The translations under genes and the position numbers were made by a program. A stretch of DNA of 64,000 nt. Origin: Amyelois transitella. Taxonomy: Eukaryota > Arthropoda > Insecta > Lepidoptera > Pyralidae. Positions 1 to 64,000 of the stretch are shown here, piece after piece. Position 1 is the stretch's first letter, and each line of letters begins with the position of its first letter. The stretch spans positions 2,654,001 to 2,718,000 of the forward strand of contig NC_083512.1 in the NCBI RefSeq assembly GCF_032362555.1, written 5' to 3'. Below the pieces are notes generated by a model. That model did not search any database. It was not told the origin of the DNA and worked only from the letters and a program-made list of their open reading frames with translations.

Positions 1-224
1 CGAAAGATTTTCGTCTTTAAGAAACTCTTTTAAAAATGCAACCGGAATTTTGCACTTGGCCGTTGTAGGCGAGGTAAACATTTATTATTCACCAACTCGC
101 CTGATGAAATCCCGCACGTAAGGTGTGTGAGAAAAATTTATAACTTTCGTTTCGCTCATTTTCTTTCTTAAATTACTCTTTTTTATTCAAGGTATCTTGA
201 TGCTCGGTGGGTGAGAGTTGTTAA
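1..224. other. Flanking DNA without a recognised gene
   Basis: AT-rich sequence up to the 3' tail of the neighbouring retrotransposon. I see no ORF or repeat that I can name. Confidence 0.5.
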
Positions 225-321
225 CTTAGAATAGAATAGAATAGAATAGATTTATTTTCAAAATTGGATACAAGGTATCACTTATTGACGTCACATAACT
301 TAAATCTAATTATAACTACTA

Positions 322-353
322 CCGCTTCCAAAGCGCATGTGTAGAAGAAGCGG
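322..353 (-). promoter_or_regulatory. Conserved 3' UTR stem-loop of the LINE
   Basis: A 7-bp perfect stem, CCGCTTC against GAAGCGG, encloses an 18-nt loop in the LINE 3' UTR. The same stem with the same loop length occurs at 33332-33363 and 49043-49074. It is a plausible recognition structure for the reverse transcriptase; that role is inference. Confidence 0.5.
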
Positions 354-577
354 CGGAACAAACTACACTGCAGCATTTTCATAGGACGTCAATTTACAAA
401 TATAGATCTCTTAAATCTAAATCGTGGACGAATGCACATTGTCTACATTAAAAAACATGTATGAATGTAGAACTGATTATGTCAATACGAATATTTCGTC
501 AAATAAAATAAATATAAAATAAAATATGTACATACTGTACAAATTATGTCCAGATCATGTCAAAAATACACAAGCAT

Positions 578-3469
578 TTAAGAGGCCATTATGTCCAGCT
601 CGGGCCACACATGTTTATCATTAATATAATCATCCGTGCTGTAATAGGCTTTCCTACAAAGCTCAACTTTAATATACTGTTTGAATTTTCTATCATTCAT
701 TTCAAGAACACTTTTTGGTAATTTATTATAAAATCTTATACAATTAATAAGAAATGATTTCCCTACCTTAGCCAGCCGATGTGCTGGGATCGACAACTTG
801 TAATTGTTCCGCAGTGATCTACTAGTACATTCACCTACTTTTTTGAAAGAGTCTAAGTTTTTCCTAACATGCATGATGTTATCGAATATGTATTGGGAGG
901 GCAAAGTTAAAATATTTAGGTTTTTGAAAAAATCTCTAAGGGAATCTCTTTGTTTAAGACCGTAGATATATCGAATTGCCCTTTTTTGTAAAATGAAAAT
1001 AGTTTGTATGTCTGCTGCTGATCCCCAAAGCAGTAGACCATATGACATTAAACTATGAAAATAACTAAAATATACTAGCTTAGCAGTTGCCACATCCGTC
1101 AAATGCCTAATACGACGAATAGCGTATGCTGCAGAACTAAGCCTTTTAGAAAGTTTTAAAATGTGAGCATGCCATTTCAAATTTGAATCTAATGTTATTC
1201 CTAAGAAAGTAGTACTATCAACAAAATCTAATCTTTTACTATTTATACTAATATCCACATTTGCCTGCCGCACATTGGGAAGTGTAAACTTAATGCATTG
1301 GGTCTTATTTGCATTTAACAGTAAGTTGTTGATTGTAAACCAGTTAGAGATGGCGGCTAAAGTGCTATTCACATCATCACAGATTTCGCTACGGCGGTTC
1401 ATTTTAAAAATTAGTGACGTATCATCTGCAAACAACACGATGCCAGTCTGTTTCTCAATCATGCAAGGCAGGTCGTTGATATATATCAGAAAGAGAAAAG
1501 GTCCCAAAATGGAACCTTGCGGTACCCCAATTTTTACCGTCGCTCCTTTCGATTTTGTATTATTTAAATCTACCGTCTGTAATCTATCACTAAGATATGA
1601 TTTAATTAGTTCAACGGCAGCAGTATCGAACCCGTAATGAGCGAGCTTGAGCAGAAGAGTTCTATGATCTACGCAATCAAATGCTTTGGTCAGATCGCAA
1701 AACACTCCGATGGCATCCTGTGAGTCTTCCCATGCATTGAGAATATGAGTGACAAGAGCCACACCTGCATCTGTTGTACATTTCCCCTCAGTAAAGCCGT
1801 ATTGCTGACTATGAAATAATTTATTAGACTTAAAGTAACGCTGCATTTGATTAAGCATGATTCTCTCGAACACCTTGCTCAAAATTGGTAAAATTGAGAT
1901 TGGTCTATAATTACCAGGATCTGATTTTTCACCTTTCTTGAATAATGGAATTAGTTTACTATACTTCATTAAATTTGGAAATATCCCTTGGTCAACACAA
2001 TTATTGAATATATAAGCTAAGTCCCCAGCTATAATATTTATAATATGACATATCACAACAACCGACATACCCCAATAATCCTCAGACTTTTTCAGATTAA
2101 GTTCTTTAAAGGTATTAATAATGTCAGTAGGGTCAATATTTAAGAATTTAAATTTGGAACTGCAAATGCTGACATTATTTTTAAGTAGAATTTCAGCTTC
2201 ATTAGGGCATGAGTCAATATTAGAAGTTAATTCCAACGGTATATTTGTAAAAAAATGTTCAAATAAATTTACTATTTCTGTTGTAGAGGTAATTTTCCTA
2301 TCATTAAATTTAATTTCATTAATATTGTCTTTAAAATTACTTCTACCAGTTTCCTTGTTTATAACACTCCAGGTTTCCTTTGTTTTGTTAGGAGCATTAC
2401 TTATTTTGTTTTTAATGAACAAAGATTTTGCATGTAGACATACTTTTTTGAAATTTTTTGAATAATTCCTAACATGGTCTACGAAGCCGCTTTCAAATCG
2501 ATACTGTTTTTGGGCATATAAATCGTACAAAGTCTTTCTACTTTTGTAGATGCCAACAGTAGCCCATTCATTGAATTTAAAGTTATTATTGCATTTCCGT
2601 TTCTTTTGTATAAATGTTTTAGAGTACGCGTCTGAAATGGTAGTAAATAACTTATTATAATGACCATTAGGATCGCTGCCCGTGTAAGTTACTGCGCAAA
2701 TTTTATTCTCTAAAGAACTTGTACATTTATTGATTTTATGGGCTGTGATAGGTCTGCACATAATAAATCCATCACGTGTACTACGTTTAGTGGAAAAGGT
2801 AACTAATTGACCGCAGTGATCAGAGGGTAATTTACTAAATACATTTTTATTATTTGGTTTTTGTTCACTAAAAACATTATCAATACATTTAGCAGATGTG
2901 GCAGTGAAGCGGGTTGGTTCCAAGAAGGCATTATCTAAGTTAAAACATTTAAATAGGTTAAGAAACTGTATTGTCACTGTGGAGCTAACTAATATGTCAA
3001 TGTTAAAATCACCGCAAACAACTACTTTCTTATTACTTTTTGTCGCTACTATTAGAACTTCCTCCATTACATTCAGGAAATCCATAATACTACTGTTGGG
3101 TGGACTATAAATACAAATAACAATGTGTTCCTCAAGCTCGGCACAAGATACCTCAACACAGCGCTCAAGAGAAAGTCTGACTATGTCATGGCGCTCCTTA
3201 CAGCGATGACCATTTTTAACATATATTACTGAACCGCCTCTGATTGCAGACCCTCTCCTGAAGCAGCTCACCGCATTAAAATTGTTAAGACTGGGCATCA
3301 GCTCACCCTCCAAGATCCAATGCTCAGTCAAACACACCATATTAACATCCATTTTTTCATTAAATAGATCAATAATAAGTTCTTTGCCAGGAAGGCCCTG
3401 TATATTTTGGTGTACAATTTTTAATTCATTTGTCCTTCCTTTTGTCCTGTGGTTTAGTTTAAACCACAT
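578..3469 (-). CDS. LINE ORF2: endonuclease and reverse transcriptase
   Basis: 963 residues without interruption. The N-terminal APE-like endonuclease shows HQNIQG near residue 20, LTEHW near 47, IYSPPN near 120, CGDFNID near 151 and a closing SDHCG near 217. The reverse transcriptase follows with NYRPISILPILSKVFER near 525, [12 protein letters not shown] near 590, [10 protein letters not shown] near 650 and the catalytic FADD box near 680. The C-terminal part (about 790-960) is the usual LINE tail region. The protein nicks target DNA and copies its own RNA. The second copy in this window (31.8-33.1 kb) is clearly homologous but has a frameshift, so this copy is the better preserved. Whether it is active cannot be told from sequence alone. 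Confidence 0.93.
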   Translation of the reverse strand: MWFKLNHRTKGRTNELKIVHQNIQGLPGKELIIDLFNEKMDVNMVCLTEHWILEGELMPSLNNFNAVSCFRRGSAIRGGSVIYVKNGHRCKERHDIVRLSLERCVEVSCAELEEHIVICIYSPPNSSIMDFLNVMEEVLIVATKSNKKVVVCGDFNIDILVSSTVTIQFLNLFKCFNLDNAFLEPTRFTATSAKCIDNVFSEQKPNNKNVFSKLPSDHCGQLVTFSTKRSTRDGFIMCRPITAHKINKCTSSLENKICAVTYTGSDPNGHYNKLFTTISDAYSKTFIQKKRKCNNNFKFNEWATVGIYKSRKTLYDLYAQKQYRFESGFVDHVRNYSKNFKKVCLHAKSLFIKNKISNAPNKTKETWSVINKETGRSNFKDNINEIKFNDRKITSTTEIVNLFEHFFTNIPLELTSNIDSCPNEAEILLKNNVSICSSKFKFLNIDPTDIINTFKELNLKKSEDYWGMSVVVICHIINIIAGDLAYIFNNCVDQGIFPNLMKYSKLIPLFKKGEKSDPGNYRPISILPILSKVFERIMLNQMQRYFKSNKLFHSQQYGFTEGKCTTDAGVALVTHILNAWEDSQDAIGVFCDLTKAFDCVDHRTLLLKLAHYGFDTAAVELIKSYLSDRLQTVDLNNTKSKGATVKIGVPQGSILGPFLFLIYINDLPCMIEKQTGIVLFADDTSLIFKMNRRSEICDDVNSTLAAISNWFTINNLLLNANKTQCIKFTLPNVRQANVDISINSKRLDFVDSTTFLGITLDSNLKWHAHILKLSKRLSSAAYAIRRIRHLTDVATAKLVYFSYFHSLMSYGLLLWGSAADIQTIFILQKRAIRYIYGLKQRDSLRDFFKNLNILTLPSQYIFDNIMHVRKNLDSFKKVGECTSRSLRNNYKLSIPAHRLAKVGKSFLINCIRFYNKLPKSVLEMNDRKFKQYIKVELCRKAYYSTDDYINDKHVWPELDIMAS

Positions 3470-3732
3470 GTAGCGTCCACAGAATCATCATTACAAAAAT
3501 TTGATGATTCTGTCGATTTTGTCAGATTTTGTAAACAATGTAGTTTACCACAATGTAAACTCGTCCATTCTTTTATGTTATTTGCTATCAAAGTAGCAAT
3601 TCTTTTTTTATAAAGTCGAGAAAGATAAATATTATCTTTAGTCAAAAAACAATTTTTTATGAACAAATTTGTATCAAAAAATACAAACTTGTCATGACGA
3701 CATGACATATTATGAACAATATTGTTCATCAA
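3454..3732 (-). CDS. Short ORF upstream of and overlapping LINE ORF2
   Basis: A 92-residue ORF in a different frame that overlaps the start of ORF2 by 16 bp. Its position matches the C-terminal end of an ORF1 (nucleic-acid-binding protein) in two-ORF LINEs, and an overlap of this kind is common there. I recognise no zinc knuckle or other domain, so the ORF1 assignment is positional only. It could also be a chance ORF in the 5' region. Confidence 0.35.
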   Translation of the reverse strand: MMNNIVHNMSCRHDKFVFFDTNLFIKNCFLTKDNIYLSRLYKKRIATLIANNIKEWTSLHCGKLHCLQNLTKSTESSNFCNDDSVDATCGLN

Positions 3733-3735
3733 ATG

Positions 3736-4482
3736 AATAAATTTATTCTTCTTTGGCGTCTGACAACTTATATAGGGAAAAGCACAAAAAATTATTTTAC
3801 CTACATTTAAATTATTCAGAGTTCCTAGACCCTGAATTATAAACTTTATCGCTATGTTAATAACTTAGGTGAACTTGAGATGAAAACGTTTTTTTTAGGG
3901 AACCATTATGAAATAGCAAACTGATATCCCCCTTAGCCAAGTGTCAAACGCTCAGAAAACATTTCTATATTACAAGTCGCATAACGCCCAAGATTATAAT
4001 ACTACCAGATACCTACAGACCCGAAAATAAAAGGCTATATCTTAATTAAAAGAGATAAAGGTTAATTAATAAACACAAACCAAGTATAAATAAATGTACG
4101 TTTTATTTGAAATGGAAAAGATAATAAAAGTTAAGCTATATGGAATTAAAGACCGAATATTAACAAAGAATTCGAAAATTGAAACAAAAAATCTTTTTAC
4201 TTAATCTTTGTTATTTTTTTTTTCTTAAATAATACTTATTCTAAAATCTTCAAACATTTTAACACAATCCGGGCTCAGATTTTCATTGTGCTCGGTGGCA
4301 CAATCCAAGATCCTTAATTAAATAAGAAGCAGACAGGTGTAGGCGTTAAACCGGGAATCTAATATGCTGGATACACATTCCTTTGTTTGTTACTGCCAAA
4401 ATAAAAGGGAATTCGGGTTCTGTACAGTACTGTTAGGTTTTTGGGTTAACCATTTTGTTAATATAAATAAATATTATTTAAT
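3736..4482. other. AT-rich stretch, no gene seen
   Basis: Short homopolymer runs and scattered stops. It may contain the undetermined 5' end of the LINE. Nothing else is recognisable. Confidence 0.4.
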
Positions 4483-4750
4483 GCCGTGTGGTTCCCGGCA
4501 CTATTACAAAAAAAGAATAGGACCACTCCATCTCTTTCCCATGGATGTCGTAAAAGGCGACTAAGGGATAGGCTTATAAACTTAGGATTCCTCTTTTAGG
4601 CGATGGGCTAGCAACCTGTCACTATTTGAATCTCGGTTCTATCATTAAGCCAAATAGCTGAACGTGGCCATTCAGTCTTTTCAAGACTGTTGGCTCTGTC
4701 TACCCCGCAAGGGATATAGACGTGATCATATGTATGTATGTATGTATGTA
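4483..4750 (+). mobile_element. SINE-like repeat family 1, near full length
   Basis: Starts GCCGTGTGGTTCCCGGCAC and ends in the (ATGT)n tail. It holds the family landmarks in order: CCATGGATGTCGTAAAAGG, GGGCTAGCAACCTGTCAC, the hairpin CAGTCTT/AAGACTG, and the tail hairpin GTCTaCCC/GGGatatAGAC. A clean box A/box B pair is not obvious, so the class (SINE) is inferred from length, tail and the target-site duplications of sister copies. Confidence 0.8.
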
Positions 4751-5403
4751 TTATTTATATGTAGGTACCTACTTAAAATGTCAACTAATATTCTAAATGC
4801 GAAAGTAAGTTTATTTGTTTGTTGTATTTTAGGCGTTATCTTCTTGAAATTTTGCGTATATCATTTTTATTTATTTATTTATTTATGTACATCTAGAAAA
4901 ATTTAAATAAAACCTCAAATAAATCGAAATTCAGTACAAGGGCACTACTTATTTCTAGAGAAATTTTTCCCAGCAGGCCCACGACAGGAAAATGTAAATG
5001 TTATTAAGAATCTGTGGAAGGACAAGGGGCCCGCCTATTTTAGTAAAACTATATAGTGGCCTTAAATTCGCGTGTGTAGGGGACGATAAAAGATTTAACA
5101 TATCAAGAGCATCAGTTAGCATTCAAACTAATGTACATAACGCAAAAAAGAGTCATCGGCACATGGCCCCAGTCTGCCCTGGTACCTATAACTATAATGC
5201 CGTTATCTGCCAAATCCTTGTTTTAAGTTAAACGTCAAAAAAATGCGGTAAAAATTTAAACCGATGCCATTCATCAATGAGAACGCCTATTTATGACTTA
5301 AAGGTACCAAAACGTCGTATATACAGATCGAAAGAGATTTTTTTTCTTATTCTACTGGTAAAAAGTAGTAAATCGCCCTGATGTCAGATAACGGCATTTT
5401 AGT
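4751..5403. other. AT-rich stretch with a small inverted repeat
   Basis: No gene seen. A 14-bp motif AATGCCGTTATCTG near 5200 recurs inverted near 5387, so part of this stretch may belong to the tRNA-like SINE next to it. Confidence 0.3.
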
Positions 5404-5499
5404 TATACCACGGCAGCAGTAGGATTTGAACCTGCGCCCCCACACAGAATACTTGAGCATTTTAGCCGGACTCCTTAACCGTTCGACCACCGGCGCTCC
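5404..5499 (-). mobile_element. tRNA-derived SINE head
   Basis: The minus strand starts GGAGCGCCGGTGG and carries a box A-like TGGTCGAACGG and a box B-like GGTTCAAATCC about 50 nt apart, like a pol III tRNA promoter. The sequence between does not fold into a convincing tRNA and there is no terminator, so a SINE is more likely than a working tRNA gene. A related copy lies at 10858-11113. Confidence 0.5.
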
Positions 5500-5504
5500 A
5501 CCTA

Positions 5505-6560
5505 GCGGTGACGTATATGTATGGTAAGGAACCCTAAACACGGGTTTCCTCAAGTTTTCAAGGTCGGATCAAGTGTCAAGGAAATCCATTTCTTTCCGTT
5601 TAATTTACTCTTGAGTGTTTTCTTAATTATTTCAGAGGAAATAATTACGCCCACACTTACGGAGTAATAAGTGGAGAGTAAATTGTCTTTATAATAAATG
5701 TGCTTAAGTTATTCTTAGGTGAGCAGTGCTTGTGTCCTGTGTCATCTTTTTTTTATTCTAACAACTAATATAAAAGATCTTACAAAATATTATTGCACAC
5801 TTTCCGTTACCCGCAAATTCGTCCACTATTCAACGAAAAAAGCTGACTGCTGTATTACTTCCATAAAGGTATGGCGTCAGAAATTTATGTTTACAAATTT
5901 TTAAATAGGTCAGTACATCTAAAAAAATCGCATTTATATCAGAGCAATATTTTTTGCGTGATGCGCGTACAAACGTACCTACAGACCGACAGATAGTCTA
6001 AAAACACATTATTGGCTTCTATGAGTCATACTATAAGTATATATCTATGTCTTACATCAATTTTTTGGCAATACCTTTCTAGTATAGACGTCGGTTAGTT
6101 ACAATTTTATTATATTTATAACTATGGATGGGTGGACATGGGTTTTGATAGGGGTAGCTATGTATTTGTTTCGTTCTAAATGTCTTACAAAAACTACCAA
6201 CCACTTTCTAAGAATTTAACGAGAAGACATCGAAACAATATTTCCTTTGCCTACAAAACAAGACATACGAATAAAAATATTCATAATAATAAATCAAAAA
6301 TATTTTTATCAAATCACATATCGCTTTTGTTTGCAAAGAAAATATGCTTTATTCCGAGTACAATTTCGCTGAATCGCAAACCAGACGTCCAATGCACCGG
6401 CTACGAATTCCAAACGCAACCTGCATTGAGACTTGTCTGTCAATGAATCTTCTTAGGGCTGCATTCTGCTGGAATTCGGTAGCAAAACCAACCAGCCAGC
6501 TAGGATTATGTCAATCAATTTTGTAGACTTGAACGCACACGTGCATGAATATAGATACTC
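5505..6560. other. No gene seen
   Basis: AT-rich DNA with only short random ORFs. No repeat landmark identified. Confidence 0.4.
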
Positions 6561-6561
6561 G

Positions 6562-6860
6562 TACATACATACATATAGTCACGTCTTTATCCCTTACGGG
6601 GTAGACAGAGCCGATAGTCCCGGTCTATATCCCTTACGGGGTAGACAGAGCCAATAGTCCCGAAAAGACTGAATGGCCACGTTCAGCTGCTCGGCTTAAT
6701 GATGGAATTGAGATCCAAATAGTGACAGGTTGCTAGCCCATCGCCTAAAAAAAAAGGATCGCAATTTTATGAGCCCTTAGTCGCCTTTTACGACATCCAT
6801 AGGAAAGAGATGGAGTGATCCTATTTCATTTTTGTATTGGTGCCGGGAACCACACGGCAC
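6562..6860 (-). mobile_element. SINE-like repeat family 1 with duplicated tail module
   Basis: Full-length family 1 copy read from the (ATGT)n tail to the CCGTGTGG head. The tail-hairpin module is present twice in tandem (6583-6622 and 6623-6662, 38 of 40 positions equal). Confidence 0.8.
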
Positions 6861-6873
6861 TGAATATAGATTA

Positions 6874-7088
6874 CACATACATACATACATAATGTCACGT
6901 CTATATTCCAGTCAGAGCTAACAGTCTTTAAAAGAATGAAAGGCCACTTTCAGCTGTTTGGCTTTATGGTGGAAATGAGATTCAAATAGTGACAGGTTGC
7001 TAGCCCATCGCTTACAAGAGGGACCCAAGCTTATAGATATACCTATCCCTTAGTCGCCTTTTATGACATCCATGGGAAAGATATAGAA
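6874..7088 (-). mobile_element. SINE-like repeat family 1, head missing
   Basis: Starts with (CATA)n and a decayed tail, and runs through the GACAGGTTGCTAGCCCATCG landmark to the GACATCCATGGGAAAG landmark. The head is absent, as expected for 5' truncation. Confidence 0.7.
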
Positions 7089-8914
7089 TTTTCAAGTTCT
7101 CAGGGCATCAAAATAAGCCCATAATAATAACGATCTTATAATTTGAATTTAATGCACGAAATTTTATCTCGTACCAATATTTTGACGTCCTTGAATTGGT
7201 CCCAAGATATTTTGACGTCAATCTCCTTTGGAGTTGTGCCAAAAACGACACTGATTGCATGTATTGACTCAGCTATTGCTGTACTTTGTATAAAATTGAA
7301 CTAGTATAAAAATCACCTGATGTTTTGAGATCAAATGATGAAAAAGTAAATAAAAAGTGCCGAAGTTTGGTTTTTGGCATTTTAGAACAGAATCACTCGT
7401 CGTAAATGACGACTAAGAGATATGCTTATAAACTTGGCATTCTTCTTTTAGGCGATAGGCTAGACTCGCCCCGGCTTCGCACAGGTATCATTATCGATTT
7501 TTATACAAACTTTCACATCCCATTTTAGAATTATAACGGTCATTTTTGAAAAAAAAAGTATTTTTTTATAATTTTAAATGCATACCAAATTTCATTTGAA
7601 TCGGTCGAGAGGTTTAGCCGTGAAAGCGGAGCAGACAGACAGACAGCTTTTCGCATTTATAATATTAATAAAGGAAGTATGTAAGGAATATAAATTGCTG
7701 TGTACCTGAGCATTTGATTAATGCTAGCATTATGACTTGGCTCGCGCAAGATTGATGTAAGCTGCTGCCTGAAACATTTTAAACAGATTTTAACAAGGTT
7801 GTTGTTTGAAGAATGTAATAAGAAAGTAGCTTTTTCATAGAAAATTCCTCTGAACGGTAACTAAAGCAAGAAAACTGTGAAGAACTTTTAGTTTTTGTAT
7901 TTTTTTTTGGATTCCATATCGTAATTATTAAAAAGCCCATACAAAAACGTTTTTTGATAAAATTGGGAGAGTCGCTACCACTTGCCGTAAAGTAGAATAG
8001 CAGGTTTATAAACCTTTACTAAATTCTTTAAGTAATTTCAGGGGCTTCATTCTTTCATTCTTAAAAAAAATATTATCTTGGGCATGCAGAAAAATCGCGA
8101 GAAAATACTAGAGGTAAATAAGTAATACTGATCATTTACATACATATGTATATACATTCATAGGTACATAAAATCATTAAAACATTAAAAATTTTTGAAT
8201 AATGTAATACCTAGATTAACTGTCAAAAACTTTTAGCTATAAAAATCGCTAGACTATTTTTTTTACAATAACGATGCATTTTTATTTGTGTAAACTTTGA
8301 TTTATATGTAAAAAAATCCATGTTTAAAAAACATTCGACTACACAAAATGACTGCAATATATTGGTTTTAAATTCACCGGAGTGTGAGAAAAGAGATAAA
8401 ATTATGTATCGGTAGCATTAGGGTATTTGCTGTGTTCCGTCCATTAAAAAGTTATAGTATCTTCTCGTGTACATTGTAAAAGTCGATTAAGGGAAAGGCT
8501 TACAAACTTTGGCCACCGCAGTGAACCAATTTCACCTTTCAAAGTGACTTATGTCGCTTATATACCAACCGTTATGACACCTCTTCTGACACCTAAGTAT
8601 GTCAGGAGAGGTGCCCGGGTGCGTTCATTTCTTTAGAAAAAAAGAGCCCGGGGTCCGCCTTGACCACGATCCTATAAGTAAATAAGAAACTTGGTGAAAC
8701 TTAACTTTTTAAAGTATCTGCTGCAGAAAGTATCTGCTGCCAGTCTTGTCAATCGATTTCATTAGACTTGAAACTTATTGCTAGCATCAGTTTATTAAAA
8801 GCAATAAATTTTTCAAGACGGAAATGTCAACATATTCCCCCTATAATGAAATCAATAAGAGTAAGTCAGAGTTTTTTTGTAAGGGATATCACCGGGGCGA
8901 TATTTTCTAAAAAG
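7089..8914. other. Gene-free stretch with an old repeat near 7460-7670
   Basis: At about 7460-7670 there is a decayed repeat (CGCCCCGGCTTCGCAC at one end, CAGACAGACAGC at the other) of the kind found in the Helitron-like elements at 22.98 and 60.3 kb. The rest is AT-rich with no supported gene. Confidence 0.4.
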
Positions 8915-9060
8915 ATAAACACATACATACCTACCATCACGCCTTGTCCCATTGGGGTAGGTAGAGACTATGGATTTCTAATTGCTACGATCCTTAGTGA
9001 TCTCTTTTTCCTTCACACTCATTACACTTTCATACATATTCGACGATTACGGGATAAAGG
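8915..9060 (-). mobile_element. 3' fragment of RTE-like LINE
   Basis: The minus strand resembles the coding end and tail of the LINE remnant at 23.75-24.2 kb (tail hairpin, then (ATGT)n). Decayed. Confidence 0.45.
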
Positions 9061-9525
9061 ATTATTAAAAAAAAATAGATTTGTATGCACATAGAATAAA
9101 AAAAAATAGCATCGTAATGATTAAAAAAAGTAATAGGTATTTGAAGACACCCAGAATAAACAGAAGCTCTTTCTTTATCACACAAAGTCACGGTTGACAG
9201 CTAGTAAATAAGAAATAATAAATAAAAATCACAAATGAATTGTGAAAATTGGATACAATTTAATCTTCAGAAAGATCACTTGTTGTTATCACAAAATGAA
9301 TCTGTAGCGAGCAACTGATAAAGCTTTGGACACATTGAGAATTTGTAGAACGTAGAATTTATTAGTATCAGTAGGTATGTATATGTTTATAACTTATTAC
9401 TCATAATATACATGTAAGCGTATGCCTTTCTTGATATTTTTACTAAAATAAATTTCTTGTGAAATAAATAACTAGCGCCCTTGTGCAAAGTTTGCCCTTA
9501 GTCTGACTTTTATTTGCATTTATTT

Positions 9526-9660
9526 TTCCTCGATATACGAGATACTAACTCAATGATACTATATTTTATATAAATACTTAAGTATATAAACATTCAAAAC
9601 CCAGGGCAATCAGAGAAAGTTCGTTTCAAATCATGCCCCAGCCAGGCTCGAACCCGAGAT
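9526..9660 (-). mobile_element. tRNA-derived SINE, 5' truncated
   Basis: Shares box B GGTTCGA and the body (GGGCATGAT, AACTTTCTCTGATTG, GTATCATTGAGTTAGTATC) with the complete copy at 39341-39570. The box A half is missing. Confidence 0.65.
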
Positions 9661-9661
9661 A

Positions 9662-9920
9662 TAAATATATATATATATATGGTCACGTCTATATCCCTTG
9701 CGGGGTAGACAGAGCCAACAGTCTTGAAAAGGCTGAATGGCCATGTTCAGCTATTTGGCTTAATGATAGAATTCAAATAGTGACAGGTTGCTAGCCCATC
9801 GCCTACCTAAAAGAAGAATCCCAAGTTTGTAAGCCTATCCCTTAGTCGCTTTTTACGACATCTATGGGTAAGAAATGGAAAATTCTATTCTTTTTTGTAT
9901 TTTATTGAACCACACGGCAC
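9662..9920 (-). mobile_element. SINE-like repeat family 1, full length
   Basis: Begins at an (AT)n/(ATGT)n tail directly beside the truncated tRNA-SINE and ends in CCACACGGCAC, the complement of the family head. Confidence 0.8.
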
Positions 9921-10279
9921 TAGATATAAAAATAATTGCAAATAATCGAGATACTAGATCTGAATGTGTCCCCAGCCTTATCCGCTAGTTTATAACTTAC
10001 ACAAAGCGTGTCGTACGATTCAGGCGGTTGAATGAGGAACCAAAAGCCGGGAATAATGGCCCGGCGTGACTGGAAAACGGAGGGCGTCAAGTCAAGATCA
10101 CTATCAGGACTATTGTCCTTCACACTTGTTTGTTATTAACCCCCAACGATATAGGAGGGGTGTTAAGGTTGAAGTATGTGGAAACTTCCTAAACCGATTC
10201 GAGTGTAGTTTTAGGGATGGAAATGTTTTAGATTTAAAAACAAATTTTTATTAGCATAAAGTTAATAGAATAAAGTTTT

Positions 10280-10550
10280 GTCCGGCACTTTTGAATAGGA
10301 CCACTTCATCTCTTTCCCATGGATATTGAAAATGACGACTAAGGGAAAGTATCATCAACGTGGGATTCTTCTTCTAAGCTATGGGTTAACAATCTGCAGG
10401 AGCATAATGGTATTGAGATTCAAATAATGACTTGAATCTCAATACCATCATAAAGCCATGTATTAGTTAAACTTGACCTTTCAGTTTTTGCCTGATTACA
10501 GACACTGTCTACCCCGTAAGGGGGATTAAGACGCAATAAAATGTAAGTAT
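10280..10550 (+). mobile_element. SINE-like repeat family 1, rearranged
   Basis: Head (CCGGCACTTTTGAATAGGAC) and tail (GTCTACCCCGTAAGGGGG) are both recognisable. The middle is replaced by an inverted duplication of the TATTGAGATTCAA segment (arms 10407-10423 and 10432-10448). Confidence 0.6.
10407..10448. repeat. 17-bp perfect palindrome, 8-nt spacer
   Basis: The arms ATGGTATTGAGATTCAA and its complement are perfect. The sequence is the normal SINE family 1 segment followed by its own inverse. Confidence 0.85.
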
Positions 10551-10857
10551 GAAATTAAGAGTGTGTTTACCCTCAGTTTGTCTTATGGTAAGCAAGAAAA
10601 TCTCTAGCATTGAAAATCCATAAGTTGTTAGTATCAGGACACAAATAGTCTGGTTAGGAAGACTTCGTGCTTCGGAAGGCACACCAAGCCGTTGATACAA
10701 GGCTTTGACCTCGTGAAACTATGAAAGAGAACCTTTCCCGAATCATTCCTGAATAGCACCAAGGTCCACCATCATCTGATAATGACGACCCAGGAGATTA
10801 AAAGGTTTAAATTCATATGTTACGAAAAGAAAATATGAAGTGAATCCTAGAATATAT

Positions 10858-11113
10858 ATTTCTTCCTCCTGGCTATAGTCCCGGTGGCATCCTCACCACT
10901 CTGAAGAGGAGACCTTTGACCATAAATGTTCAGCTTTGACACGATGTTTTCCCTCACCGTAAGAATCGGTTGGTAATTAATAATCAAACTAATGTTTATT
11001 CATAACTTCGAAAATAGTCATTGGTACATAGCCGAGGTGGGATTCGAACCTATGCCTTTATGCGTATCACGCATTTTAACCGGCCACCTTACCTATTCGA
11101 CCATCGACGCTCC
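10858..11113 (-). mobile_element. tRNA-derived SINE
   Basis: The minus strand begins AGGAGCGTCGATGGTCG with a box A-like TGGTCGAATAGG and box B GGTTCGAATCC. A body follows that recurs at 31546-31790 (CCCACCTCGGC then ATGTACCAATG) and ends near GCCAGGAGGAAG. Confidence 0.6.
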
Positions 11114-11389
11114 TAGAATATAGGTAACAAGTTTAAAAAACAACTTCTACCAGTCACATACAAAAGCACTAAACCCTATACTTCAAACCGAGACGGACAC
11201 AAATAACTAAGCCATTGTACAAGTTGGAGACAATAAATCAAACGGAGTCAGGGACGGTGTTCATCGATTTTCTTACATTGGGCCACAAATTGTGAAACTT
11301 GGTCCATTGTTGTTGGTGCAATATGGGCTTCTGCGACCGTGCAACTTCTATCTTACACAGACTAAACTTCGGCATTGACAAGTTGCGTT

Positions 11390-11720
11390 TCAGTATTTGA
11401 TATTAGAAACCTCTTAGAACATTGAGTGACAGGATAAGAAACAGCGTGGTAAGGGAATGTTGCGATGCGAAAGAAGATGTAGTGACAGGAATAGAAAAGG
11501 GAATGCTTAGATGATTTGGTCATGTCGAGGGCATGAATGAAAACAGGTTGACTGAGAAAATATACAAAGAGTGTGAATGGGACTGTTGGAGTGGGAATGC
11601 CTAGACGAACGTACCTTGATCAAATCGGAAACGTTCTAGCAAAAGGTCTGGTCAAGAGTATCCGAAACCGAGTAAGAGTATCAAATGTGATCACTAACGG
11701 TCACTATGACAAACTAGTTT
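11390..11720 (+). mobile_element. 3' coding remnant of RTE-like LINE
   Basis: Parallel to the better copy at 23.75-24.2 kb: GAGTGACAGGATAAGAAACAG, then a degraded WFGHV-type coding segment, then CCTAGACGAACGTACC. Broken by stops and shifts, with no intact ORF. Confidence 0.55.
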
Positions 11721-11760
11721 GGGCTTCAAGATTTTCCAGAACTCTCTGACTTGTCACGTG

Positions 11761-11980
11761 TGACTTGACACGTCTACCTATATCCCCTGCGGTAGACAGA
11801 GCTAATAGCTTCGAAAAGATTGCAAGGCCACGCTTGGCTATATGGCTTCGTAATGGAATTGAGATTCAAATAGTGACAGGTTGCTAGGCCATAGCTTAAA
11901 AGAAGAATTCCAAGTTTGTTAGCCTTTAGTCGCCTTTAGGATATTCGGGTCCTATTCTAAAGTTCCGAAAACCACACGGC
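11761..11980 (-). mobile_element. SINE-like repeat family 1, decayed
   Basis: Tail hairpin region (CACGTCTA..CCCCTGCGGTAGAC), GTGACAGGTTGCTAG and CCACACGGCA in the expected order. Confidence 0.7.
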
Positions 11981-11984
11981 AAAA

Positions 11985-12528
11985 ATCAAAAAGCATGAAG
12001 TATCAAATGTATGGGATATTTCATTTTGGTGAATGTTTTTTACCAAGTTACGCTCATATTGCTAATTTTATAATTTTTAAATCACAAATGTTTGAGCTAT
12101 TTTATTTATTGAATGAAATTATTCGAAGAAATCAAGAACTCAATAACTGGATACCAAATGTATTAAATGCGAAATTCTCTCTCCATCACGTTTTATCAAA
12201 CACCTAATATAAAGATCATCATTTCTAAAAGACGAAATAATAAAGCCGCTTTATAAAAAAAATTGATTGACCTATTTTTATAAGCTTACATGACCCCACA
12301 ATTTTACATTGAATACATGTCTACCACTGACTCCGCCGATACAAACGTGTCCTACTAATGTCATTGCCGGGAATAAACGCGGGTACCTGTGTCACTCGTA
12401 AACGAGACTAGGCAACAACCACAGAAAGAAGTTATATTTTTTTTGTGTGAAATAGGTATTTATTAGTTGTTCCACAAAACGACAAATAGTTCTATTTTTA
12501 ATTTGTTTATGAACTAAATTTGAGACGT
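11985..12528. other. No gene seen
   Basis: AT-rich. A 70-codon ORF at 11995-12207 has no recognisable domain and no splice or promoter context, so I do not call it. Confidence 0.4.
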
Positions 12529-12817
12529 GCCGTGAGGTTCCGGGCACCATTAAAAAAAAGAATAGGTCCACTCCATGTCGTTCCCATGGGAGTCGTAAAA
12601 GGCGACTAAGGTATGGGCTTGTGAACTTGGGATTCTTCTTTTAGACGATGGGCTGGCAACCTGTCACTATTTGAATCTCAATTGGATTATATAATAAGTA
12701 TGGGCCAAGCAGCTGCATGTGGCCTATCAGTCTTTTCAAGACTGTTGGCTCTGTCTACACCGCAAGGGATATGTACGTGATTGTATGTATGTATGTATGT
12801 GTATATGTATGTATGTA
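12529..12817 (+). mobile_element. SINE-like repeat family 1, full length
   Basis: Head GCCGTGAGGTTCCGGGCACC through the tail hairpin to a long interrupted (ATGT)n run. Confidence 0.8.
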
Positions 12818-13002
12818 CTAAATTTAACCACAAAGAATGAAGGTTGCAATGTTTTCAAAGGTATTGGGTTTTGGATGTAATCTTTTTTTTTATTTTTTAT
12901 TTACGCTGTTACGCCTTAGGAGGTAGAAAAAGCCTGTGGATCAAGGCGGATGCCCGTGACTTTATTTAGATCTTTCTTTATTTTAAAACTTTTCTATAAC
13001 AG

Positions 13003-13152
13003 ATGGAGACGTTAAAAAGTACTAGCTTTTACCCACAGCATCACCCGCGCGAATTTAGAGCTAGAAAAGAATGCGCTAGAATTTCGCAAATCTCAGAGGA
13101 TTTCTTTTTACCGGGATGAAAAGTGTTCTTTGCCAAATTATTTTAACAATTA
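13003..13152 (+). repeat. Repeat B, uninterrupted copy
   Basis: Runs from CTATAACAGATGGAGACG through AGCATCACCCGCGCGAATTT and CCGGGATGAAAAGTG to ATTATTTTAACAATTA. A second copy at 14283-14726 has a SINE in it. The CCCGCGCGAATTT core resembles Helitron-like remnants common in Lepidoptera; the class is not certain. Confidence 0.6.
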
Positions 13153-13844
13153 ATTCAAGAAGATTGGTTCAGTAGATAAAGCAACATACAAATTAACTTT
13201 CGCATTTTTAACATTAGTCATATGTACGCATAAACTATAAGCTCGTGAGATCGTGACTTCAGTATGTGTTCTTCGTGACTTCCAATGACGCTCGCGACTC
13301 CGTTCGAGTTCTTGGTGAGTAACAAACCAATAGTACACACCTGGCTGGATCACTGTAGTTCAGGGATTGTTTATTCAATGCACATCACGCTCGTGATACG
13401 ATTGTTATGCATTCTGCGGGAACAAATCAAAATTTGATTTATTTGCATTCGTTGATTTTGAATCGGCAACGATAAATATTTACACGGTATCTGCGTTACA
13501 TGCAATTTTGTAATGGACGTATCGAGCGATTGTTTGGGTATTTGAGTGAATTTTTCAAGGTTTTTTTTTCCTTTTTTTGTTGCCTCAGGTTAGTACATTC
13601 ATATTTGGGCTGCGCTAATATGATCACGTTTCTTCTTTCCGTTCGCAGCTGAAGTGGCTTCCTATCCGACTCCGTCGCAATTTGCATATTGTGACAATGC
13701 TTTTTTCGGTCTTATTTAATCCGTTTTATCCATCTTTCACACTTCACAGGCAAAATCAAAGTTTAATATAATTAACCATACTAGGCAACTAATCCATACT
13801 AAAGAAAATAATAAAAATAAAAGATTTTGAGTATATGAATTAAT

Positions 13845-13963
13845 TCAATTCTATCATTGGGCCATACAGCTGAACGTGGCCTTTTAAGTCTTTTCAAAAC
13901 TATTAGCTCTGTCTACCCCGCAATGGAAATAGACGTGATTATATGAATGTATGTTTGTAATAA
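13845..13963 (+). mobile_element. SINE-like repeat family 1, 3' part only
   Basis: Contains CAGCTGAACGTGGCC, the degraded AGTCTTTTCAAAACT hairpin and CTACCCCGCAATGG with the ATGTATG tail. A 5' truncation is inferred. Confidence 0.7.
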
Positions 13964-14282
13964 ACTTAAAAATAACTGTGAGAACCTTTATGTGTAACAT
14001 AGAAATAGGCGCCAAAAGCTATGAAGAAAATCCGTATTAATAGACAGGAATGGATATTTCCCGTCTTAATTTATTTTCCCTCTCTCCCTTAGGTCAAGTA
14101 AAAAGTTACAGAGAGAAGATAGTTAAGACATAGATTCGTCAACATTCGAGAATACCTATTCCGCAGTTGGGCTATTCCCTATATTTAATAAGGTACATAC
14201 ACTTAGGTTCCAATGGAGAGCCCTTGTGGCTTTTCACAGACGTTGATAAAGCATAGAGTTATCTTTTTTCCATCATTTTTTT

Positions 14283-14726
14283 CTATAACAGATGGAGACG
14301 TTAAAATGTACTAACTTTTAACCACAGCATCAACCAGCGAATTTAGAGCTACAAAAGAATACGCTGAAATTTCGCAAATCTCAGAGGATTTTTTTTTTAA
14401 ATACATTCATACATATGGTCACGTGTATATCCCTTGCGGGGTAGACAGAGCCAATAGTCTGGAAAAGACTGAATGGCCACGTTCAGCTATTTGGCTTAAT
14501 GATAGAATTTATTGAGATTCGAATAGTGACAGGTTGCTAGCATATCGCCTAAAAAAGAATCGCAAGTTTGTGAGCCTATCCCTTAGTTGCCTTTTACCAT
14601 ATCCATGGGAAAGAAATGGAGTGGTTCTATTTTTTTTTGTATTGGTGCCGGGAACCACACGGCTCATTTTTTTTACCGGGATGAAAAGTGCCCTGTGTTA
14701 AATTATTTTAACAATTATTTCATAGT
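14283..14726 (+). repeat. Repeat B, second copy interrupted by a SINE
   Basis: Left part 14283-14397 and right part from about 14668 match 13003-13152. The interruption falls in the T-rich run after CAGAGGATT. Confidence 0.7.
14400..14665 (-). mobile_element. SINE-like repeat family 1, full length, inside repeat B
   Basis: From ATACATTCATACATATGGTC to CCACACGGC. T-runs lie on both sides, and the empty site is preserved in the first copy of repeat B. Confidence 0.85.
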
Positions 14727-14934
14727 TGATCGTTGATAAGGCATACATAGTTATCTTTTCCATCCCCTCTCTCATATTAGCGTGTTGCACCTTCTACAGA
14801 AGTGTCTGAGGACCCTGGGTCCACCTTCCAACTTTTCTCTCTCCACTTGGTCCGGTTTACAGCATCCACAGTTTCCAGTCCATTGGTTCGCAACATCTTG
14901 CGATGTCCAGCCAGGATTTTGTTTGTAAAAATGA

Positions 14935-15028
14935 TAAGTGAATTTGTTTGTTTTATAACTATGCACTTACTATTTTCTTGTTACTGTGTTAATTTCTATG
15001 CAATAAAGATATTACAAACAAACAAACA
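14935..15028 (+). mobile_element. 3' end of an unclassified LINE
   Basis: TTACTGTGTTAATTTCTATGCAATAAAG followed in effect by (ACAA)n matches 38055-38145. AATAAAG plus a short-unit tail suggests a retrotransposon 3' end. Confidence 0.45.
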
Positions 15029-15492
15029 AAATCTTTTTCGAGCTGCCCCTTCTACCTGAGCCCGGTGGAGGCGTCATGACCAGGCGTTTGTTCCCCAGAT
15101 AGTATGTAGGATTCCGCTAGACGTGGCCGTATCAGCTTAGCATTATTATTTTTTCTCTCTATTCCTCTCCCAATAACCTTTCGTGTAACTACAGAGACGG
15201 AATGCCTTATTAAAGTTCTTGAATAGTCCCACAGAACTTTGTGGTTTTCAAATAAGATGGCGGACGTGGCGTCTTAGACGGGGAGGAAATTGAAAATCAT
15301 TGTTTATGTGTTTCGGATACCGGCTGAACGGTGTCTTTTAATGAAATTGCGACTGGTCACACCGCCATTATTCGGTTTGTCGTCATAAGAGTAGATACCT
15401 ACGTTCGATTTATTTTTGAACTTGAAGATATGAATTTTCTTTTGGCTGAGCTGTGATTAGGGAAAAAATTTCTAGACATGTAGCAAAATTAT
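15029..15492. other. No gene seen
   Basis: Contains AAGATGGCGGAC near 15254, a YY1/Pho-like motif. The ATG in it opens only a seven-codon frame. No supported feature. Confidence 0.3.
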
Positions 15493-15610
15493 GTACATAC
15501 CTACATACATAAAATCACGTCTATATCCCTTGCGGGGTAGACAGAGCCTTGAAAAGATCGATTTCGATCGATCGACACATTCAGCTGCCTGGCTCAATGA
15601 TACAGATTAC
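15493..15610 (-). mobile_element. SINE-like repeat family 1, tail part
   Basis: CATACATAAAATCACG, then CTATATCCCTTGCGGGG and TAGACAGAGCC, then CATTCAGCTGCCTGGC. The body is lost. An extra GATCGATT-type palindromic insertion interrupts the hairpin. Confidence 0.65.
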
Positions 15611-16781
15611 ATTCATTCATGTTACAATTTCCAATTTTTTTAGTGCACTATGTAGATATTCCGATTGCGTCCCTTGTTGTAATATCCCATGCGCGATGTC
15701 GTTTTTATCGCGCGATAACAACGGCATCGCGCGTGCCATGCTACGGGGGCAGATCATTTTTAATGACAGTCTGCTTTTTCTTGCAATGTGTAATAAGTTA
15801 ATTAACTTCTTGAGGTGCAATAAAGAGATATTTTCTTATTAACGAGTGACTGACCTTTACTTATTAATTGGCTGAAAGATATCCCACTTAGGGCCCTCCT
15901 TTTTACTGTACTACTGTTTTTTTATTTGTAATATACTCCTTTAGTTAAGTATAAACCATTTACTAACTTACTTATTTATATATGATGACTATTTCGGTAC
16001 ATCGTTTGTAATGCATCTAGAAACTTCTAGGCACATTATATATAGAAGGACTTAACCTTAGTAGAAATACCTAGTTCGAACATAAATCGTGCGCTGCCAA
16101 TAGTTCGAGAACTAACCGACTAATGCCTGCTTTTGTTAGCTGCAAGATTGTGAGCGCGGCGCTGTTTAGATAATTAACGTTTTGTCTTTAACAATGCATT
16201 GTTTGAACTTGCATTCCACATTAATCAAATTAATAAGTTGAATTTGCAACTTCTGTTTTTTGTCAATGATTTCTGTATCTAGACTTTAAGCACTTAAGTA
16301 TATTATGTTGTTACAGTAGGTAGTGGTCGAAAGGTTTCACAAAAGCATACCAGTTCAATGCCCGACTCGAGTTAGACAAGGGTTTTCGTTATAACTACAA
16401 AAGTACACTACTTTAAAAATATATTATATTCTAAAATTAAACTTAAGTAGATTTTCAATCAGAGTCCAATTGAGTATATACTTATTAAAACTTACAACGA
16501 AACTTTATGCTTGGACAGATGTACCAATTCTATAGAATAAGGTTTTACCATGGTGTTCACGCTCCCACACAAAATTTTTTTTGTTAGCCACGTTAGCACA
16601 GGTACCTAACTTAGATACTTTTTCCTAAGTTAAGGTAGGCAAATAGGTTACTTATGAAACTCTTATCCATCGCACACGACGACACTTAGGTACAATGTTA
16701 CTATTCCCATCTGCACTAAAGTAAATGCATATGAGATCAGACTGGGAACTCCACATTTCAAGTGTGATCTTTAAGACCATA
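15611..16781. other. No gene seen
   Basis: AT-rich. GTGCAATAAAGAGATATTTT near 15816 resembles the 3' end of a retroposon, like 58425-58450. No further landmarks. Confidence 0.35.
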
Positions 16782-17135
16782 GTGAGCCGTGCACTCCACC
16801 TCTTTCTCATGGATGTCGTAACAGTCGACTAAGGGATGGGCTAATAAACTTGGGATTCTTCTCTTAGGCGATGGGCTAGCAACCTGTCACTATTTGAATC
16901 CCAATGACATTGTAGCGGGAGCGATGATTCGGCTCGACCGCCCACAAAGGGAAGATCTTCCGCCAGGCTTGGTGTTATGCCTGAGGAGCCGCAGTTCCCC
17001 AGGCTTGGTGCTAGCTCGAGCCGAATCATCGCTCCCGCTACAACATCATTATGCCATACATGTTAACGTTGCCTTACAACCTATTCGCACTGCCTACCAC
17101 GTAAGGGATAATTTATGTATAGTATGTACATATGT
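16782..17135 (+). mobile_element. SINE-like repeat family 1 split by a MITE
   Basis: Family landmarks lie on both sides (CATGGATGTCGTAAC and GATGGGCTAGCAACCTGTCA left; CATTATGCCATACATG and CTACCACGTAAGGG right) with a foreign 132-bp block between. Confidence 0.8.
16911..17042. mobile_element. 132-bp MITE with 27-bp terminal inverted repeats
   Basis: The ends are TGTAGCGGGAGCGATGATTC and continue as a perfect inverted repeat to CGGCTCGA. The flanking ACAT at 16907-16910 and 17043-17046 is a 4-bp target duplication: removing the element plus one ACAT restores the SINE. The interior has two CAGGCTTGGTG copies. No coding capacity and no superfamily assignment. Confidence 0.85.
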
Positions 17136-17469
17136 ATCACGTCAAAAAAATAGCCTAGGCGAATTACTCGTTTGACTAATTTTCATAGACTACCTACTTC
17201 TTTGAGAAAATATATTTTTTTAAATTGACTTAGCAGGTATTGCTTGAGATTTGTTCTTCAAACTCCCGAAGTGTTGGATATACCTAATAGAATCAGTGAA
17301 GTTACTTACCTACTTGTTCCTCAATAATCCAAGTTGGAACGTGAATAAAAAATCCCTGTGTAAGCTCTTCGAAACAGGGTTTATATGATAGAAGTAAACT
17401 TCAGACTGTGTCATAAGTTTTATAACAGAATTTATGGCACTGCGCTAGTGCAGTGTTTCTCAAACTCAA

Positions 17470-18384
17470 ACACCCCTTAAACTTGATCAATATAATTTGA
17501 TGCGTAGAAAAGATAAAGTCTACCCAACATTTAGTCGTAAAACCTATTTTATTACAAAATTTCAATGTTTTACAGGACCTAAACTTTACAATAAAGTAAA
17601 CGGAATAACTGAAATACACAACCTTAATAAATATCTAATGAAGAAAAAACTACAAAGATGGCTTAAAACCTTAAATTACGATGACACGGAAAATCTTCTA
17701 TCAATCTTGTCATAATAAAGTTGTAATCTATATTAATATATAAATCATAATGATAATACTTAAATATTAAAAATACATTTTTAAATATCATATATATCCT
17801 AATTACATAACTTACTATATATACATATATTATACTTTACCACATAATATAAAACTAATAAAATACCTTTCAAAATCAAACTTAATGTGTTAATAAACTT
17901 TGTACTAAACTAAAATACTAACAACCTGAATTTATATAAATAAAAGCGTTAACTTATTTGCCACACTCCATATTCTTCGTAGTCTAACTAAAATGAATTG
18001 AATGCTCACAGTCGCACGGCGCATGAGTCATGCTTGTTTACACCAATCTTGGGATATTTTGTACCTCCGTGGTAATTATGTAGGTAGTTTGAATTGTTTA
18101 ATTAGTTAGACACCTTTATGTTCGTAATATATTATAATTTTGTACTTAACTTGAGAAAATAATAAATGTTCTTTCTAAATGTAAATAAATATTCCTAAAA
18201 TGTTATTTTGTGAAGGGACCTAGTGTTTATAATACAGGCTCGGCCTAGTTAAACACTAGTGTGATGGACTCAACCAATAATTATGTGATTACGATTACCT
18301 AAATACATTATTACTGTACCTAATTAGACGTAAGTCCAAATATGTATGTTTTTATGAAATAAATAAATTATTATTATTATTTCT
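17470..18384 (+). mobile_element. LINE fragment: RT C-terminus and 3' UTR
   Basis: The reading frame 17497-17715 ends in a segment with GPKLYNKVNGI and a lysine-rich helix (KKKLQRWLKTL) before the stop. This is the usual C-terminal end of Jockey/CR1-type RT proteins. An AT-rich 3' UTR follows and ends in a short ATT-unit tail near 18365-18384. The RT core is missing. Confidence 0.6.
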
Positions 18385-18398
18385 TTGTGATGACCGCA

Positions 18399-18490
18399 AC
18401 ATTATTCTTCTTCTTCGTCGTTACCTTTTCCCACAGTGGGGTCGGCACAGTATGTTAGTTTTTCCAATTACTTCTGTCAATTTCCATCTC
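18399..18490 (-). mobile_element. 3' end fragment of another LINE
   Basis: The minus strand reads GTGCCGACCCCACTGTGGG then AAAAGGTAACG and GAAGAAGAA. This resembles the coding end (CADPTVGKG) of RTE-like elements in moths. Short and truncated. Confidence 0.4.
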
Positions 18491-18988
18491 ATTGTCATTG
18501 CCAGCAACATTATTAATAAACTTAAATTATTAATCGAATACCATAGCCCTGGTTTCCATTCTAAAATGCCGAAAACCACACGGTATTTTTATTTTTGTGT
18601 ACATTTATTTACTTTAGGTTTTTTCTGTGTAGCTTCATCAATCCAAAGATAATGATATAAGTAATAAACTCAATCTGTTCCCACACGTAATGAGCAAAAT
18701 AAGGGATCATTTAGCACATAAATTTTCTTAGTATTCTAAAAATAAGATAGTGTCTCTTAAACATGACACCTTTTAGAATTAAGTACAATTTCCGTGCATT
18801 AATGATGGACTGTGTGGAAGGTATTTTTCATTGAATTTTCAGTAAAATATTCCACGTATCTGTCTCACTGGTCACATAAGAATTTCCTTTAAAACTGACT
18901 TCAAAAAGGAGGAGATACTCAATTCTACCAAATATTTAACAATGACAATTGATAAGTATCAGGTATAGTTTCTTTATTTAAAAAAATG

Positions 18989-19243
18989 ATTCATACATAA
19001 TCACGTCTACTTCCCCTGTGGGGCAGACAGAGTCAACAGTCTGATGAGAGTGATTGGTTACTTTTAGGTGTTTGGCTTGAATTTAGTAATTCAAATTGTA
19101 ATTGAAATGCAAACAGTGACAGCTCATTCCTGTCCAAAAAAAAATCCCAAATTGAATAGCCTTTCCCTTAGTCGTCTTTTACAAAATATATGGAAAAATA
19201 TGAACTGGTCCTATACTAAAGTAGCGAGAACTACACGACACTG
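18989..19243 (-). mobile_element. SINE-like repeat family 1, decayed
   Basis: CACGTCTACTTCCCCTGTGG at the tail and ACTACACGACACTG at the head. The middle is diverged. Confidence 0.65.
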
Positions 19244-19694
19244 ACAAAAGCAGTGCTGCACAGTTTGAGAGCCACAGTCCTTGGACATCGACGTCTCCGG
19301 GCGACCTGAACTTTAGATTTTCTTTTAACTTGTTGTAAAGTTGCATCTAGACGCCAGATGATAATTCTATTACGCTGACAGTTGCGACTTGAATGGGCCC
19401 TGGATATCGTACGATATTCATGCCAATATCGAACTTCTACAATTCAATTTTTGTACGCGGATTTAGTTTGAGTAGGATTTGTTCCGGTCTCATTGCAAGT
19501 GACAATGTTGGTGGACTCAATCGATCCAGTTATAAACTAGGTATGGCCCGTGGTTTTGTTCTGGTGGGAACTTCGAGCTTTAGCCTATAACTAAACTATA
19601 ACCCTTTAGCGTATAACTAACTATGTATGCTGAGTTGGGTCCCTATTCAAAACCATGTAAAGATTTTGTTTTAATGTACTGTACACAATGTTTT

Positions 19695-19776
19695 TCATTC
19701 ATTCGTTCATCTATATAAGATTCCATCGTTGAGATCACTCAACGATGGAATCTTATATAGATGAACGAATGAATGA
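19695..19776. repeat. Perfect 39-bp palindrome with 4-nt spacer
   Basis: Arms 19695-19733 and 19738-19776 are fully complementary, separated by ATCA. There is no A/T-only composition that would make this likely by chance. Confidence 0.95.
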
Positions 19777-20052
19777 TACCTACTAATCATAGTAGGTACA
19801 TACACATTTGTTTTTCTTTTTATTAATTTCGTCCCTCTTTTGTTTTTCTTCTATTTTTTTAAATTTGAACGCAATTTACAAAAAATTAAGTTTTGGTATG
19901 ACATTAGATTTATATTTTGGTATTTTTTCGCCCTCAAAAAACATGGATGGACTTTAACAGCAAAATTTTGAATAACCTTAGTATTATCACATCCCATTAT
20001 AATCCTAGGGATATTAAAAGAGAAAACAAGACGTAAATAATTATATTTGTAC
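19777..20052. other. No gene seen; 3' flank of the KIAA0825-like gene
   Basis: AT-rich sequence downstream of the minus-strand gene. Confidence 0.4.
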
Positions 20053-20058
20053 GTTTAT
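20053..20058 (-). terminator. Candidate poly(A) signal of the KIAA0825-like gene
   Basis: AATAAA on the minus strand about 200 nt beyond the stop codon. Best candidate, not proof. Confidence 0.45.
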
Positions 20059-20258
20059 TGAATCTGATATTTCATAACAAGTCATAAATATTTTTTACAT
20101 AACAGCAATTTTGCTAAAACGCGTTTTAGTATCAGTATACAAGCATAGATTAAAAATAAAGCTGCCAACCAATTATTATAGCCTTATTAATTTTATACCC
20201 AAATACTAAGGAACAAACAACCAGCGTCAAAATCTAGACTTAGTAAGTCATAAAAAAA

Positions 20259-21754
20259 TCACAATACACCATCTGCAGAAGGTTTAAACATGCCATAGAG
20301 TTCGATCAGCTGTTTGTTAGACCTTCCTAAAGACTTGATGTTACGGATATCGTCCCTCCTGTTGATGTGAACGCGGGCGCCTTCTATCCCGGACCAGGTC
20401 TTAGCCAACATGACCAATTTACTCCAGGGCATCGGCCATTCACCACGTAGAAACTGTGAAATCGTATAAAAAAGAAGATATAAGTACTTTATTTTTTAAG
20501 TCACTTTGAATAACTAAGTTTCGCATTTACTGTAGGCAATAAAATTATTTTAAAACAATGTTGTAAAAAGGATAAAAGCTTAAAGATAAAAAAGGTAAAA
20601 AAATAAATTCGTCGAAAACCATACAAAAAAAAGAAAACGAACATAAAAAAAAATTACAAGTGCCGGAACGGGATTACGCAAAGATGACATAAACCAAGTC
20701 TCTATCCCCTACGGGCAAACAGTCTCTTAAAGACTTTAAGGCTCTACTGTTTGGCTTAATAACAGAATTTAGATTCAAATAACGACCACGATGCAAGAAA
20801 AAACCTAAAAGAAGCTTCTTTAATATACATTATTAAGGGAGAGGCTGCCCCTCGTTTAGTCGCCTTCTACAACATCCATGGGAAACAGATGGAGTGGTCC
20901 TATTCTTTTTTATTGGTGCCAGGAACCACACGGCGCAAACGGCACAGACTAGTGAAAAAATATTATTTTCATTTACCTGATCAAAAGGTCTACGTCCAAT
21001 ATGGAACATGACGTACAACAATGGTGCCTTATTCAAAGGAATATCCACTCCACCAGGCTCTTGTATGCCCAACTCTTTGTAAATTCTCTCCGCATGTAGT
21101 TGTAGGTGGTCAGAAATCACCTGGAATTGAACATGTAATTGAGAATCATTTCATAGGTAATTTCAATAAATTGGAATTAATTTAAAAAAATAGATATAGG
21201 ACAATTCCTATATCTATTTTTTTGTATGTGAACGCGCTAATCTTAGAAAGATGTGGACGGATTTTGTTCCAGAGGGTTTCTGAAGAAGGTTCATATCTAC
21301 TTATAAATGCTACCTATATTTACTATTAAGTGTTGTTGATTTATAAAAATAGATGGCGCTTCTCGCAATACAATTCTTTCCCTCAGTACAAGAAGATCGT
21401 GTGGCCGACTTTAGAGAAGAAAGGATTACCCGTAAACTATCTCGACCGGGTGACGTCATCAGAATTTGACTAGTTAAGGCCGCGGCGTCGCTTGCACGCT
21501 CAGCATTTGCACCTGGTACATCCCCCTTAAATAAACAAAAAGAAGAATACAATATTACTTTACTTTTTAAATAGTTCTATTCGAAAAAATTACACATTTT
21601 CCAGACAAGGATATATATATACCTAAAATATTTTGTCAAAATATATTCCCAAAAAAAAGTAATACTTTAGATGCAAATCAATTCTGTCGAATGTATAAAA
21701 TTAAGACGGCATATTTTAAGTTGAAATATCGCAACTAATATTATTAAAAATGTG

Positions 21755-21788
<34 letters not shown>

Positions 21789-24700
21789 TGATATCTACTG
21801 AACCAATCATGAGTACTTTTTATCCCGGTAAAAACTATAGTTCCCGTGGGATTTGCGAAAAACCTGTACATATTCTTTTGTAGGTGGGGCTAAATTCACG
21901 CGAGCGAAGCTGCGGATTAAATCTAGTACTACATAATATTATAATTCGGATTATTAATATCATATTCTTTTGGCATCCATCCGGTTCCGTCCATCTATGA
22001 TCACATAATAAGTAAGTGAGATGATTAAAATTTCACAAAATGAAATATAAAATTCATTTAAATATACCTCTTCAAAAAATTCCGCGAATTCTGGAAAATC
22101 TTCGAGTCCAAATTGGTTCGACAGAGTAACAGTTTTCCTGGACTGTGTCACCAACTGTTCTATTTCTTGTGTGTGTTTGTCATCCTCGTCTATAGAGCAT
22201 AAAGCTTCGGCTATGGCCAACGCTATAGACGACGGTGAACTATGGCTGCCGTCAAAACTCACTGAGCTAGACGTGGCTGTGAAAACAATATTAAAATTAT
22301 TGAGATTTTGTATGCTTTAAGGCCAATTTTATTGTACTGACGGTGATAGACTCGATACACAAGTCACGCCTCTTTCCCGAAGTGAAAGGCAGACTAGGTT
22401 ATCTTTACATATGGCTTTGATTATACTTATACATTATCTACGTCTAGTTAAACGTAATTATATGTATCTATGTATGTATTATCTAGTCTATAAAAAGGTC
22501 AGGTCAGGCCAAGAGTACCTAAAACCGACGAGCTAGCAAGAAGTGAGTTATGCATGTGGATGTCGCAAAAGTAGTATGCACGAATCGTGGCAAATGGGTA
22601 GATGCAGTCTCTGCCTACCCCTCTGGGAAAGAGGCGTGATTTTATGTATGCAAATGCCTGCCATCCAAACAGAAACCACGTCATAATTATACTCACTTGT
22701 ATTCCCGAGGCTTACAATTCTCACGTGTTTTCTTGGTCTGTTCGGCCTGTCGCTCATATTGTGAGCTTCGCCGTTAGCTGGCACTAAAAGACATAACATA
22801 CATTTTAAGTTAGCAAATCGGAACACATGATCCATATGCTTATATCATAAAGCAGCAGTTTAAAAAGATGTTTATGTTTGCATTTGTCCAACTGTAAAAA
22901 AGCGGCTTTTCTTTCATCCCAGTCATTTAAAGTCATAAACCTTAATTGTTTAAATAACAACTATCATTATATAAATTACTAGCGACCTGCCCCGGCTTCG
23001 CACGGGTGCAAAATTATAAACATTATTATACATAAAAACCTTCCTGTTACAAAAAACCGCATCAAAATCCGTTGCGTAATTTTAAAGATTTAAGCATACA
23101 GACAGACTAAAATAGCGACTTTGTTTTATACTATGTAGTGATTACGTCGTTAAAGGCGACTAACTCACTTTTTGGAAACTTGGGATTCTTCCTGCAGGCG
23201 ATGGGCTAGCAACCTGTTACTATTCCATTATTAAGACTCCTCTAAAAGACTAAAACCTACCATACTTTCCTCGTCTCATTCTACACCTAATTCAGTCTCC
23301 GGTTATATGAGAAGAATGTCTCTAACTTATTTGGTTTTTGTGTTTCAATAAAATCTACACGTCTTTTTCTTAGCCTAATTCAGCATTTAAATACCTTCGC
23401 AGTAATACGATTAAACCTTTATTTCAATAAAAAAAGAACGTACCATTCTTTTCCCTCCTCGCCTCATTCTTCGCCCAATTCAGCATCTCTTCGTAGGCGA
23501 CTGTGATCAACATTTGCAATAACACAGAACCTCCGACCGGGTTAATGTGAGAAGGCAATGTCTTCTCTATTACTATACAAGCGTTGTAGAATGTCCGAGG
23601 CACGCAATCGAGAGATCGGGAGATACAAGTTAAACAGAGAGACATCGTCTGTAATATGAAATTAATGATGATTTATGGGGATGACAAGGAGTGGTCCTAT
23701 TCTTTATTTATTGATGCCGGGAACCACACGGCACAAAAACATTAAAAGTGTATCACACATGTGTGCAAAAGAAGCATTAAAGCAGAATAAATGCAGTGGA
23801 AATGAGAGCTTTAAATATGTGAAATTGAGTGACCGGATAAGGAACAGCGTGATAAGGGTATGGTTGTGATGTGAAAGAAGATATAGTTACAGGAATAGAA
23901 AAGGGTATATTAAGATGGTTTGGTCATGTGGAGAGGATGAATGAAAGCAGGTTGACTAAACAGGGAGGGGAGGAAGGGAGGGAAAGGTCGAAGTGGGAAG
24001 ACCTAGACGAACGTATCATGATCAAATTAAGGACGTCCTGGTAAAGTGTCAGGTCAAGAGTACCCGAAACCGCCGAGCTTGCATTACGAGAGTCATGAAT
24101 GTGAATGAAGCAATATATGTATTCAGAGATCGTGGCAAGTGTAAAGAGGTAGTCTCTGCCTACCCCTCCGGGAAAGAGGCGTGATTTTGTGTATTTATAT
24201 ATGTATCACACCTGATACATAGATGCGCCGCTCCGCACGGCGTTAACTAAGATCGGAGGGATGAACTGTAGCGCCGACCCCGCCGTTGCAAGCGCCCCCG
24301 CCAGCCACGGCGGCCGGCGGTCACACCACACCTCGAACGAGAATCACTACTTATTGTGGAGTCCCCCTTATTATTTTCTGTCTGTATGTATAACATAATG
24401 TTATGTTATACATACATACAGAAAATAATCCTCGTCTCTGTGCTGCTGTATGTTACATATATATATGTATATATATATCGTCTCTGTGCTGCTGTATGTT
24501 ACATATATATATATATATATGTATACATATATATATGTAACATACAGCAGCACAGAGACGAGGAAGGAAAATAATGGTACGTTTTTTTTTTTGTTGAAAT
24601 AAAGTTTTTAATAGATACGTACATATAATCACGTGTCACCCCCTAATAATAATCACCCCTTGCAGGGGAGACAGAGCCAACAGTCTTGAAAAGACTGATA

Positions 24701-27700
24701 GGCCACGTTCAGCTATTTGGCTTTAAGATGGAAGTGAGATTCAAATAGTGACAGGTTTCTAGCCCATCGCCTAAAAGAAGAATCCCAAGTTTATAAGCTT
24801 AGTCGCCTTTTACGACATCCATGGGAAAGAGATGGAGTGGTTCTTTTCTCTATTGGTGCCGAGAACCACAAGGCTATAATATAACATATAATCACGTCTA
24901 TATCCATTGCGGGGCAGACGGGGCTATCAGTCATCAAAAGACGCTCAGCTGCTTGGCTTGATGATAGATTTGAGATTCAAACAGTGACAATGTATGTATG
25001 TATGCATTAAATCTCGGAAAATTGTGGACGATGTTGGAAAGAGGGTTTTCTGAGGAAGTTTTGATGATGAAGAGGCCGTACCTGCTAGGGCGGGTCGCTA
25101 GTAAAAAATAATATTATTTTATTATAATTTTATGCACGTAAAATGTACAACAGGTGGACTTAATGCCACAAGGCATTCTCTGCCAGTCGAAAGTAATCTA
25201 TGTATTTCTATGCAGGGAATGTGTCAATTAGAAATACCAAGTTTCTGTCCACCCTCCGGAAATAAAGCTTTTTTGTATTTTATGTATGTTATATATGTAT
25301 TTTTGTTATTATTATTTGCTGTGTATAATTTGGAAACTGCATTCTGTAGCTTTCAAAGTCTTTTTGAGACTTGGTTCTGTCTGCCCGCAAAGGGTGAACG
25401 TTTTGTTGTTGATAGTAAGCGTCTCTTGGCAACGTCGAGACATCACTTACGTCATATGTCATCTGTCAATCATTAGCGAAGAATGTGACGCGCTCAGCCA
25501 ATAGCCGCGACGAGTCTAAATCGCGCAAGCAAAGATTTCACAGATTGGAGCACAAACACAACTTCAGACTGATCATCGTCGGAGCCGCGCTTCCCCTGAC
25601 ATCACAATAGCCTAGTAAAAGACCTAATAAACTACCTGTCTACAGACATAATCGTTCTTAGATTGACCTGGATCTCCTTAACCTATTCAAATTGTATTTA
25701 TCATACCTGTCTTTTGTCTAAACACGAGGCCCAGTCCTTTCCAGAAATTTCTAGGGCGTAACACAAGGTGGATTTCAATTCCGTCTTGCTGCCTATAGTG
25801 GTCAGAATGTAAGTTAACGCACCCGCCGCCCGAGCGTACTCTTCCCCGGCTGAAATAAAAAAAAAAGTATGTCAGTGCAAAGATTTTTTATTTCATCTTT
25901 TTTTATCCTTAGTCGCCTTTTACGCCATCCTTGTGGAAGAGGTTGAAGGTACATTTAATATGTATAATATAAACATACATATGATCACGTAACATAACAT
26001 ACATAACATACATATAAACACGTCTATATCCCTTGCGGGATAGACAGAGCCTAACAGTCTTGTAGAGACTGATAGGCCACGTTTAGCTGTTTGGCTTTAA
26101 GATAGACTTGAGATTCAAATAGTGATAGGTTGCTAGCCCATCGCCTAAAAGAAGAGTCCCAAGTTTACAAGCCTTAGTCGCCTTTTACGACATCCATGGG
26201 AGAGAGATGGAGTGGTCCTATTCTTTTTTTCTATTGGTACTGGGAACCACACGGTACTATAATAATATACGTATACTATATATTAATCAGTGCAAGTTAA
26301 TCTCAAACTTAAACGGATCTTACCAAGAATATCTTTGCTGAAATTGCAGAACCCATCGGCAGTGCATAGAAAACCTTTACATTTCTTAGGCTTCCCCTCC
26401 ACACTGTACCAAAGGCCGTCCGCTGGCCAACGGGAATTGTCCTTGGACATGTGCCTTATAGCGTGAATAAGTAGCATTCGTGCTAGGAAGCAGTTACGCA
26501 TCATTAGAACCTGAAGTGGACATAATTGCTTTTAATAGTCCCAAATTATATTTAAAAAAAATTGGAAATAGTTCTTTATCTGGTCTAGGAGTGCAGTAAG
26601 ATGATCTACCCTGCAAATTATGAACGGGCTTTGTAGTATGAAATATTTTCTTAGTAAAATATACCTACTTTGAAATTCTACCTACCCGTAAAATAAAAAC
26701 GTAATTTAAGTTATACATGTAGGTTGCTCCACGATTATGGATCTTTGTTTGACTTAAATTAAAAGGATTGTTACTTAAGCATCACTTCACTGATTTTATA
26801 TTTCATGTTTTCTACTTTATAGGTAAATTCTTTATTTTAAAATAATTATATTTTTTTTTTATTTTTTCTCTAAAATTATAATCAAACTTCATACTTAAAA
26901 AACGGACTGTCATTCTAATCAAGCTTTTAGGTGCGCAACTAAGTTCTCGCTGTTTATCGATAGACGGCTCCAAAAGTGAAGTGAAGCCGTTTTTTACGCA
27001 TCAAAGTGTCATGGCGTTAGCTTAGACATTCTTTGAACAAGTGGCTTCAATAAAATCGTGATTCCATTCATGATTACCTTGACAACCAAAGAACAAGATG
27101 GCTGCGGTTGTGCTAACAATACGATGAGCTCCAATCCAATAGCTGTCTTGTCAGACAAATGTACGACAGGTGAATTAGCTCCGATGTCAAACAGGTTAGG
27201 ACTGACGAATGTGAACCAAGGGTAAGGACCGTCTTTTGTGGTCTCCGTTTGGTCTTTGTCTTTGAACACCTGTTAATAAGAACCATTTTTTAGTTGTATT
27301 TAATAACAGTTGATGTGACATTTTGGTGTAGAAGTTTCTGCCTTAATGGTTGGAAATTTCTCGGTCAGACAAAAAAATACAAATATTATAGATTAAGTGA
27401 TACCGTTTTTTATTTTGTTTCTTTTCTGTTCCTTTGAAATATTTTAATGGCAAACTCCACATCATTTTGTTTTTACCTTAACTTCTAATAACTGTTTCAA
27501 GTTAAGTCAGGATCGATTTAAAGAAAACTTCCGTCCCGCCCAGCTCCGCAAATAAAGCATTTATACTTACATATAAACCTTGCTCTTAAATCTATCTATT
27601 AAAAAAAAACTGCATCAAGATCCGTTGTGTAGTTTTAAAGATAAATATATGATAATAAATATAGCATACATACATAGCAAAACAAACTTATGTAAACTCA

Positions 27701-30700
27701 TACTGAATAAACGATATTTGTATTTGTATTTGTATAGAAACATAGGAAGAGACGCGGGAAGCGTCTTTTCTACATACAATGTTGATATAAAGTACCTACC
27801 TGATGTATAAAATGCAACTCAGCCCCCCTATACACAAGACACTTGAACAGTTCATTGCACTTGGCGTGCACGTCTCTGACGTCACGCGGCTGCTGCGTGA
27901 CGTCACGCCCGCACGCGTCGGCGCCGGTCGCGCAGATCGCCGGCAACAGTTGCGCGACACAGAGTAGAATGTTCAGTATGTCGTTTAGCAAGAGAGGTGT
28001 GGTTGATGCGGTTGTGTTGGTCTGAAAATGTATCGTATTGTTTCAAAAGATAGTAATAATAGGCAAAAGGTAATATTATAGGTAAATCAAGAAACTTCAT
28101 TTCATAAAAAAAGTCATTCTTTCATTTTATTTCTCGGTTTGGGCCAAAAGTTCCACTGGCAGAAAATGCCTTATAGCATTAACTCGATCTGTTGTATATT
28201 TTATGTGTACCTATAAAGTTTAAATTAATAAATAAAAAAAAAAACATCGGACTTGGATATTTAATTAAAGAAAAGTCCAAAGCGTAAGTGTAGAAGTGGC
28301 GGGGAAAACTCATCTACCTATTTACAAAGAAACATTTTTATTACAAAGTTAAAGCCGTATTATAAACTACGTATTGATTGGCGAAATTACTTGAATCACA
28401 TTTTTTAACCATTTTTTTTAAGAGTACTCTATTAACACAAAATTTCGAGCACATTCGTTAGTGGGAACACTAATTTAATACACAACATTACCTACCTGGC
28501 AATATCTAACAGTCAATATAGTGAGAGTTTCATTGAGCATGCCAGCAAATATTCTCTGCGCCATCCTTGGAGGGACTGTGCCCCATAAATCTTTCCTGCT
28601 TCCTGAAAATCATAATATAATAACAGGTTTTATGCGAATAGCAAATCATAACGACATCTATATCGTGACGCATGAACTATTACGCGCTACTTGACGCTAC
28701 TTGTCTTTAAGAAAGTTATTCAATCAATCACATAGATGGCGCTATCGAAAAAATATGCCCAAGACTTATACAAACTAACTCAAAAATACGATATTTTATT
28801 ACTAGCTACGTGGGCTTCCTTCCCGTCAATCCTTTATTTCTGAAAAAAAAGACTATGACACTCCCTAAGTTCTATTTCTGCGCCAAATTCCGTCAAAATA
28901 AGTCAAGTGTTTTTGAATTGATTCGTTTCAAAGAAAAAAAAAATATCTTTAAAATATAACGATCAAAGACGCAAACTTACCATTCATATACAACCACCAT
29001 CCTTGAACCGAGGGAGTACCAGCGTGGTGTACTACATTATTTCCTTCTATAGGCCTCCCACCAGAATCTTGTAGTATGTACAGGGAAAGAACTCTATTGT
29101 GCAAGTCTAGGACCCTCTCCGCAACTGCTTCCGACATTGTGACGTAGCGTTTGTAACACGCCTGAAATTAAGAAAAAAAATTAAAAGGTTTGGTTGTTTT
29201 AAATTTTTTTATACAATTAATTAATATTATGCCGAATTAAATCATTAAAATTGTGGTAAATGAAAGTAAACTCAGGAGATAAATAACTATACCTTAAATG
29301 TAATTAGTATGATCACTTATTACATGATGCAATATGTACCTATTCATAAGTTATTTTCATTAATATCCATTTGAATAAATTAATATCACTTTTTTTTATT
29401 TTACTCAATGGTGTTCTTCAGGGACCTTTTTTAGGCCTTTACTTTTTTTTTCAATATATAAATATAGTCACGTTTATATCCTTTGCGGTAGTTTTGTCAG
29501 AGCCAATAGTCTCGAAAAGACTGGAAGGCTATATTCAGTTGTATGGCTTAAAGATAAAATTGAGATTCAAATAGTGACAGGTTGCCAGCCCATCGCCATT
29601 GCCACTAGAGGATTCCCAAGTTTAGCAAAAAAATATGTACATATGTACAAAAGATAAAAAAAAAAATCCTTTTCTATTTACAAAATACCTGCATTGCCGA
29701 AATTTTGTCATTGCTGCAGCTATCTTCGACGTGTTGCACATAGCAATAGAGGCTATTTTTGAGCAACGCGGCCGCACCCAATGTTGCGGTCAAGACAGGC
29801 AAGTCAGCATGGTCAAGAGCCTCTTGTGCAAGAACGTGGAGGTGTTCTGAGGAAGAAAAAAGAAATAATTAACATTTTTTTTTTTTGTAACAGGCTAGTA
29901 TCCTATTAGAAAGTGTACACGTCTTTACGTTTTTGCCTCCAGAAAACCTATTTTGTTACGTTCAAATTTAGAGTTACAGAACTCAAAATTTCGAGAATGT
30001 CAATAATTTTTATAGGTACAATACCATTCATTAAACAGTAGTGTTTGTGTCACATAACGGACATTTTAGCGCAAGGGGAAAGATGTTGTCTCTATCTACC
30101 TACAGGAAAAGAGACGTGACCATATTTCTGTATTTTAACATATTTCTTGCAACTGCGGCGGTACTACTTAAGTGCAAATTATGTATATTCTGTCGTTATC
30201 TTACCTAGTAACAAATCACTCGATTTTATGGCAAGATGGACAAATTTATCAGGATCCGAAGTCTTTGCGACGCCGCCATCTTTTTTTTCTTCTTCCTCCG
30301 TGACGACAAACATTCCTGAGCCATGCCTGGAAATATATAAAATCACTTTATTATAGAAATCTATATAATCTCTGCACCAGTCCAGGGTCTTTTTCTGACT
30401 TATGTACATTAGTTTGGTTGCTAACCGATGCTCTTCATCACAAAACAGCTTAGTAGTAGACAGAGCCAACAATCTTAAAAAGACTGAAGCCACAATCAGA
30501 TGTCATGGTTACCTATTCAGAACATCGTAAGAAAACCTGATATCATTAGGGTAACTGGATGTGAACTATGATCCAAAACGGGTTAGGTACACCTGCAAAG
30601 ACTGCTGATGTCAGACAGAGAGTTCAGATAATATTATAAAAAGCATGTCAATGAAACTTACTGGAAAGCAATAGTAAATTCATCTTCTAGCCAAATGACA

Positions 30701-31169
30701 ATTTTGACAGCAGCAAACGAGGCGTTTCTGGGAAAATCCAGTCGACCCCCCACCACTCCCGGACATATTGTCTCCGATAAAACTGTTTGATTTTTCTGAA
30801 ATTCACATAGTCATTTTAAACAGTTAACTGTGTACCTTACCCTTTAGATGACAATGGTAAGGTGGTCATAACTAATTCCACTGAACTAGCTAGAGGCGAC
30901 TAAAGAATAAATTATTCTATACTTTTACCAGCACACAAGATCAATTACATGCTGTCTTAAGGAGACTTTGTCAAAAGGTGAGAAGTCTATTCAAGGATTA
31001 CTGTCACTTTTATTACAAACATTTTTGTTGTTAACATAGGGAAATACCCAACAATAAAATAATTTAATCTAAACCAACTGACAATATTATTTACCTGATA
31101 ATATTCCAAATCCCTTTGCAACAAAATAGGGATCCTGTCCATAATATTTCCATCTTCAATAACCTCCAT
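20259..31169 (-). CDS. KIAA0825-like protein, 17 exons, 858 aa
   Basis: Minus-strand exons in coding order: 31169-31095, 30795-30662, 30326-30205, 29846-29689, 29161-28981, 28602-28496, 28021-27800, 27269-27078, 26510-26324, 25849-25707, 24331-24212, 23648-23444, 22783-22697, 22276-22068, 21525-21430, 21120-20977, 20453-20259. All borders are GT/AG and the lengths sum to 2577 nt in one frame. The segment DLWGTVPPRMAQRI, the following TLTILTVRY and the later CNELF resemble the vertebrate KIAA0825 family (about 1275 aa in human), whose molecular role is unknown; human variants have been linked to polydactyly. There is no signal peptide, membrane segment or catalytic motif. An acidic run (EEEEKK) lies near residue 80. 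Weakest calls are exon 11 (poor pyrimidine tract before 24331) and exon 15 (32 codons, phase 0 on both sides). The family assignment is from memory of the protein. Confidence 0.78.
20697..20936 (-). mobile_element. SINE-like repeat family 1, intronic, decayed
   Basis: In the last intron of the KIAA0825-like gene. Tail CTATCCCCTACGGG and head GGAACCACACGGC are recognisable. Confidence 0.7.
21184..21223. repeat. 18-bp perfect palindrome, 4-nt spacer
   Basis: A7-TAGATATAGGA against its complement with CAAT between. Lies in an intron of the KIAA0825-like gene. Confidence 0.9.
21756..21787. repeat. (GT)n microsatellite
   Basis: About 15 GT units in an intron of the KIAA0825-like gene. A decayed Helitron-type segment (CGCGAGCGAAGCTGCGG) follows near 21900. 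Confidence 0.9.
22495..22650 (+). mobile_element. RTE-like LINE 3' tail
   Basis: GTCAGGTCAGGCCAAGAGTACC then GCCTACCCCTCTGGGAAAG and AGGCGTGATTTTATG, the same end as at 24.2 kb. In an intron. Confidence 0.65.
22979..23141 (-). mobile_element. Helitron-like element, 163 bp
   Basis: The minus strand starts TCACTACATAG and ends GTCGCTAG, with host A before and T after, the A|T insertion of Helitrons. Close to the copy at 60323-60506 across its length apart from an internal gap. Confidence 0.7.
23676..23733 (-). mobile_element. SINE-like repeat family 1, head fragment
   Basis: GAGTGGTCCTATTC and GCCGGGAACCACACGGCAC only. The element body is absent. Confidence 0.6.
23750..24200 (+). mobile_element. 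RTE-like LINE remnant: C-terminal coding part and tail
   Basis: Frames in this stretch give LSDRIRNSVI, WFGHVERMNESRLT and, at 23993-24184, GRPRRTYHDQIKDVL through SAYPSGKEA to a stop. This is the conserved C-terminus of a very common lepidopteran non-LTR element. Frames are broken between these pieces. The tail GCCTACCCCTCCGGGAAAG, AGGCGTGA folds as a hairpin like that of SINE family 1. Confidence 0.75.
24370..24429. repeat. Near-perfect 29-bp palindrome
   Basis: Arms 24370-24398 and 24401-24429 with one mismatch and a TG centre, 39 bp upstream of an exon in transcription order. Confidence 0.9.
24430..24563. repeat. Compound palindrome with (AT)n core
   Basis: Arms 24430-24457 and 24536-24563 (28 bp, complementary). 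A further direct copy of the left arm lies at 24479-24503. AT repeats fill the rest. Confidence 0.9.
24620..24873 (-). mobile_element. SINE-like repeat family 1, intronic
   Basis: Tail with an inserted ACCCCCTAATAATAATC segment, then a full body to GAGAACCACAAGGC. Confidence 0.75.
24886..24990 (-). mobile_element. SINE-like repeat family 1, tail half
   Basis: CACGTCTATATCCATTGCGG to TTCAAACAGTGACAATG, directly beside the previous copy. Confidence 0.7.
25145..25190 (-). mobile_element. LINE 3'-end fragment with AATGCC/GGCATT hairpin
   Basis: AATGCCACAAGGCATT is a perfect 6-bp stem with a 4-nt loop inside CTGCCAGTCGAAAG context. Same landmark as at 28138, 58770 and 61680. Confidence 0.55.
25972..26255 (-). 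mobile_element. SINE-like repeat family 1, full length
   Basis: The ACATACAT tail is extended by extra CATAACATA units. The body is close to consensus; the head is GGGAACCACACGG. Confidence 0.8.
27525..27665 (-). mobile_element. Decayed Helitron-like fragment
   Basis: CTGCATCAAGATCCGTTGTG and TAGTTTTAAAGAT match the interior of the elements at 22.98 and 60.3 kb. Ends are lost. Confidence 0.45.
27877..27905. promoter_or_regulatory. Two CRE-type palindromes in inverted arrangement
   Basis: TGACGTCACGC and its exact complement, spaced by 7 bp, give two perfect TGACGTCA octamers. They lie inside coding exon 7 of the KIAA0825-like gene, so the role may be purely coding. Confidence 0.4.
28138..28312 (+). 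mobile_element. Two adjacent LINE 3'-end fragments
   Basis: First part: GGCCAAAAGTTCCACTGGC with the ATGC/GCAT hairpin, ending in AATAAATAAA. Second part near 28268-28305: TCCAAAGCG then AGTGTAGAAG, similar to the 3' UTR of the LINE at 0.2-3.7 kb but with the stem lost. Confidence 0.45.
29459..29625 (-). mobile_element. SINE-like repeat family 1, tail half
   Basis: CACGTTTATATCCTTTGCGG, CAGAGCCAATAGTCTCG and GTGACAGGTTGCCAGCCCAT. Head missing. Confidence 0.65.
30052..30150 (+). mobile_element. Decayed RTE-like LINE tail
   Basis: GTCTCTATCTACCTACAGG then AAAAGAGACGTGACC. The tail hairpin is weakened. Confidence 0.4.
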
Positions 31170-31252
31170 TTTGAATTAAAAAAATAAAATAAAACAAAAA
31201 CAAAAATAAAAATTCAACAAATCTATTTACTCAATAAAATTAATAATAATTC

Positions 31253-34172
31253 TTAAACTACACTATGTGTACAAGATTTGAAATCCACTTCGTTCTGCAC
31301 TATTTTGGATATTTCGTCTTGAAGTAATTTGTGCAAGGATACACCATCGTGTTTATAAATCCAGTAGCCTCCGTTCTTTAAAACTAAGTCGTAACGTTTT
31401 GGCCCCGACACTGGTGAACTAAGCCAAATTTGCTTATTGGGAGTTTGTCTGTTGATCACGTATGTACCGTAAGAACTTCCTAGTGCAACTGTCAACACAC
31501 CATCCTGTAAAATTATAAAAACTTGTTATAGATTTATAAAATTTTATCATACATCCCACCTCGGCCATGTACCAATGTCTATTTTCAAAGTTATGTTCAT
31601 TAGTTTAAACACTAACCAATGCTGTTACATCGTAAGGAAACCTGCACATTCAGGCAACTGTATGTGTAACTATGATTGATCCAATACAGATTAGGTTCCC
31701 CTTTAAATGTTGCGGAGGTCAGATGGGAGTTGCTTCGTATAAAAACCTGACTCACCTAATCCAGGATCCATGGTCAAAGGCAAACCCCAGGCTGCTTCTA
31801 GAGTAAATTCTTAATCAAATGCAACAATATTTTAAAATCAATAACATTTTCCATTCCCAACAATATGGGTTCACTGCCGGGAAGTCCACCACTGATGCGG
31901 GAGTAGCACTTGTTACTCAAATCTATGACGCGTGGGAGAGTTCACAGGATTCAGTTGGAGTCTTTTGCGATCTCTCTAAAGCATTTGATTGCGTAGATCA
32001 TCAGACACTTTTGCGTAAACTTCGTCAATATGGGTTTGACCACAAATCAACTAAACTAATGGCATCCATTTGACTGATAGGCTTCAAACTGTAGATATTA
32101 ATGGAGTAAAGTCAAGCGGATCAAGCGTCTCAATGGGTGTTCCTCAGGGCTCAATTTTAGGACCATTCCTCTTCTTGGTATATGTCAATGACCTGCCTTT
32201 TATGGTGGAAAAACAGGCGGGTATAGTGCTGTTTGCCGATGACACTTCTTTAATATTTAAATTAGATCGCCATAGCGAAAATGTAAGTTCGGTTAATAAT
32301 ATACTGTCGGCCATATCTATCTGGTTCTCAACCAACAATCTTCTTTTAAATGCTAATAAGACCCAATGCATTAAATTTACCCTTCCAAACGTAAGGCAGG
32401 CCAATACTGACATAATACTGGAAGGCCAGAAATTAGAATTTGTTGAAAATACAAAGTTTTTAGGAATTATAATTGATGCAAAGCTACAGTGGGGTGCTCA
32501 TATTTCTAAACTATCCAATAGACTTAGCTCTGCCGCTTATGCTGTTAGGAGGATCCGACAATTGACAGATGTAGCTACAGCTAGGCTTGTTTATTTCAGC
32601 TATTTTCATAGCTTGTTATCTTATGGTTTACTTTTATGGGGTAGCGCGGCTGATATACAAACTATTTTTATAATTCAGAAAAGGGCCGTTCGCGCAATTT
32701 ACGGCTTAGGACCAAGAGACTCATTAAGACAACTCTTTAAGAAAATAAACATACCTACAGTAGCGTCCCAGTACATTTTTGATCTTATAATGTATGTTAG
32801 GAAAAATACCTCTTTTTTTCAAAAAGTTAGTGCCACAACTGATAGAAATTTACGTAATAAACATAAATTAGTCATACCGTTTCATAGGCTTAGCAAAGTC
32901 AGTAAATCATTTATGGGGAACTGTATACGATTTTATAATAGGTTGCCGGAGTCTGTTCTTGATATGCCCTACCGAAAATTCAAAGAGTATGTAAAGAAAG
33001 TACTTTGTGAGAAGGCTTATTATAGGACTGATGATTACCTTAATGATAAAAACATCTGGCTCGAGCTTGGCACAGGAACCTCGTAATTAATTGTAGTTTA
33101 ATTTGAACTTAAATCAAAATTTCAGTACACTCTGTACATAAATCTTTTTAAAATTGGCAATCCATAAAATATATATATATATATATATATTTTTCTTTTT
33201 TCAATATTAAATCTCATAAATATATAAATCTCCCGTGAACAATGTATTCTCCCGTCCACATTATATTCTAAGTATAATTTAATATTGTGAAGTTGACGTT
33301 GTTAAAGAAAATGCTGCAGTGCAGTTTGTTACCGCTTCTTCTGCACTGACGCCTTGGAAGCGGCAGTAAACTTAGTTTTTAAGTAATATATTTGACGTCA
33401 ACCAAGTTGTTAAACCATACGACAATTATTAAGCGATATAATAATATCCTATAATAATGAATAAAAAATTTTGAATTTTGAATTTTTTGAATTTTGAGTA
33501 ACTAAAGGCAGAAAGTAGAAGATAGATTTGTCACTTATTAATTTTGAGACTGGCAGGAGATGTGTTGTTATTCAAACTTACACTATTTGTACACCATACT
33601 TAACCAGCCCATTGAGATACATATACTAACACAAGAAGGATTATATCATCAGAACAAGCACACTCATTAATACAAATGGGATACAAAATCATTTTTATTT
33701 TATATGCTTTAAATATTTGACAAATTATGGGAAAAAAGATTTTTCTTACATTTTGGTTTTATGGGATGTGAACCTTGAATTTGTGACTTTAGTGTTATAT
33801 AAAAATTGTGTTTAAAGGCAACATTCACTAGGGTTAATGAGAATCAGATTTTCATCATTATGTGTCAAGAATTCTATTTATACTTACACTAAAAGTTACA
33901 TCGGCTCCTTTTAAATTAGGTGCTTGTTCTATCAGCTCCTCAAAATAATCACAAAGAGATTCTAATGTTTCGTTGCAAATTTCTTCAAATACTGCTTGAT
34001 CCAATACTTCTGAGCGCTCAACTTTATCACTAGAACTTGAGAAATTTCGGAAAACGGGAGAAACAAGTTCATTTTGTTTAGATAACGTTTGGGATCGAAC
34101 CACTGTACAAGGAATGATATTGATTCTTTTACGTGTCAGCCAGCGACTGGTACGCAGGAAACTCCGTAACAT
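31253..34172 (-). CDS. fh: Frataxin, mitochondrial, 2 exons, 178 aa
   Basis: Exon 1 34172-33888 and exon 2 31504-31253 join in phase 0, so that TFS meets DGVLTVAL. The N-terminus is rich in Arg and Ser with few acids ([14 protein letters not shown]), as in a mitochondrial presequence. The mature part begins near residue 58 with the acidic first helix ([16 protein letters not shown]) that binds iron in the family. The sheet segment [14 protein letters not shown] and then GPKRYDL are diagnostic of frataxin. The protein assists iron-sulfur cluster assembly in the matrix. Length fits insect frataxins (about 190). The 2383-bp intron holds a SINE-like fragment and a LINE on the opposite strand. The stop is followed by the next gene's ATG after 83 bp. 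The symbol is that of the Drosophila orthologue. Confidence 0.95.
31546..31800 (+). mobile_element. tRNA-derived SINE body in the frataxin intron, 5' truncated
   Basis: TCCCACCTCGGCCATGTACC matches the region behind box B of the copy at 10858-11113. GCGGAGGTCAGATGGGAGT and CTAATCCAGGATCCATGG follow. Pieces of the same body occur near 30540, 39640, 47590, 48280, 55830 and 59600. Confidence 0.5.
31819..33086 (+). pseudogene. Frameshifted reverse transcriptase of the intronic LINE
   Basis: Frame 1 (31819-32073) carries [19 protein letters not shown] and stops just after. Frame 2 resumes at 32070 with [18 protein letters not shown] and FADD, and ends at 33086. Compared with the intact copy, one nucleotide is missing near 32069. 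The endonuclease and the first RT motifs are absent through 5' truncation, so it cannot encode a working enzyme. Confidence 0.9.
33169..33190. repeat. (AT)n microsatellite
   Basis: About 11 AT units in the 3' UTR of the intronic LINE. Confidence 0.85.
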
Positions 34173-34514
34173 TTTGCTACTGATACAAATTCATAGATCA
34201 AACAACCATTTTCTAGGTTAGGTTCTTGTTGACAAAATCCTGAAATGAAAATAGAACTTTGTGAATGACATTGACGTTTGACTTTTTAGGGTACGGAAGT
34301 AGTGATGTGATCAACGATTAAAATTGGAATAACTGTTCCGCTAAGTATATTCATACTAAGCAATACTAGGTAAATTTTTTTTCACGTGAAAACTACTTAA
34401 CTATTGTGTTTTGTTTACCATTTGTAAAAATATTGTGGACAACGAAAAAGACCATAAGATATGCGTGCAGAGCCGCAAGCGAACGCTAATCCACACTAAT
34501 AATAAATTGTATTT

Positions 34515-34650
34515 TGGTATGTTTACGTATTATATGACTGTAGGTCCTACTAAAAAACTACTGACCCGATTTTCATGAAATTTTATAAATACATACAATA
34601 ACGAGGCCCCGCGCATATCTAGCTATTGTTATAAAAAACTTTTTTCGTTT
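34515..34650 (+). repeat. Decayed Helitron-type repeat
   Basis: CTACTGACCCGATTTTCATG and GCGCATATCTAGCTATTG resemble a widespread lepidopteran repeat ending near CTAG. Ends uncertain. Confidence 0.35.
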
Positions 34651-34710
34651 GTTCGTACTTACATTATTCGTCTTCTTCTGAAATCTGTTTGTCATGTGTA
34701 TTCAACCTTC

Positions 34711-37700
34711 TTAGTTTTCGTTGTTTGCTTGTTCTTCATCAAGTTCAGGTGTAGCTGTAGGTTCAGGTTCGGGAGGTAACATATACGCATTTTGTGGGGG
34801 CAACATCCACAAATTGGCTTGGTAAGCAGTTGATAGTACTGATATAGAAGGCTCGGGTACTCTTGGTATTGGCAGTAATGAGTTATATTGATTCCAGTGA
34901 GCGTTAATTAGAAGAACATGTCGATCGCCACGCTCTTGCAATGGTCTATAGTTTCTCAGGTTTGGTTCATCCCAAGGATCCCAGAACTTGCGAAATTCTT
35001 TCATCTACAAATTAACGTACCTAGCTAAAGTATCTTACACTGTCTGCCTTTTATTAAGGAGTATACTACGGCCATATAGGAGAGTAATACGATCTCGATA
35101 CTGACTCGACACGTCTTGGTCCCTTCAGTGGTAGACAGAGCCGACAGTCTCAAAGAAACTAAATGCCACGTCCAGTTGGATGGCTTTATCATCGATACAG
35201 ATATGATAGTTTTTTTAAATATTAAAAGATAGAAAGTAAAAGGTACTGAAAGCAAAATTACATACAAAGGACCAATTTGAATATTAACTTTTACATGTAA
35301 TTTTCAAAAAGGTAATAGAAGTTAGTACATCTGCAATACTTACTAAAATTAGTTCTTGTATACATCACTGGCATGCTGTGATCAAATTAATTGTCAATGT
35401 CAAATAGTCCGAGAGTTACATATATGGTCACGTCTATATCCCTTGCGGGTTAGACAGAGCCAATAGTCCTGAAAAGACTGAATGGCCACGTTCAGCTTTT
35501 TGGCTTAATGATAGAATTGAGATTCAAATAGTGACAGGTTGCTAGCCCATCGCCTAAAAAGTCCGAGAGTTACCTACTGTAAAATGCGGTTTATTTTGGC
35601 GGGTTTAGTTTAAAAATTATGACTCATAACTTTTGAACTAAATCACTTTTTTATCCTCATAATTTATAAAGATTAAAACGTTATTATAACAAGGACTTTA
35701 AACAATTAAATAAGTAGGTTTTGCTTAATATCGTTTAAAACCGCATGCCCAAATAAGATGGGCAAAGTCAGGATATCCTGATTATGTAAAGAAAATTGAG
35801 AGAGTACTTATTTACGCAGGCTTATCTGGACTACAAAATACTTCGATCTTACCTGTGAAAAACTAGCAAAGAGAGTGATCCGTGGTACCAGCCATCTAAG
35901 AACGTGGCTTTCTCCTGCGACTGTGTTCAAAGTGCCCCAATACAAGAAGTAGTCTTCAAAGAACATCGGCAGCAGACGCGACATTGGGTAAGGCCCTACG
36001 CGCGTGTTCGTCTGTGCCTCACGAATTCGCGGGAAACCCTCAATTATCCAGGTGAGACGGTCGTCGTCCTCGACGCCGTACTGAAAGGTAAAAGGAACAT
36101 TTGCAAAGTACAATTAGGACATCATTTTCTAGGAGGTCATGATGAGAAAAAGTTCCCTATTAAAAATTCAAGGCAGGCTGTTGCCCACTGCCTGCAGCTT
36201 TTCCACAAGTTTTTCATTGGCACGACACAGTCATGAATCACGTCGTTACACCTCATGGAGTAGACAGAACAGAGCCAACAGTCTCGAAAAACTGAAAGGT
36301 CACATACATCTAGATTCTAGAAGGTAGTGACGGGTCGCTAGCCTATCGCAGGTTAGAATCTTTTCCCTTCAATGATTTTTACAATCTTCGCAGTAAGAGA
36401 AGCAGATATCATACACATTATGTGCCAGCTGCTTCTTCATGTGTGGTTCCCGGCACCAATGAAAAAAAGAATAGGACCACTCCATCTCTTTCCCATGGAT
36501 GTCGTAAAAGGCGACTAAGGGATAGGCTTACAAAATTGGGATTCTTTGTTTTTAGGCGATGGGCTAGCAACCTGTCACTATTTGAATCTCAATTCTATCA
36601 TAAAGCCGAATGGCTGAACGTGGCCATTCAGTCTTTTCAAGACTGTTGGCTCTGTCTACCCCGCAAGGGATATAGACGTGACAATATGTATGTATGTGTA
36701 TGTATGCTTCTTCATCGGGGATGTTCTGGTGAGTAGGATCAGATCATGAGTATAGGTGCCATTACATGTAAGGATTATTGAATATGGATGAAGTAAAAGA
36801 AGTGTGTTCTATCGTTACATTATAGTAGGTACCTAAGCTTCCCCAATGTTCAAAAAAAATAAATAAATCAATACCCCAAACCGTAATGGTGCTAACCACG
36901 GAGAATGGTAGTGCCAGCCGATTATTTATAAAAACTTTACAAAATCAATTTACCGACCATCGGGAGATATTACTTAAAAATTGAGAACTACAGCATTCAA
37001 TTCGTATTACCTTTTGTAGGACCATCAGATTTCTATCGATGGTAGTTCGCATGGTGAGAGATAGAGTAGGTATCGAAAGTACAATGCAATTTGTTTAATG
37101 CTGAAGGATATAAACAAACAGCAAATGGTTTATTTGTTTTGGAATTTCGGGATAAACCCTTTTAGGCGTATTTAAGTAAGTACTCCTACTCGTATTTGTA
37201 TAGGCAGATTTTGGAGAACTTACTATCAAGTATTCGCTTAGAGCAAGGAAATTCGGTCAAGGTTGAATTTGATGTAAAAGAAAAAGGGACTGCATGACGA
37301 CTGACTTCACCAACATAGTCGCATTCGATTTTCGCATTAGTTCTGCATAAATTGCTTTTACTTGCTACGTACTCTGCATACATACATATGTACATACATA
37401 AAATCACGCCTCTTTCCCGGAGGGGTAGGCAGAGACTACCTCTTTCCACTTGCCACGATCTCTGCATACTTCCTTCGCTTCATCCACATTCATAACTCTC
37501 TTCATGCAAGCTCGGCGGTTTCGGGTACTTTTGACCTGACCCTTTACCAGGACGTCCTTAATTTGATCAAGATACGTTCGTCACGTCTTTCTCCGCATGT
37601 TGTTACAATATATTTTAATCGTAAATCTTTTCATACTATAAGCTCGTCTAGGGTCGTGTAGTCTTGACCTGACCTTTCACAAGAAGGTTACCGATTTGAT

Positions 37701-40541
37701 CAAAGTACATTTTTCTTTGCCTGCCTATTTCAACTAGCCTTTTCTTGATTCATTATTTCAAAATAACTCATCACCGCTCAGCCTAGGTATATCGCCAGTA
37801 AATTGAGAAAGTTTAATCTCTTACCTTGATCAAATAGCACACCATAACAACACCATCATGGTGTTTGAATGCCTCCTCCTGGGTTAAGTACTCAGCTCTG
37901 AAGAATGTTACCTATAAAACATTAATCTTCTTTTAATAACTTTTACAGATCGTCTTTAACATCAGAAAATATAACACAACAACTGATAATATGGACTTTC
38001 CAAAAATCAGAAGAAGATCTCGAAAGAGATCCCTTCCGCCATTGCAAGTGATTTGTTTCTTTTTTAACTATGTAGGTATGTACTATTTCTTGTTACCGTG
38101 TAAATTTCTATGCATTAAAGATGTAAAACAAATAAACAAATAAGTCAATCAGTTTAGTGAGTCGGGCCACTGTGATTATTATAAGTTACTCCAACTGGTT
38201 CATGCACGCCATTTTGAAAATTGACCAATAAACTCAAAACCACAGCATCAATTTTGATTTAAAGGGGTAACAGATCATAGTTGCATTCCTGGAAATTATT
38301 ACGAAAGGGAAGCCCTTGGAAATCGTCTAGTGTACCTACCTACTTATTAAAACGTTGAGAATACATTTTCGATAAAAGAAACCTTTCACCTTACAAATGA
38401 AATCTTATTCAGTGGTCTCGATCGTGCGGGGAAAGAAAAGTTTGGTATTATTCGGAATTGATTAAACTCATCTATTGTACAAAATATTCTCAAACAACAC
38501 AGTTTCGGTTGTTACAATACAAATATTGGTCCTATCTCGAGTGATTGGTTTCTACATCCGAGCTTAGTTGCTTTACAAATAAAGACTGTCTGTTCTATTT
38601 CAGACAAGTGGCTGTCTGAAACTTTGTCGTGTTGAATTTATTTCTATCTATGCCACCATCGTCAAAAATTTGGTCATAAAAAATACTTATAGAATACTTT
38701 TAAATACACACATCCATACATACAAATAATCACGTCTATATCTCTTGCGGGTTAGACAGAGCCAGCATTCTTGAAAAGACTGATAGGCCACGTTCAGCTG
38801 TTTGGCATAATGATAGATTTGAGATTGAAATAGTGACAGGTTGCTAGTCCATCTCCTAAAAGAAGAATCCCTAGGTTATAAGCCTAACCTTTAATCGCCT
38901 TTTACGACATCCATGAGAGAGAGATGAGAGGGAGTGCCCCATTTTAATTTTATTGATGCCGGGAACCACACGGCACTACACACACATCGTATTTAAAATA
39001 ATCTTATCGCTTACAAGGTATTACGAAGTCTTGAACGTTCAGCTGGATGGCTTGATAATGGAATATATCTATCTTCTAAAATCTAAAGCAAAAGGCTTAC
39101 TAATTTAATTGACTTTTAGTTTATTTTTATAATACACAGTTACCTGCATTTCTGCAGGGTATGTTCGTTGGTCCACGGTATGTTCACTGCCTTCCATCAT
39201 ATCCGCGCCCCAGTGAAAGTGAATTTGTGATAGAACATGCTTTTCCAAGAACGGGCCGCCTTCTAAGTACGGACGTTCCGTTCTCCATTTGGCACCAAGT
39301 ACCACTGAAATAAATATAAATTAATAAATATAAATATATACTGGACAAATTACACTGATTGAGTTAGTAGGTAGAAGTAAGTTCGAGACTTGTGTTACGA
39401 GATACCAACTCAACGATACTGTATTTTATAATAAATACTTATATAGATAAACATCCAAGACCCAGGACGATCTGAGAAAGTTCGTTTCTCATCATGCCCT
39501 GGCCGGGATTCGAACCTGGGACCTCTGGTGTCACAGGCAAGCGTACTACCGCTGAGCCACAGAGGCCGTCGAAAGGAAATTTAAAGTGCATACGTAATTA
39601 TTTATAACATTAGATTATTTTTAGGCGATGGGCAAGCAATAGGTACATTCGTCTAATGTATCTTTTACCATGATTCAATATGGGTTAGGTTCCGCTGCAA
39701 GGGTTGTTGGAAGGTCAAATGGGACGGTAGTTACTTTGCGTAAGAACTACAAGCTTCATTAAATTTACTCACAAGTATATCCAGTGTTTGTCAATTTCAC
39801 TTTATGCGGATAGACGTCGAAATTGTACCATCTTAGTTCTGGACAAAGGTATGCTGTTGAGCCCGTGATAGAAACGTCTATAGGTGTCGGAAGATGACCA
39901 TCAAATTCACTGATATAGTCGATCCATTCTACAGTTCCAAATTTAGGAATGACTTTCTCTTCCTTTTTAGGTGGTGGGGCTTCTTCATCATCTAAAATTA
40001 ATTTAGTCTAAAGTCATTTATCGTGTGGTTCCTGGTATTTTAGGATAGGTTACCTCATCTCTTGCCTGAGGATGTCTTAGAAGTAACTTAAGAAATTATC
40101 ACATTCATCTAGTACAATCTTCCACGTTTTGTAACGAAAAAATGCAAAATGTTTAAGACGATTAAGGGAAAGGCTAAATAAATAAATTTGGGATAAGCCT
40201 TAGATTTTCCATTTAAGCGATAGGCTAGCAACCTGTCACTATTTCTGAATCTGAATTCATTTAGCTAAACTCGGTCTTTGAACTGCAGAATTTTTACATG
40301 GGTCAAGTAAATTGTATGCTCAGGATGACATGTGCTACGTATAATAATATGTTATTTGTGTAGATAATTAAAGACGATGTTTTGGTTGAAGTGCTACATA
40401 CAAAATTGGTGCTCAATTAGTTTTATTATTGTTATAACTATTATAGTAACAACTTTTGGTAATTACTTGTGGAGAAACTTACAGAGCAGACTTTTTGTAA
40501 AAATACAACTAACCTGGCTGTGCCGCTACTGCTAACTGCAT
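34711..40541 (-). CDS. Carbonic anhydrase-related protein (likely inactive), 6 exons, 338 aa
   Basis: Exons in order: 40541-40514, 39991-39773, 39304-39144, 37911-37825, 36080-35853, 35004-34711; together 1017 nt in one frame. Alpha-carbonic anhydrase landmarks appear in order: PTPIDV (family SPIDI), HFHWG with two zinc histidines, GSEHTVD, YFLYWGTL, and NYRPLQ near the end. Against human CA II, H64 is Tyr (TNTGYT), the third zinc ligand H119 is Gln (AEMQ), and T199 is Asn (GTLNT). Only two of three zinc ligands remain, so CO2 hydration is unlikely. No signal peptide is evident (MQLAVAAQP). The C-terminus adds about 45 residues rich in Pro and Glu. It probably serves as a binding protein, as other CA-related proteins do; the partner is unknown. 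Confidence 0.85.
35080..35185 (-). mobile_element. SINE-like repeat family 1, decayed fragment
   Basis: GGTAGACAGAGCCGACAGTC then AATGCCACGTCCAG. Intronic. Confidence 0.45.
35406..35573 (-). mobile_element. 5'-truncated SINE family 1 with 14-bp target duplication
   Basis: The body 35420-35559 is flanked by perfect copies of AGTCCGAGAGTTAC (35406-35419 and 35560-35573). The element stops at CCCATCGCCTAAAA, so the head half is missing. Direct evidence for target-primed insertion of this family. Confidence 0.9.
36240..36350 (-). mobile_element. SINE-like repeat family 1, decayed tail half
   Basis: GAGTAGACAGAACAGAGCC, AACAGTCTCG and GGTCGCTAGCCTATCGC. Confidence 0.5.
36439..36706 (+). mobile_element. 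SINE-like repeat family 1, near consensus
   Basis: Complete from TGTGGTTCCCGGCACC to the (ATGT)n tail. One of the best-preserved copies here; in an intron of the carbonic anhydrase-related gene. Confidence 0.88.
37380..37600 (-). mobile_element. RTE-like LINE 3' fragment
   Basis: The minus strand ends GTCTCTGCCTACCCCTCCGG, GAAAGAGGCGTGATTTTATG. Upstream, the coding remnant covers the VMNV..A and GRPR-type segment of the copy at 24 kb. Confidence 0.65.
38055..38145 (+). mobile_element. 3' end of an unclassified LINE
   Basis: TTACCGTGTAAATTTCTATG, CATTAAAGATG and a (ACAAATAA) tail, as at 14935. Confidence 0.4.
38709..38978 (-). mobile_element. SINE-like repeat family 1, full length
   Basis: From CCATACATACAAATAATCAC to GGGAACCACACGGCACT. 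ACACACATC on both sides is a likely target duplication. Confidence 0.8.
39341..39570 (-). mobile_element. tRNA-derived SINE, complete
   Basis: The minus strand begins GACGGCCTCTGTGGCTCAG. Box A is TGGCTCAGCGG and box B GGTTCGAATCC, spaced like a tRNA. The body then reads GGCCAGGGCATGATGAG, GTATCGTTGAGTTGG and CTCGAACTTACTTC. No CCA-type 3' stem end follows box B, so this is a SINE and not a tRNA gene. In an intron of the carbonic anhydrase-related gene. Confidence 0.85.
40020..40250 (+). mobile_element. SINE-like repeat family 1, decayed
   Basis: CGTGTGGTTCCTGGTATTTT at the head and GATAGGCTAGCAACCTGTC later. Intronic. Confidence 0.55.
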
Positions 40542-40911
40542 AATTTAGGAAATATTTAACATAACTGAAAATTTTATAACAAAGGTAATTGTGTAAATAC
40601 CTACAAGAATTTAACGTTATATTATGACATTTTTATTCATAGCTCATTTATATTATTTTTAAGGGGAGGCTCGTACATTACATTTTTATAGTACCTACTA
40701 ATTCATGGGCTGATAAAATCGGCGAAGGTTTAAAAAAAGTATGATATTTTATGATAGACAGAATGTCAACATTTACCGTCAAAAGTGAAATGTCAAACCG
40801 CCAACGTGAAACAACTCCATTGAAGTTAATGCTTTGGGGAAAATATTTAAATTTCGCTTGTGAATATAATTACTTAGCTTAATAAAATAAAGACTTATAT
40901 ATCATTTCGAA
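40542..40911. promoter_or_regulatory. Shared divergent promoter region
   Basis: 370 bp between the start codons of the minus-strand carbonic anhydrase-related gene and the plus-strand MYCBPAP-like gene. It must hold both 5' UTRs and at least the core promoters. No TATA box at a convincing position and no repeat element. Confidence 0.6.
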
Positions 40912-42919
40912 ATGGAGCCGAACAAAGATGCAAAAAAACAGTCACATATCAAACCAGATTTTTTAGATTTGGATCGAGATTTGATCGCGTGGGAAAGATG
41001 GATAGGTATAAGGAAAGAAGAAATAGAATACCTATCTTCTCGAACATGCAGACCTGCTGTCGATTTGGCTATGAACTTGTTGGAGAAAGAACGTGAAGAT
41101 ATAGAAAGGAAAACCGTACTTGAGCATGCACAGGTCGATAAAAAACCAAAGATAAGGGGAAACACATCATGGGACCCGCCAGAAAGGTTGCATCAGTACT
41201 GTTATTGCGAACCAGTGTATGAAGTACAAAGAACTGCGGTTGAAATGGGATCCCCACCAGTAATTGAACATATTGGAGTGCCGAAATATATTCAAGTTAC
41301 AGAAAAAGGCCTTTTTGGTACGCCAGCACGAAAACCCTGCACTCAACTTGATGCTGAATATGTAAAATATAGAGAGAAACGAGAAACTGAACTGAGAAAG
41401 AAAATAAAGAAAATTGATCCGTTTCGGTAATATACATGGTTTATTAGATGTTTGTTAAATTAGGGCAAAATACGTAATATACAGTTAGGTAATTAATATC
41501 ACACTTCTTCACCGGAGGTGTAGGTAGAGACTAGATCATTGCCCTTACTACGCTCTCTGCATTTATATTTTGCTCCTATCTTTTCATGCACGCTCGGCTG
41601 TTTAGAGTTGTTGTCAATTGTACGTCTGATGTAAGTTATAAATCATTATGTATTTTTATAGGTCCGACATAAGTGAGCTTATCGTCAAAGGGAAAAAGGC
41701 TATTCAGCCGCCTGTTGTTAAGTTGCCTCCATTACCTGTAATCACAGTAGACATGCCTGAAGCCGCCAATGAAGTGATGGATAGTATTTATGCCATCAAA
41801 ATTAACAAAACTATCATATTCAAAGATATCCCAGGCCAAAATTTATCATATCTACAAAAGATGCAACAAGAACCTTGGCATGAGCGTTGTACATCTTGGA
41901 CGTATTATTTCAATGTTCCCATAAAAAGGGCTGGAAGAAGCAAGTTGTTTTTAAAGAATCTAGGTACAACAACACTACGGTATTGTTGGAAAAGGATAAG
42001 AAAGCCAATTCCATTTATACCAGAAGATTTCTATGTTCAAGTATTTTTCTTCTGTAAAAATGAAGATGTATTACCCCCTGGACAGAGTAAGGAATTGTAT
42101 TTCACATTTATTTCTGACCAACCCGGCATATACAGTGAGTTTTGGGAGCTTAGTTTTTGCAATATTTGCTTTTTCGATACTTTAGCTGATAAATTGGTTC
42201 TAAATTTATACGCTGATTCGGTAGAAAACGTAGAAAAGTGTTTGAAGAAAACAGAAGGACTTCAATCTAAAATAAACAGAAATGCAATATATAATCACAT
42301 GAAAACATTACTTGAAGTTGTTGTGTTAATAGCTACTGATATTGAACCTCAAATATACCCTTACAAGAAACTGTTTTTAGAGGCGGAAATGTTCCAAATG
42401 AAGAATCCAGTTTGTTACTATCATCAAACAGAAGTGCAAAAGATGAAAGATCTGTATCTAGAGATGAAGCCGGGAGAACATTGGGACTTGTCGATAGTAA
42501 AATGGAGAGAAGTATTATTGACAAAAGAGTACGATGACAGGATGAAGTATTATGAATTACTTCGAAAATCTCACTCGGATTTGTTAAAACCATGGCTTGA
42601 AGGTGACGGTCTTTTGAAACAGAAGCACCAAGCTGTTAATTGGTTGCTCGGCCAATTAGCAGATAAATTTAAAAGTGTGCATAAGTATATTTATGATTCT
42701 CTGTATCAAAGACGAGAGTCACTAGTAAGTGCAGGCTGCAGCTCGAAGAGTTCTCAAAGAGTTTCTGAAGTAATCGATCCCAATACGAAAGAATTAGCAA
42801 ACATATTGTTCTATGTACACATGCAACAACATATTGCACTTGCAATAGAAGAAATAGCTGGTGTTTTGAGTAGTCTAGATTTGAATAGGTGGATAGAATT
42901 TGACTTCTGTCGAATGTAA
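40912..42919 (+). CDS. MYCBPAP-like protein, 2 exons, 590 aa
   Basis: Exon 1 40912-41426 and exon 2 41662-42919 join through a split Arg codon (CG|G); 1773 nt in one frame. The N-terminal part has LDRDLIAWERWIGIRKEE. Exon 2 has PWHERCTSWTYYFNVP and then an immunoglobulin-like MSP/ASH-type stretch (LFLKNLGTTTLRYCWKRI, PGQSKELYFTFISDQPGIY, EFWELSF). This order matches the MYC-binding-protein-associated protein family, which is expressed in testis and ciliated cells in vertebrates; a sperm role here is inference. The protein is shorter than human MYCBPAP (about 950 aa). The stop overlaps a consensus donor (AT|GTAAGT); using it would add a short last exon at 43569-43584. Confidence 0.75.
41490..41640 (-). 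mobile_element. Decayed RTE-like LINE tail in the MYCBPAP-like intron
   Basis: TCACACTTCTTCACCGGAGG, TGTAGGTAGAGACTAG and later CATGCACGCTCGGC, inverse of the LINE tail at 24.2 kb. It fills most of the 235-bp intron. Confidence 0.55.
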
Positions 42920-44783
42920 GTTTTTGAGTTCACGTAGAACGTGTTATGATTATTGTAATTCTTCTACTGAAAATCCGGAAATAATAATATAATTTATTTT
43001 GTGATTAGTTGTCTTGAAGTTATTAACTAGCTAAGTTACCTACTCCGAATTATGAGGCAGATAACACTACGAAATGGCCTAAACCTCGTTAGTATTTGTC
43101 TGTACTAGTCATGAGGATTCTATAGAATGTCTCATGTTGCATGTGACACAATCGCCGATTTTGGTGTCAATTAAATGCCAGAAAAAAATTCTTTGTGAAC
43201 GAATCATGTCCATTCAATTTGTTGTATCCAATCTGACCTAATCCGGATTTGACGGATCGTCGGAATTCAATGAATAAACGATGAGGTGATGGGCAGCTGT
43301 AAGGGATTACGGCGAGACTAACGATTGCTATACTTTTAATTGAACTTTGTTTCTCAATGGCTCCGAATTATGGAGTCAAGTCACACTTGAAAATTTAATC
43401 TGTAACAGGCACAGCGTTGCCTACAAAATTACGTTATGTTGTGCTCGATTGAAGAATATATGAATGGGTGATGTAATTTATGTCATCAGTTCCATGAATT
43501 TGTAACTCTTAATTTTGTCCAGTCTTACTTGCAGCTTTAGCCGGTCTGGCATTTTTCTTTTTACTCAGCTTCAGTCTTGAGTAAGTACAATAAAATTTGA
43601 CACTATCTCTAACAATTAGAAAGTTTTAGCTTCTACGTTTAACTTCACCGTGAGTTTTGCATTTTGTTGGGATAATTCTGATAAAAGAAGACAAATAATG
43701 TCGTATATATTAATTTATGTTATACTTAGTTAGGATATAAAAAAATATAATAACAGACGATAACAACTTTATCGGAAGTAGAAAAAAATATCAAAACAAA
43801 CAAAACATATCTATAAATAAGCAACCTTTCACAAAAATGCTTTTAGATCTATTTTTGCGCAAGCTCCACCATTTTGAACACCAAACTCAATAACGATTAG
43901 TGTACACACATGTCTTAATCACAGCTATAAAAGGATCTGTAAATATAAGAAGAGTTCGGATAAAAATAGCATCACTGTCTTTGAAATACCTACTTGAAAA
44001 TGTCAACGAAATCCCTCAGATTCTATATAACACTCAATCGATTGTGTTAACTCGAGAATATGATCTCAGAAAAATGAAAAATAAATTTTTCCATCCACGC
44101 AAAATGGTTTTTGTGAAATTTTGTATGTGAATTAAGTTGGACTCGACAATAACCCATTATTCCCCACGTAATAAAAAACCTTGGATAATTAAATAATTAT
44201 ATTCAATAAAACAGATAAATAAGAATATTTTTATTCTTTCGTCACATTACATCAATGTTAGTAATGTACCTATCAATGATATCGTGATGATGTTTTAATA
44301 TTATCGTAAGCTAAGAAGTCGGAATAAAAATCTCCTTAGGGTGTACACGACGACATTTCTTTTTTATAATTACATTCCTTCTTATATTTAATAATGTTAA
44401 CTTTTTAATTAATACAGTTTGGCGGAAGCACTCCCTTTCTGACCGCACCCTATTTATTTTAAACGGTTTTCCTTAATAACAAAAAAGCCACTGAATAAAG
44501 ACAAAACATCTTAGTTGTCGAAGAAGCGTAATGGGGCGAGTTAAGAAAGGTTCCTTTATTTATGTAATTAGGGATCCTTACAAGTCTTCCTTTACCCTGA
44601 AAGTTAAAAATAGTAGATAACGTACCTACTTGCAGTTAGAAAAAGTGGGTAAGAATTTAACAGGCATTTAAAAATAAGTTTCCATTTTTTAAGCAAAAAA
44701 GTAATAACAATTAAAATTAAATTATTATTAATAACAATTAAATAATTAGTAATAACAATTGAATTTAAAACAAAAACACAAGA
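42920..44783. other. No further gene supported
   Basis: AATAAA at 43273-43278 and 43589-43594 are poly(A) candidates for the MYCBPAP-like gene. A pyrimidine tract and AG at 43568 precede the possible tiny exon. A 76-codon ORF at 43900-44130 has no recognisable domain. Confidence 0.35.
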
Positions 44784-45047
44784 GCCGTGTGGTTCCCGGC
44801 ACCAATACAAAAAAGAATAGGACCACTCCATCTCTTTCCCATGGATGTCGTAAAAGGCGACTAAGGGATAGGCTTACAAACTTGAGATTCTTTTTTTAGG
44901 CGATAGGCTAGCAACTTGTAACTATTCGAATCTCAATTTTATCTTAAAGCCAAATAGCTGAACGTGGCCTATCAGTCCGCTCAGGACTGTTGGCTCAGTC
45001 TACCCCGCAAGGGATATAGACGTGATTATAATGAATGTATGTATGTA
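44784..45047 (+). mobile_element. SINE-like repeat family 1 with 10-bp target duplication
   Basis: AACACAAGAG stands directly before CCGTGTGG and again right after the ATGT tail. This fixes the true 5' end of the family at CCGTGTGG. Confidence 0.9.
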
Positions 45048-46529
45048 ACACAAGAGCCCCCTGATAAATATAATTTATAATTTAAATAATTATTATTTTA
45101 CTACTAAGTAAGTAGATAAAATAACGGAGATTTGTTTTGTAAACACCACCAGATTACAACAATACACAGTTTTAAAGAAATGTTATCATGAGGACGGAAC
45201 ACAACAATGTTTCATTATCAACAAGAAAATAGGTTGTTCCATGACAGAACATTTATTTTTACTTCACTTCTATAAAGAAAATACTGAAAATTCTATTTTT
45301 AGACTTTCGGCAAGCTAATAATTGAAAAAAATCATTTAACTCTGGAGTTTATACGATAGCAGGGAATGGTAACGATAAAAAATAAAGACCTTAACAATTT
45401 GAAAACATGAAGACGCGTTTTTTTGTTTTCGTACTGTTATTATTTCAGCAAACAGAGCCAACAATCTTGAAATGACAGAAAGGCCAAATTCTGCTATAAA
45501 AAGACAAAACCACATATTTTTTTTAAAGTTATTTTAGAACAACAAGCCAAAGTAAAAAGCTGTCTGGAAGAGATTGCGATGCGATAAAGATGCAATTTGC
45601 ATATCGTACATATGTATATACATATAGTCACGTCTTAATCCCTTTCGGTGTAGAAAGTATGTAGATGTGATTATATATTTAAACTTTTTAAAATATTTTT
45701 TGCAAATGCAGTTTCATGTACTATTTCATTATACATGAAAGGTGCATTCAGCTATTTAGTTATATTTAAGAAACAGACGAAAAAATGTTGTCGATGAAAG
45801 AAAGCGAGATAATGCTACCCTCTCAAGGAAAACGACAGTCCTCGGAATGATCGTAGGCATCCATCCTAATAAACGTTTATCCTTATGGATGTATTCATTC
45901 TGATAGTACATGTTTATATCGAATCCTTTCCATACTGGCAATAGTCCAAAAACAAGTAAATGGGTGTAAATGTTTGGGGTTTATGCCTTACTCGTATCCC
46001 TCTTCTGATGTTTAGGCGTATGTTTTGACTTTCTGATCTTCTAAAGAATGTTTGCCTATTTTTGAAGTTATATAATGAACCCTATTAATATCGCTTCAGT
46101 GTTTATCTAGAACTGGAACACACTCTGAAGGTAATGAAAATATAATATAATATGAAATTTACAGCGAAAATTTGTTACTAAAGCTGCAATTAACTTTCTC
46201 CTCAAATCTTTTACTCACTAGTTTGTTTCGTGTTTCGGAATAGTTACAGCAAGATTTCTCATCTATAACTATCTTCGCTATGGAGAGTTCTGGACACCGG
46301 TAGGTATTAGGAGTTTCAGTCATCTGGTCTTGAAACTCAAAGGCCACGTCAGCAAATCACTGAAAGGTCAGCCTGTATGTCTTAATGATGGAATTGAGAT
46401 TCTAATAGTGACAGGTAGCTAGCCTAAAAAAAAAACAAGTTTATTTTCCTTTTCCTTGATTGATTTTTGAAATTTGCACGGGAAGAGAAGCAGCTTGCAC
46501 ACGCTTTGTTTTTCTTCGTCATCAGACCA
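45048..46529. other. AT-rich stretch with minor repeat pieces
   Basis: Short SINE family 1 traces at about 45600-45680 (tail) and 46340-46440 (middle). No gene seen. Confidence 0.4.
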
Positions 46530-46721
46530 TCCTCCTTATATTATAAATGTGAAAGTAAGTACCTATGTCAGTATGGATGTTTGTAACATTTTCACGCAAA
46601 AACTACTGAACCGACTACGATGAAATTTGGTATGTAGGCAGCTGAAGACCCAGAATAACTTTTTATCCCGGAGTTCGCGCGGGATTGATTCCACGCGGAC
46701 GAAGTCGCGGGCGACCTCTAG
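46530..46721 (+). mobile_element. Helitron-like element, 192 bp
   Basis: Starts TCCTCCTTATATTATAAATG after A and ends GCGGGCGACCTCTAG before T. CTACTGAACCGACTACGATG and CACGCGGACGAAGTCGCGG are landmarks of a very common lepidopteran non-autonomous family. Confidence 0.65.
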
Positions 46722-46784
46722 TCATATATATTATAACCATATAATTACTAAAAAGTAATCATATGTTCGATTACTGACATACAT

Positions 46785-47015
46785 AGCTCGTCTATATCCC
46801 TTTTGGGGTAGACAGAGCCAACAGATTTGAGGCTGATAGGCGTCACGTTACGGCCAGCTAACAGCTGTGTTTACCTTAATGATAGTATTGAGATTCGTAT
46901 AGTGACAGGTTCAAGAATCCAAAGTTTATAAGCCTATCTCTTAGTTGCCTTTTACGACATCCATGGGAAAGAGATGCAGTGGTCCTATTCTTTATTTCTA
47001 TTGATGCTAAGAACC
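46785..47015 (-). mobile_element. SINE-like repeat family 1, decayed
   Basis: CTCGTCTATATCCCTTTTGG to GATGCTAAGAACCG. The middle is partly lost. Confidence 0.65.
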
Positions 47016-48950
47016 GTATTATAATCAAAATAGTAGGAATAGGTAATCAGTCAAAAAATAAATAAATCTCCGAAAACTTTCTCTTCATTTTACCGAAATA
47101 TATCCGTAATTAAATTTTACTCCAGTTTTAGAGTTTTAGATCGGCTTGTAGTTTATTCACATCAAAGAGAGAGGTTGCTCATCTCGAGGGACAGGTACTA
47201 ACTTTGAAACGTAGGTACGAGAATAAACCGTTAAGTTCCCAAAATAACTAAGCATAACAAGGAAAAGTTTGTCTTGAACTATTTACAGGTTTTGTTACTC
47301 AAAATAATATTTCGTGAGATGCATGGTAGGAACTCGTATGTGATAACTAAATGTACGTTTTAACTTGACTACAAAAGTGTATATGGTGATGTGGATGCTT
47401 AGAGTGTGCTTAAAAGTATTTAACAGACTTGGATTTGCTTACAGTAGTTACGTGATATTTTTGGATTTTCCTGATAAAATTTTTGGGAAGGAAAAGGCTT
47501 CAATCTTCTTCTTCCTTCTGAAGTTATTCCCGGTTACATATTCACCTGTCTGGGGAGAAGACCCACGTGCGCCTTTTAAGACCATAATCCTGGATTATGT
47601 AAAGTCAGATTTTACCCGAAGCGACTCCCATCTGACCTCCGCAACCTTTGCAAGGAAAGGGCTTAAATAGGAAAAGAATTCTGCGTTGAATCGACTGGTC
47701 AACAACCTGTTTTTATATAAATCTCATTTTAAAAGCTATTCAGTAAACATGATGTTTGAGTTTTGGGACTACTGGCTTTGGCTACGAGTATATCACGTCT
47801 TCATGCCTTACGGTTTGTGCGGGATAAAGACGTGATATTACGTAGGTACGTATCATTATCTGAAATGGTCTGAAAGCAAGACCGGAGAAAGTTAAAAGAT
47901 AAATGTAGGGAATAAACACAGGCCCACTATAGTTCAGGGGGTGCGACTAGGAATGAGCAAAGATGAGACAAAGATTATGCTTAATTCTCTGTTAAATAAA
48001 ATGTAATTATCTTTTTTATTTAAAGCCGTGCATAAATTAAGTTTATTATTAATCGAAATAAAACGTGTAAAAGTTTATAATAAATCGAGCGGATTCTATC
48101 AAAATAAATATCCAATATTAAAACGGATTAATCTCCATACTACGTATCGTTTTTCAGCAAATTAATTGCCCGATTTCGTGACGCTATCTATCTTTAGAGT
48201 GGCCAATTATTCAATTTATTTGTGTAAAAATAAGAGTTCAATGCAATGAAAATTGAAACCATTATAAATAGGGTTACGGAGGTCAGACGGGAGCTGTTTG
48301 ATATAAAAACTTACGATCATACGATTCCAGGTTGCTCCCAAGAAAGTTGCAATCTAGGCTTTATCGGGGGAGATCCCAAAATGAAATTAGTCTATTCCGT
48401 TGAAACATTGCTTTCGCGATTTAGAATATCAGCTGCTTTTGGCTTAGCATTCTTCGTCGTGATTGGCTAACGAGTGACGTAGACGTAACCCAACAGGGAC
48501 CAACATGAGTATTATAAAGGTTACCTAAATTTGACCTTAAAAATTTTAAATTATTTTTTTACGCTTCTCATAAATTCTACTTCCAAGTCTTTAACCATCT
48601 TCAACAGCTTGGGAATAAACTCACTCATAAAAAAGGTCATCAAACCTCAAACAATGTGAATTATTCCGAGCACCATTTTTATTAAAATCTGAAGTAAATG
48701 CGCCCACAGGGATGACAAGGGGCGTTCTTACAAACACTCATTTAAAATGTATTACCCAGCGGGAAACTAATTCGTTATACTTAATGAATTTTGTTTGTCT
48801 TGTCAAAACCGATAGGATGTGAAATAATATGGTACTTGAATACATTGCTTATGAATTGGTTGTTTTTGTGTTAAATACACATTAAGGAAAAGCTAATAAA
48901 CTTGGCAATATTTTAGAAGATCTTACTACTACTAGTAACTACTCTTAGGA
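47016..48950. other. No gene seen
   Basis: Two fragments of the tRNA-SINE body lie near 47570-47650 and 48275-48345 (GGAGGTCAGACGGGAGC and its inverse). An 11-bp inverted pair (TATCACGTCTT/AAGACGTGATA) near 47800-47840 derives from SINE tails. Confidence 0.4.
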
Positions 48951-49168
48951 GAGTAGAATATACATAATAGATTTATTTTCAAAATTGGATACAAGGTATC
49001 ACTTATTGTCGTCACATCACTTAAATCGAATTATAACTACTACCGCTTCCAAAGCGCATGTGTAGAAGAAGCGGCGGAACAAACTACACTGCAGAATTTT
49101 CACCGGACGTCAATTTACAAATATAGATCTCTTAAATCTAAATCGTGGACGAATGCACATTGTCTACT
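48951..49168 (-). mobile_element. LINE 3' UTR copy, strongly 5' truncated
   Basis: Nearly identical to 241-449, including the stem-loop; only a handful of differences in about 208 bp. The truncation point is about 49168. A recent insertion from the same lineage as the intact LINE. Confidence 0.9.
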
Positions 49169-50755
49169 TGATAAATAATTTTATCAGCCTCTTCCTCACA
49201 TAGCATTGGAAAAGAAAATATCTCAACTAGGTCGTACAAAACCTATAATTGTGACAGTTTTCTAACCATTCCGCCTCTGAAGTTTGAATGCGGCATAAGT
49301 TTGTTGGACCATTCATTATTCGCCATTGTGACAGAAGTATTAAATGCTAGTGACAAAACCATTTCCCGACACTATTAATTATTTCAAGTAAAAATATTTT
49401 TGAAATTACTTACATGTAATTTTAAGTTAAAAATCTATCTAAAATACTTACCTAAAATTAAAGACAATTCAGTAAAAAAAAAAGTTTCTACATTCGTACA
49501 TACCGTGTGGATCTCGACACTTTAGAATAGGCACACTTAATTTCTTTCCTATGTAGTATGTCGTGAGAAGCGACTAAGATAATAGGCTAAATAATCTAGT
49601 AAATCTCAGTTGCAATTAAGAAGCCATAAACCAATATAGCTAAACGTCGAGTCTTATAAGTCTGGCTGGCATAAGGTATAAATACGTGCGATATTTGCAT
49701 GTTTTTATTCATACAGTACTTATACAAGATTTTTAGGGTTTTACACAGATCCTTGGAGTTTCATTCAAGCTTTTTGCTTCATAACTAGCTATTGCCCGGG
49801 AATTCGTTCGCCTTATTGTCAATTACCCCTAATTGACAATAAGGCGATAATATTCGTATAGCAGTTTTTATGTCGGACCAAACTAAGATCTAAGCGTAAC
49901 AGCGTACCTAATAGTTTTCGCGTGATGAAAGTATAACAAACAGACAGACAAAAATTGTAATCACATTTTTAGCTTCTACTGCTCTTGTAAATATATATTA
50001 AAAGTTATGTTTAGACATATATATATATAACCTATTTCGCATTCATTTTCCCGGAAAATTGATCATATTACCATACTAACTGAGATATCTGCATATTCTA
50101 CACTGGAAATTGACCATTACGCACATTACTGCATTCTTGCCTTCTCACGGTGTAGACCTGAGATTTGATAGGGTCCGCTAAAAGACTTTATAAAAAAATA
50201 ATAGGTACCTGAGAGTTGTCTTAGTCGCTTTCTTTACTTAAAAGAGTAAACGGGAAATTGAAGTTTTGGGTCGTGTAGTTTCCAGCACTTTAGAATATGA
50301 CCGGTCCCTCTCTTCCCCGTGGATGTATGTCGTAAAAGATGATGAAGTGTTGGCTAAAAATTTTGGATTCTTTTAGGCGACGGGCTAACAACCTGCGACA
50401 AATTGAATCCCAATTCCATCTTAAGCCTGCTGGGCGAAACTTTCTTGTAATTTTTGATTATTATATACGGAGCTACTGTTTCTGACCGAGTAGGGCCTAC
50501 TCTTTATAAGATATCTCGAACAAATTATGTTTTCAGTGTAACATAAAATTTTACTACAGAAACCTAAAGGTGAGTATAATAAAAAAAGTATTGAGTCAAC
50601 ATTCTTAGAAATTGGCTCTAAATTTTATGTCAATTGCCTTAAATTTATTATCACACGAGCCTGAATATTAATTTACGTTTAACGATGGACCCTGGACATT
50701 CGTAAAACCAGAACACGGAATATTTGAGTATTCATATTTCATATATTGGTATATC
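49169..50755. other. No gene; two decayed SINE family 1 copies
   Basis: Plus-strand traces at about 49502-49690 (CCGTGTGGATCTCGACAC head) and 50270-50440 (TCGTGTAGTTTCCAGCAC head). Otherwise AT-rich. Confidence 0.45.
49809..49846. repeat. 17-bp perfect palindrome with CCCC loop
   Basis: CGCCTTATTGTCAATTA and its exact complement around CCCC. Confidence 0.92.
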
Positions 50756-50759
50756 AAAT

Positions 50760-50848
50760 ATCGAATGTGGCCTATCGGTCCTTTCAAGACTGTTGGCTCT
50801 GTCTACCCCGCAAGGGACATAGACGAGATTATATGTATGTATGTATGT
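50760..50848 (+). mobile_element. SINE-like repeat family 1, 3' third
   Basis: GAATGTGGCCTATCGGTCC, the CAAGACTG hairpin half and CTACCCCGCAAGGGACATAG with an ATGT tail. Confidence 0.75.
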
Positions 50849-51280
50849 CATATATGAAATATTATAAATGCGATGTATTTGTTAAGATTTCATGAGTAAA
50901 TTACTGTTTGACCGATTCTGATATCTGATGAAATTTTGTATGGTTGTAATTAGAGCAGAATGAAGCAAAACCCCTGCCGTGTGGTCTCCAATTCTTAAGA
51001 ATAGGACCTCTTCTTACTTTTTTGACTTAATTCACTTCCATCAGGTGAGATGGAAGACAAATGCTTATACAATATTAAAATAAATGAATATCGAATCTCT
51101 ACATTTAACAGCCTTTGATTGGGTCAATGCATTGAACAATGTAAAACAAAAAAAGAACAGGTCAAACTGTTAAGTGAATATTCCATTATACTACTGGTAT
51201 GGTATACGAACTTCTTTGTAACAGAGGAAATGGATTTTTCAAGACAGGTGGAGATAAATAAAAGCTTATAAATTCATCGT

Positions 51281-51540
51281 GCCGTGTGGTTCCCGGCACC
51301 AATACAAAAAATAATAGGACCACTCCATCTCTTTCCCATGGATGTCGTAAAAGGCGACTAAGGGATATGCTTACAAACTTCTTTTTTTTTAGGCGATGGG
51401 CTAGCAACCTGTCACTATTTGGATCTCAATTCTATCATTAAGCCAAATAGCTGAACGTGGCCGATCAGTCTTTTCAAGACTGTTGGCTCTGTCTACCCCA
51501 CAAGGATATAGACGTGACCATATGTATCTATGTATGTATG
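51281..51540 (+). mobile_element. SINE-like repeat family 1, near full length
   Basis: Head GCCGTGTGGTTCCCGGCACC to the ATGTATG tail. TTATAAA occurs on both sides and may be a target duplication. Confidence 0.85.
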
Positions 51541-53063
51541 TTATAAAATCGTGCCAAACACCACACGTGTTCCATTCTCGACTGCCTATCAATCAATAAG
51601 TTCCTTTTCACGTAATCGTTCCCACAAATTGGCACCTTTGTAGGAATTGAGAATAAGTACCCACGTCATTAAAATTCCGATCACGATGGATAATTTCTTC
51701 TAAGACACGATTTTTTTTTATTGTGTTTTTGATGAGCTAATGAATGCTAGTATTCGGCGTTGACTTGGTGTAAACCAGTTACTTTATTAATAACATGATT
51801 TTGAATTTTAATTCTGTATAGACTTAAAATTCCAAATCATGTGACAATATAATTTTTGTACTGAGAAAACAAATAATAGTAATTGGAATAGTATGTAACC
51901 AGTTTTTTGGGTAGGAAGTATGGTTGCATGCACTATGTATATGAAATTTTTATATATATATATTTTATGCAGCATAATATGTAACCTCAAATCACCCAGG
52001 AGTACTACCAAGTCTAGATTTCACAATACTAGATTTGATTACGTTACTCATAATACTGCTGTAAGAGTAAAAACACTATGAAAAGTCTTCAGAAAACACA
52101 TTCATTACAAATTATGACAAATGATTTTAAACAATTCAAATATCATCGGAAGTTAGTCAAGCGTAATACAAAAAGTGACTTGAATCTGCAAACAAACTAA
52201 AAGAAAACTTAACGTCAAACTTGACGGTAGTCATGACCGTGACTGTATCAATAATAAGCAGAGGCAATTTAGACTCTACAAAGTTGTTGATAAGAGGTAT
52301 AATGGGAAAATTCATAAAAGGTATTAAGAAGGCAGATCATGCGAAGAAAAAAAGTGAAGACGCCGAACAATAAGTCATATTTTCCTGGAAATATATATTT
52401 CTTTTTGTCATAGATGCATAAATGATAACATTTTATTTGTTCTATTCATTATTCTCATCATGTTTAGAACCGGATACGATGAAACGGAACGTTAAAGGGA
52501 AAAGTCCAGACAAATGAACCTTAATGGAATCGAAGAAAATTAATGAAATTTGACTTACTCATCATGGCAAATGGAAAGATTTTGCTTACTCCTCCAAGAA
52601 AGTAACTACCCCTATGTTACATATATTTGTATTACTAACAATTTTGGAACATGTTAAGTTGTCCTAAATATATAAAATTTATTTTTGCTTTAAATAGTAA
52701 GAATATTTAAATAAATCTTAACTACAATGTACGAGTATATGTGTGGTAATAGCAAGCAAATCAACTTACTCGTACCAGACTTCGCGCGCGCGCTGTCTGA
52801 ACTTTTTAGATGTCACATGAAAACACCTCAAAAGAGACTCTATTTCCATACACTTAAGAAATAAAATTGGAAAATATCTGTGTATGATAAGTGGGGAGGA
52901 AAAGAGGCTTCGCCGTCTGCGCAGGCAGTATTGCTAAGACTTTCGCGGGGACAGTTTTAACGGTGTTTTCGACGCCGAATATAGAACTGTTGAATGTAGT
53001 GAAAGTACAAGGATGTTGTGGATTAGTTACACGTGCTAAGTGCCATGTTATTTCTGTTTAAAT
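51541..53063. other. Mostly featureless; CpG-containing stretch at the right end
   Basis: From about 52785 the sequence becomes richer in CG (CGCGCGCGCTGTCTG, TTCGCGGGGACAG, TTCGACGCCG) compared with its surroundings. This suits a promoter/5' UTR of the exon that follows. Confidence 0.35.
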
Positions 53064-53085
53064 ATGCTGGGATTTGCTAAACAAG
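53064..53085 (+). CDS. Possible first coding exon of a gene running right
   Basis: ATG opens MLGFAKQ and is followed by G|GTAAGT, a consensus donor, just behind a locally CpG-richer segment. I find no second exon up to the window end, so a long first intron is required. The seven residues are too few to name a family. It could be a chance ATG beside a donor-like sequence. Confidence 0.35.
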
Positions 53086-55132
53086 GTAAGTTTAACGACC
53101 ATTTATGGTCTAATGCTTTCGTTATTTAAATTATTATGACGTAGTAGACAGTAATAGATGATGATTGAAACTAGAAAATTGTATTTGCATTATGTGGTAT
53201 GAACTTTAAATTTCTTAAAAATTATGATTTTCTTGAGTTGTTTGTGTCTATCAATCTTACATTCTGTCAGGCCTGTTAGATATAAAAATATCTAACTTAT
53301 GTATTAAACAACAGATAGTTCATATTTTCAAATGAGCTCATTTTACATGACTGCTCAAAAAAGGCGTGTTATATTTTCAAGGTCTTTTATGTAGGATGCA
53401 AGAAACTCATGCGTCTGTCTTAATTATTTATCGTCATCCCAAAGAACCAATCAAAAAGAAGTTAGGTTCTCTACTTAACTCTAGCAAAATGAGTTTTTTT
53501 TTGTTTCATTATTCTAAATTCGTGTTCCAACACCGGGTCTAGTCTTCTATGATACTTACTACGAATTGAGATCAATAACAAGGCATCTCCTTAACCCGTT
53601 GAACGTCAGAAGTATATTTTTTTATACAACGATAGAGTAAAAAATATATTTATGTAACTTTGTCTTTATTTAAAATTGGTGGCAATTTTGACACCTTACC
53701 TCTCGTCGGATTTATATTTTATATGACACTAGCTGTCCCAGCCAACGTTGTTTTGCCATATAAATTATTTTTAAATTATTTCTAGTTAATTTTTTTTTTA
53801 AGTGTGGACAACCCTTATCACTCAGGGGTATGAAAAATAGATGTTGGCCAATTCTCAGAACAACTCAATATGCTCACACAATTTCATGAGTAATGGTCAA
53901 GCCGTTTCGGAGGAGTACGAGAACACATATATAAACAAAGCGATCAATCTCATAATTTTGTGACAAACATAATTACGGCCAAATATAAACCGGATCGACT
54001 TAATTAAATAACAATAAACATTTAATTGAATGTTTAAAAACAAGGTACTTAAAAAGTAATCAAGATTTAGTTTAAGAGTTAAAAATCACAGCCAACACGG
54101 AAGTATTCACCGAAGGTTACACTTATAGGAGAATAGAAGGGACAGACAAACAGAAGGTCAATTCGTTTAACGTCACTAAACTTTTCAAAAATATCAAGGC
54201 AAATAAAGCTTAGTAAGCTTAGAGTAGAGTCGATTTCTAGGCAAAATTTTCATCAATTTAATAATGCTCCGCTTTTAAAAACAAGTGATACGTTTGTTTT
54301 TATAAAATTTCGTCAAAATCAAAAGTGTTATATTTATTTATATTTAATTGGCTCTGTCTGTTACGTAAGAAATTTTGACGTGAGCGTGTGTGTTTTGTAA
54401 TGAAATTTAGTATTTTAGAAACAAATTATTATTTCATAATTACTGATTTGTTTAAATTAGTTACGGAATTCTTAAAAATGAATCTTTTACTGAATACGGG
54501 TCGACACGCACTTTGCCAGTTTTATCATTTGTTATATTAAAGTACGTATCTCATTTTCGTGTAAATTAGTAGGATTTCCTTTAACGTAAAGCGAGAATTT
54601 GGGTGGGTAATGTGTAGGGAATAAAAACACTACAGAAGTAGGAACTTACTGTTAAAGAAACTTCTTGTTTTTACATAATAAATGATTATGTTATTTTAAT
54701 CCATAAACTTTCCATTTAATCTAGCCTAAAAAAATATAGTTCAGTTTTGGTAAAAAAAGTTTCAACATCCAACTTGAACAGTGTGTCATATCGTATGTAG
54801 GGGTTTAATTGTTTAAAGTTAAACCAATACCTATTTATACATAGAAGAAATTGAAATTTTATCCTGGTAATTATCACAAAGAAAAAAAAAACTTTTTATT
54901 TTAATTATCAAAATAGGATCAGATCAGGAAATCAGAATGTCTTGACACATGTTGCACTTCTATACCTCATTAATTTTGACATGGATTTATTACGAATGCG
55001 GCATTATTCTCGAGGGCTGTCAGAGACACCTGCCGTCTAAGTGGTCCAGTAAAACCAGAACTGTCTCTGAAATTGGTTAAAGGTGTAAAAATATAATTTA
55101 TTCGGCGACGACCCAATATTGGAGTTTAAAGT
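53086..55132. other. No gene seen; possible first intron
   Basis: AT-rich. A common lepidopteran repeat lies at about 53730-53960 (AGCTGTCCCAGCCAACGTTG and ATGGTCAAGCCGTTTCGGAG). No splice-supported ORF. Confidence 0.35.
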
Positions 55133-55315
55133 CACATACATACATACATATAATTACGTCTTTATTCATTATAGCGTACAGAGACAGCAGTCTTTAAAAG
55201 ACTGAAAGGTCATGATCAGCTGCATGAGTTAATAATGGATTTGAGATTCAAATGACAGGTTGCTAGACAATCACCTAAAAATAAGAATCCCTAGTTTATT
55301 GGCCGTTTCCTAAAG
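55133..55315 (-). mobile_element. SINE-like repeat family 1, decayed
   Basis: CATACATACATATAATTACG, CAGTCTTTAAAAGACTG and TGACAGGTTGCTAGACAATC. Confidence 0.65.
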
Positions 55316-56419
55316 TCCACTAACTGATGAAAATTATAAGGTTGAAAATTTTGAGTTCCTATATCTTCCATTTCATGTATTATATCGAGTATTTTATCGA
55401 AAAAATGGTTAATGTATCGAGAAAAATCTTTTCTCAAATCAAAATAACTGGTAATTTTTATTTCCATTCCTCTTTGGAATCATTTTTGAAAAATCTTGAT
55501 CATTAGGCAAAAAGTAATGCTGCCAGCGTTCTAGATACCTTTTCACTCAGGAGAAAAGTGTGGTCAAAGGCTTTATCATTATCTTGTTCTACCTTCTGAC
55601 GTTTTTCGAACATACGAAAGCACAAAATATACTATAAATTAACGTAACCCGTTTAACCAGCTTATATCCTTTTGACTTTTTATTTTATCTTTATAGTCCT
55701 GGTCAATTATTAAAGTTTTTAGAAGTTAGTTATTTACTTAACTATTAATATTAACTATTAAAAATAACTGGTCGACATTTTGTCATCATGGTCAAAATTC
55801 CTCCCACGATGACAAAAAGCGGCTCTCATCTGACCCCCACAACCTTTGCGGGAGAACCTAACCCCTATTGAATCATGGTTACACATCCAGTTGAATTTAT
55901 ACCAAGTCTTATCTTAATCCTAGATTTCTCACGCATGGATCCTGTTTATCAATTAACTTGCCGACTGTACCTACCTAGATCACAGTAATTCATACGATTC
56001 CAATGGTAATGTAACCTCTATCTTATCCGGGTGGCATGAAAATTGCAGGATTATGCAACCAATGGCTCGCAGGGCGATGAAGATGTCACCCGCTCCCTCG
56101 TGACGTGTATTTACAACTAGCTCTAAAGGCTTCGTGTGTAAAGTTTTTCTTGTCAGTGAGACTATTTAGAGATAATCTCATAATACTCGTTTAAACTCAA
56201 AACACTGTACGAAAATGTATGATTTCTACGAATTGGCTGTGCGTTGTTCGTTAAAATAGTCAACTTATTCATTTACTAGCTTTTAGTCTGCCGCTTCACT
56301 CGATCACAGGCGTTTTCAGCAAAATCACACGGGAACAGTACTTTTGTCCGTGATTTTTCACTTTATGATTGGTTAAAATAAAGCGTGAAATAACTGCAAA
56401 CAAATAAATGCCAATTGAA
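55316..56419. other. No gene seen
   Basis: A tRNA-SINE body fragment near 55820-55930 (CTCATCTGACCCCCACAACC). Otherwise AT-rich. Confidence 0.35.
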
Positions 56420-56621
56420 TATTACTTACATACATATGGTCACGTCTATATCCCTTGCGGGGTAGACAGAGCTAACAGTCTTGAAAAGACTGAATGGCCA
56501 CGTTCAGCTATTTGGCTTAATGATAGAATTGAGATTCAAATAGTGACAGGTTGCTAACTCATCGCCTAAAAAGAATCCTAAGTTTGTAAGCCTACCCTTA
56601 GTCGCCTTTTAATATTAGTGT
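56420..56621 (-). mobile_element. SINE-like repeat family 1 with short target duplication
   Basis: The tail is close to consensus; the head is truncated after CCCTTAGTCGCCTTTT. AATATTA flanks both ends. Confidence 0.8.
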
Positions 56622-57773
56622 TCCCGAATGCAAATTTGAAAAGAGTCCGAAGTTCGTGCACGTGGTTAAATTATTGGAAAATCAAAGCAGTCACTAGATA
56701 CCGTGTGCAATAAGAATATTTTCTTAGACGGTCAAATTTTTCTGGCCCTTTTGTGAGTTTTCTACCAACTACCGCACTCCCTTTTACGGATTGTGAAAGT
56801 AGTTTAACTCATAAAAGTGGATGTGATCGGAAGCATGTTTAAGGCAGACGTTAATTATGCGTTAACTACTATACGCCGGTGGCTTTACCTGCATTGTGAC
56901 AGACTTCAAAAAATATGTATTTAATATAGAGCCACCCAACAGTCTCAAAAAAGTATGTACTTTTTTGAGTCTGTTGGCTGGCTCTATCTGCCTCATAACA
57001 AATAAAGACGTCATTATAGTTATGTATGTATGTTTTTATCCCTATTTATTTTCCCAAACTACTAATTCGGTTTTATTTCGGTTTCCATAATTGATTAGTA
57101 TTATTACATATCTTTAAGAATCTTACCGGATTTGATCAAGACGTCAAAGCGATGCATATATATTTCTGCAATATTTTTTGTTTTTTTTTGTAATAACACC
57201 TTAATAATAATAATGACCAGGTGATACAGAGGGAATCAGTTTCACAGAATTTAAAGGCTATGATTGAAATGAATACCTTTTGTACAACCATATATAAATA
57301 TACGTCTCCCTTACGGGACAAGAGTCTTGAAAAGCCTGAATCTCTTTAGTAGCTGATTTTTCATAACCAGCCACGGAAATATATATATCGTTTTCTCTAA
57401 TCATAAATCTGAATTAGCTCAGAACAAATAGCTTTTGATTTACAACTATTACGACTCACTTGTAGTTTTATTAACTACAAGAGCATAATACCAGAATATA
57501 AAATCTCAATAAATGCATTATGTTGCCCAACTGATCGGCCGACTAGTCGCGCCGCTTTGTGTAGTCGTGCCCGTGACGTATGAACACGGGAATAAGCCGG
57601 GGCGCGGGCAAATCTCTTTGTAGTATTACCACTGGAGTACTGAGGTGAAATAGAGATTTTCTTTACACAAAGGTGAAATTTTTGTTGAGTATCTTTTGTA
57701 ACATGGCCGCGATGCAGTTAGTTTGTTGAAATAAACTGAAATTGGATAATATTATTGTTTGGATCAAAAAAGT
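56622..57773. other. No gene seen; palindrome and GC-rich patch
   Basis: Holds the SINE-derived palindrome at 56929-56984, a small SINE tail trace near 57296-57345, and a GC-rich patch at about 57535-57620 that I cannot assign. Confidence 0.35.
56929..56984. repeat. 27-bp palindrome derived from the SINE tail
   Basis: Arms 56929-56955 and 56958-56984, 25 of 27 complementary, TG centre. The sequence is the GAGCCAACAGTCT landmark of SINE family 1 and its inverse. Confidence 0.85.
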
Positions 57774-58029
57774 GCCGTGTGGTTCCCGGTACAAATAAAA
57801 AAAAAGAATAGGACCACTCCATCTCGTTCTCATGGATGTCGTAAAGGGCGACTAAGGGATAGGCTTATAAACTTGGGATTCTTTTTTTAGGCGATAGGCT
57901 AGCAACCTGTCACTATTTGAATATCAATGCCATCATAAAGCCAAACAGCTGAACGTGGCCTATCGGTCTTTTCAAGACTGTTGGCTCTGTCTACCCCGCA
58001 AGGGATATAAACGTGATTATATGTATATG
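57774..58029 (+). mobile_element. SINE-like repeat family 1, near consensus
   Basis: Complete head (GCCGTGTGGTTCCCGGTAC), body and tail hairpin. Confidence 0.85.
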
Positions 58030-58769
58030 ACCCATATTAGATCATGGTAACATATCCAGTTATCTGGTTTCCTCACGATATTTAACCTCACCGTATTTAC
58101 CTGTATCAAATAGCTGTATCATCGCTGCGACTTTCTACACTAAAATCTAGAAAACCTAATCTTGAAAAATATTGCCTTAACTTAACACTTTAGTATATAA
58201 AAAAAACCTCACCATAATAGTAAAAGGAAGTTAGACTGATAATAAAGACATTCAACCGATTCAAGTTTAACAGATCGCAACACTAATTAAGTTATGACTA
58301 AGTAAAAACTTGAACAGAGCAGTTGAACGTATGCATCTGTTATATGCAGTTATGATAGTGTGTAATTAATATGGCTTTTCACAAGTACTAGAATGGTGTG
58401 AAGTAACGGATATTTATTTTATGGTGCAATAAAGAGTCTATCTATCTATTTTCTCTGAGTTTTATCAACGGCACACAATCAATTTAAGAAGGTAAACTAA
58501 TATTATTTTTTAATAATAATAAAAAAAAAACAATTCTAAATTACTAACTAAAAACATTATTATTTAAATTTTGGCCCCTAGGAAGGGTTCCCATGGCGCA
58601 GGCAGCATTCCCGCGCTGTATTGTAATAGCAATACGCTGCGCAAGAAAGCTTAAAAAAGAAAAAAAAAGAAAGAAAGAAGAAAAGAAAGCATCATCTTTT
58701 ACTTTTTTACCATTATAGAAATCGATGTACACACATAACAGTTTACAATCAAATACAAATTACAATCTC
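58030..58769. other. No gene seen
   Basis: A purine-rich run (A/G only) at about 58650-58690 and a retroposon-like end GTGCAATAAAGAGTCTATC at 58424. A 62-codon minus-strand ORF across the purine run is low-complexity noise. Confidence 0.35.
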
Positions 58770-58858
58770 AGTTTTGTCGAAAGGTTGAGAATGCTATATG
58801 GCATAAGTCCATCTGTTGAACATTATTTTAGGTACAATAAAGTTTAAATAATAACAAT
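58770..58858 (+). mobile_element. LINE 3' end with ATGC/GCAT hairpin
   Basis: GTCGAAAGGTTGAGAATGC, GGCATAAGTCCATCTGTTG and ACAATAAAGTTTAAATAAT. Confidence 0.5.
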
Positions 58859-60322
58859 ATTAACGTGTTTAACCTTTACGGAGTCGTCACAAGATTCGAA
58901 TGCCACGTTCTGATGGCATTGAGATTTATATTGACAGCAAATCTTTATAAAAGGAATCTCGAGTTTATTAGCAATTCGTCATCCTATTTACAAGAATATC
59001 TTACATCCATGATGGTTGTCTCATTACATAAACTTGCGTATTCGTCTCTTACGTCATCTCTCGTTAAAAAATGGGGTAGTCCTTTCAATATACAGAGAAT
59101 TACATGCCAAAGACAAAGCAATACATGATTATTTCCATTCATTATAGCGGATATCACATCTACGATAAGTTGTATGCAAAGAAGGCAGTTCACCTTGGCA
59201 AGGCGGCAAATTATCGAATCTGGCACGCTTTGTAAGTTAGTCGTCTATTCAATAAAGGTCATATACCACTCAGCAACCTATCAGCACCATAAGACCCTGT
59301 GATTAGACCTGTAGCCTGAAGTACTATTAGAAATGTGCATAACCACAGAATATATAATTTGTATCAATAACCCTTTGAATAGTTGTATAATTTTTTTCCT
59401 GGAGCAATACAGAGTTTATCTGTCTATAGGTATCTCTAACTCAATTACTTTGACTATTTGATTTAAATTATCAAATAGTTTTCCTCCTGGCGTAAGTCCT
59501 GGTTTCTTTCTCAGTTCATTGGAGATGAGACCGATGTCACCCCAGAACACGATCGAAGAGTAGATAAGTCATATTTTTAAGGGAGCGATCGCAACCTTTG
59601 CAGGAAACCGTACCCAAACTGGATCGTGGTTCAATCCGCCAATTAAAAAAAATATGTAATATCGCTTACTAATACAACATGTCTAACAACTTTTGTGCAA
59701 GGGTTCAATAAACGATCACATTTCAACACATCGTGTCTGGAAAATTTTTTGACTGATAACTATTTTGAGTAATTTGCACATGACAAGGTACCTATTTTAA
59801 TGAGAGTTGAACATTTACTAGACGTAGTTATACAAATCTACACTGTTATCAGTTACCGTGTTCGAAAATGCCCTTTAGTATGAGTATTTGTTAACAGAAA
59901 TCTGGATACAATCAAAATGATAAAAGGAAGGATTTTTAAATAATCATGATACTAGTTAAATTTCGGAAAAACATATTTGAAAATAACGCTTGTTTAAAAA
60001 CATGGCAAACATGACAGACTCAAAATTTACTTAAACATCGAGACAATCTCATTACTAGTATTAACTTAATTAAAAATGCCATCTTATAATGACAGCGCTA
60101 GCAAATCCTTTTCAAAATTACTCTTATTTACATAAAAGCGCATTTTTAGGTAGATTAGATTAAAACTTTTCTAACTACAATCATTAAGTGAAAGTAAGTA
60201 AGGATGAGTGTGTGACTTATTTCTGTAGGCGACCATAGATACCGTGGAAATTTCTGTTTCCATGCGTACGAAATCGCGGGAAACAGCTAGTTATCACATA
60301 TTTCACTAAATTTTTTTTATTA
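58859..60322. other. No gene seen
   Basis: AT-rich. A SINE-body trace near 59480-59640 (TTCCTCCTGGCGTAAGTCC) and a Helitron-type trace just before 60290 (CGAAATCGCGGGAAACAGC, TAG). Confidence 0.35.
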
Positions 60323-60506
60323 TCACTACATAGTATAAAATAAAGTCGCTATTTTAGTCTGTTTGTCTGTATGCTTAAATCTTTAAAATTACGCAACGGA
60401 TTTTGATGCGGTTTTTTGTAACAGGTAGAGTGATTCAAGAGAAAGGTTTTTATGTATAATAACATTTATAATTTTGCACCCGTGCGAAGCCGGGGCGCGT
60501 CGCTAG
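60323..60506 (+). mobile_element. Helitron-like element, 184 bp
   Basis: TCACTACATAGTATAAAATA start and CGGGGCGCGTCGCTAG end, host A at 60322 and T at 60507. Same family as 22979-23141. Too short to code for Rep/helicase. Confidence 0.75.
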
Positions 60507-60796
60507 TATTTGTATATAATTGGGAAACAGTTACACGTATAATGTATTATATGTTACTGACCCCGTCTCATAGAGAAATCGTATTGGTCCATTGGAAATC
60601 GATAATCATTAACTACCAGAATGAGTATCAATCGATTAAACTATGATTAATGTTGATAAAGATGTACCTGTTGATAATGTTACTGTTAATTCCGTAGTAT
60701 TAGACTGATAATAATTTACATACAACTCAATTTTGGTTGATTATTTATACTTTCTTCCAATAGGTAAAAGCCGAAACAAATTAAAATCCCAACTAT

Positions 60797-61036
60797 TCTA
60801 TACTAATATTATAAAGCTGAAGAGTGTGATTGTCTACTGGTTCGAATTGAAAAAATATTTTTGTGTTGACTAGACCTTTCGAAGAAGGCTTTCGGCTATA
60901 TTACATCACGCTGCAACTATAAGGAGCGAAGAAATAATGGAAAATGTGAAAAGAACGGGGAAAATTATTCTTCCTGAGGCCTTTAATGATGCCCAAAATA
61001 ACTATTTCACGCGGATGAAGTTACGGGCACAGCTAG
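60797..61036 (+). mobile_element. Helitron-like element, larger variant
   Basis: Near its start CTATACTAATATTATAAAGC and at its end GATGAAGTTACGGGCACAGC, TAG followed by T. The middle is unlike the other copies. Confidence 0.55.
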
Positions 61037-61526
61037 TAAGTATAATAAATGCGAAAGAAAGTTTTTTATATTAGTTGTCTCTTCACGCGTTATCTTGATT
61101 GAAATTTTGCATATTTATAATTAAGAGTCTGGTAAAGGAATAGGGCACTTTTCGTGAAGGTAAACACGAAATATTCCAGGGGATTTGCGAAATATACAGG
61201 AATTTCGCAAATTCCATTCGCAAATTATTTTTTAAGCTTTCGCGCCGGTATAAAAAAAAACAATTATAAATTCCTAACATATTTTTATACTAACTTTTAC
61301 CCGCAGCTTCGCCCGCGTGCACTCAATCATTCGAGAGATGAAGATTATTTAGGTCTATTGCAGAAGGAAGTAGATATATATAAAAAACATCTGTACATTG
61401 AGAATATTTAAAAAAATATATTTATTACCAAAGGGATCAGCTACTCTGTAATATGTACGGAAATTTGAGTATATTTAATAACCTTAACCTTCGTATTTCC
61501 AAACGGAGTTGCGGGCAACAGCTAGT
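61037..61526 (+). mobile_element. Helitron-like remnants, nested
   Basis: ATAATAAATGCGAAAGAAAG near 61044; an inverted-looking CCCGCAGCTTCGCCCGCGTG at about 61303; and a final GTTGCGGGCAACAGCTAG near 61526. Confidence 0.45.
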
Positions 61527-61679
61527 TCTTAATATGACTAAAATATATATATTTGATACCACTTTTCTACTACCTTGAGTGCCGTTGGAAGATTTGGTGG
61601 TTGGTATAAGCCAAAACAATATAGAGAAATTCGTTCATAGTCATTTTTGGCATTGAAATATTTGTCTCAATTTGGTAAT

Positions 61680-61785
61680 CTCAGTTTGGTCCAAAAGGTT
61701 CGACTGGCAGAGGATGCCTTGTGGCATTCACTTGTTGTACATTTTGCGTGCATTAAGTTTGAATACATTAATAAATTTGAGGTCA
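61680..61785 (+). mobile_element. LINE 3' end with ATGCC/GGCAT hairpin
   Basis: GGTCCAAAAGGTTCGACTGG then GATGCCTTGTGGCATTC and CATTAATAAATTT. Confidence 0.55.
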
Positions 61786-62013
61786 TTGCCCCGTAAAAAT
61801 GTTATAAAAATATTGCAAGTATCTTATCGGTTCATTCTTGTGAAAAATTAAAAACTAACAAAATAACATGTGAACAAACTTCCGTCAAAGAAAAATCGTA
61901 ATCATAATGTTTCTTTAATCTATCCCCAATCTGGTCAGATGGAAAATTATAATTCTTTAAGGTCTTGTTACCAACCTAAATAAATGATAGTAGACCATGC
62001 ACGCAACTCAAAC

Positions 62014-62180
62014 ATGTCGTAAAAGGCGACTAAGGGATAGGCTTACAAACTTGGGATTCTTTTTTTAGGCAATGGCCAATATTATTAAGCCAAATAGCCG
62101 AACGTGGCCTATCAGTCTTTTCAAGACTGTTGGCTCTGTGTACCCCACAAGGGATATAGACGTGACCATATGTATGTATC
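62014..62180 (+). mobile_element. SINE-like repeat family 1, head missing and middle deleted
   Basis: Begins at ATGTCGTAAAAGGCGACTAAGG and jumps from TTAGGCAATGG to ATTATTAAGCC, so the CTAGCAACCTGTCAC part is lost. The tail is intact. Confidence 0.8.
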
Positions 62181-62507
62181 TATTTTGTTTATAATCTGTG
62201 ATTTCTTTTTAAAAAAGAAATAATATGCTTAAATAAACATAGAGAATAAATGTTTTTGTGACTTGTACCAAGGAAAACAATCTGCTACGAATATGCGGTG
62301 CGACGTCGGTTCATTTCGTATTTCCTGATGCAATATTACATGCTCATGCGTTTGATATTTTATTTCCTCTACATTGATTCACAGCAGAAATGTTTTTAGT
62401 AAAATTTTAATAAGGTTTTCATATTTATTTAGCAACATATCTGGTCATTTTTTTTAACATAAAGTTTTATTTTTGACTAAAGGAGTACATTACAAATGTA
62501 AAACTAA

Positions 62508-62702
62508 TTAAAGAAAACTAAAAGAAAAATGCAGTTTTTGGAAATAACTACATATTTGAGCCGTTTGGGGTTGAGACTCTGTGGCCATGGGAGCCTTCTG
62601 CACTTTATCTCGCTCAAAAGATAAGCATTGCCATTCAACGTCGCAATGCTGCCAGCCTTCTGGGCACTTTACCTCAAGACTCCGATCTGCCGGGACTTGC
62701 AT
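62508..62702 (-). CDS. Unrecognised 64-codon ORF, possible terminal exon
   Basis: Composition is not low-complexity (Cys, Trp and Glu rich; SLEVKCPEGWQHCDVEWQ) and AATAAA lies about 40 nt beyond the stop on the same strand. I recognise no domain. It sits 26 bp outside the left end of the TIR element, so it may be a remnant of a gene into which that element inserted. No good acceptor decides the start. Confidence 0.25.
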   Translation of the reverse strand: MQVPADRSLEVKCPEGWQHCDVEWQCLSFERDKVQKAPMATESQPQTAQICSYFQKLHFSFSFL

Positions 62703-63025
62703 TTTTGTAAATAAGTGTTAGTTTTATATAATAGGCTATTTGACAAAGTTCTAAAAACTATCTTAGGGTATTCATTTGTTTATAAGGAGCCCTACAAAAA
62801 TAGTTTTCTGCCTTTATTACAGCTATTTTATTAAAAAATCGAAAAAGGAAATGAAATATTCAAATATGCCGCCAAAACGCGACTTTTAGCAATATGGCGG
62901 CCATGGCATGCAGTGACGTAAATTTCGTGTAAATATCATACAAGCTTGTTGGTGTTTCGAAAAGTTTTTATTTTCTTTTGTTTTATTTAACTTGTGTCAC
63001 GTCATATGTGTGAAAATTATTAAAA

Positions 63026-63151
63026 TGAGTTCCTATAAATGTTGTACAGTGCCTCAATGCACTAATACAACAATAAAATCTCCTACGAAACTGTTTTTTT
63101 CTGTGCCCATGGATTTGAATATTCGCAAGAAGTGGTTTCAGATCATGATCT
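63026..63151 (+). pseudogene. THAP zinc-finger fragment
   Basis: Reads MSSYKCCTVPQC, then KLFFSVPMD and RKKWFQIM before a stop. It has the first Cys pair region and the conserved Trp of a THAP domain. The second half (Cys-x2-His and the AVPTIF box) is absent. THAP domains bind DNA and are common in P-element-type transposases and derived host genes. Truncated, so not functional as it stands, unless spliced to a downstream exon that I cannot see. Confidence 0.6.
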
Positions 63152-63180
63152 AAGATCAGTGGTTACCAAGATATACTTAC

Positions 63181-63308
63181 ATTAATGTTTTCACATTCCT
63201 CAGTTCGGCAGCATAGAAATCTGGATTGTTTTTGAAGAAGACGCCAACCATTATTGCGTCCACTTTTGGTAGGTTTTGACTGTCAGCTTTCGCGGAATTG
63301 GTTTCCAT
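63181..63308 (-). CDS. Possible first exon of a SWIM/THAP-associated family protein
   Basis: An ATG-started frame METNSAKADSQNLPKVDAIM then FFKNNPDFYAAELRNVKT ends at AT|GTAAGTAT, a strong donor, after 128 nt. The NPDFYAAELRNVKT segment resembles the start of insect proteins with a SWIM zinc finger that often accompany THAP or YqaJ domains; this is from memory and needs a search. No second exon is found in the expected direction before 62.7 kb. Confidence 0.4.
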
Positions 63309-63625
63309 TATTAAATACGTATGTTATCTGAGTAATCCTGAGCGATCAAACAGTTATAAAATGTTGAAAAATAATAGCGAACACTAAGGAACGGTACGAT
63401 CCACAGTCTGTTTATGGATAATTGACGTCATAATAGAAATAGCCAATCACGTACGTTTTTAGTCACGTGACAGCTGCATAAAAAACCCTAATTTTCTGAG
63501 ACGGATTTTGTTAAAATAATGCAATATTTTTATCTCGCGTTATTACAAATCGCTCCAAAAAAATAATATTAAGACTGATGACATAAAAGAAATGTATATT
63601 TTTAATACAGTCAAATAGCCTATTA

Positions 63626-64000
63626 GGCCTACTTGTATCTTCTAGTAATACAAATTTACTTTTAGAAACATTTCCAGATTAGGTCTATTAAATTCACACA
63701 TTGCAATAACCACCTTTTATTATTGCTTATTCATTCCAAAATTTCATTTAAGGGAATCCCCTTTAATTCAATTCGTTCTAATTTTTGTTCCAATTAGGCA
63801 TGACCTCCTTAGGGAGAACCGTCTCTTACCTCGTTCATCTCGATTAAGTTCTTATTAAAATCATTGTCCCATAGAAGAGAGCAGAGTGATTCCCCTTTTT
63901 GACATCCAAATTAAATAATAAATTTGGCCAGACTATCATGACTGCATTGACGGAATAATATCACGATGTCCTACTTCACCAAATTGGTTGGCAATCGAAC
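63626..64000. other. No gene seen
   Basis: AT-rich sequence to the window end. No landmark recognised. Confidence 0.4.

Follow-up and report, generated by a model that had tools for sequence, protein, structure and literature searches.

Lepidopteran SINEs that share the 3' end of a LINE have been described before. In Helicoverpa armigera, HaSE1 and HaSE3 have a 43-bp 3' end in common with HaRTE1.1 (82% identity), which the accessible part of that report reads as borrowing of the LINE machinery (PMC3272025). The accessible text on PxSE5 and PxLINE1.1, a LINE with EN and RT, likewise gives a common 43-bp 3' end (84%) and ATGT repeats (PMC8010984), and LSCS1, a 44-bp core of lepidopteran RTE tails and microsatellites, corresponds to the last 12 residues of RTE according to the accessible part of its description (PMC2887409). 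RNA structure is absent from the vocabulary of these accounts: in the main text as far as it is accessible, PMC3272025 never uses 'hairpin', 'stem-loop', 'stem' or 'compensat', PMC8010984 never uses 'stem-loop', 'hairpin' or 'stem', and PMC2887409 never uses 'hairpin', 'stem-loop' or 'secondary structure'.

Tail hairpins are known from other systems. In plants, L1 elements and SINEs possess a common 3' hairpin with compensated changes in the stem, marked as positions 1–5 in the legend of Figure 8 of the source, which was accessible in part (PMC3747384). In UnaL2/UnaSINE1 and ZfL2-1/ZfL2-2, a stem-loop and short repeats are recognised by the LINE protein, with a SINE as partner; the 3' stem-loop is needed in such stringent LINEs, and recognition of the hairpin by the LINE protein has been shown experimentally (PMC4176376 and PMC5135761, accessible portions). 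Among titles and opening lines, mostly of papers outside the subscription journals, we found no description of the hairpin reported here, and six 19- to 20-mers had no match in the text of the accessible literature, where the consensus sequences of HaSE1 and SfSE1 stand in figures.

The hairpin was found in a 64,000-nucleotide stretch of the genome of Amyelois transitella (contig NC_083512.1, positions 2,654,001 to 2,718,000 of the forward strand), hereafter called the window, to which all coordinates refer unless another stretch is named. Judged by the published families, the repeats of this genome have a lepidopteran look. The LINE that bears it (23765–24206, + strand) is a 5'-truncated, frame-broken copy of an RTE-type family, family A, delimited by blastn and tblastn. 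The blastn matches of four longer genomic copies begin at 23765, tblastn with the ORF of the family covers 23807–24181, the reading frame is broken upstream of the end, and the tail is a degraded ATGT run. The hairpin of this copy (24155–24184, +) has the form GCCT-aCCCC-tcc-GGG-aaag-AGGC-GTGA, and that of an abundant SINE, represented by a near full-length copy at 36440–36706 (+, start approximate), has the form GTCT-aCCCC-gcaa-GGG-atat-AGAC-GTGA (36651–36681, +; TCTGTCTACCCCGCAAGGGATATAGACGTGA); both stand ahead of TATG repeats, at the places where the first-pass annotation had read them. In the LINE, GCCT (24158–24161) pairs with AGGC (24177–24180) in the outer stem and CCC with GGG in the inner stem, and GTGA occupies 24181–24184. 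In the SINE, the outer stem consists of GTCT (36654–36657) and AGAC (36674–36677), the inner stem of CCC (36660–36662) and GGG (36667–36669) around the loop GCAA, and GTGA is 36678–36681. As had also been claimed, one pair of the outer stem is swapped with pairing kept: its 5' base C24159 and the partner G24179 in the LINE are T36655 and A36676 in the SINE. The common tail hairpin of this SINE and the RTE-type LINE is confirmed as a real observation.

RNAfold placed the loop boundaries one base away from those first drawn, and added a pairing of TCT with G.GA of the GTGA, with the T bulged. From 14 hand-picked tails (7 LINE and 7 SINE), RNAalifold obtained 10 pairs, of which 8 were invariant, 1 had a single broken cell and 1 was compensated, this last pair being C-G in 7/7 LINE rows and U-A in 7/7 SINE rows; 23 columns of the aligned tails were without any variation. 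An additional pair of the SINE, A36658-T36673, is frequently disrupted (17 of 130 copies have AA there) and is not present in the LINEs.

In the LINE, these same bases are codons, which the first-pass annotation had overlooked. Family A ends GTC TCT GCC TAC CCC TCC GGG AAA GAG GCG TGA, that is, V-S-A-Y-P-S-G-K-E-A-stop; the hairpin at 24155–24184 encodes S-A-Y-P-S-G-K-E-A-stop, and its GTGA consists of the third base of the Ala codon and the stop codon TGA. A longer copy of family A, L037, contains an open frame of 868 residues that ends VSAYPSGKEA-stop, with an RVT_1 domain above the cut-off (E 5e-37) and, the copy being 5'-truncated, a partial Exo_endo_phos_2 domain (E 1.1e-4) whose 22.5 bits lie below the curated 27.4. 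Its stop codon is followed by TTTTGTGTATGTATG and, just after a short GTAT repeat, by 11 bp that are found again at the 5' end as a target-site duplication. The very short 3' UTR of simple repeats, the 5'-truncated copies and the target-site duplication are all traits of the RTE clade. The label RTE came from the first-pass annotation, and is probable from the fit with published lepidopteran RTE features and from the C-terminal sequence.

A second LINE family, family B, differs from family A in its loop (AAT) and has an identical stem. It has 199 matches in the genome, commonly of the form A-Y-P-N-G-K-Q-A-stop; the copy in the window (8915–9073, –) has a partly decayed 5' stem arm (ACCT). We compared the consensus of 17 A copies with that of 9 B copies, and found that synonymous differences occurred at 0/11 comparable codons within the last 18 codons, compared with 10/19 before them (Fisher's test, p 0.004, with the 18-codon cut picked after seeing the data). 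For the hairpin codons alone, the values were 0/7, compared with 10/23 elsewhere (p 0.064). This synonymous flatness suggests either selection at the RNA level or an exchange of 3' ends between LINE families. The flat stretch extends to codons upstream of the hairpin that are not shared by the SINE, and because it covers codons outside the SINE-shared part, it may reflect such an exchange.

The SINE consensus begins GTGCCGTGTGGTTCCC and comprises 254 bases including the start of the repeat. Its only significant likeness to L037 is one 43-bp stretch (79% identity); a common 3' tail of this kind, together with a common repeat unit, here TATG, characterizes LINE–SINE pairs of the stringent type. 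The element is short and non-coding, has a fixed 5' end, and occurs in 62 full-length copies in a 264-kb sample, which was composed of the window and one 10-kb stretch (1,000,001–1,010,000) from each of 20 contigs. Flanking repeats of 6–17 bp were present in 32/62 full-length copies, compared with 15/62 when the flanks were mismatched, and repeats of at least 8 bp in 21/62, compared with 5/62 mismatched-flank controls. The SINE is accordingly flanked by target-site duplications as in LINE-driven insertion, and these, like the common tail unit, support the reading of the first-pass annotation. ARAGORN found 0 tRNA genes in the consensus, and an Rfam search of one full-length copy, carried to E 5, returned no tRNA, 5S or 7SL; degenerate heads can escape such searches. 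We name the element a SINE by features other than a Pol III head, namely its shortness, abundance, lack of coding capacity and target-site duplications. Its loop is one base longer than that of the LINE, with the result that the frame is lost, whereas the stem and the GTGA are kept. A second perfect hairpin of the SINE, CAGTCTT-TTC-AAGACTG, lies just upstream of the shared tail (36629–36645, +) and is also in the consensus. Among 29 tails, subgroups were seen that vary in the dinucleotide following GTGA (CC, TT, TG and others), the next repeat being constant, and in the loop (GCAA, GTAA, TCAA, ACAA). At L020:9480-9590, a SINE head comes directly after a LINE tail, and a SINE tail is reached no more than about 50 bases later; this looks like an internally deleted SINE inserted into the repeat tail of a LINE.

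The tail is abundant. A pattern that covers both forms, CTACCCC-loop-GGG-n-CGTGANNNTATGTATG, had 33,398 matches in the whole genome (327 Mb, 33 contigs), compared with 0 for the reversed pattern, so that the two strings are not a chance pair. The SINE form (4-base loop, T..A) had 25,778 matches and the LINE form (3-base loop, C..G) 10,392, in counts that leave out copies changed elsewhere, as the patterns fix the bases around the variable pair. In the 264-kb sample, a covariance model built from the 14 tails gave 170 matches up to E 1, and GTGA stood at most 9 bases upstream in 80 of 114 ATGT arrays. No copies in other species appeared in collections of viral contigs, genome contigs and phages, which may omit near relatives.

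The window contains further tails of these families: a second one of LINE family A (22482–22655, +), a third with ATGT repeats (37388–37598, –) and another strong SINE tail (4692–4733, +). One SINE copy (6545–6669, –) carries a tandemly doubled tail hairpin and then ATGT repeats, after which comes an 11-bp target-site duplication (ATCTATATTCA). Since the repeats and the duplication lie after both hairpins, the insertion seems to have been of a tail already doubled. An old LINE tail, TCTACCTACACCTCCGGTGAAGAAGTGTGA (41491–41531, –), has two compensated stem pairs (G-C to A-T and C-G to A-T) and one broken pair (C-A), and is possibly what is left of a third LINE family. A short, old LINE-like fragment (30070–30127, +) shows T-A where the families differ, with A-C at the pair next to it; its end is very short, with a CCATAT tail resembling that of the SINE.

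Other features of the window were noted in passing. ORFs of 968 residues (578–3484, –) and 343 residues (32055–33086, +) resemble another non-LTR reverse transcriptase, and part of the former aligns with the RTE ORF at about 24% identity. Two adjoining ORFs of 179 and 425 residues (40891–42919, +) resemble exons of a host gene. ARAGORN in its bacterial setting reported tRNA-Ile (gat) at 11028–11103 (–) and tRNA-His (gtg) at 39495–39566 (–), real or by chance, and Rfam with gathering cut-offs had no match in the whole window.

The first-pass annotation had suggested that RNA structure, beyond sequence alone, is what lets the SINE borrow the LINE machinery, and had looked to covariation for support. 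The compensated pair between the families is true, and the suggestion rests mainly on this one event at 1 of 10 pairs. In 172 copies (139 SINE and 33 LINE), the pair ranked 1st of 465 column pairs after average-product correction, followed by unpaired columns that likewise differ between the families; its rank was 190 within the SINE alone and 17 within the LINE alone. Within families, 227 stem cells were changed, 211 on one side and 16 on both sides, and 8 of these 16 still pair. There was no excess of compensation within the SINE, in which 4 pairing double changes were reached by 874 of 2000 shuffles. A small excess appeared in the 33 LINE tails, in which 4 of 5 doubly changed cells pair, a number equalled in 14 of 2000 shuffles. 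The four cells belong to three old copies, two of them to the tail at 41491–41531 with its additional broken pair; the shuffles ignore that old copies carry more changes, and two of the three old copies were aligned with gaps. We regard this excess as a lead. Copy-level covariation was rejected as proof, because copies decay without constraint once inserted and most of the signal comes from the difference between families. When the structure was slid along the alignment, one shift (+2) exceeded the true structure in covariation score (0.125, compared with 0.108), and the proportion of paired cells was 53.6% at this shift, compared with 99.3% for the true structure.

Flipped states of the pair within a family were no commoner than expected from a rough estimate of decay. 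SINE-type copies with C..G numbered 7 (among 45 matches), compared with 25,778 T..A and about 11 expected, and LINE-type copies with T..A numbered 5 (among 72 matches), compared with 10,392 C..G and about 20 expected; the decay rates came from 136 SINE and 32 LINE copies, and the assignment of the 45 and 72 matches to SINE or LINE type was made by eye. A third state, R..Y, had 7 scattered matches in the genome and was taken as decay. In family B, 1 copy among the first 100 of the 199 matches was changed on both sides, compared with 0.54 expected. With two stem substitutions placed at random, the compensated pair would have a chance of about 0.022; the change is one event, which agrees with structural constraint and is thin proof of it.

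We also compared stem and unpaired positions between families. Differences between A and B fell on 0/20 stem and 4/11 unpaired positions (p 0.010), those between B and the SINE on 2/20 and 6/11 (p 0.012), and those between A and the SINE on 2/20 and 5/11 (p 0.067); both stem changes of the SINE are partners of one pair, and still pair. The SINE hairpin folds better than its shuffles (z –2.17, 3 of 200 as good), and the LINE hairpins alone fold no better than theirs (family A, z –0.25, 71 of 200 as good; family B, z –0.88, 40 of 200).

Both LINE families and the very abundant SINE possess the same tail element, and an enzyme would presumably recognise it. We propose that the hairpin and GTGA-NNN-(TATG)n form the 3' recognition element of an RTE-clade LINE, used in trans by the SINE, a reading we hold to be somewhat probable; the tail is likely recognised by its structure. 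In this model, the reverse transcriptase of the LINE would attach to the hairpin of the RNA that encodes it, and target-primed reverse transcription would start in the (ATGT)n repeat next to the hairpin. As there is hardly any 3' UTR in the LINE, the element would occupy the final codons together with the stop codon, and the same bases would serve protein and RNA together. The SINE would carry an out-of-frame copy of about 43 bp of the element and could thereby use the LINE enzyme in trans. The comparisons suggest that the paired stem, the ACCCC...GGG and the GTGA with its repeat must stay, and that changes are allowed in the loop, in the 3' internal bases and at one stem pair while pairing holds. 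The hairpin overlaps the coding sequence, and a double constraint on its bases is suggested. In its fullest form, the LINE would have its 3' recognition RNA as a hairpin in its own last codons and stop codon, with selection for coding and for RNA acting jointly on the same bases, and the SINE would have lifted this tag out of frame with pairing kept by different bases; we give this form an even chance.

Three other explanations were weighed. The enzyme might read mainly the primary sequence (CTCTG.CTACCCC...GGG...CGTGA and ATGT), in which case the hairpin would be incidental to the A-Y-P-x-G codons and the complementary change a matter of luck. The invariant columns among the 14 tails, the folding of the LINE no better than shuffles, and a chance of roughly 2% for the compensated pair, which is not negligible after a search by eye, are all as this would predict. 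However, the stem bases hardly vary while the loop and the 3' internal bases do, the SINE, free of coding constraint, beats shuffles in folding, and compensated double changes are found among old LINE copies, so we consider this explanation unlikely. It is also conceivable that the real partner of the SINE is another RTE family with T-A at the pair; the change would then have arisen in the evolution of LINEs and be uninformative on borrowing from family A. A and B are about equally different from the SINE, T-A is seen in one decayed LINE-like fragment of the window, and many RTE families per lepidopteran genome are known, with 25 full-length elements in Bombyx according to the accessible part of the source (PMC2887409). 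Such a partner is improbable in view of the 5 T-A copies of LINE type against 10,392 with C-G, and of the 32 of 170 mostly weak model matches in 264 kb, among which no further LINE tail family was clear, save possibly the tail at 41491–41531. A better fit of the SINE tail to another LINE, which the first-pass annotation had named as the case against its idea, is in this way excluded in part; more divergent LINE tails would escape the T-A pattern, in which CTCTG, ACCCC, GGG and CGTGA were fixed.

The short element might instead be an internally deleted, non-autonomous derivative of RTE and no Pol III SINE, with its tail shared by simple descent. MAR4 and Bov-A2 are listed as non-autonomous derivatives of RTE elements in the accessible part of one survey (PMC3747384), and neither ARAGORN nor Rfam detected a tRNA or 5S head in the present element. 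Nevertheless, it has no significant likeness to L037 beyond the 43-bp tail, in a comparison where L037 is itself without its 5' end, and we regard this origin as possible but rather doubtful.

The proposed use of a LINE tail hairpin by the SINE would matter for several reasons. More than 33,000 tails in one genome carry this element of about 43 bp, and most of the sampled ATGT arrays come after it. Should the hairpin prove to be the recognition signal within codons, template choice by an RTE enzyme could be tested in a simple way, and the repeated occurrence in lepidopteran microsatellites of LSCS1, which lies just before the stop codon, might be accounted for. Ready substrates for such tests exist in a natural pair whose stem bases and loops are exchanged.

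Compared by description, the present pair resembles HaSE1/HaRTE1.1 in being a lepidopteran SINE with an approximately 43-bp 3' end of an RTE LINE, and differs from it in that HaSE1 has a tRNA head and a tail of TGA repeats (PMC3272025, accessible part). The (ATGT)n tail is also found, again by description, in SfSE1; however, SfSE1 is 298 bp long and tRNA-derived, and PxSE5 is 5S-derived (PMC8010984, accessible part). As in family A, repeats directly follow the stop codon in the lepidopteran RTE tails of the LSCS1 study, which, in its accessible text, treats the stretch as a coding end and a nuisance for markers and deals with truncated RTEs, whereas the present case is a SINE (PMC2887409). The plant hairpins belong to the L1 clade and have several compensated positions in the text accessible to us (PMC3747384), and in UnaL2 and ZfL2 the loop gives specificity in a binding assay (PMC4176376 and PMC5135761, in part), whereas in the present tail, known from its sequence, the loop is the variable part. 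The sharing of tails by lepidopteran SINEs and LINEs and compensated plant L1 hairpins are already published, and the present case is a modest addition to what is known of stringent tail recognition; what seems new here is a hairpin inside the C-terminal codons of the LINE, together with its out-of-frame copy in the SINE.
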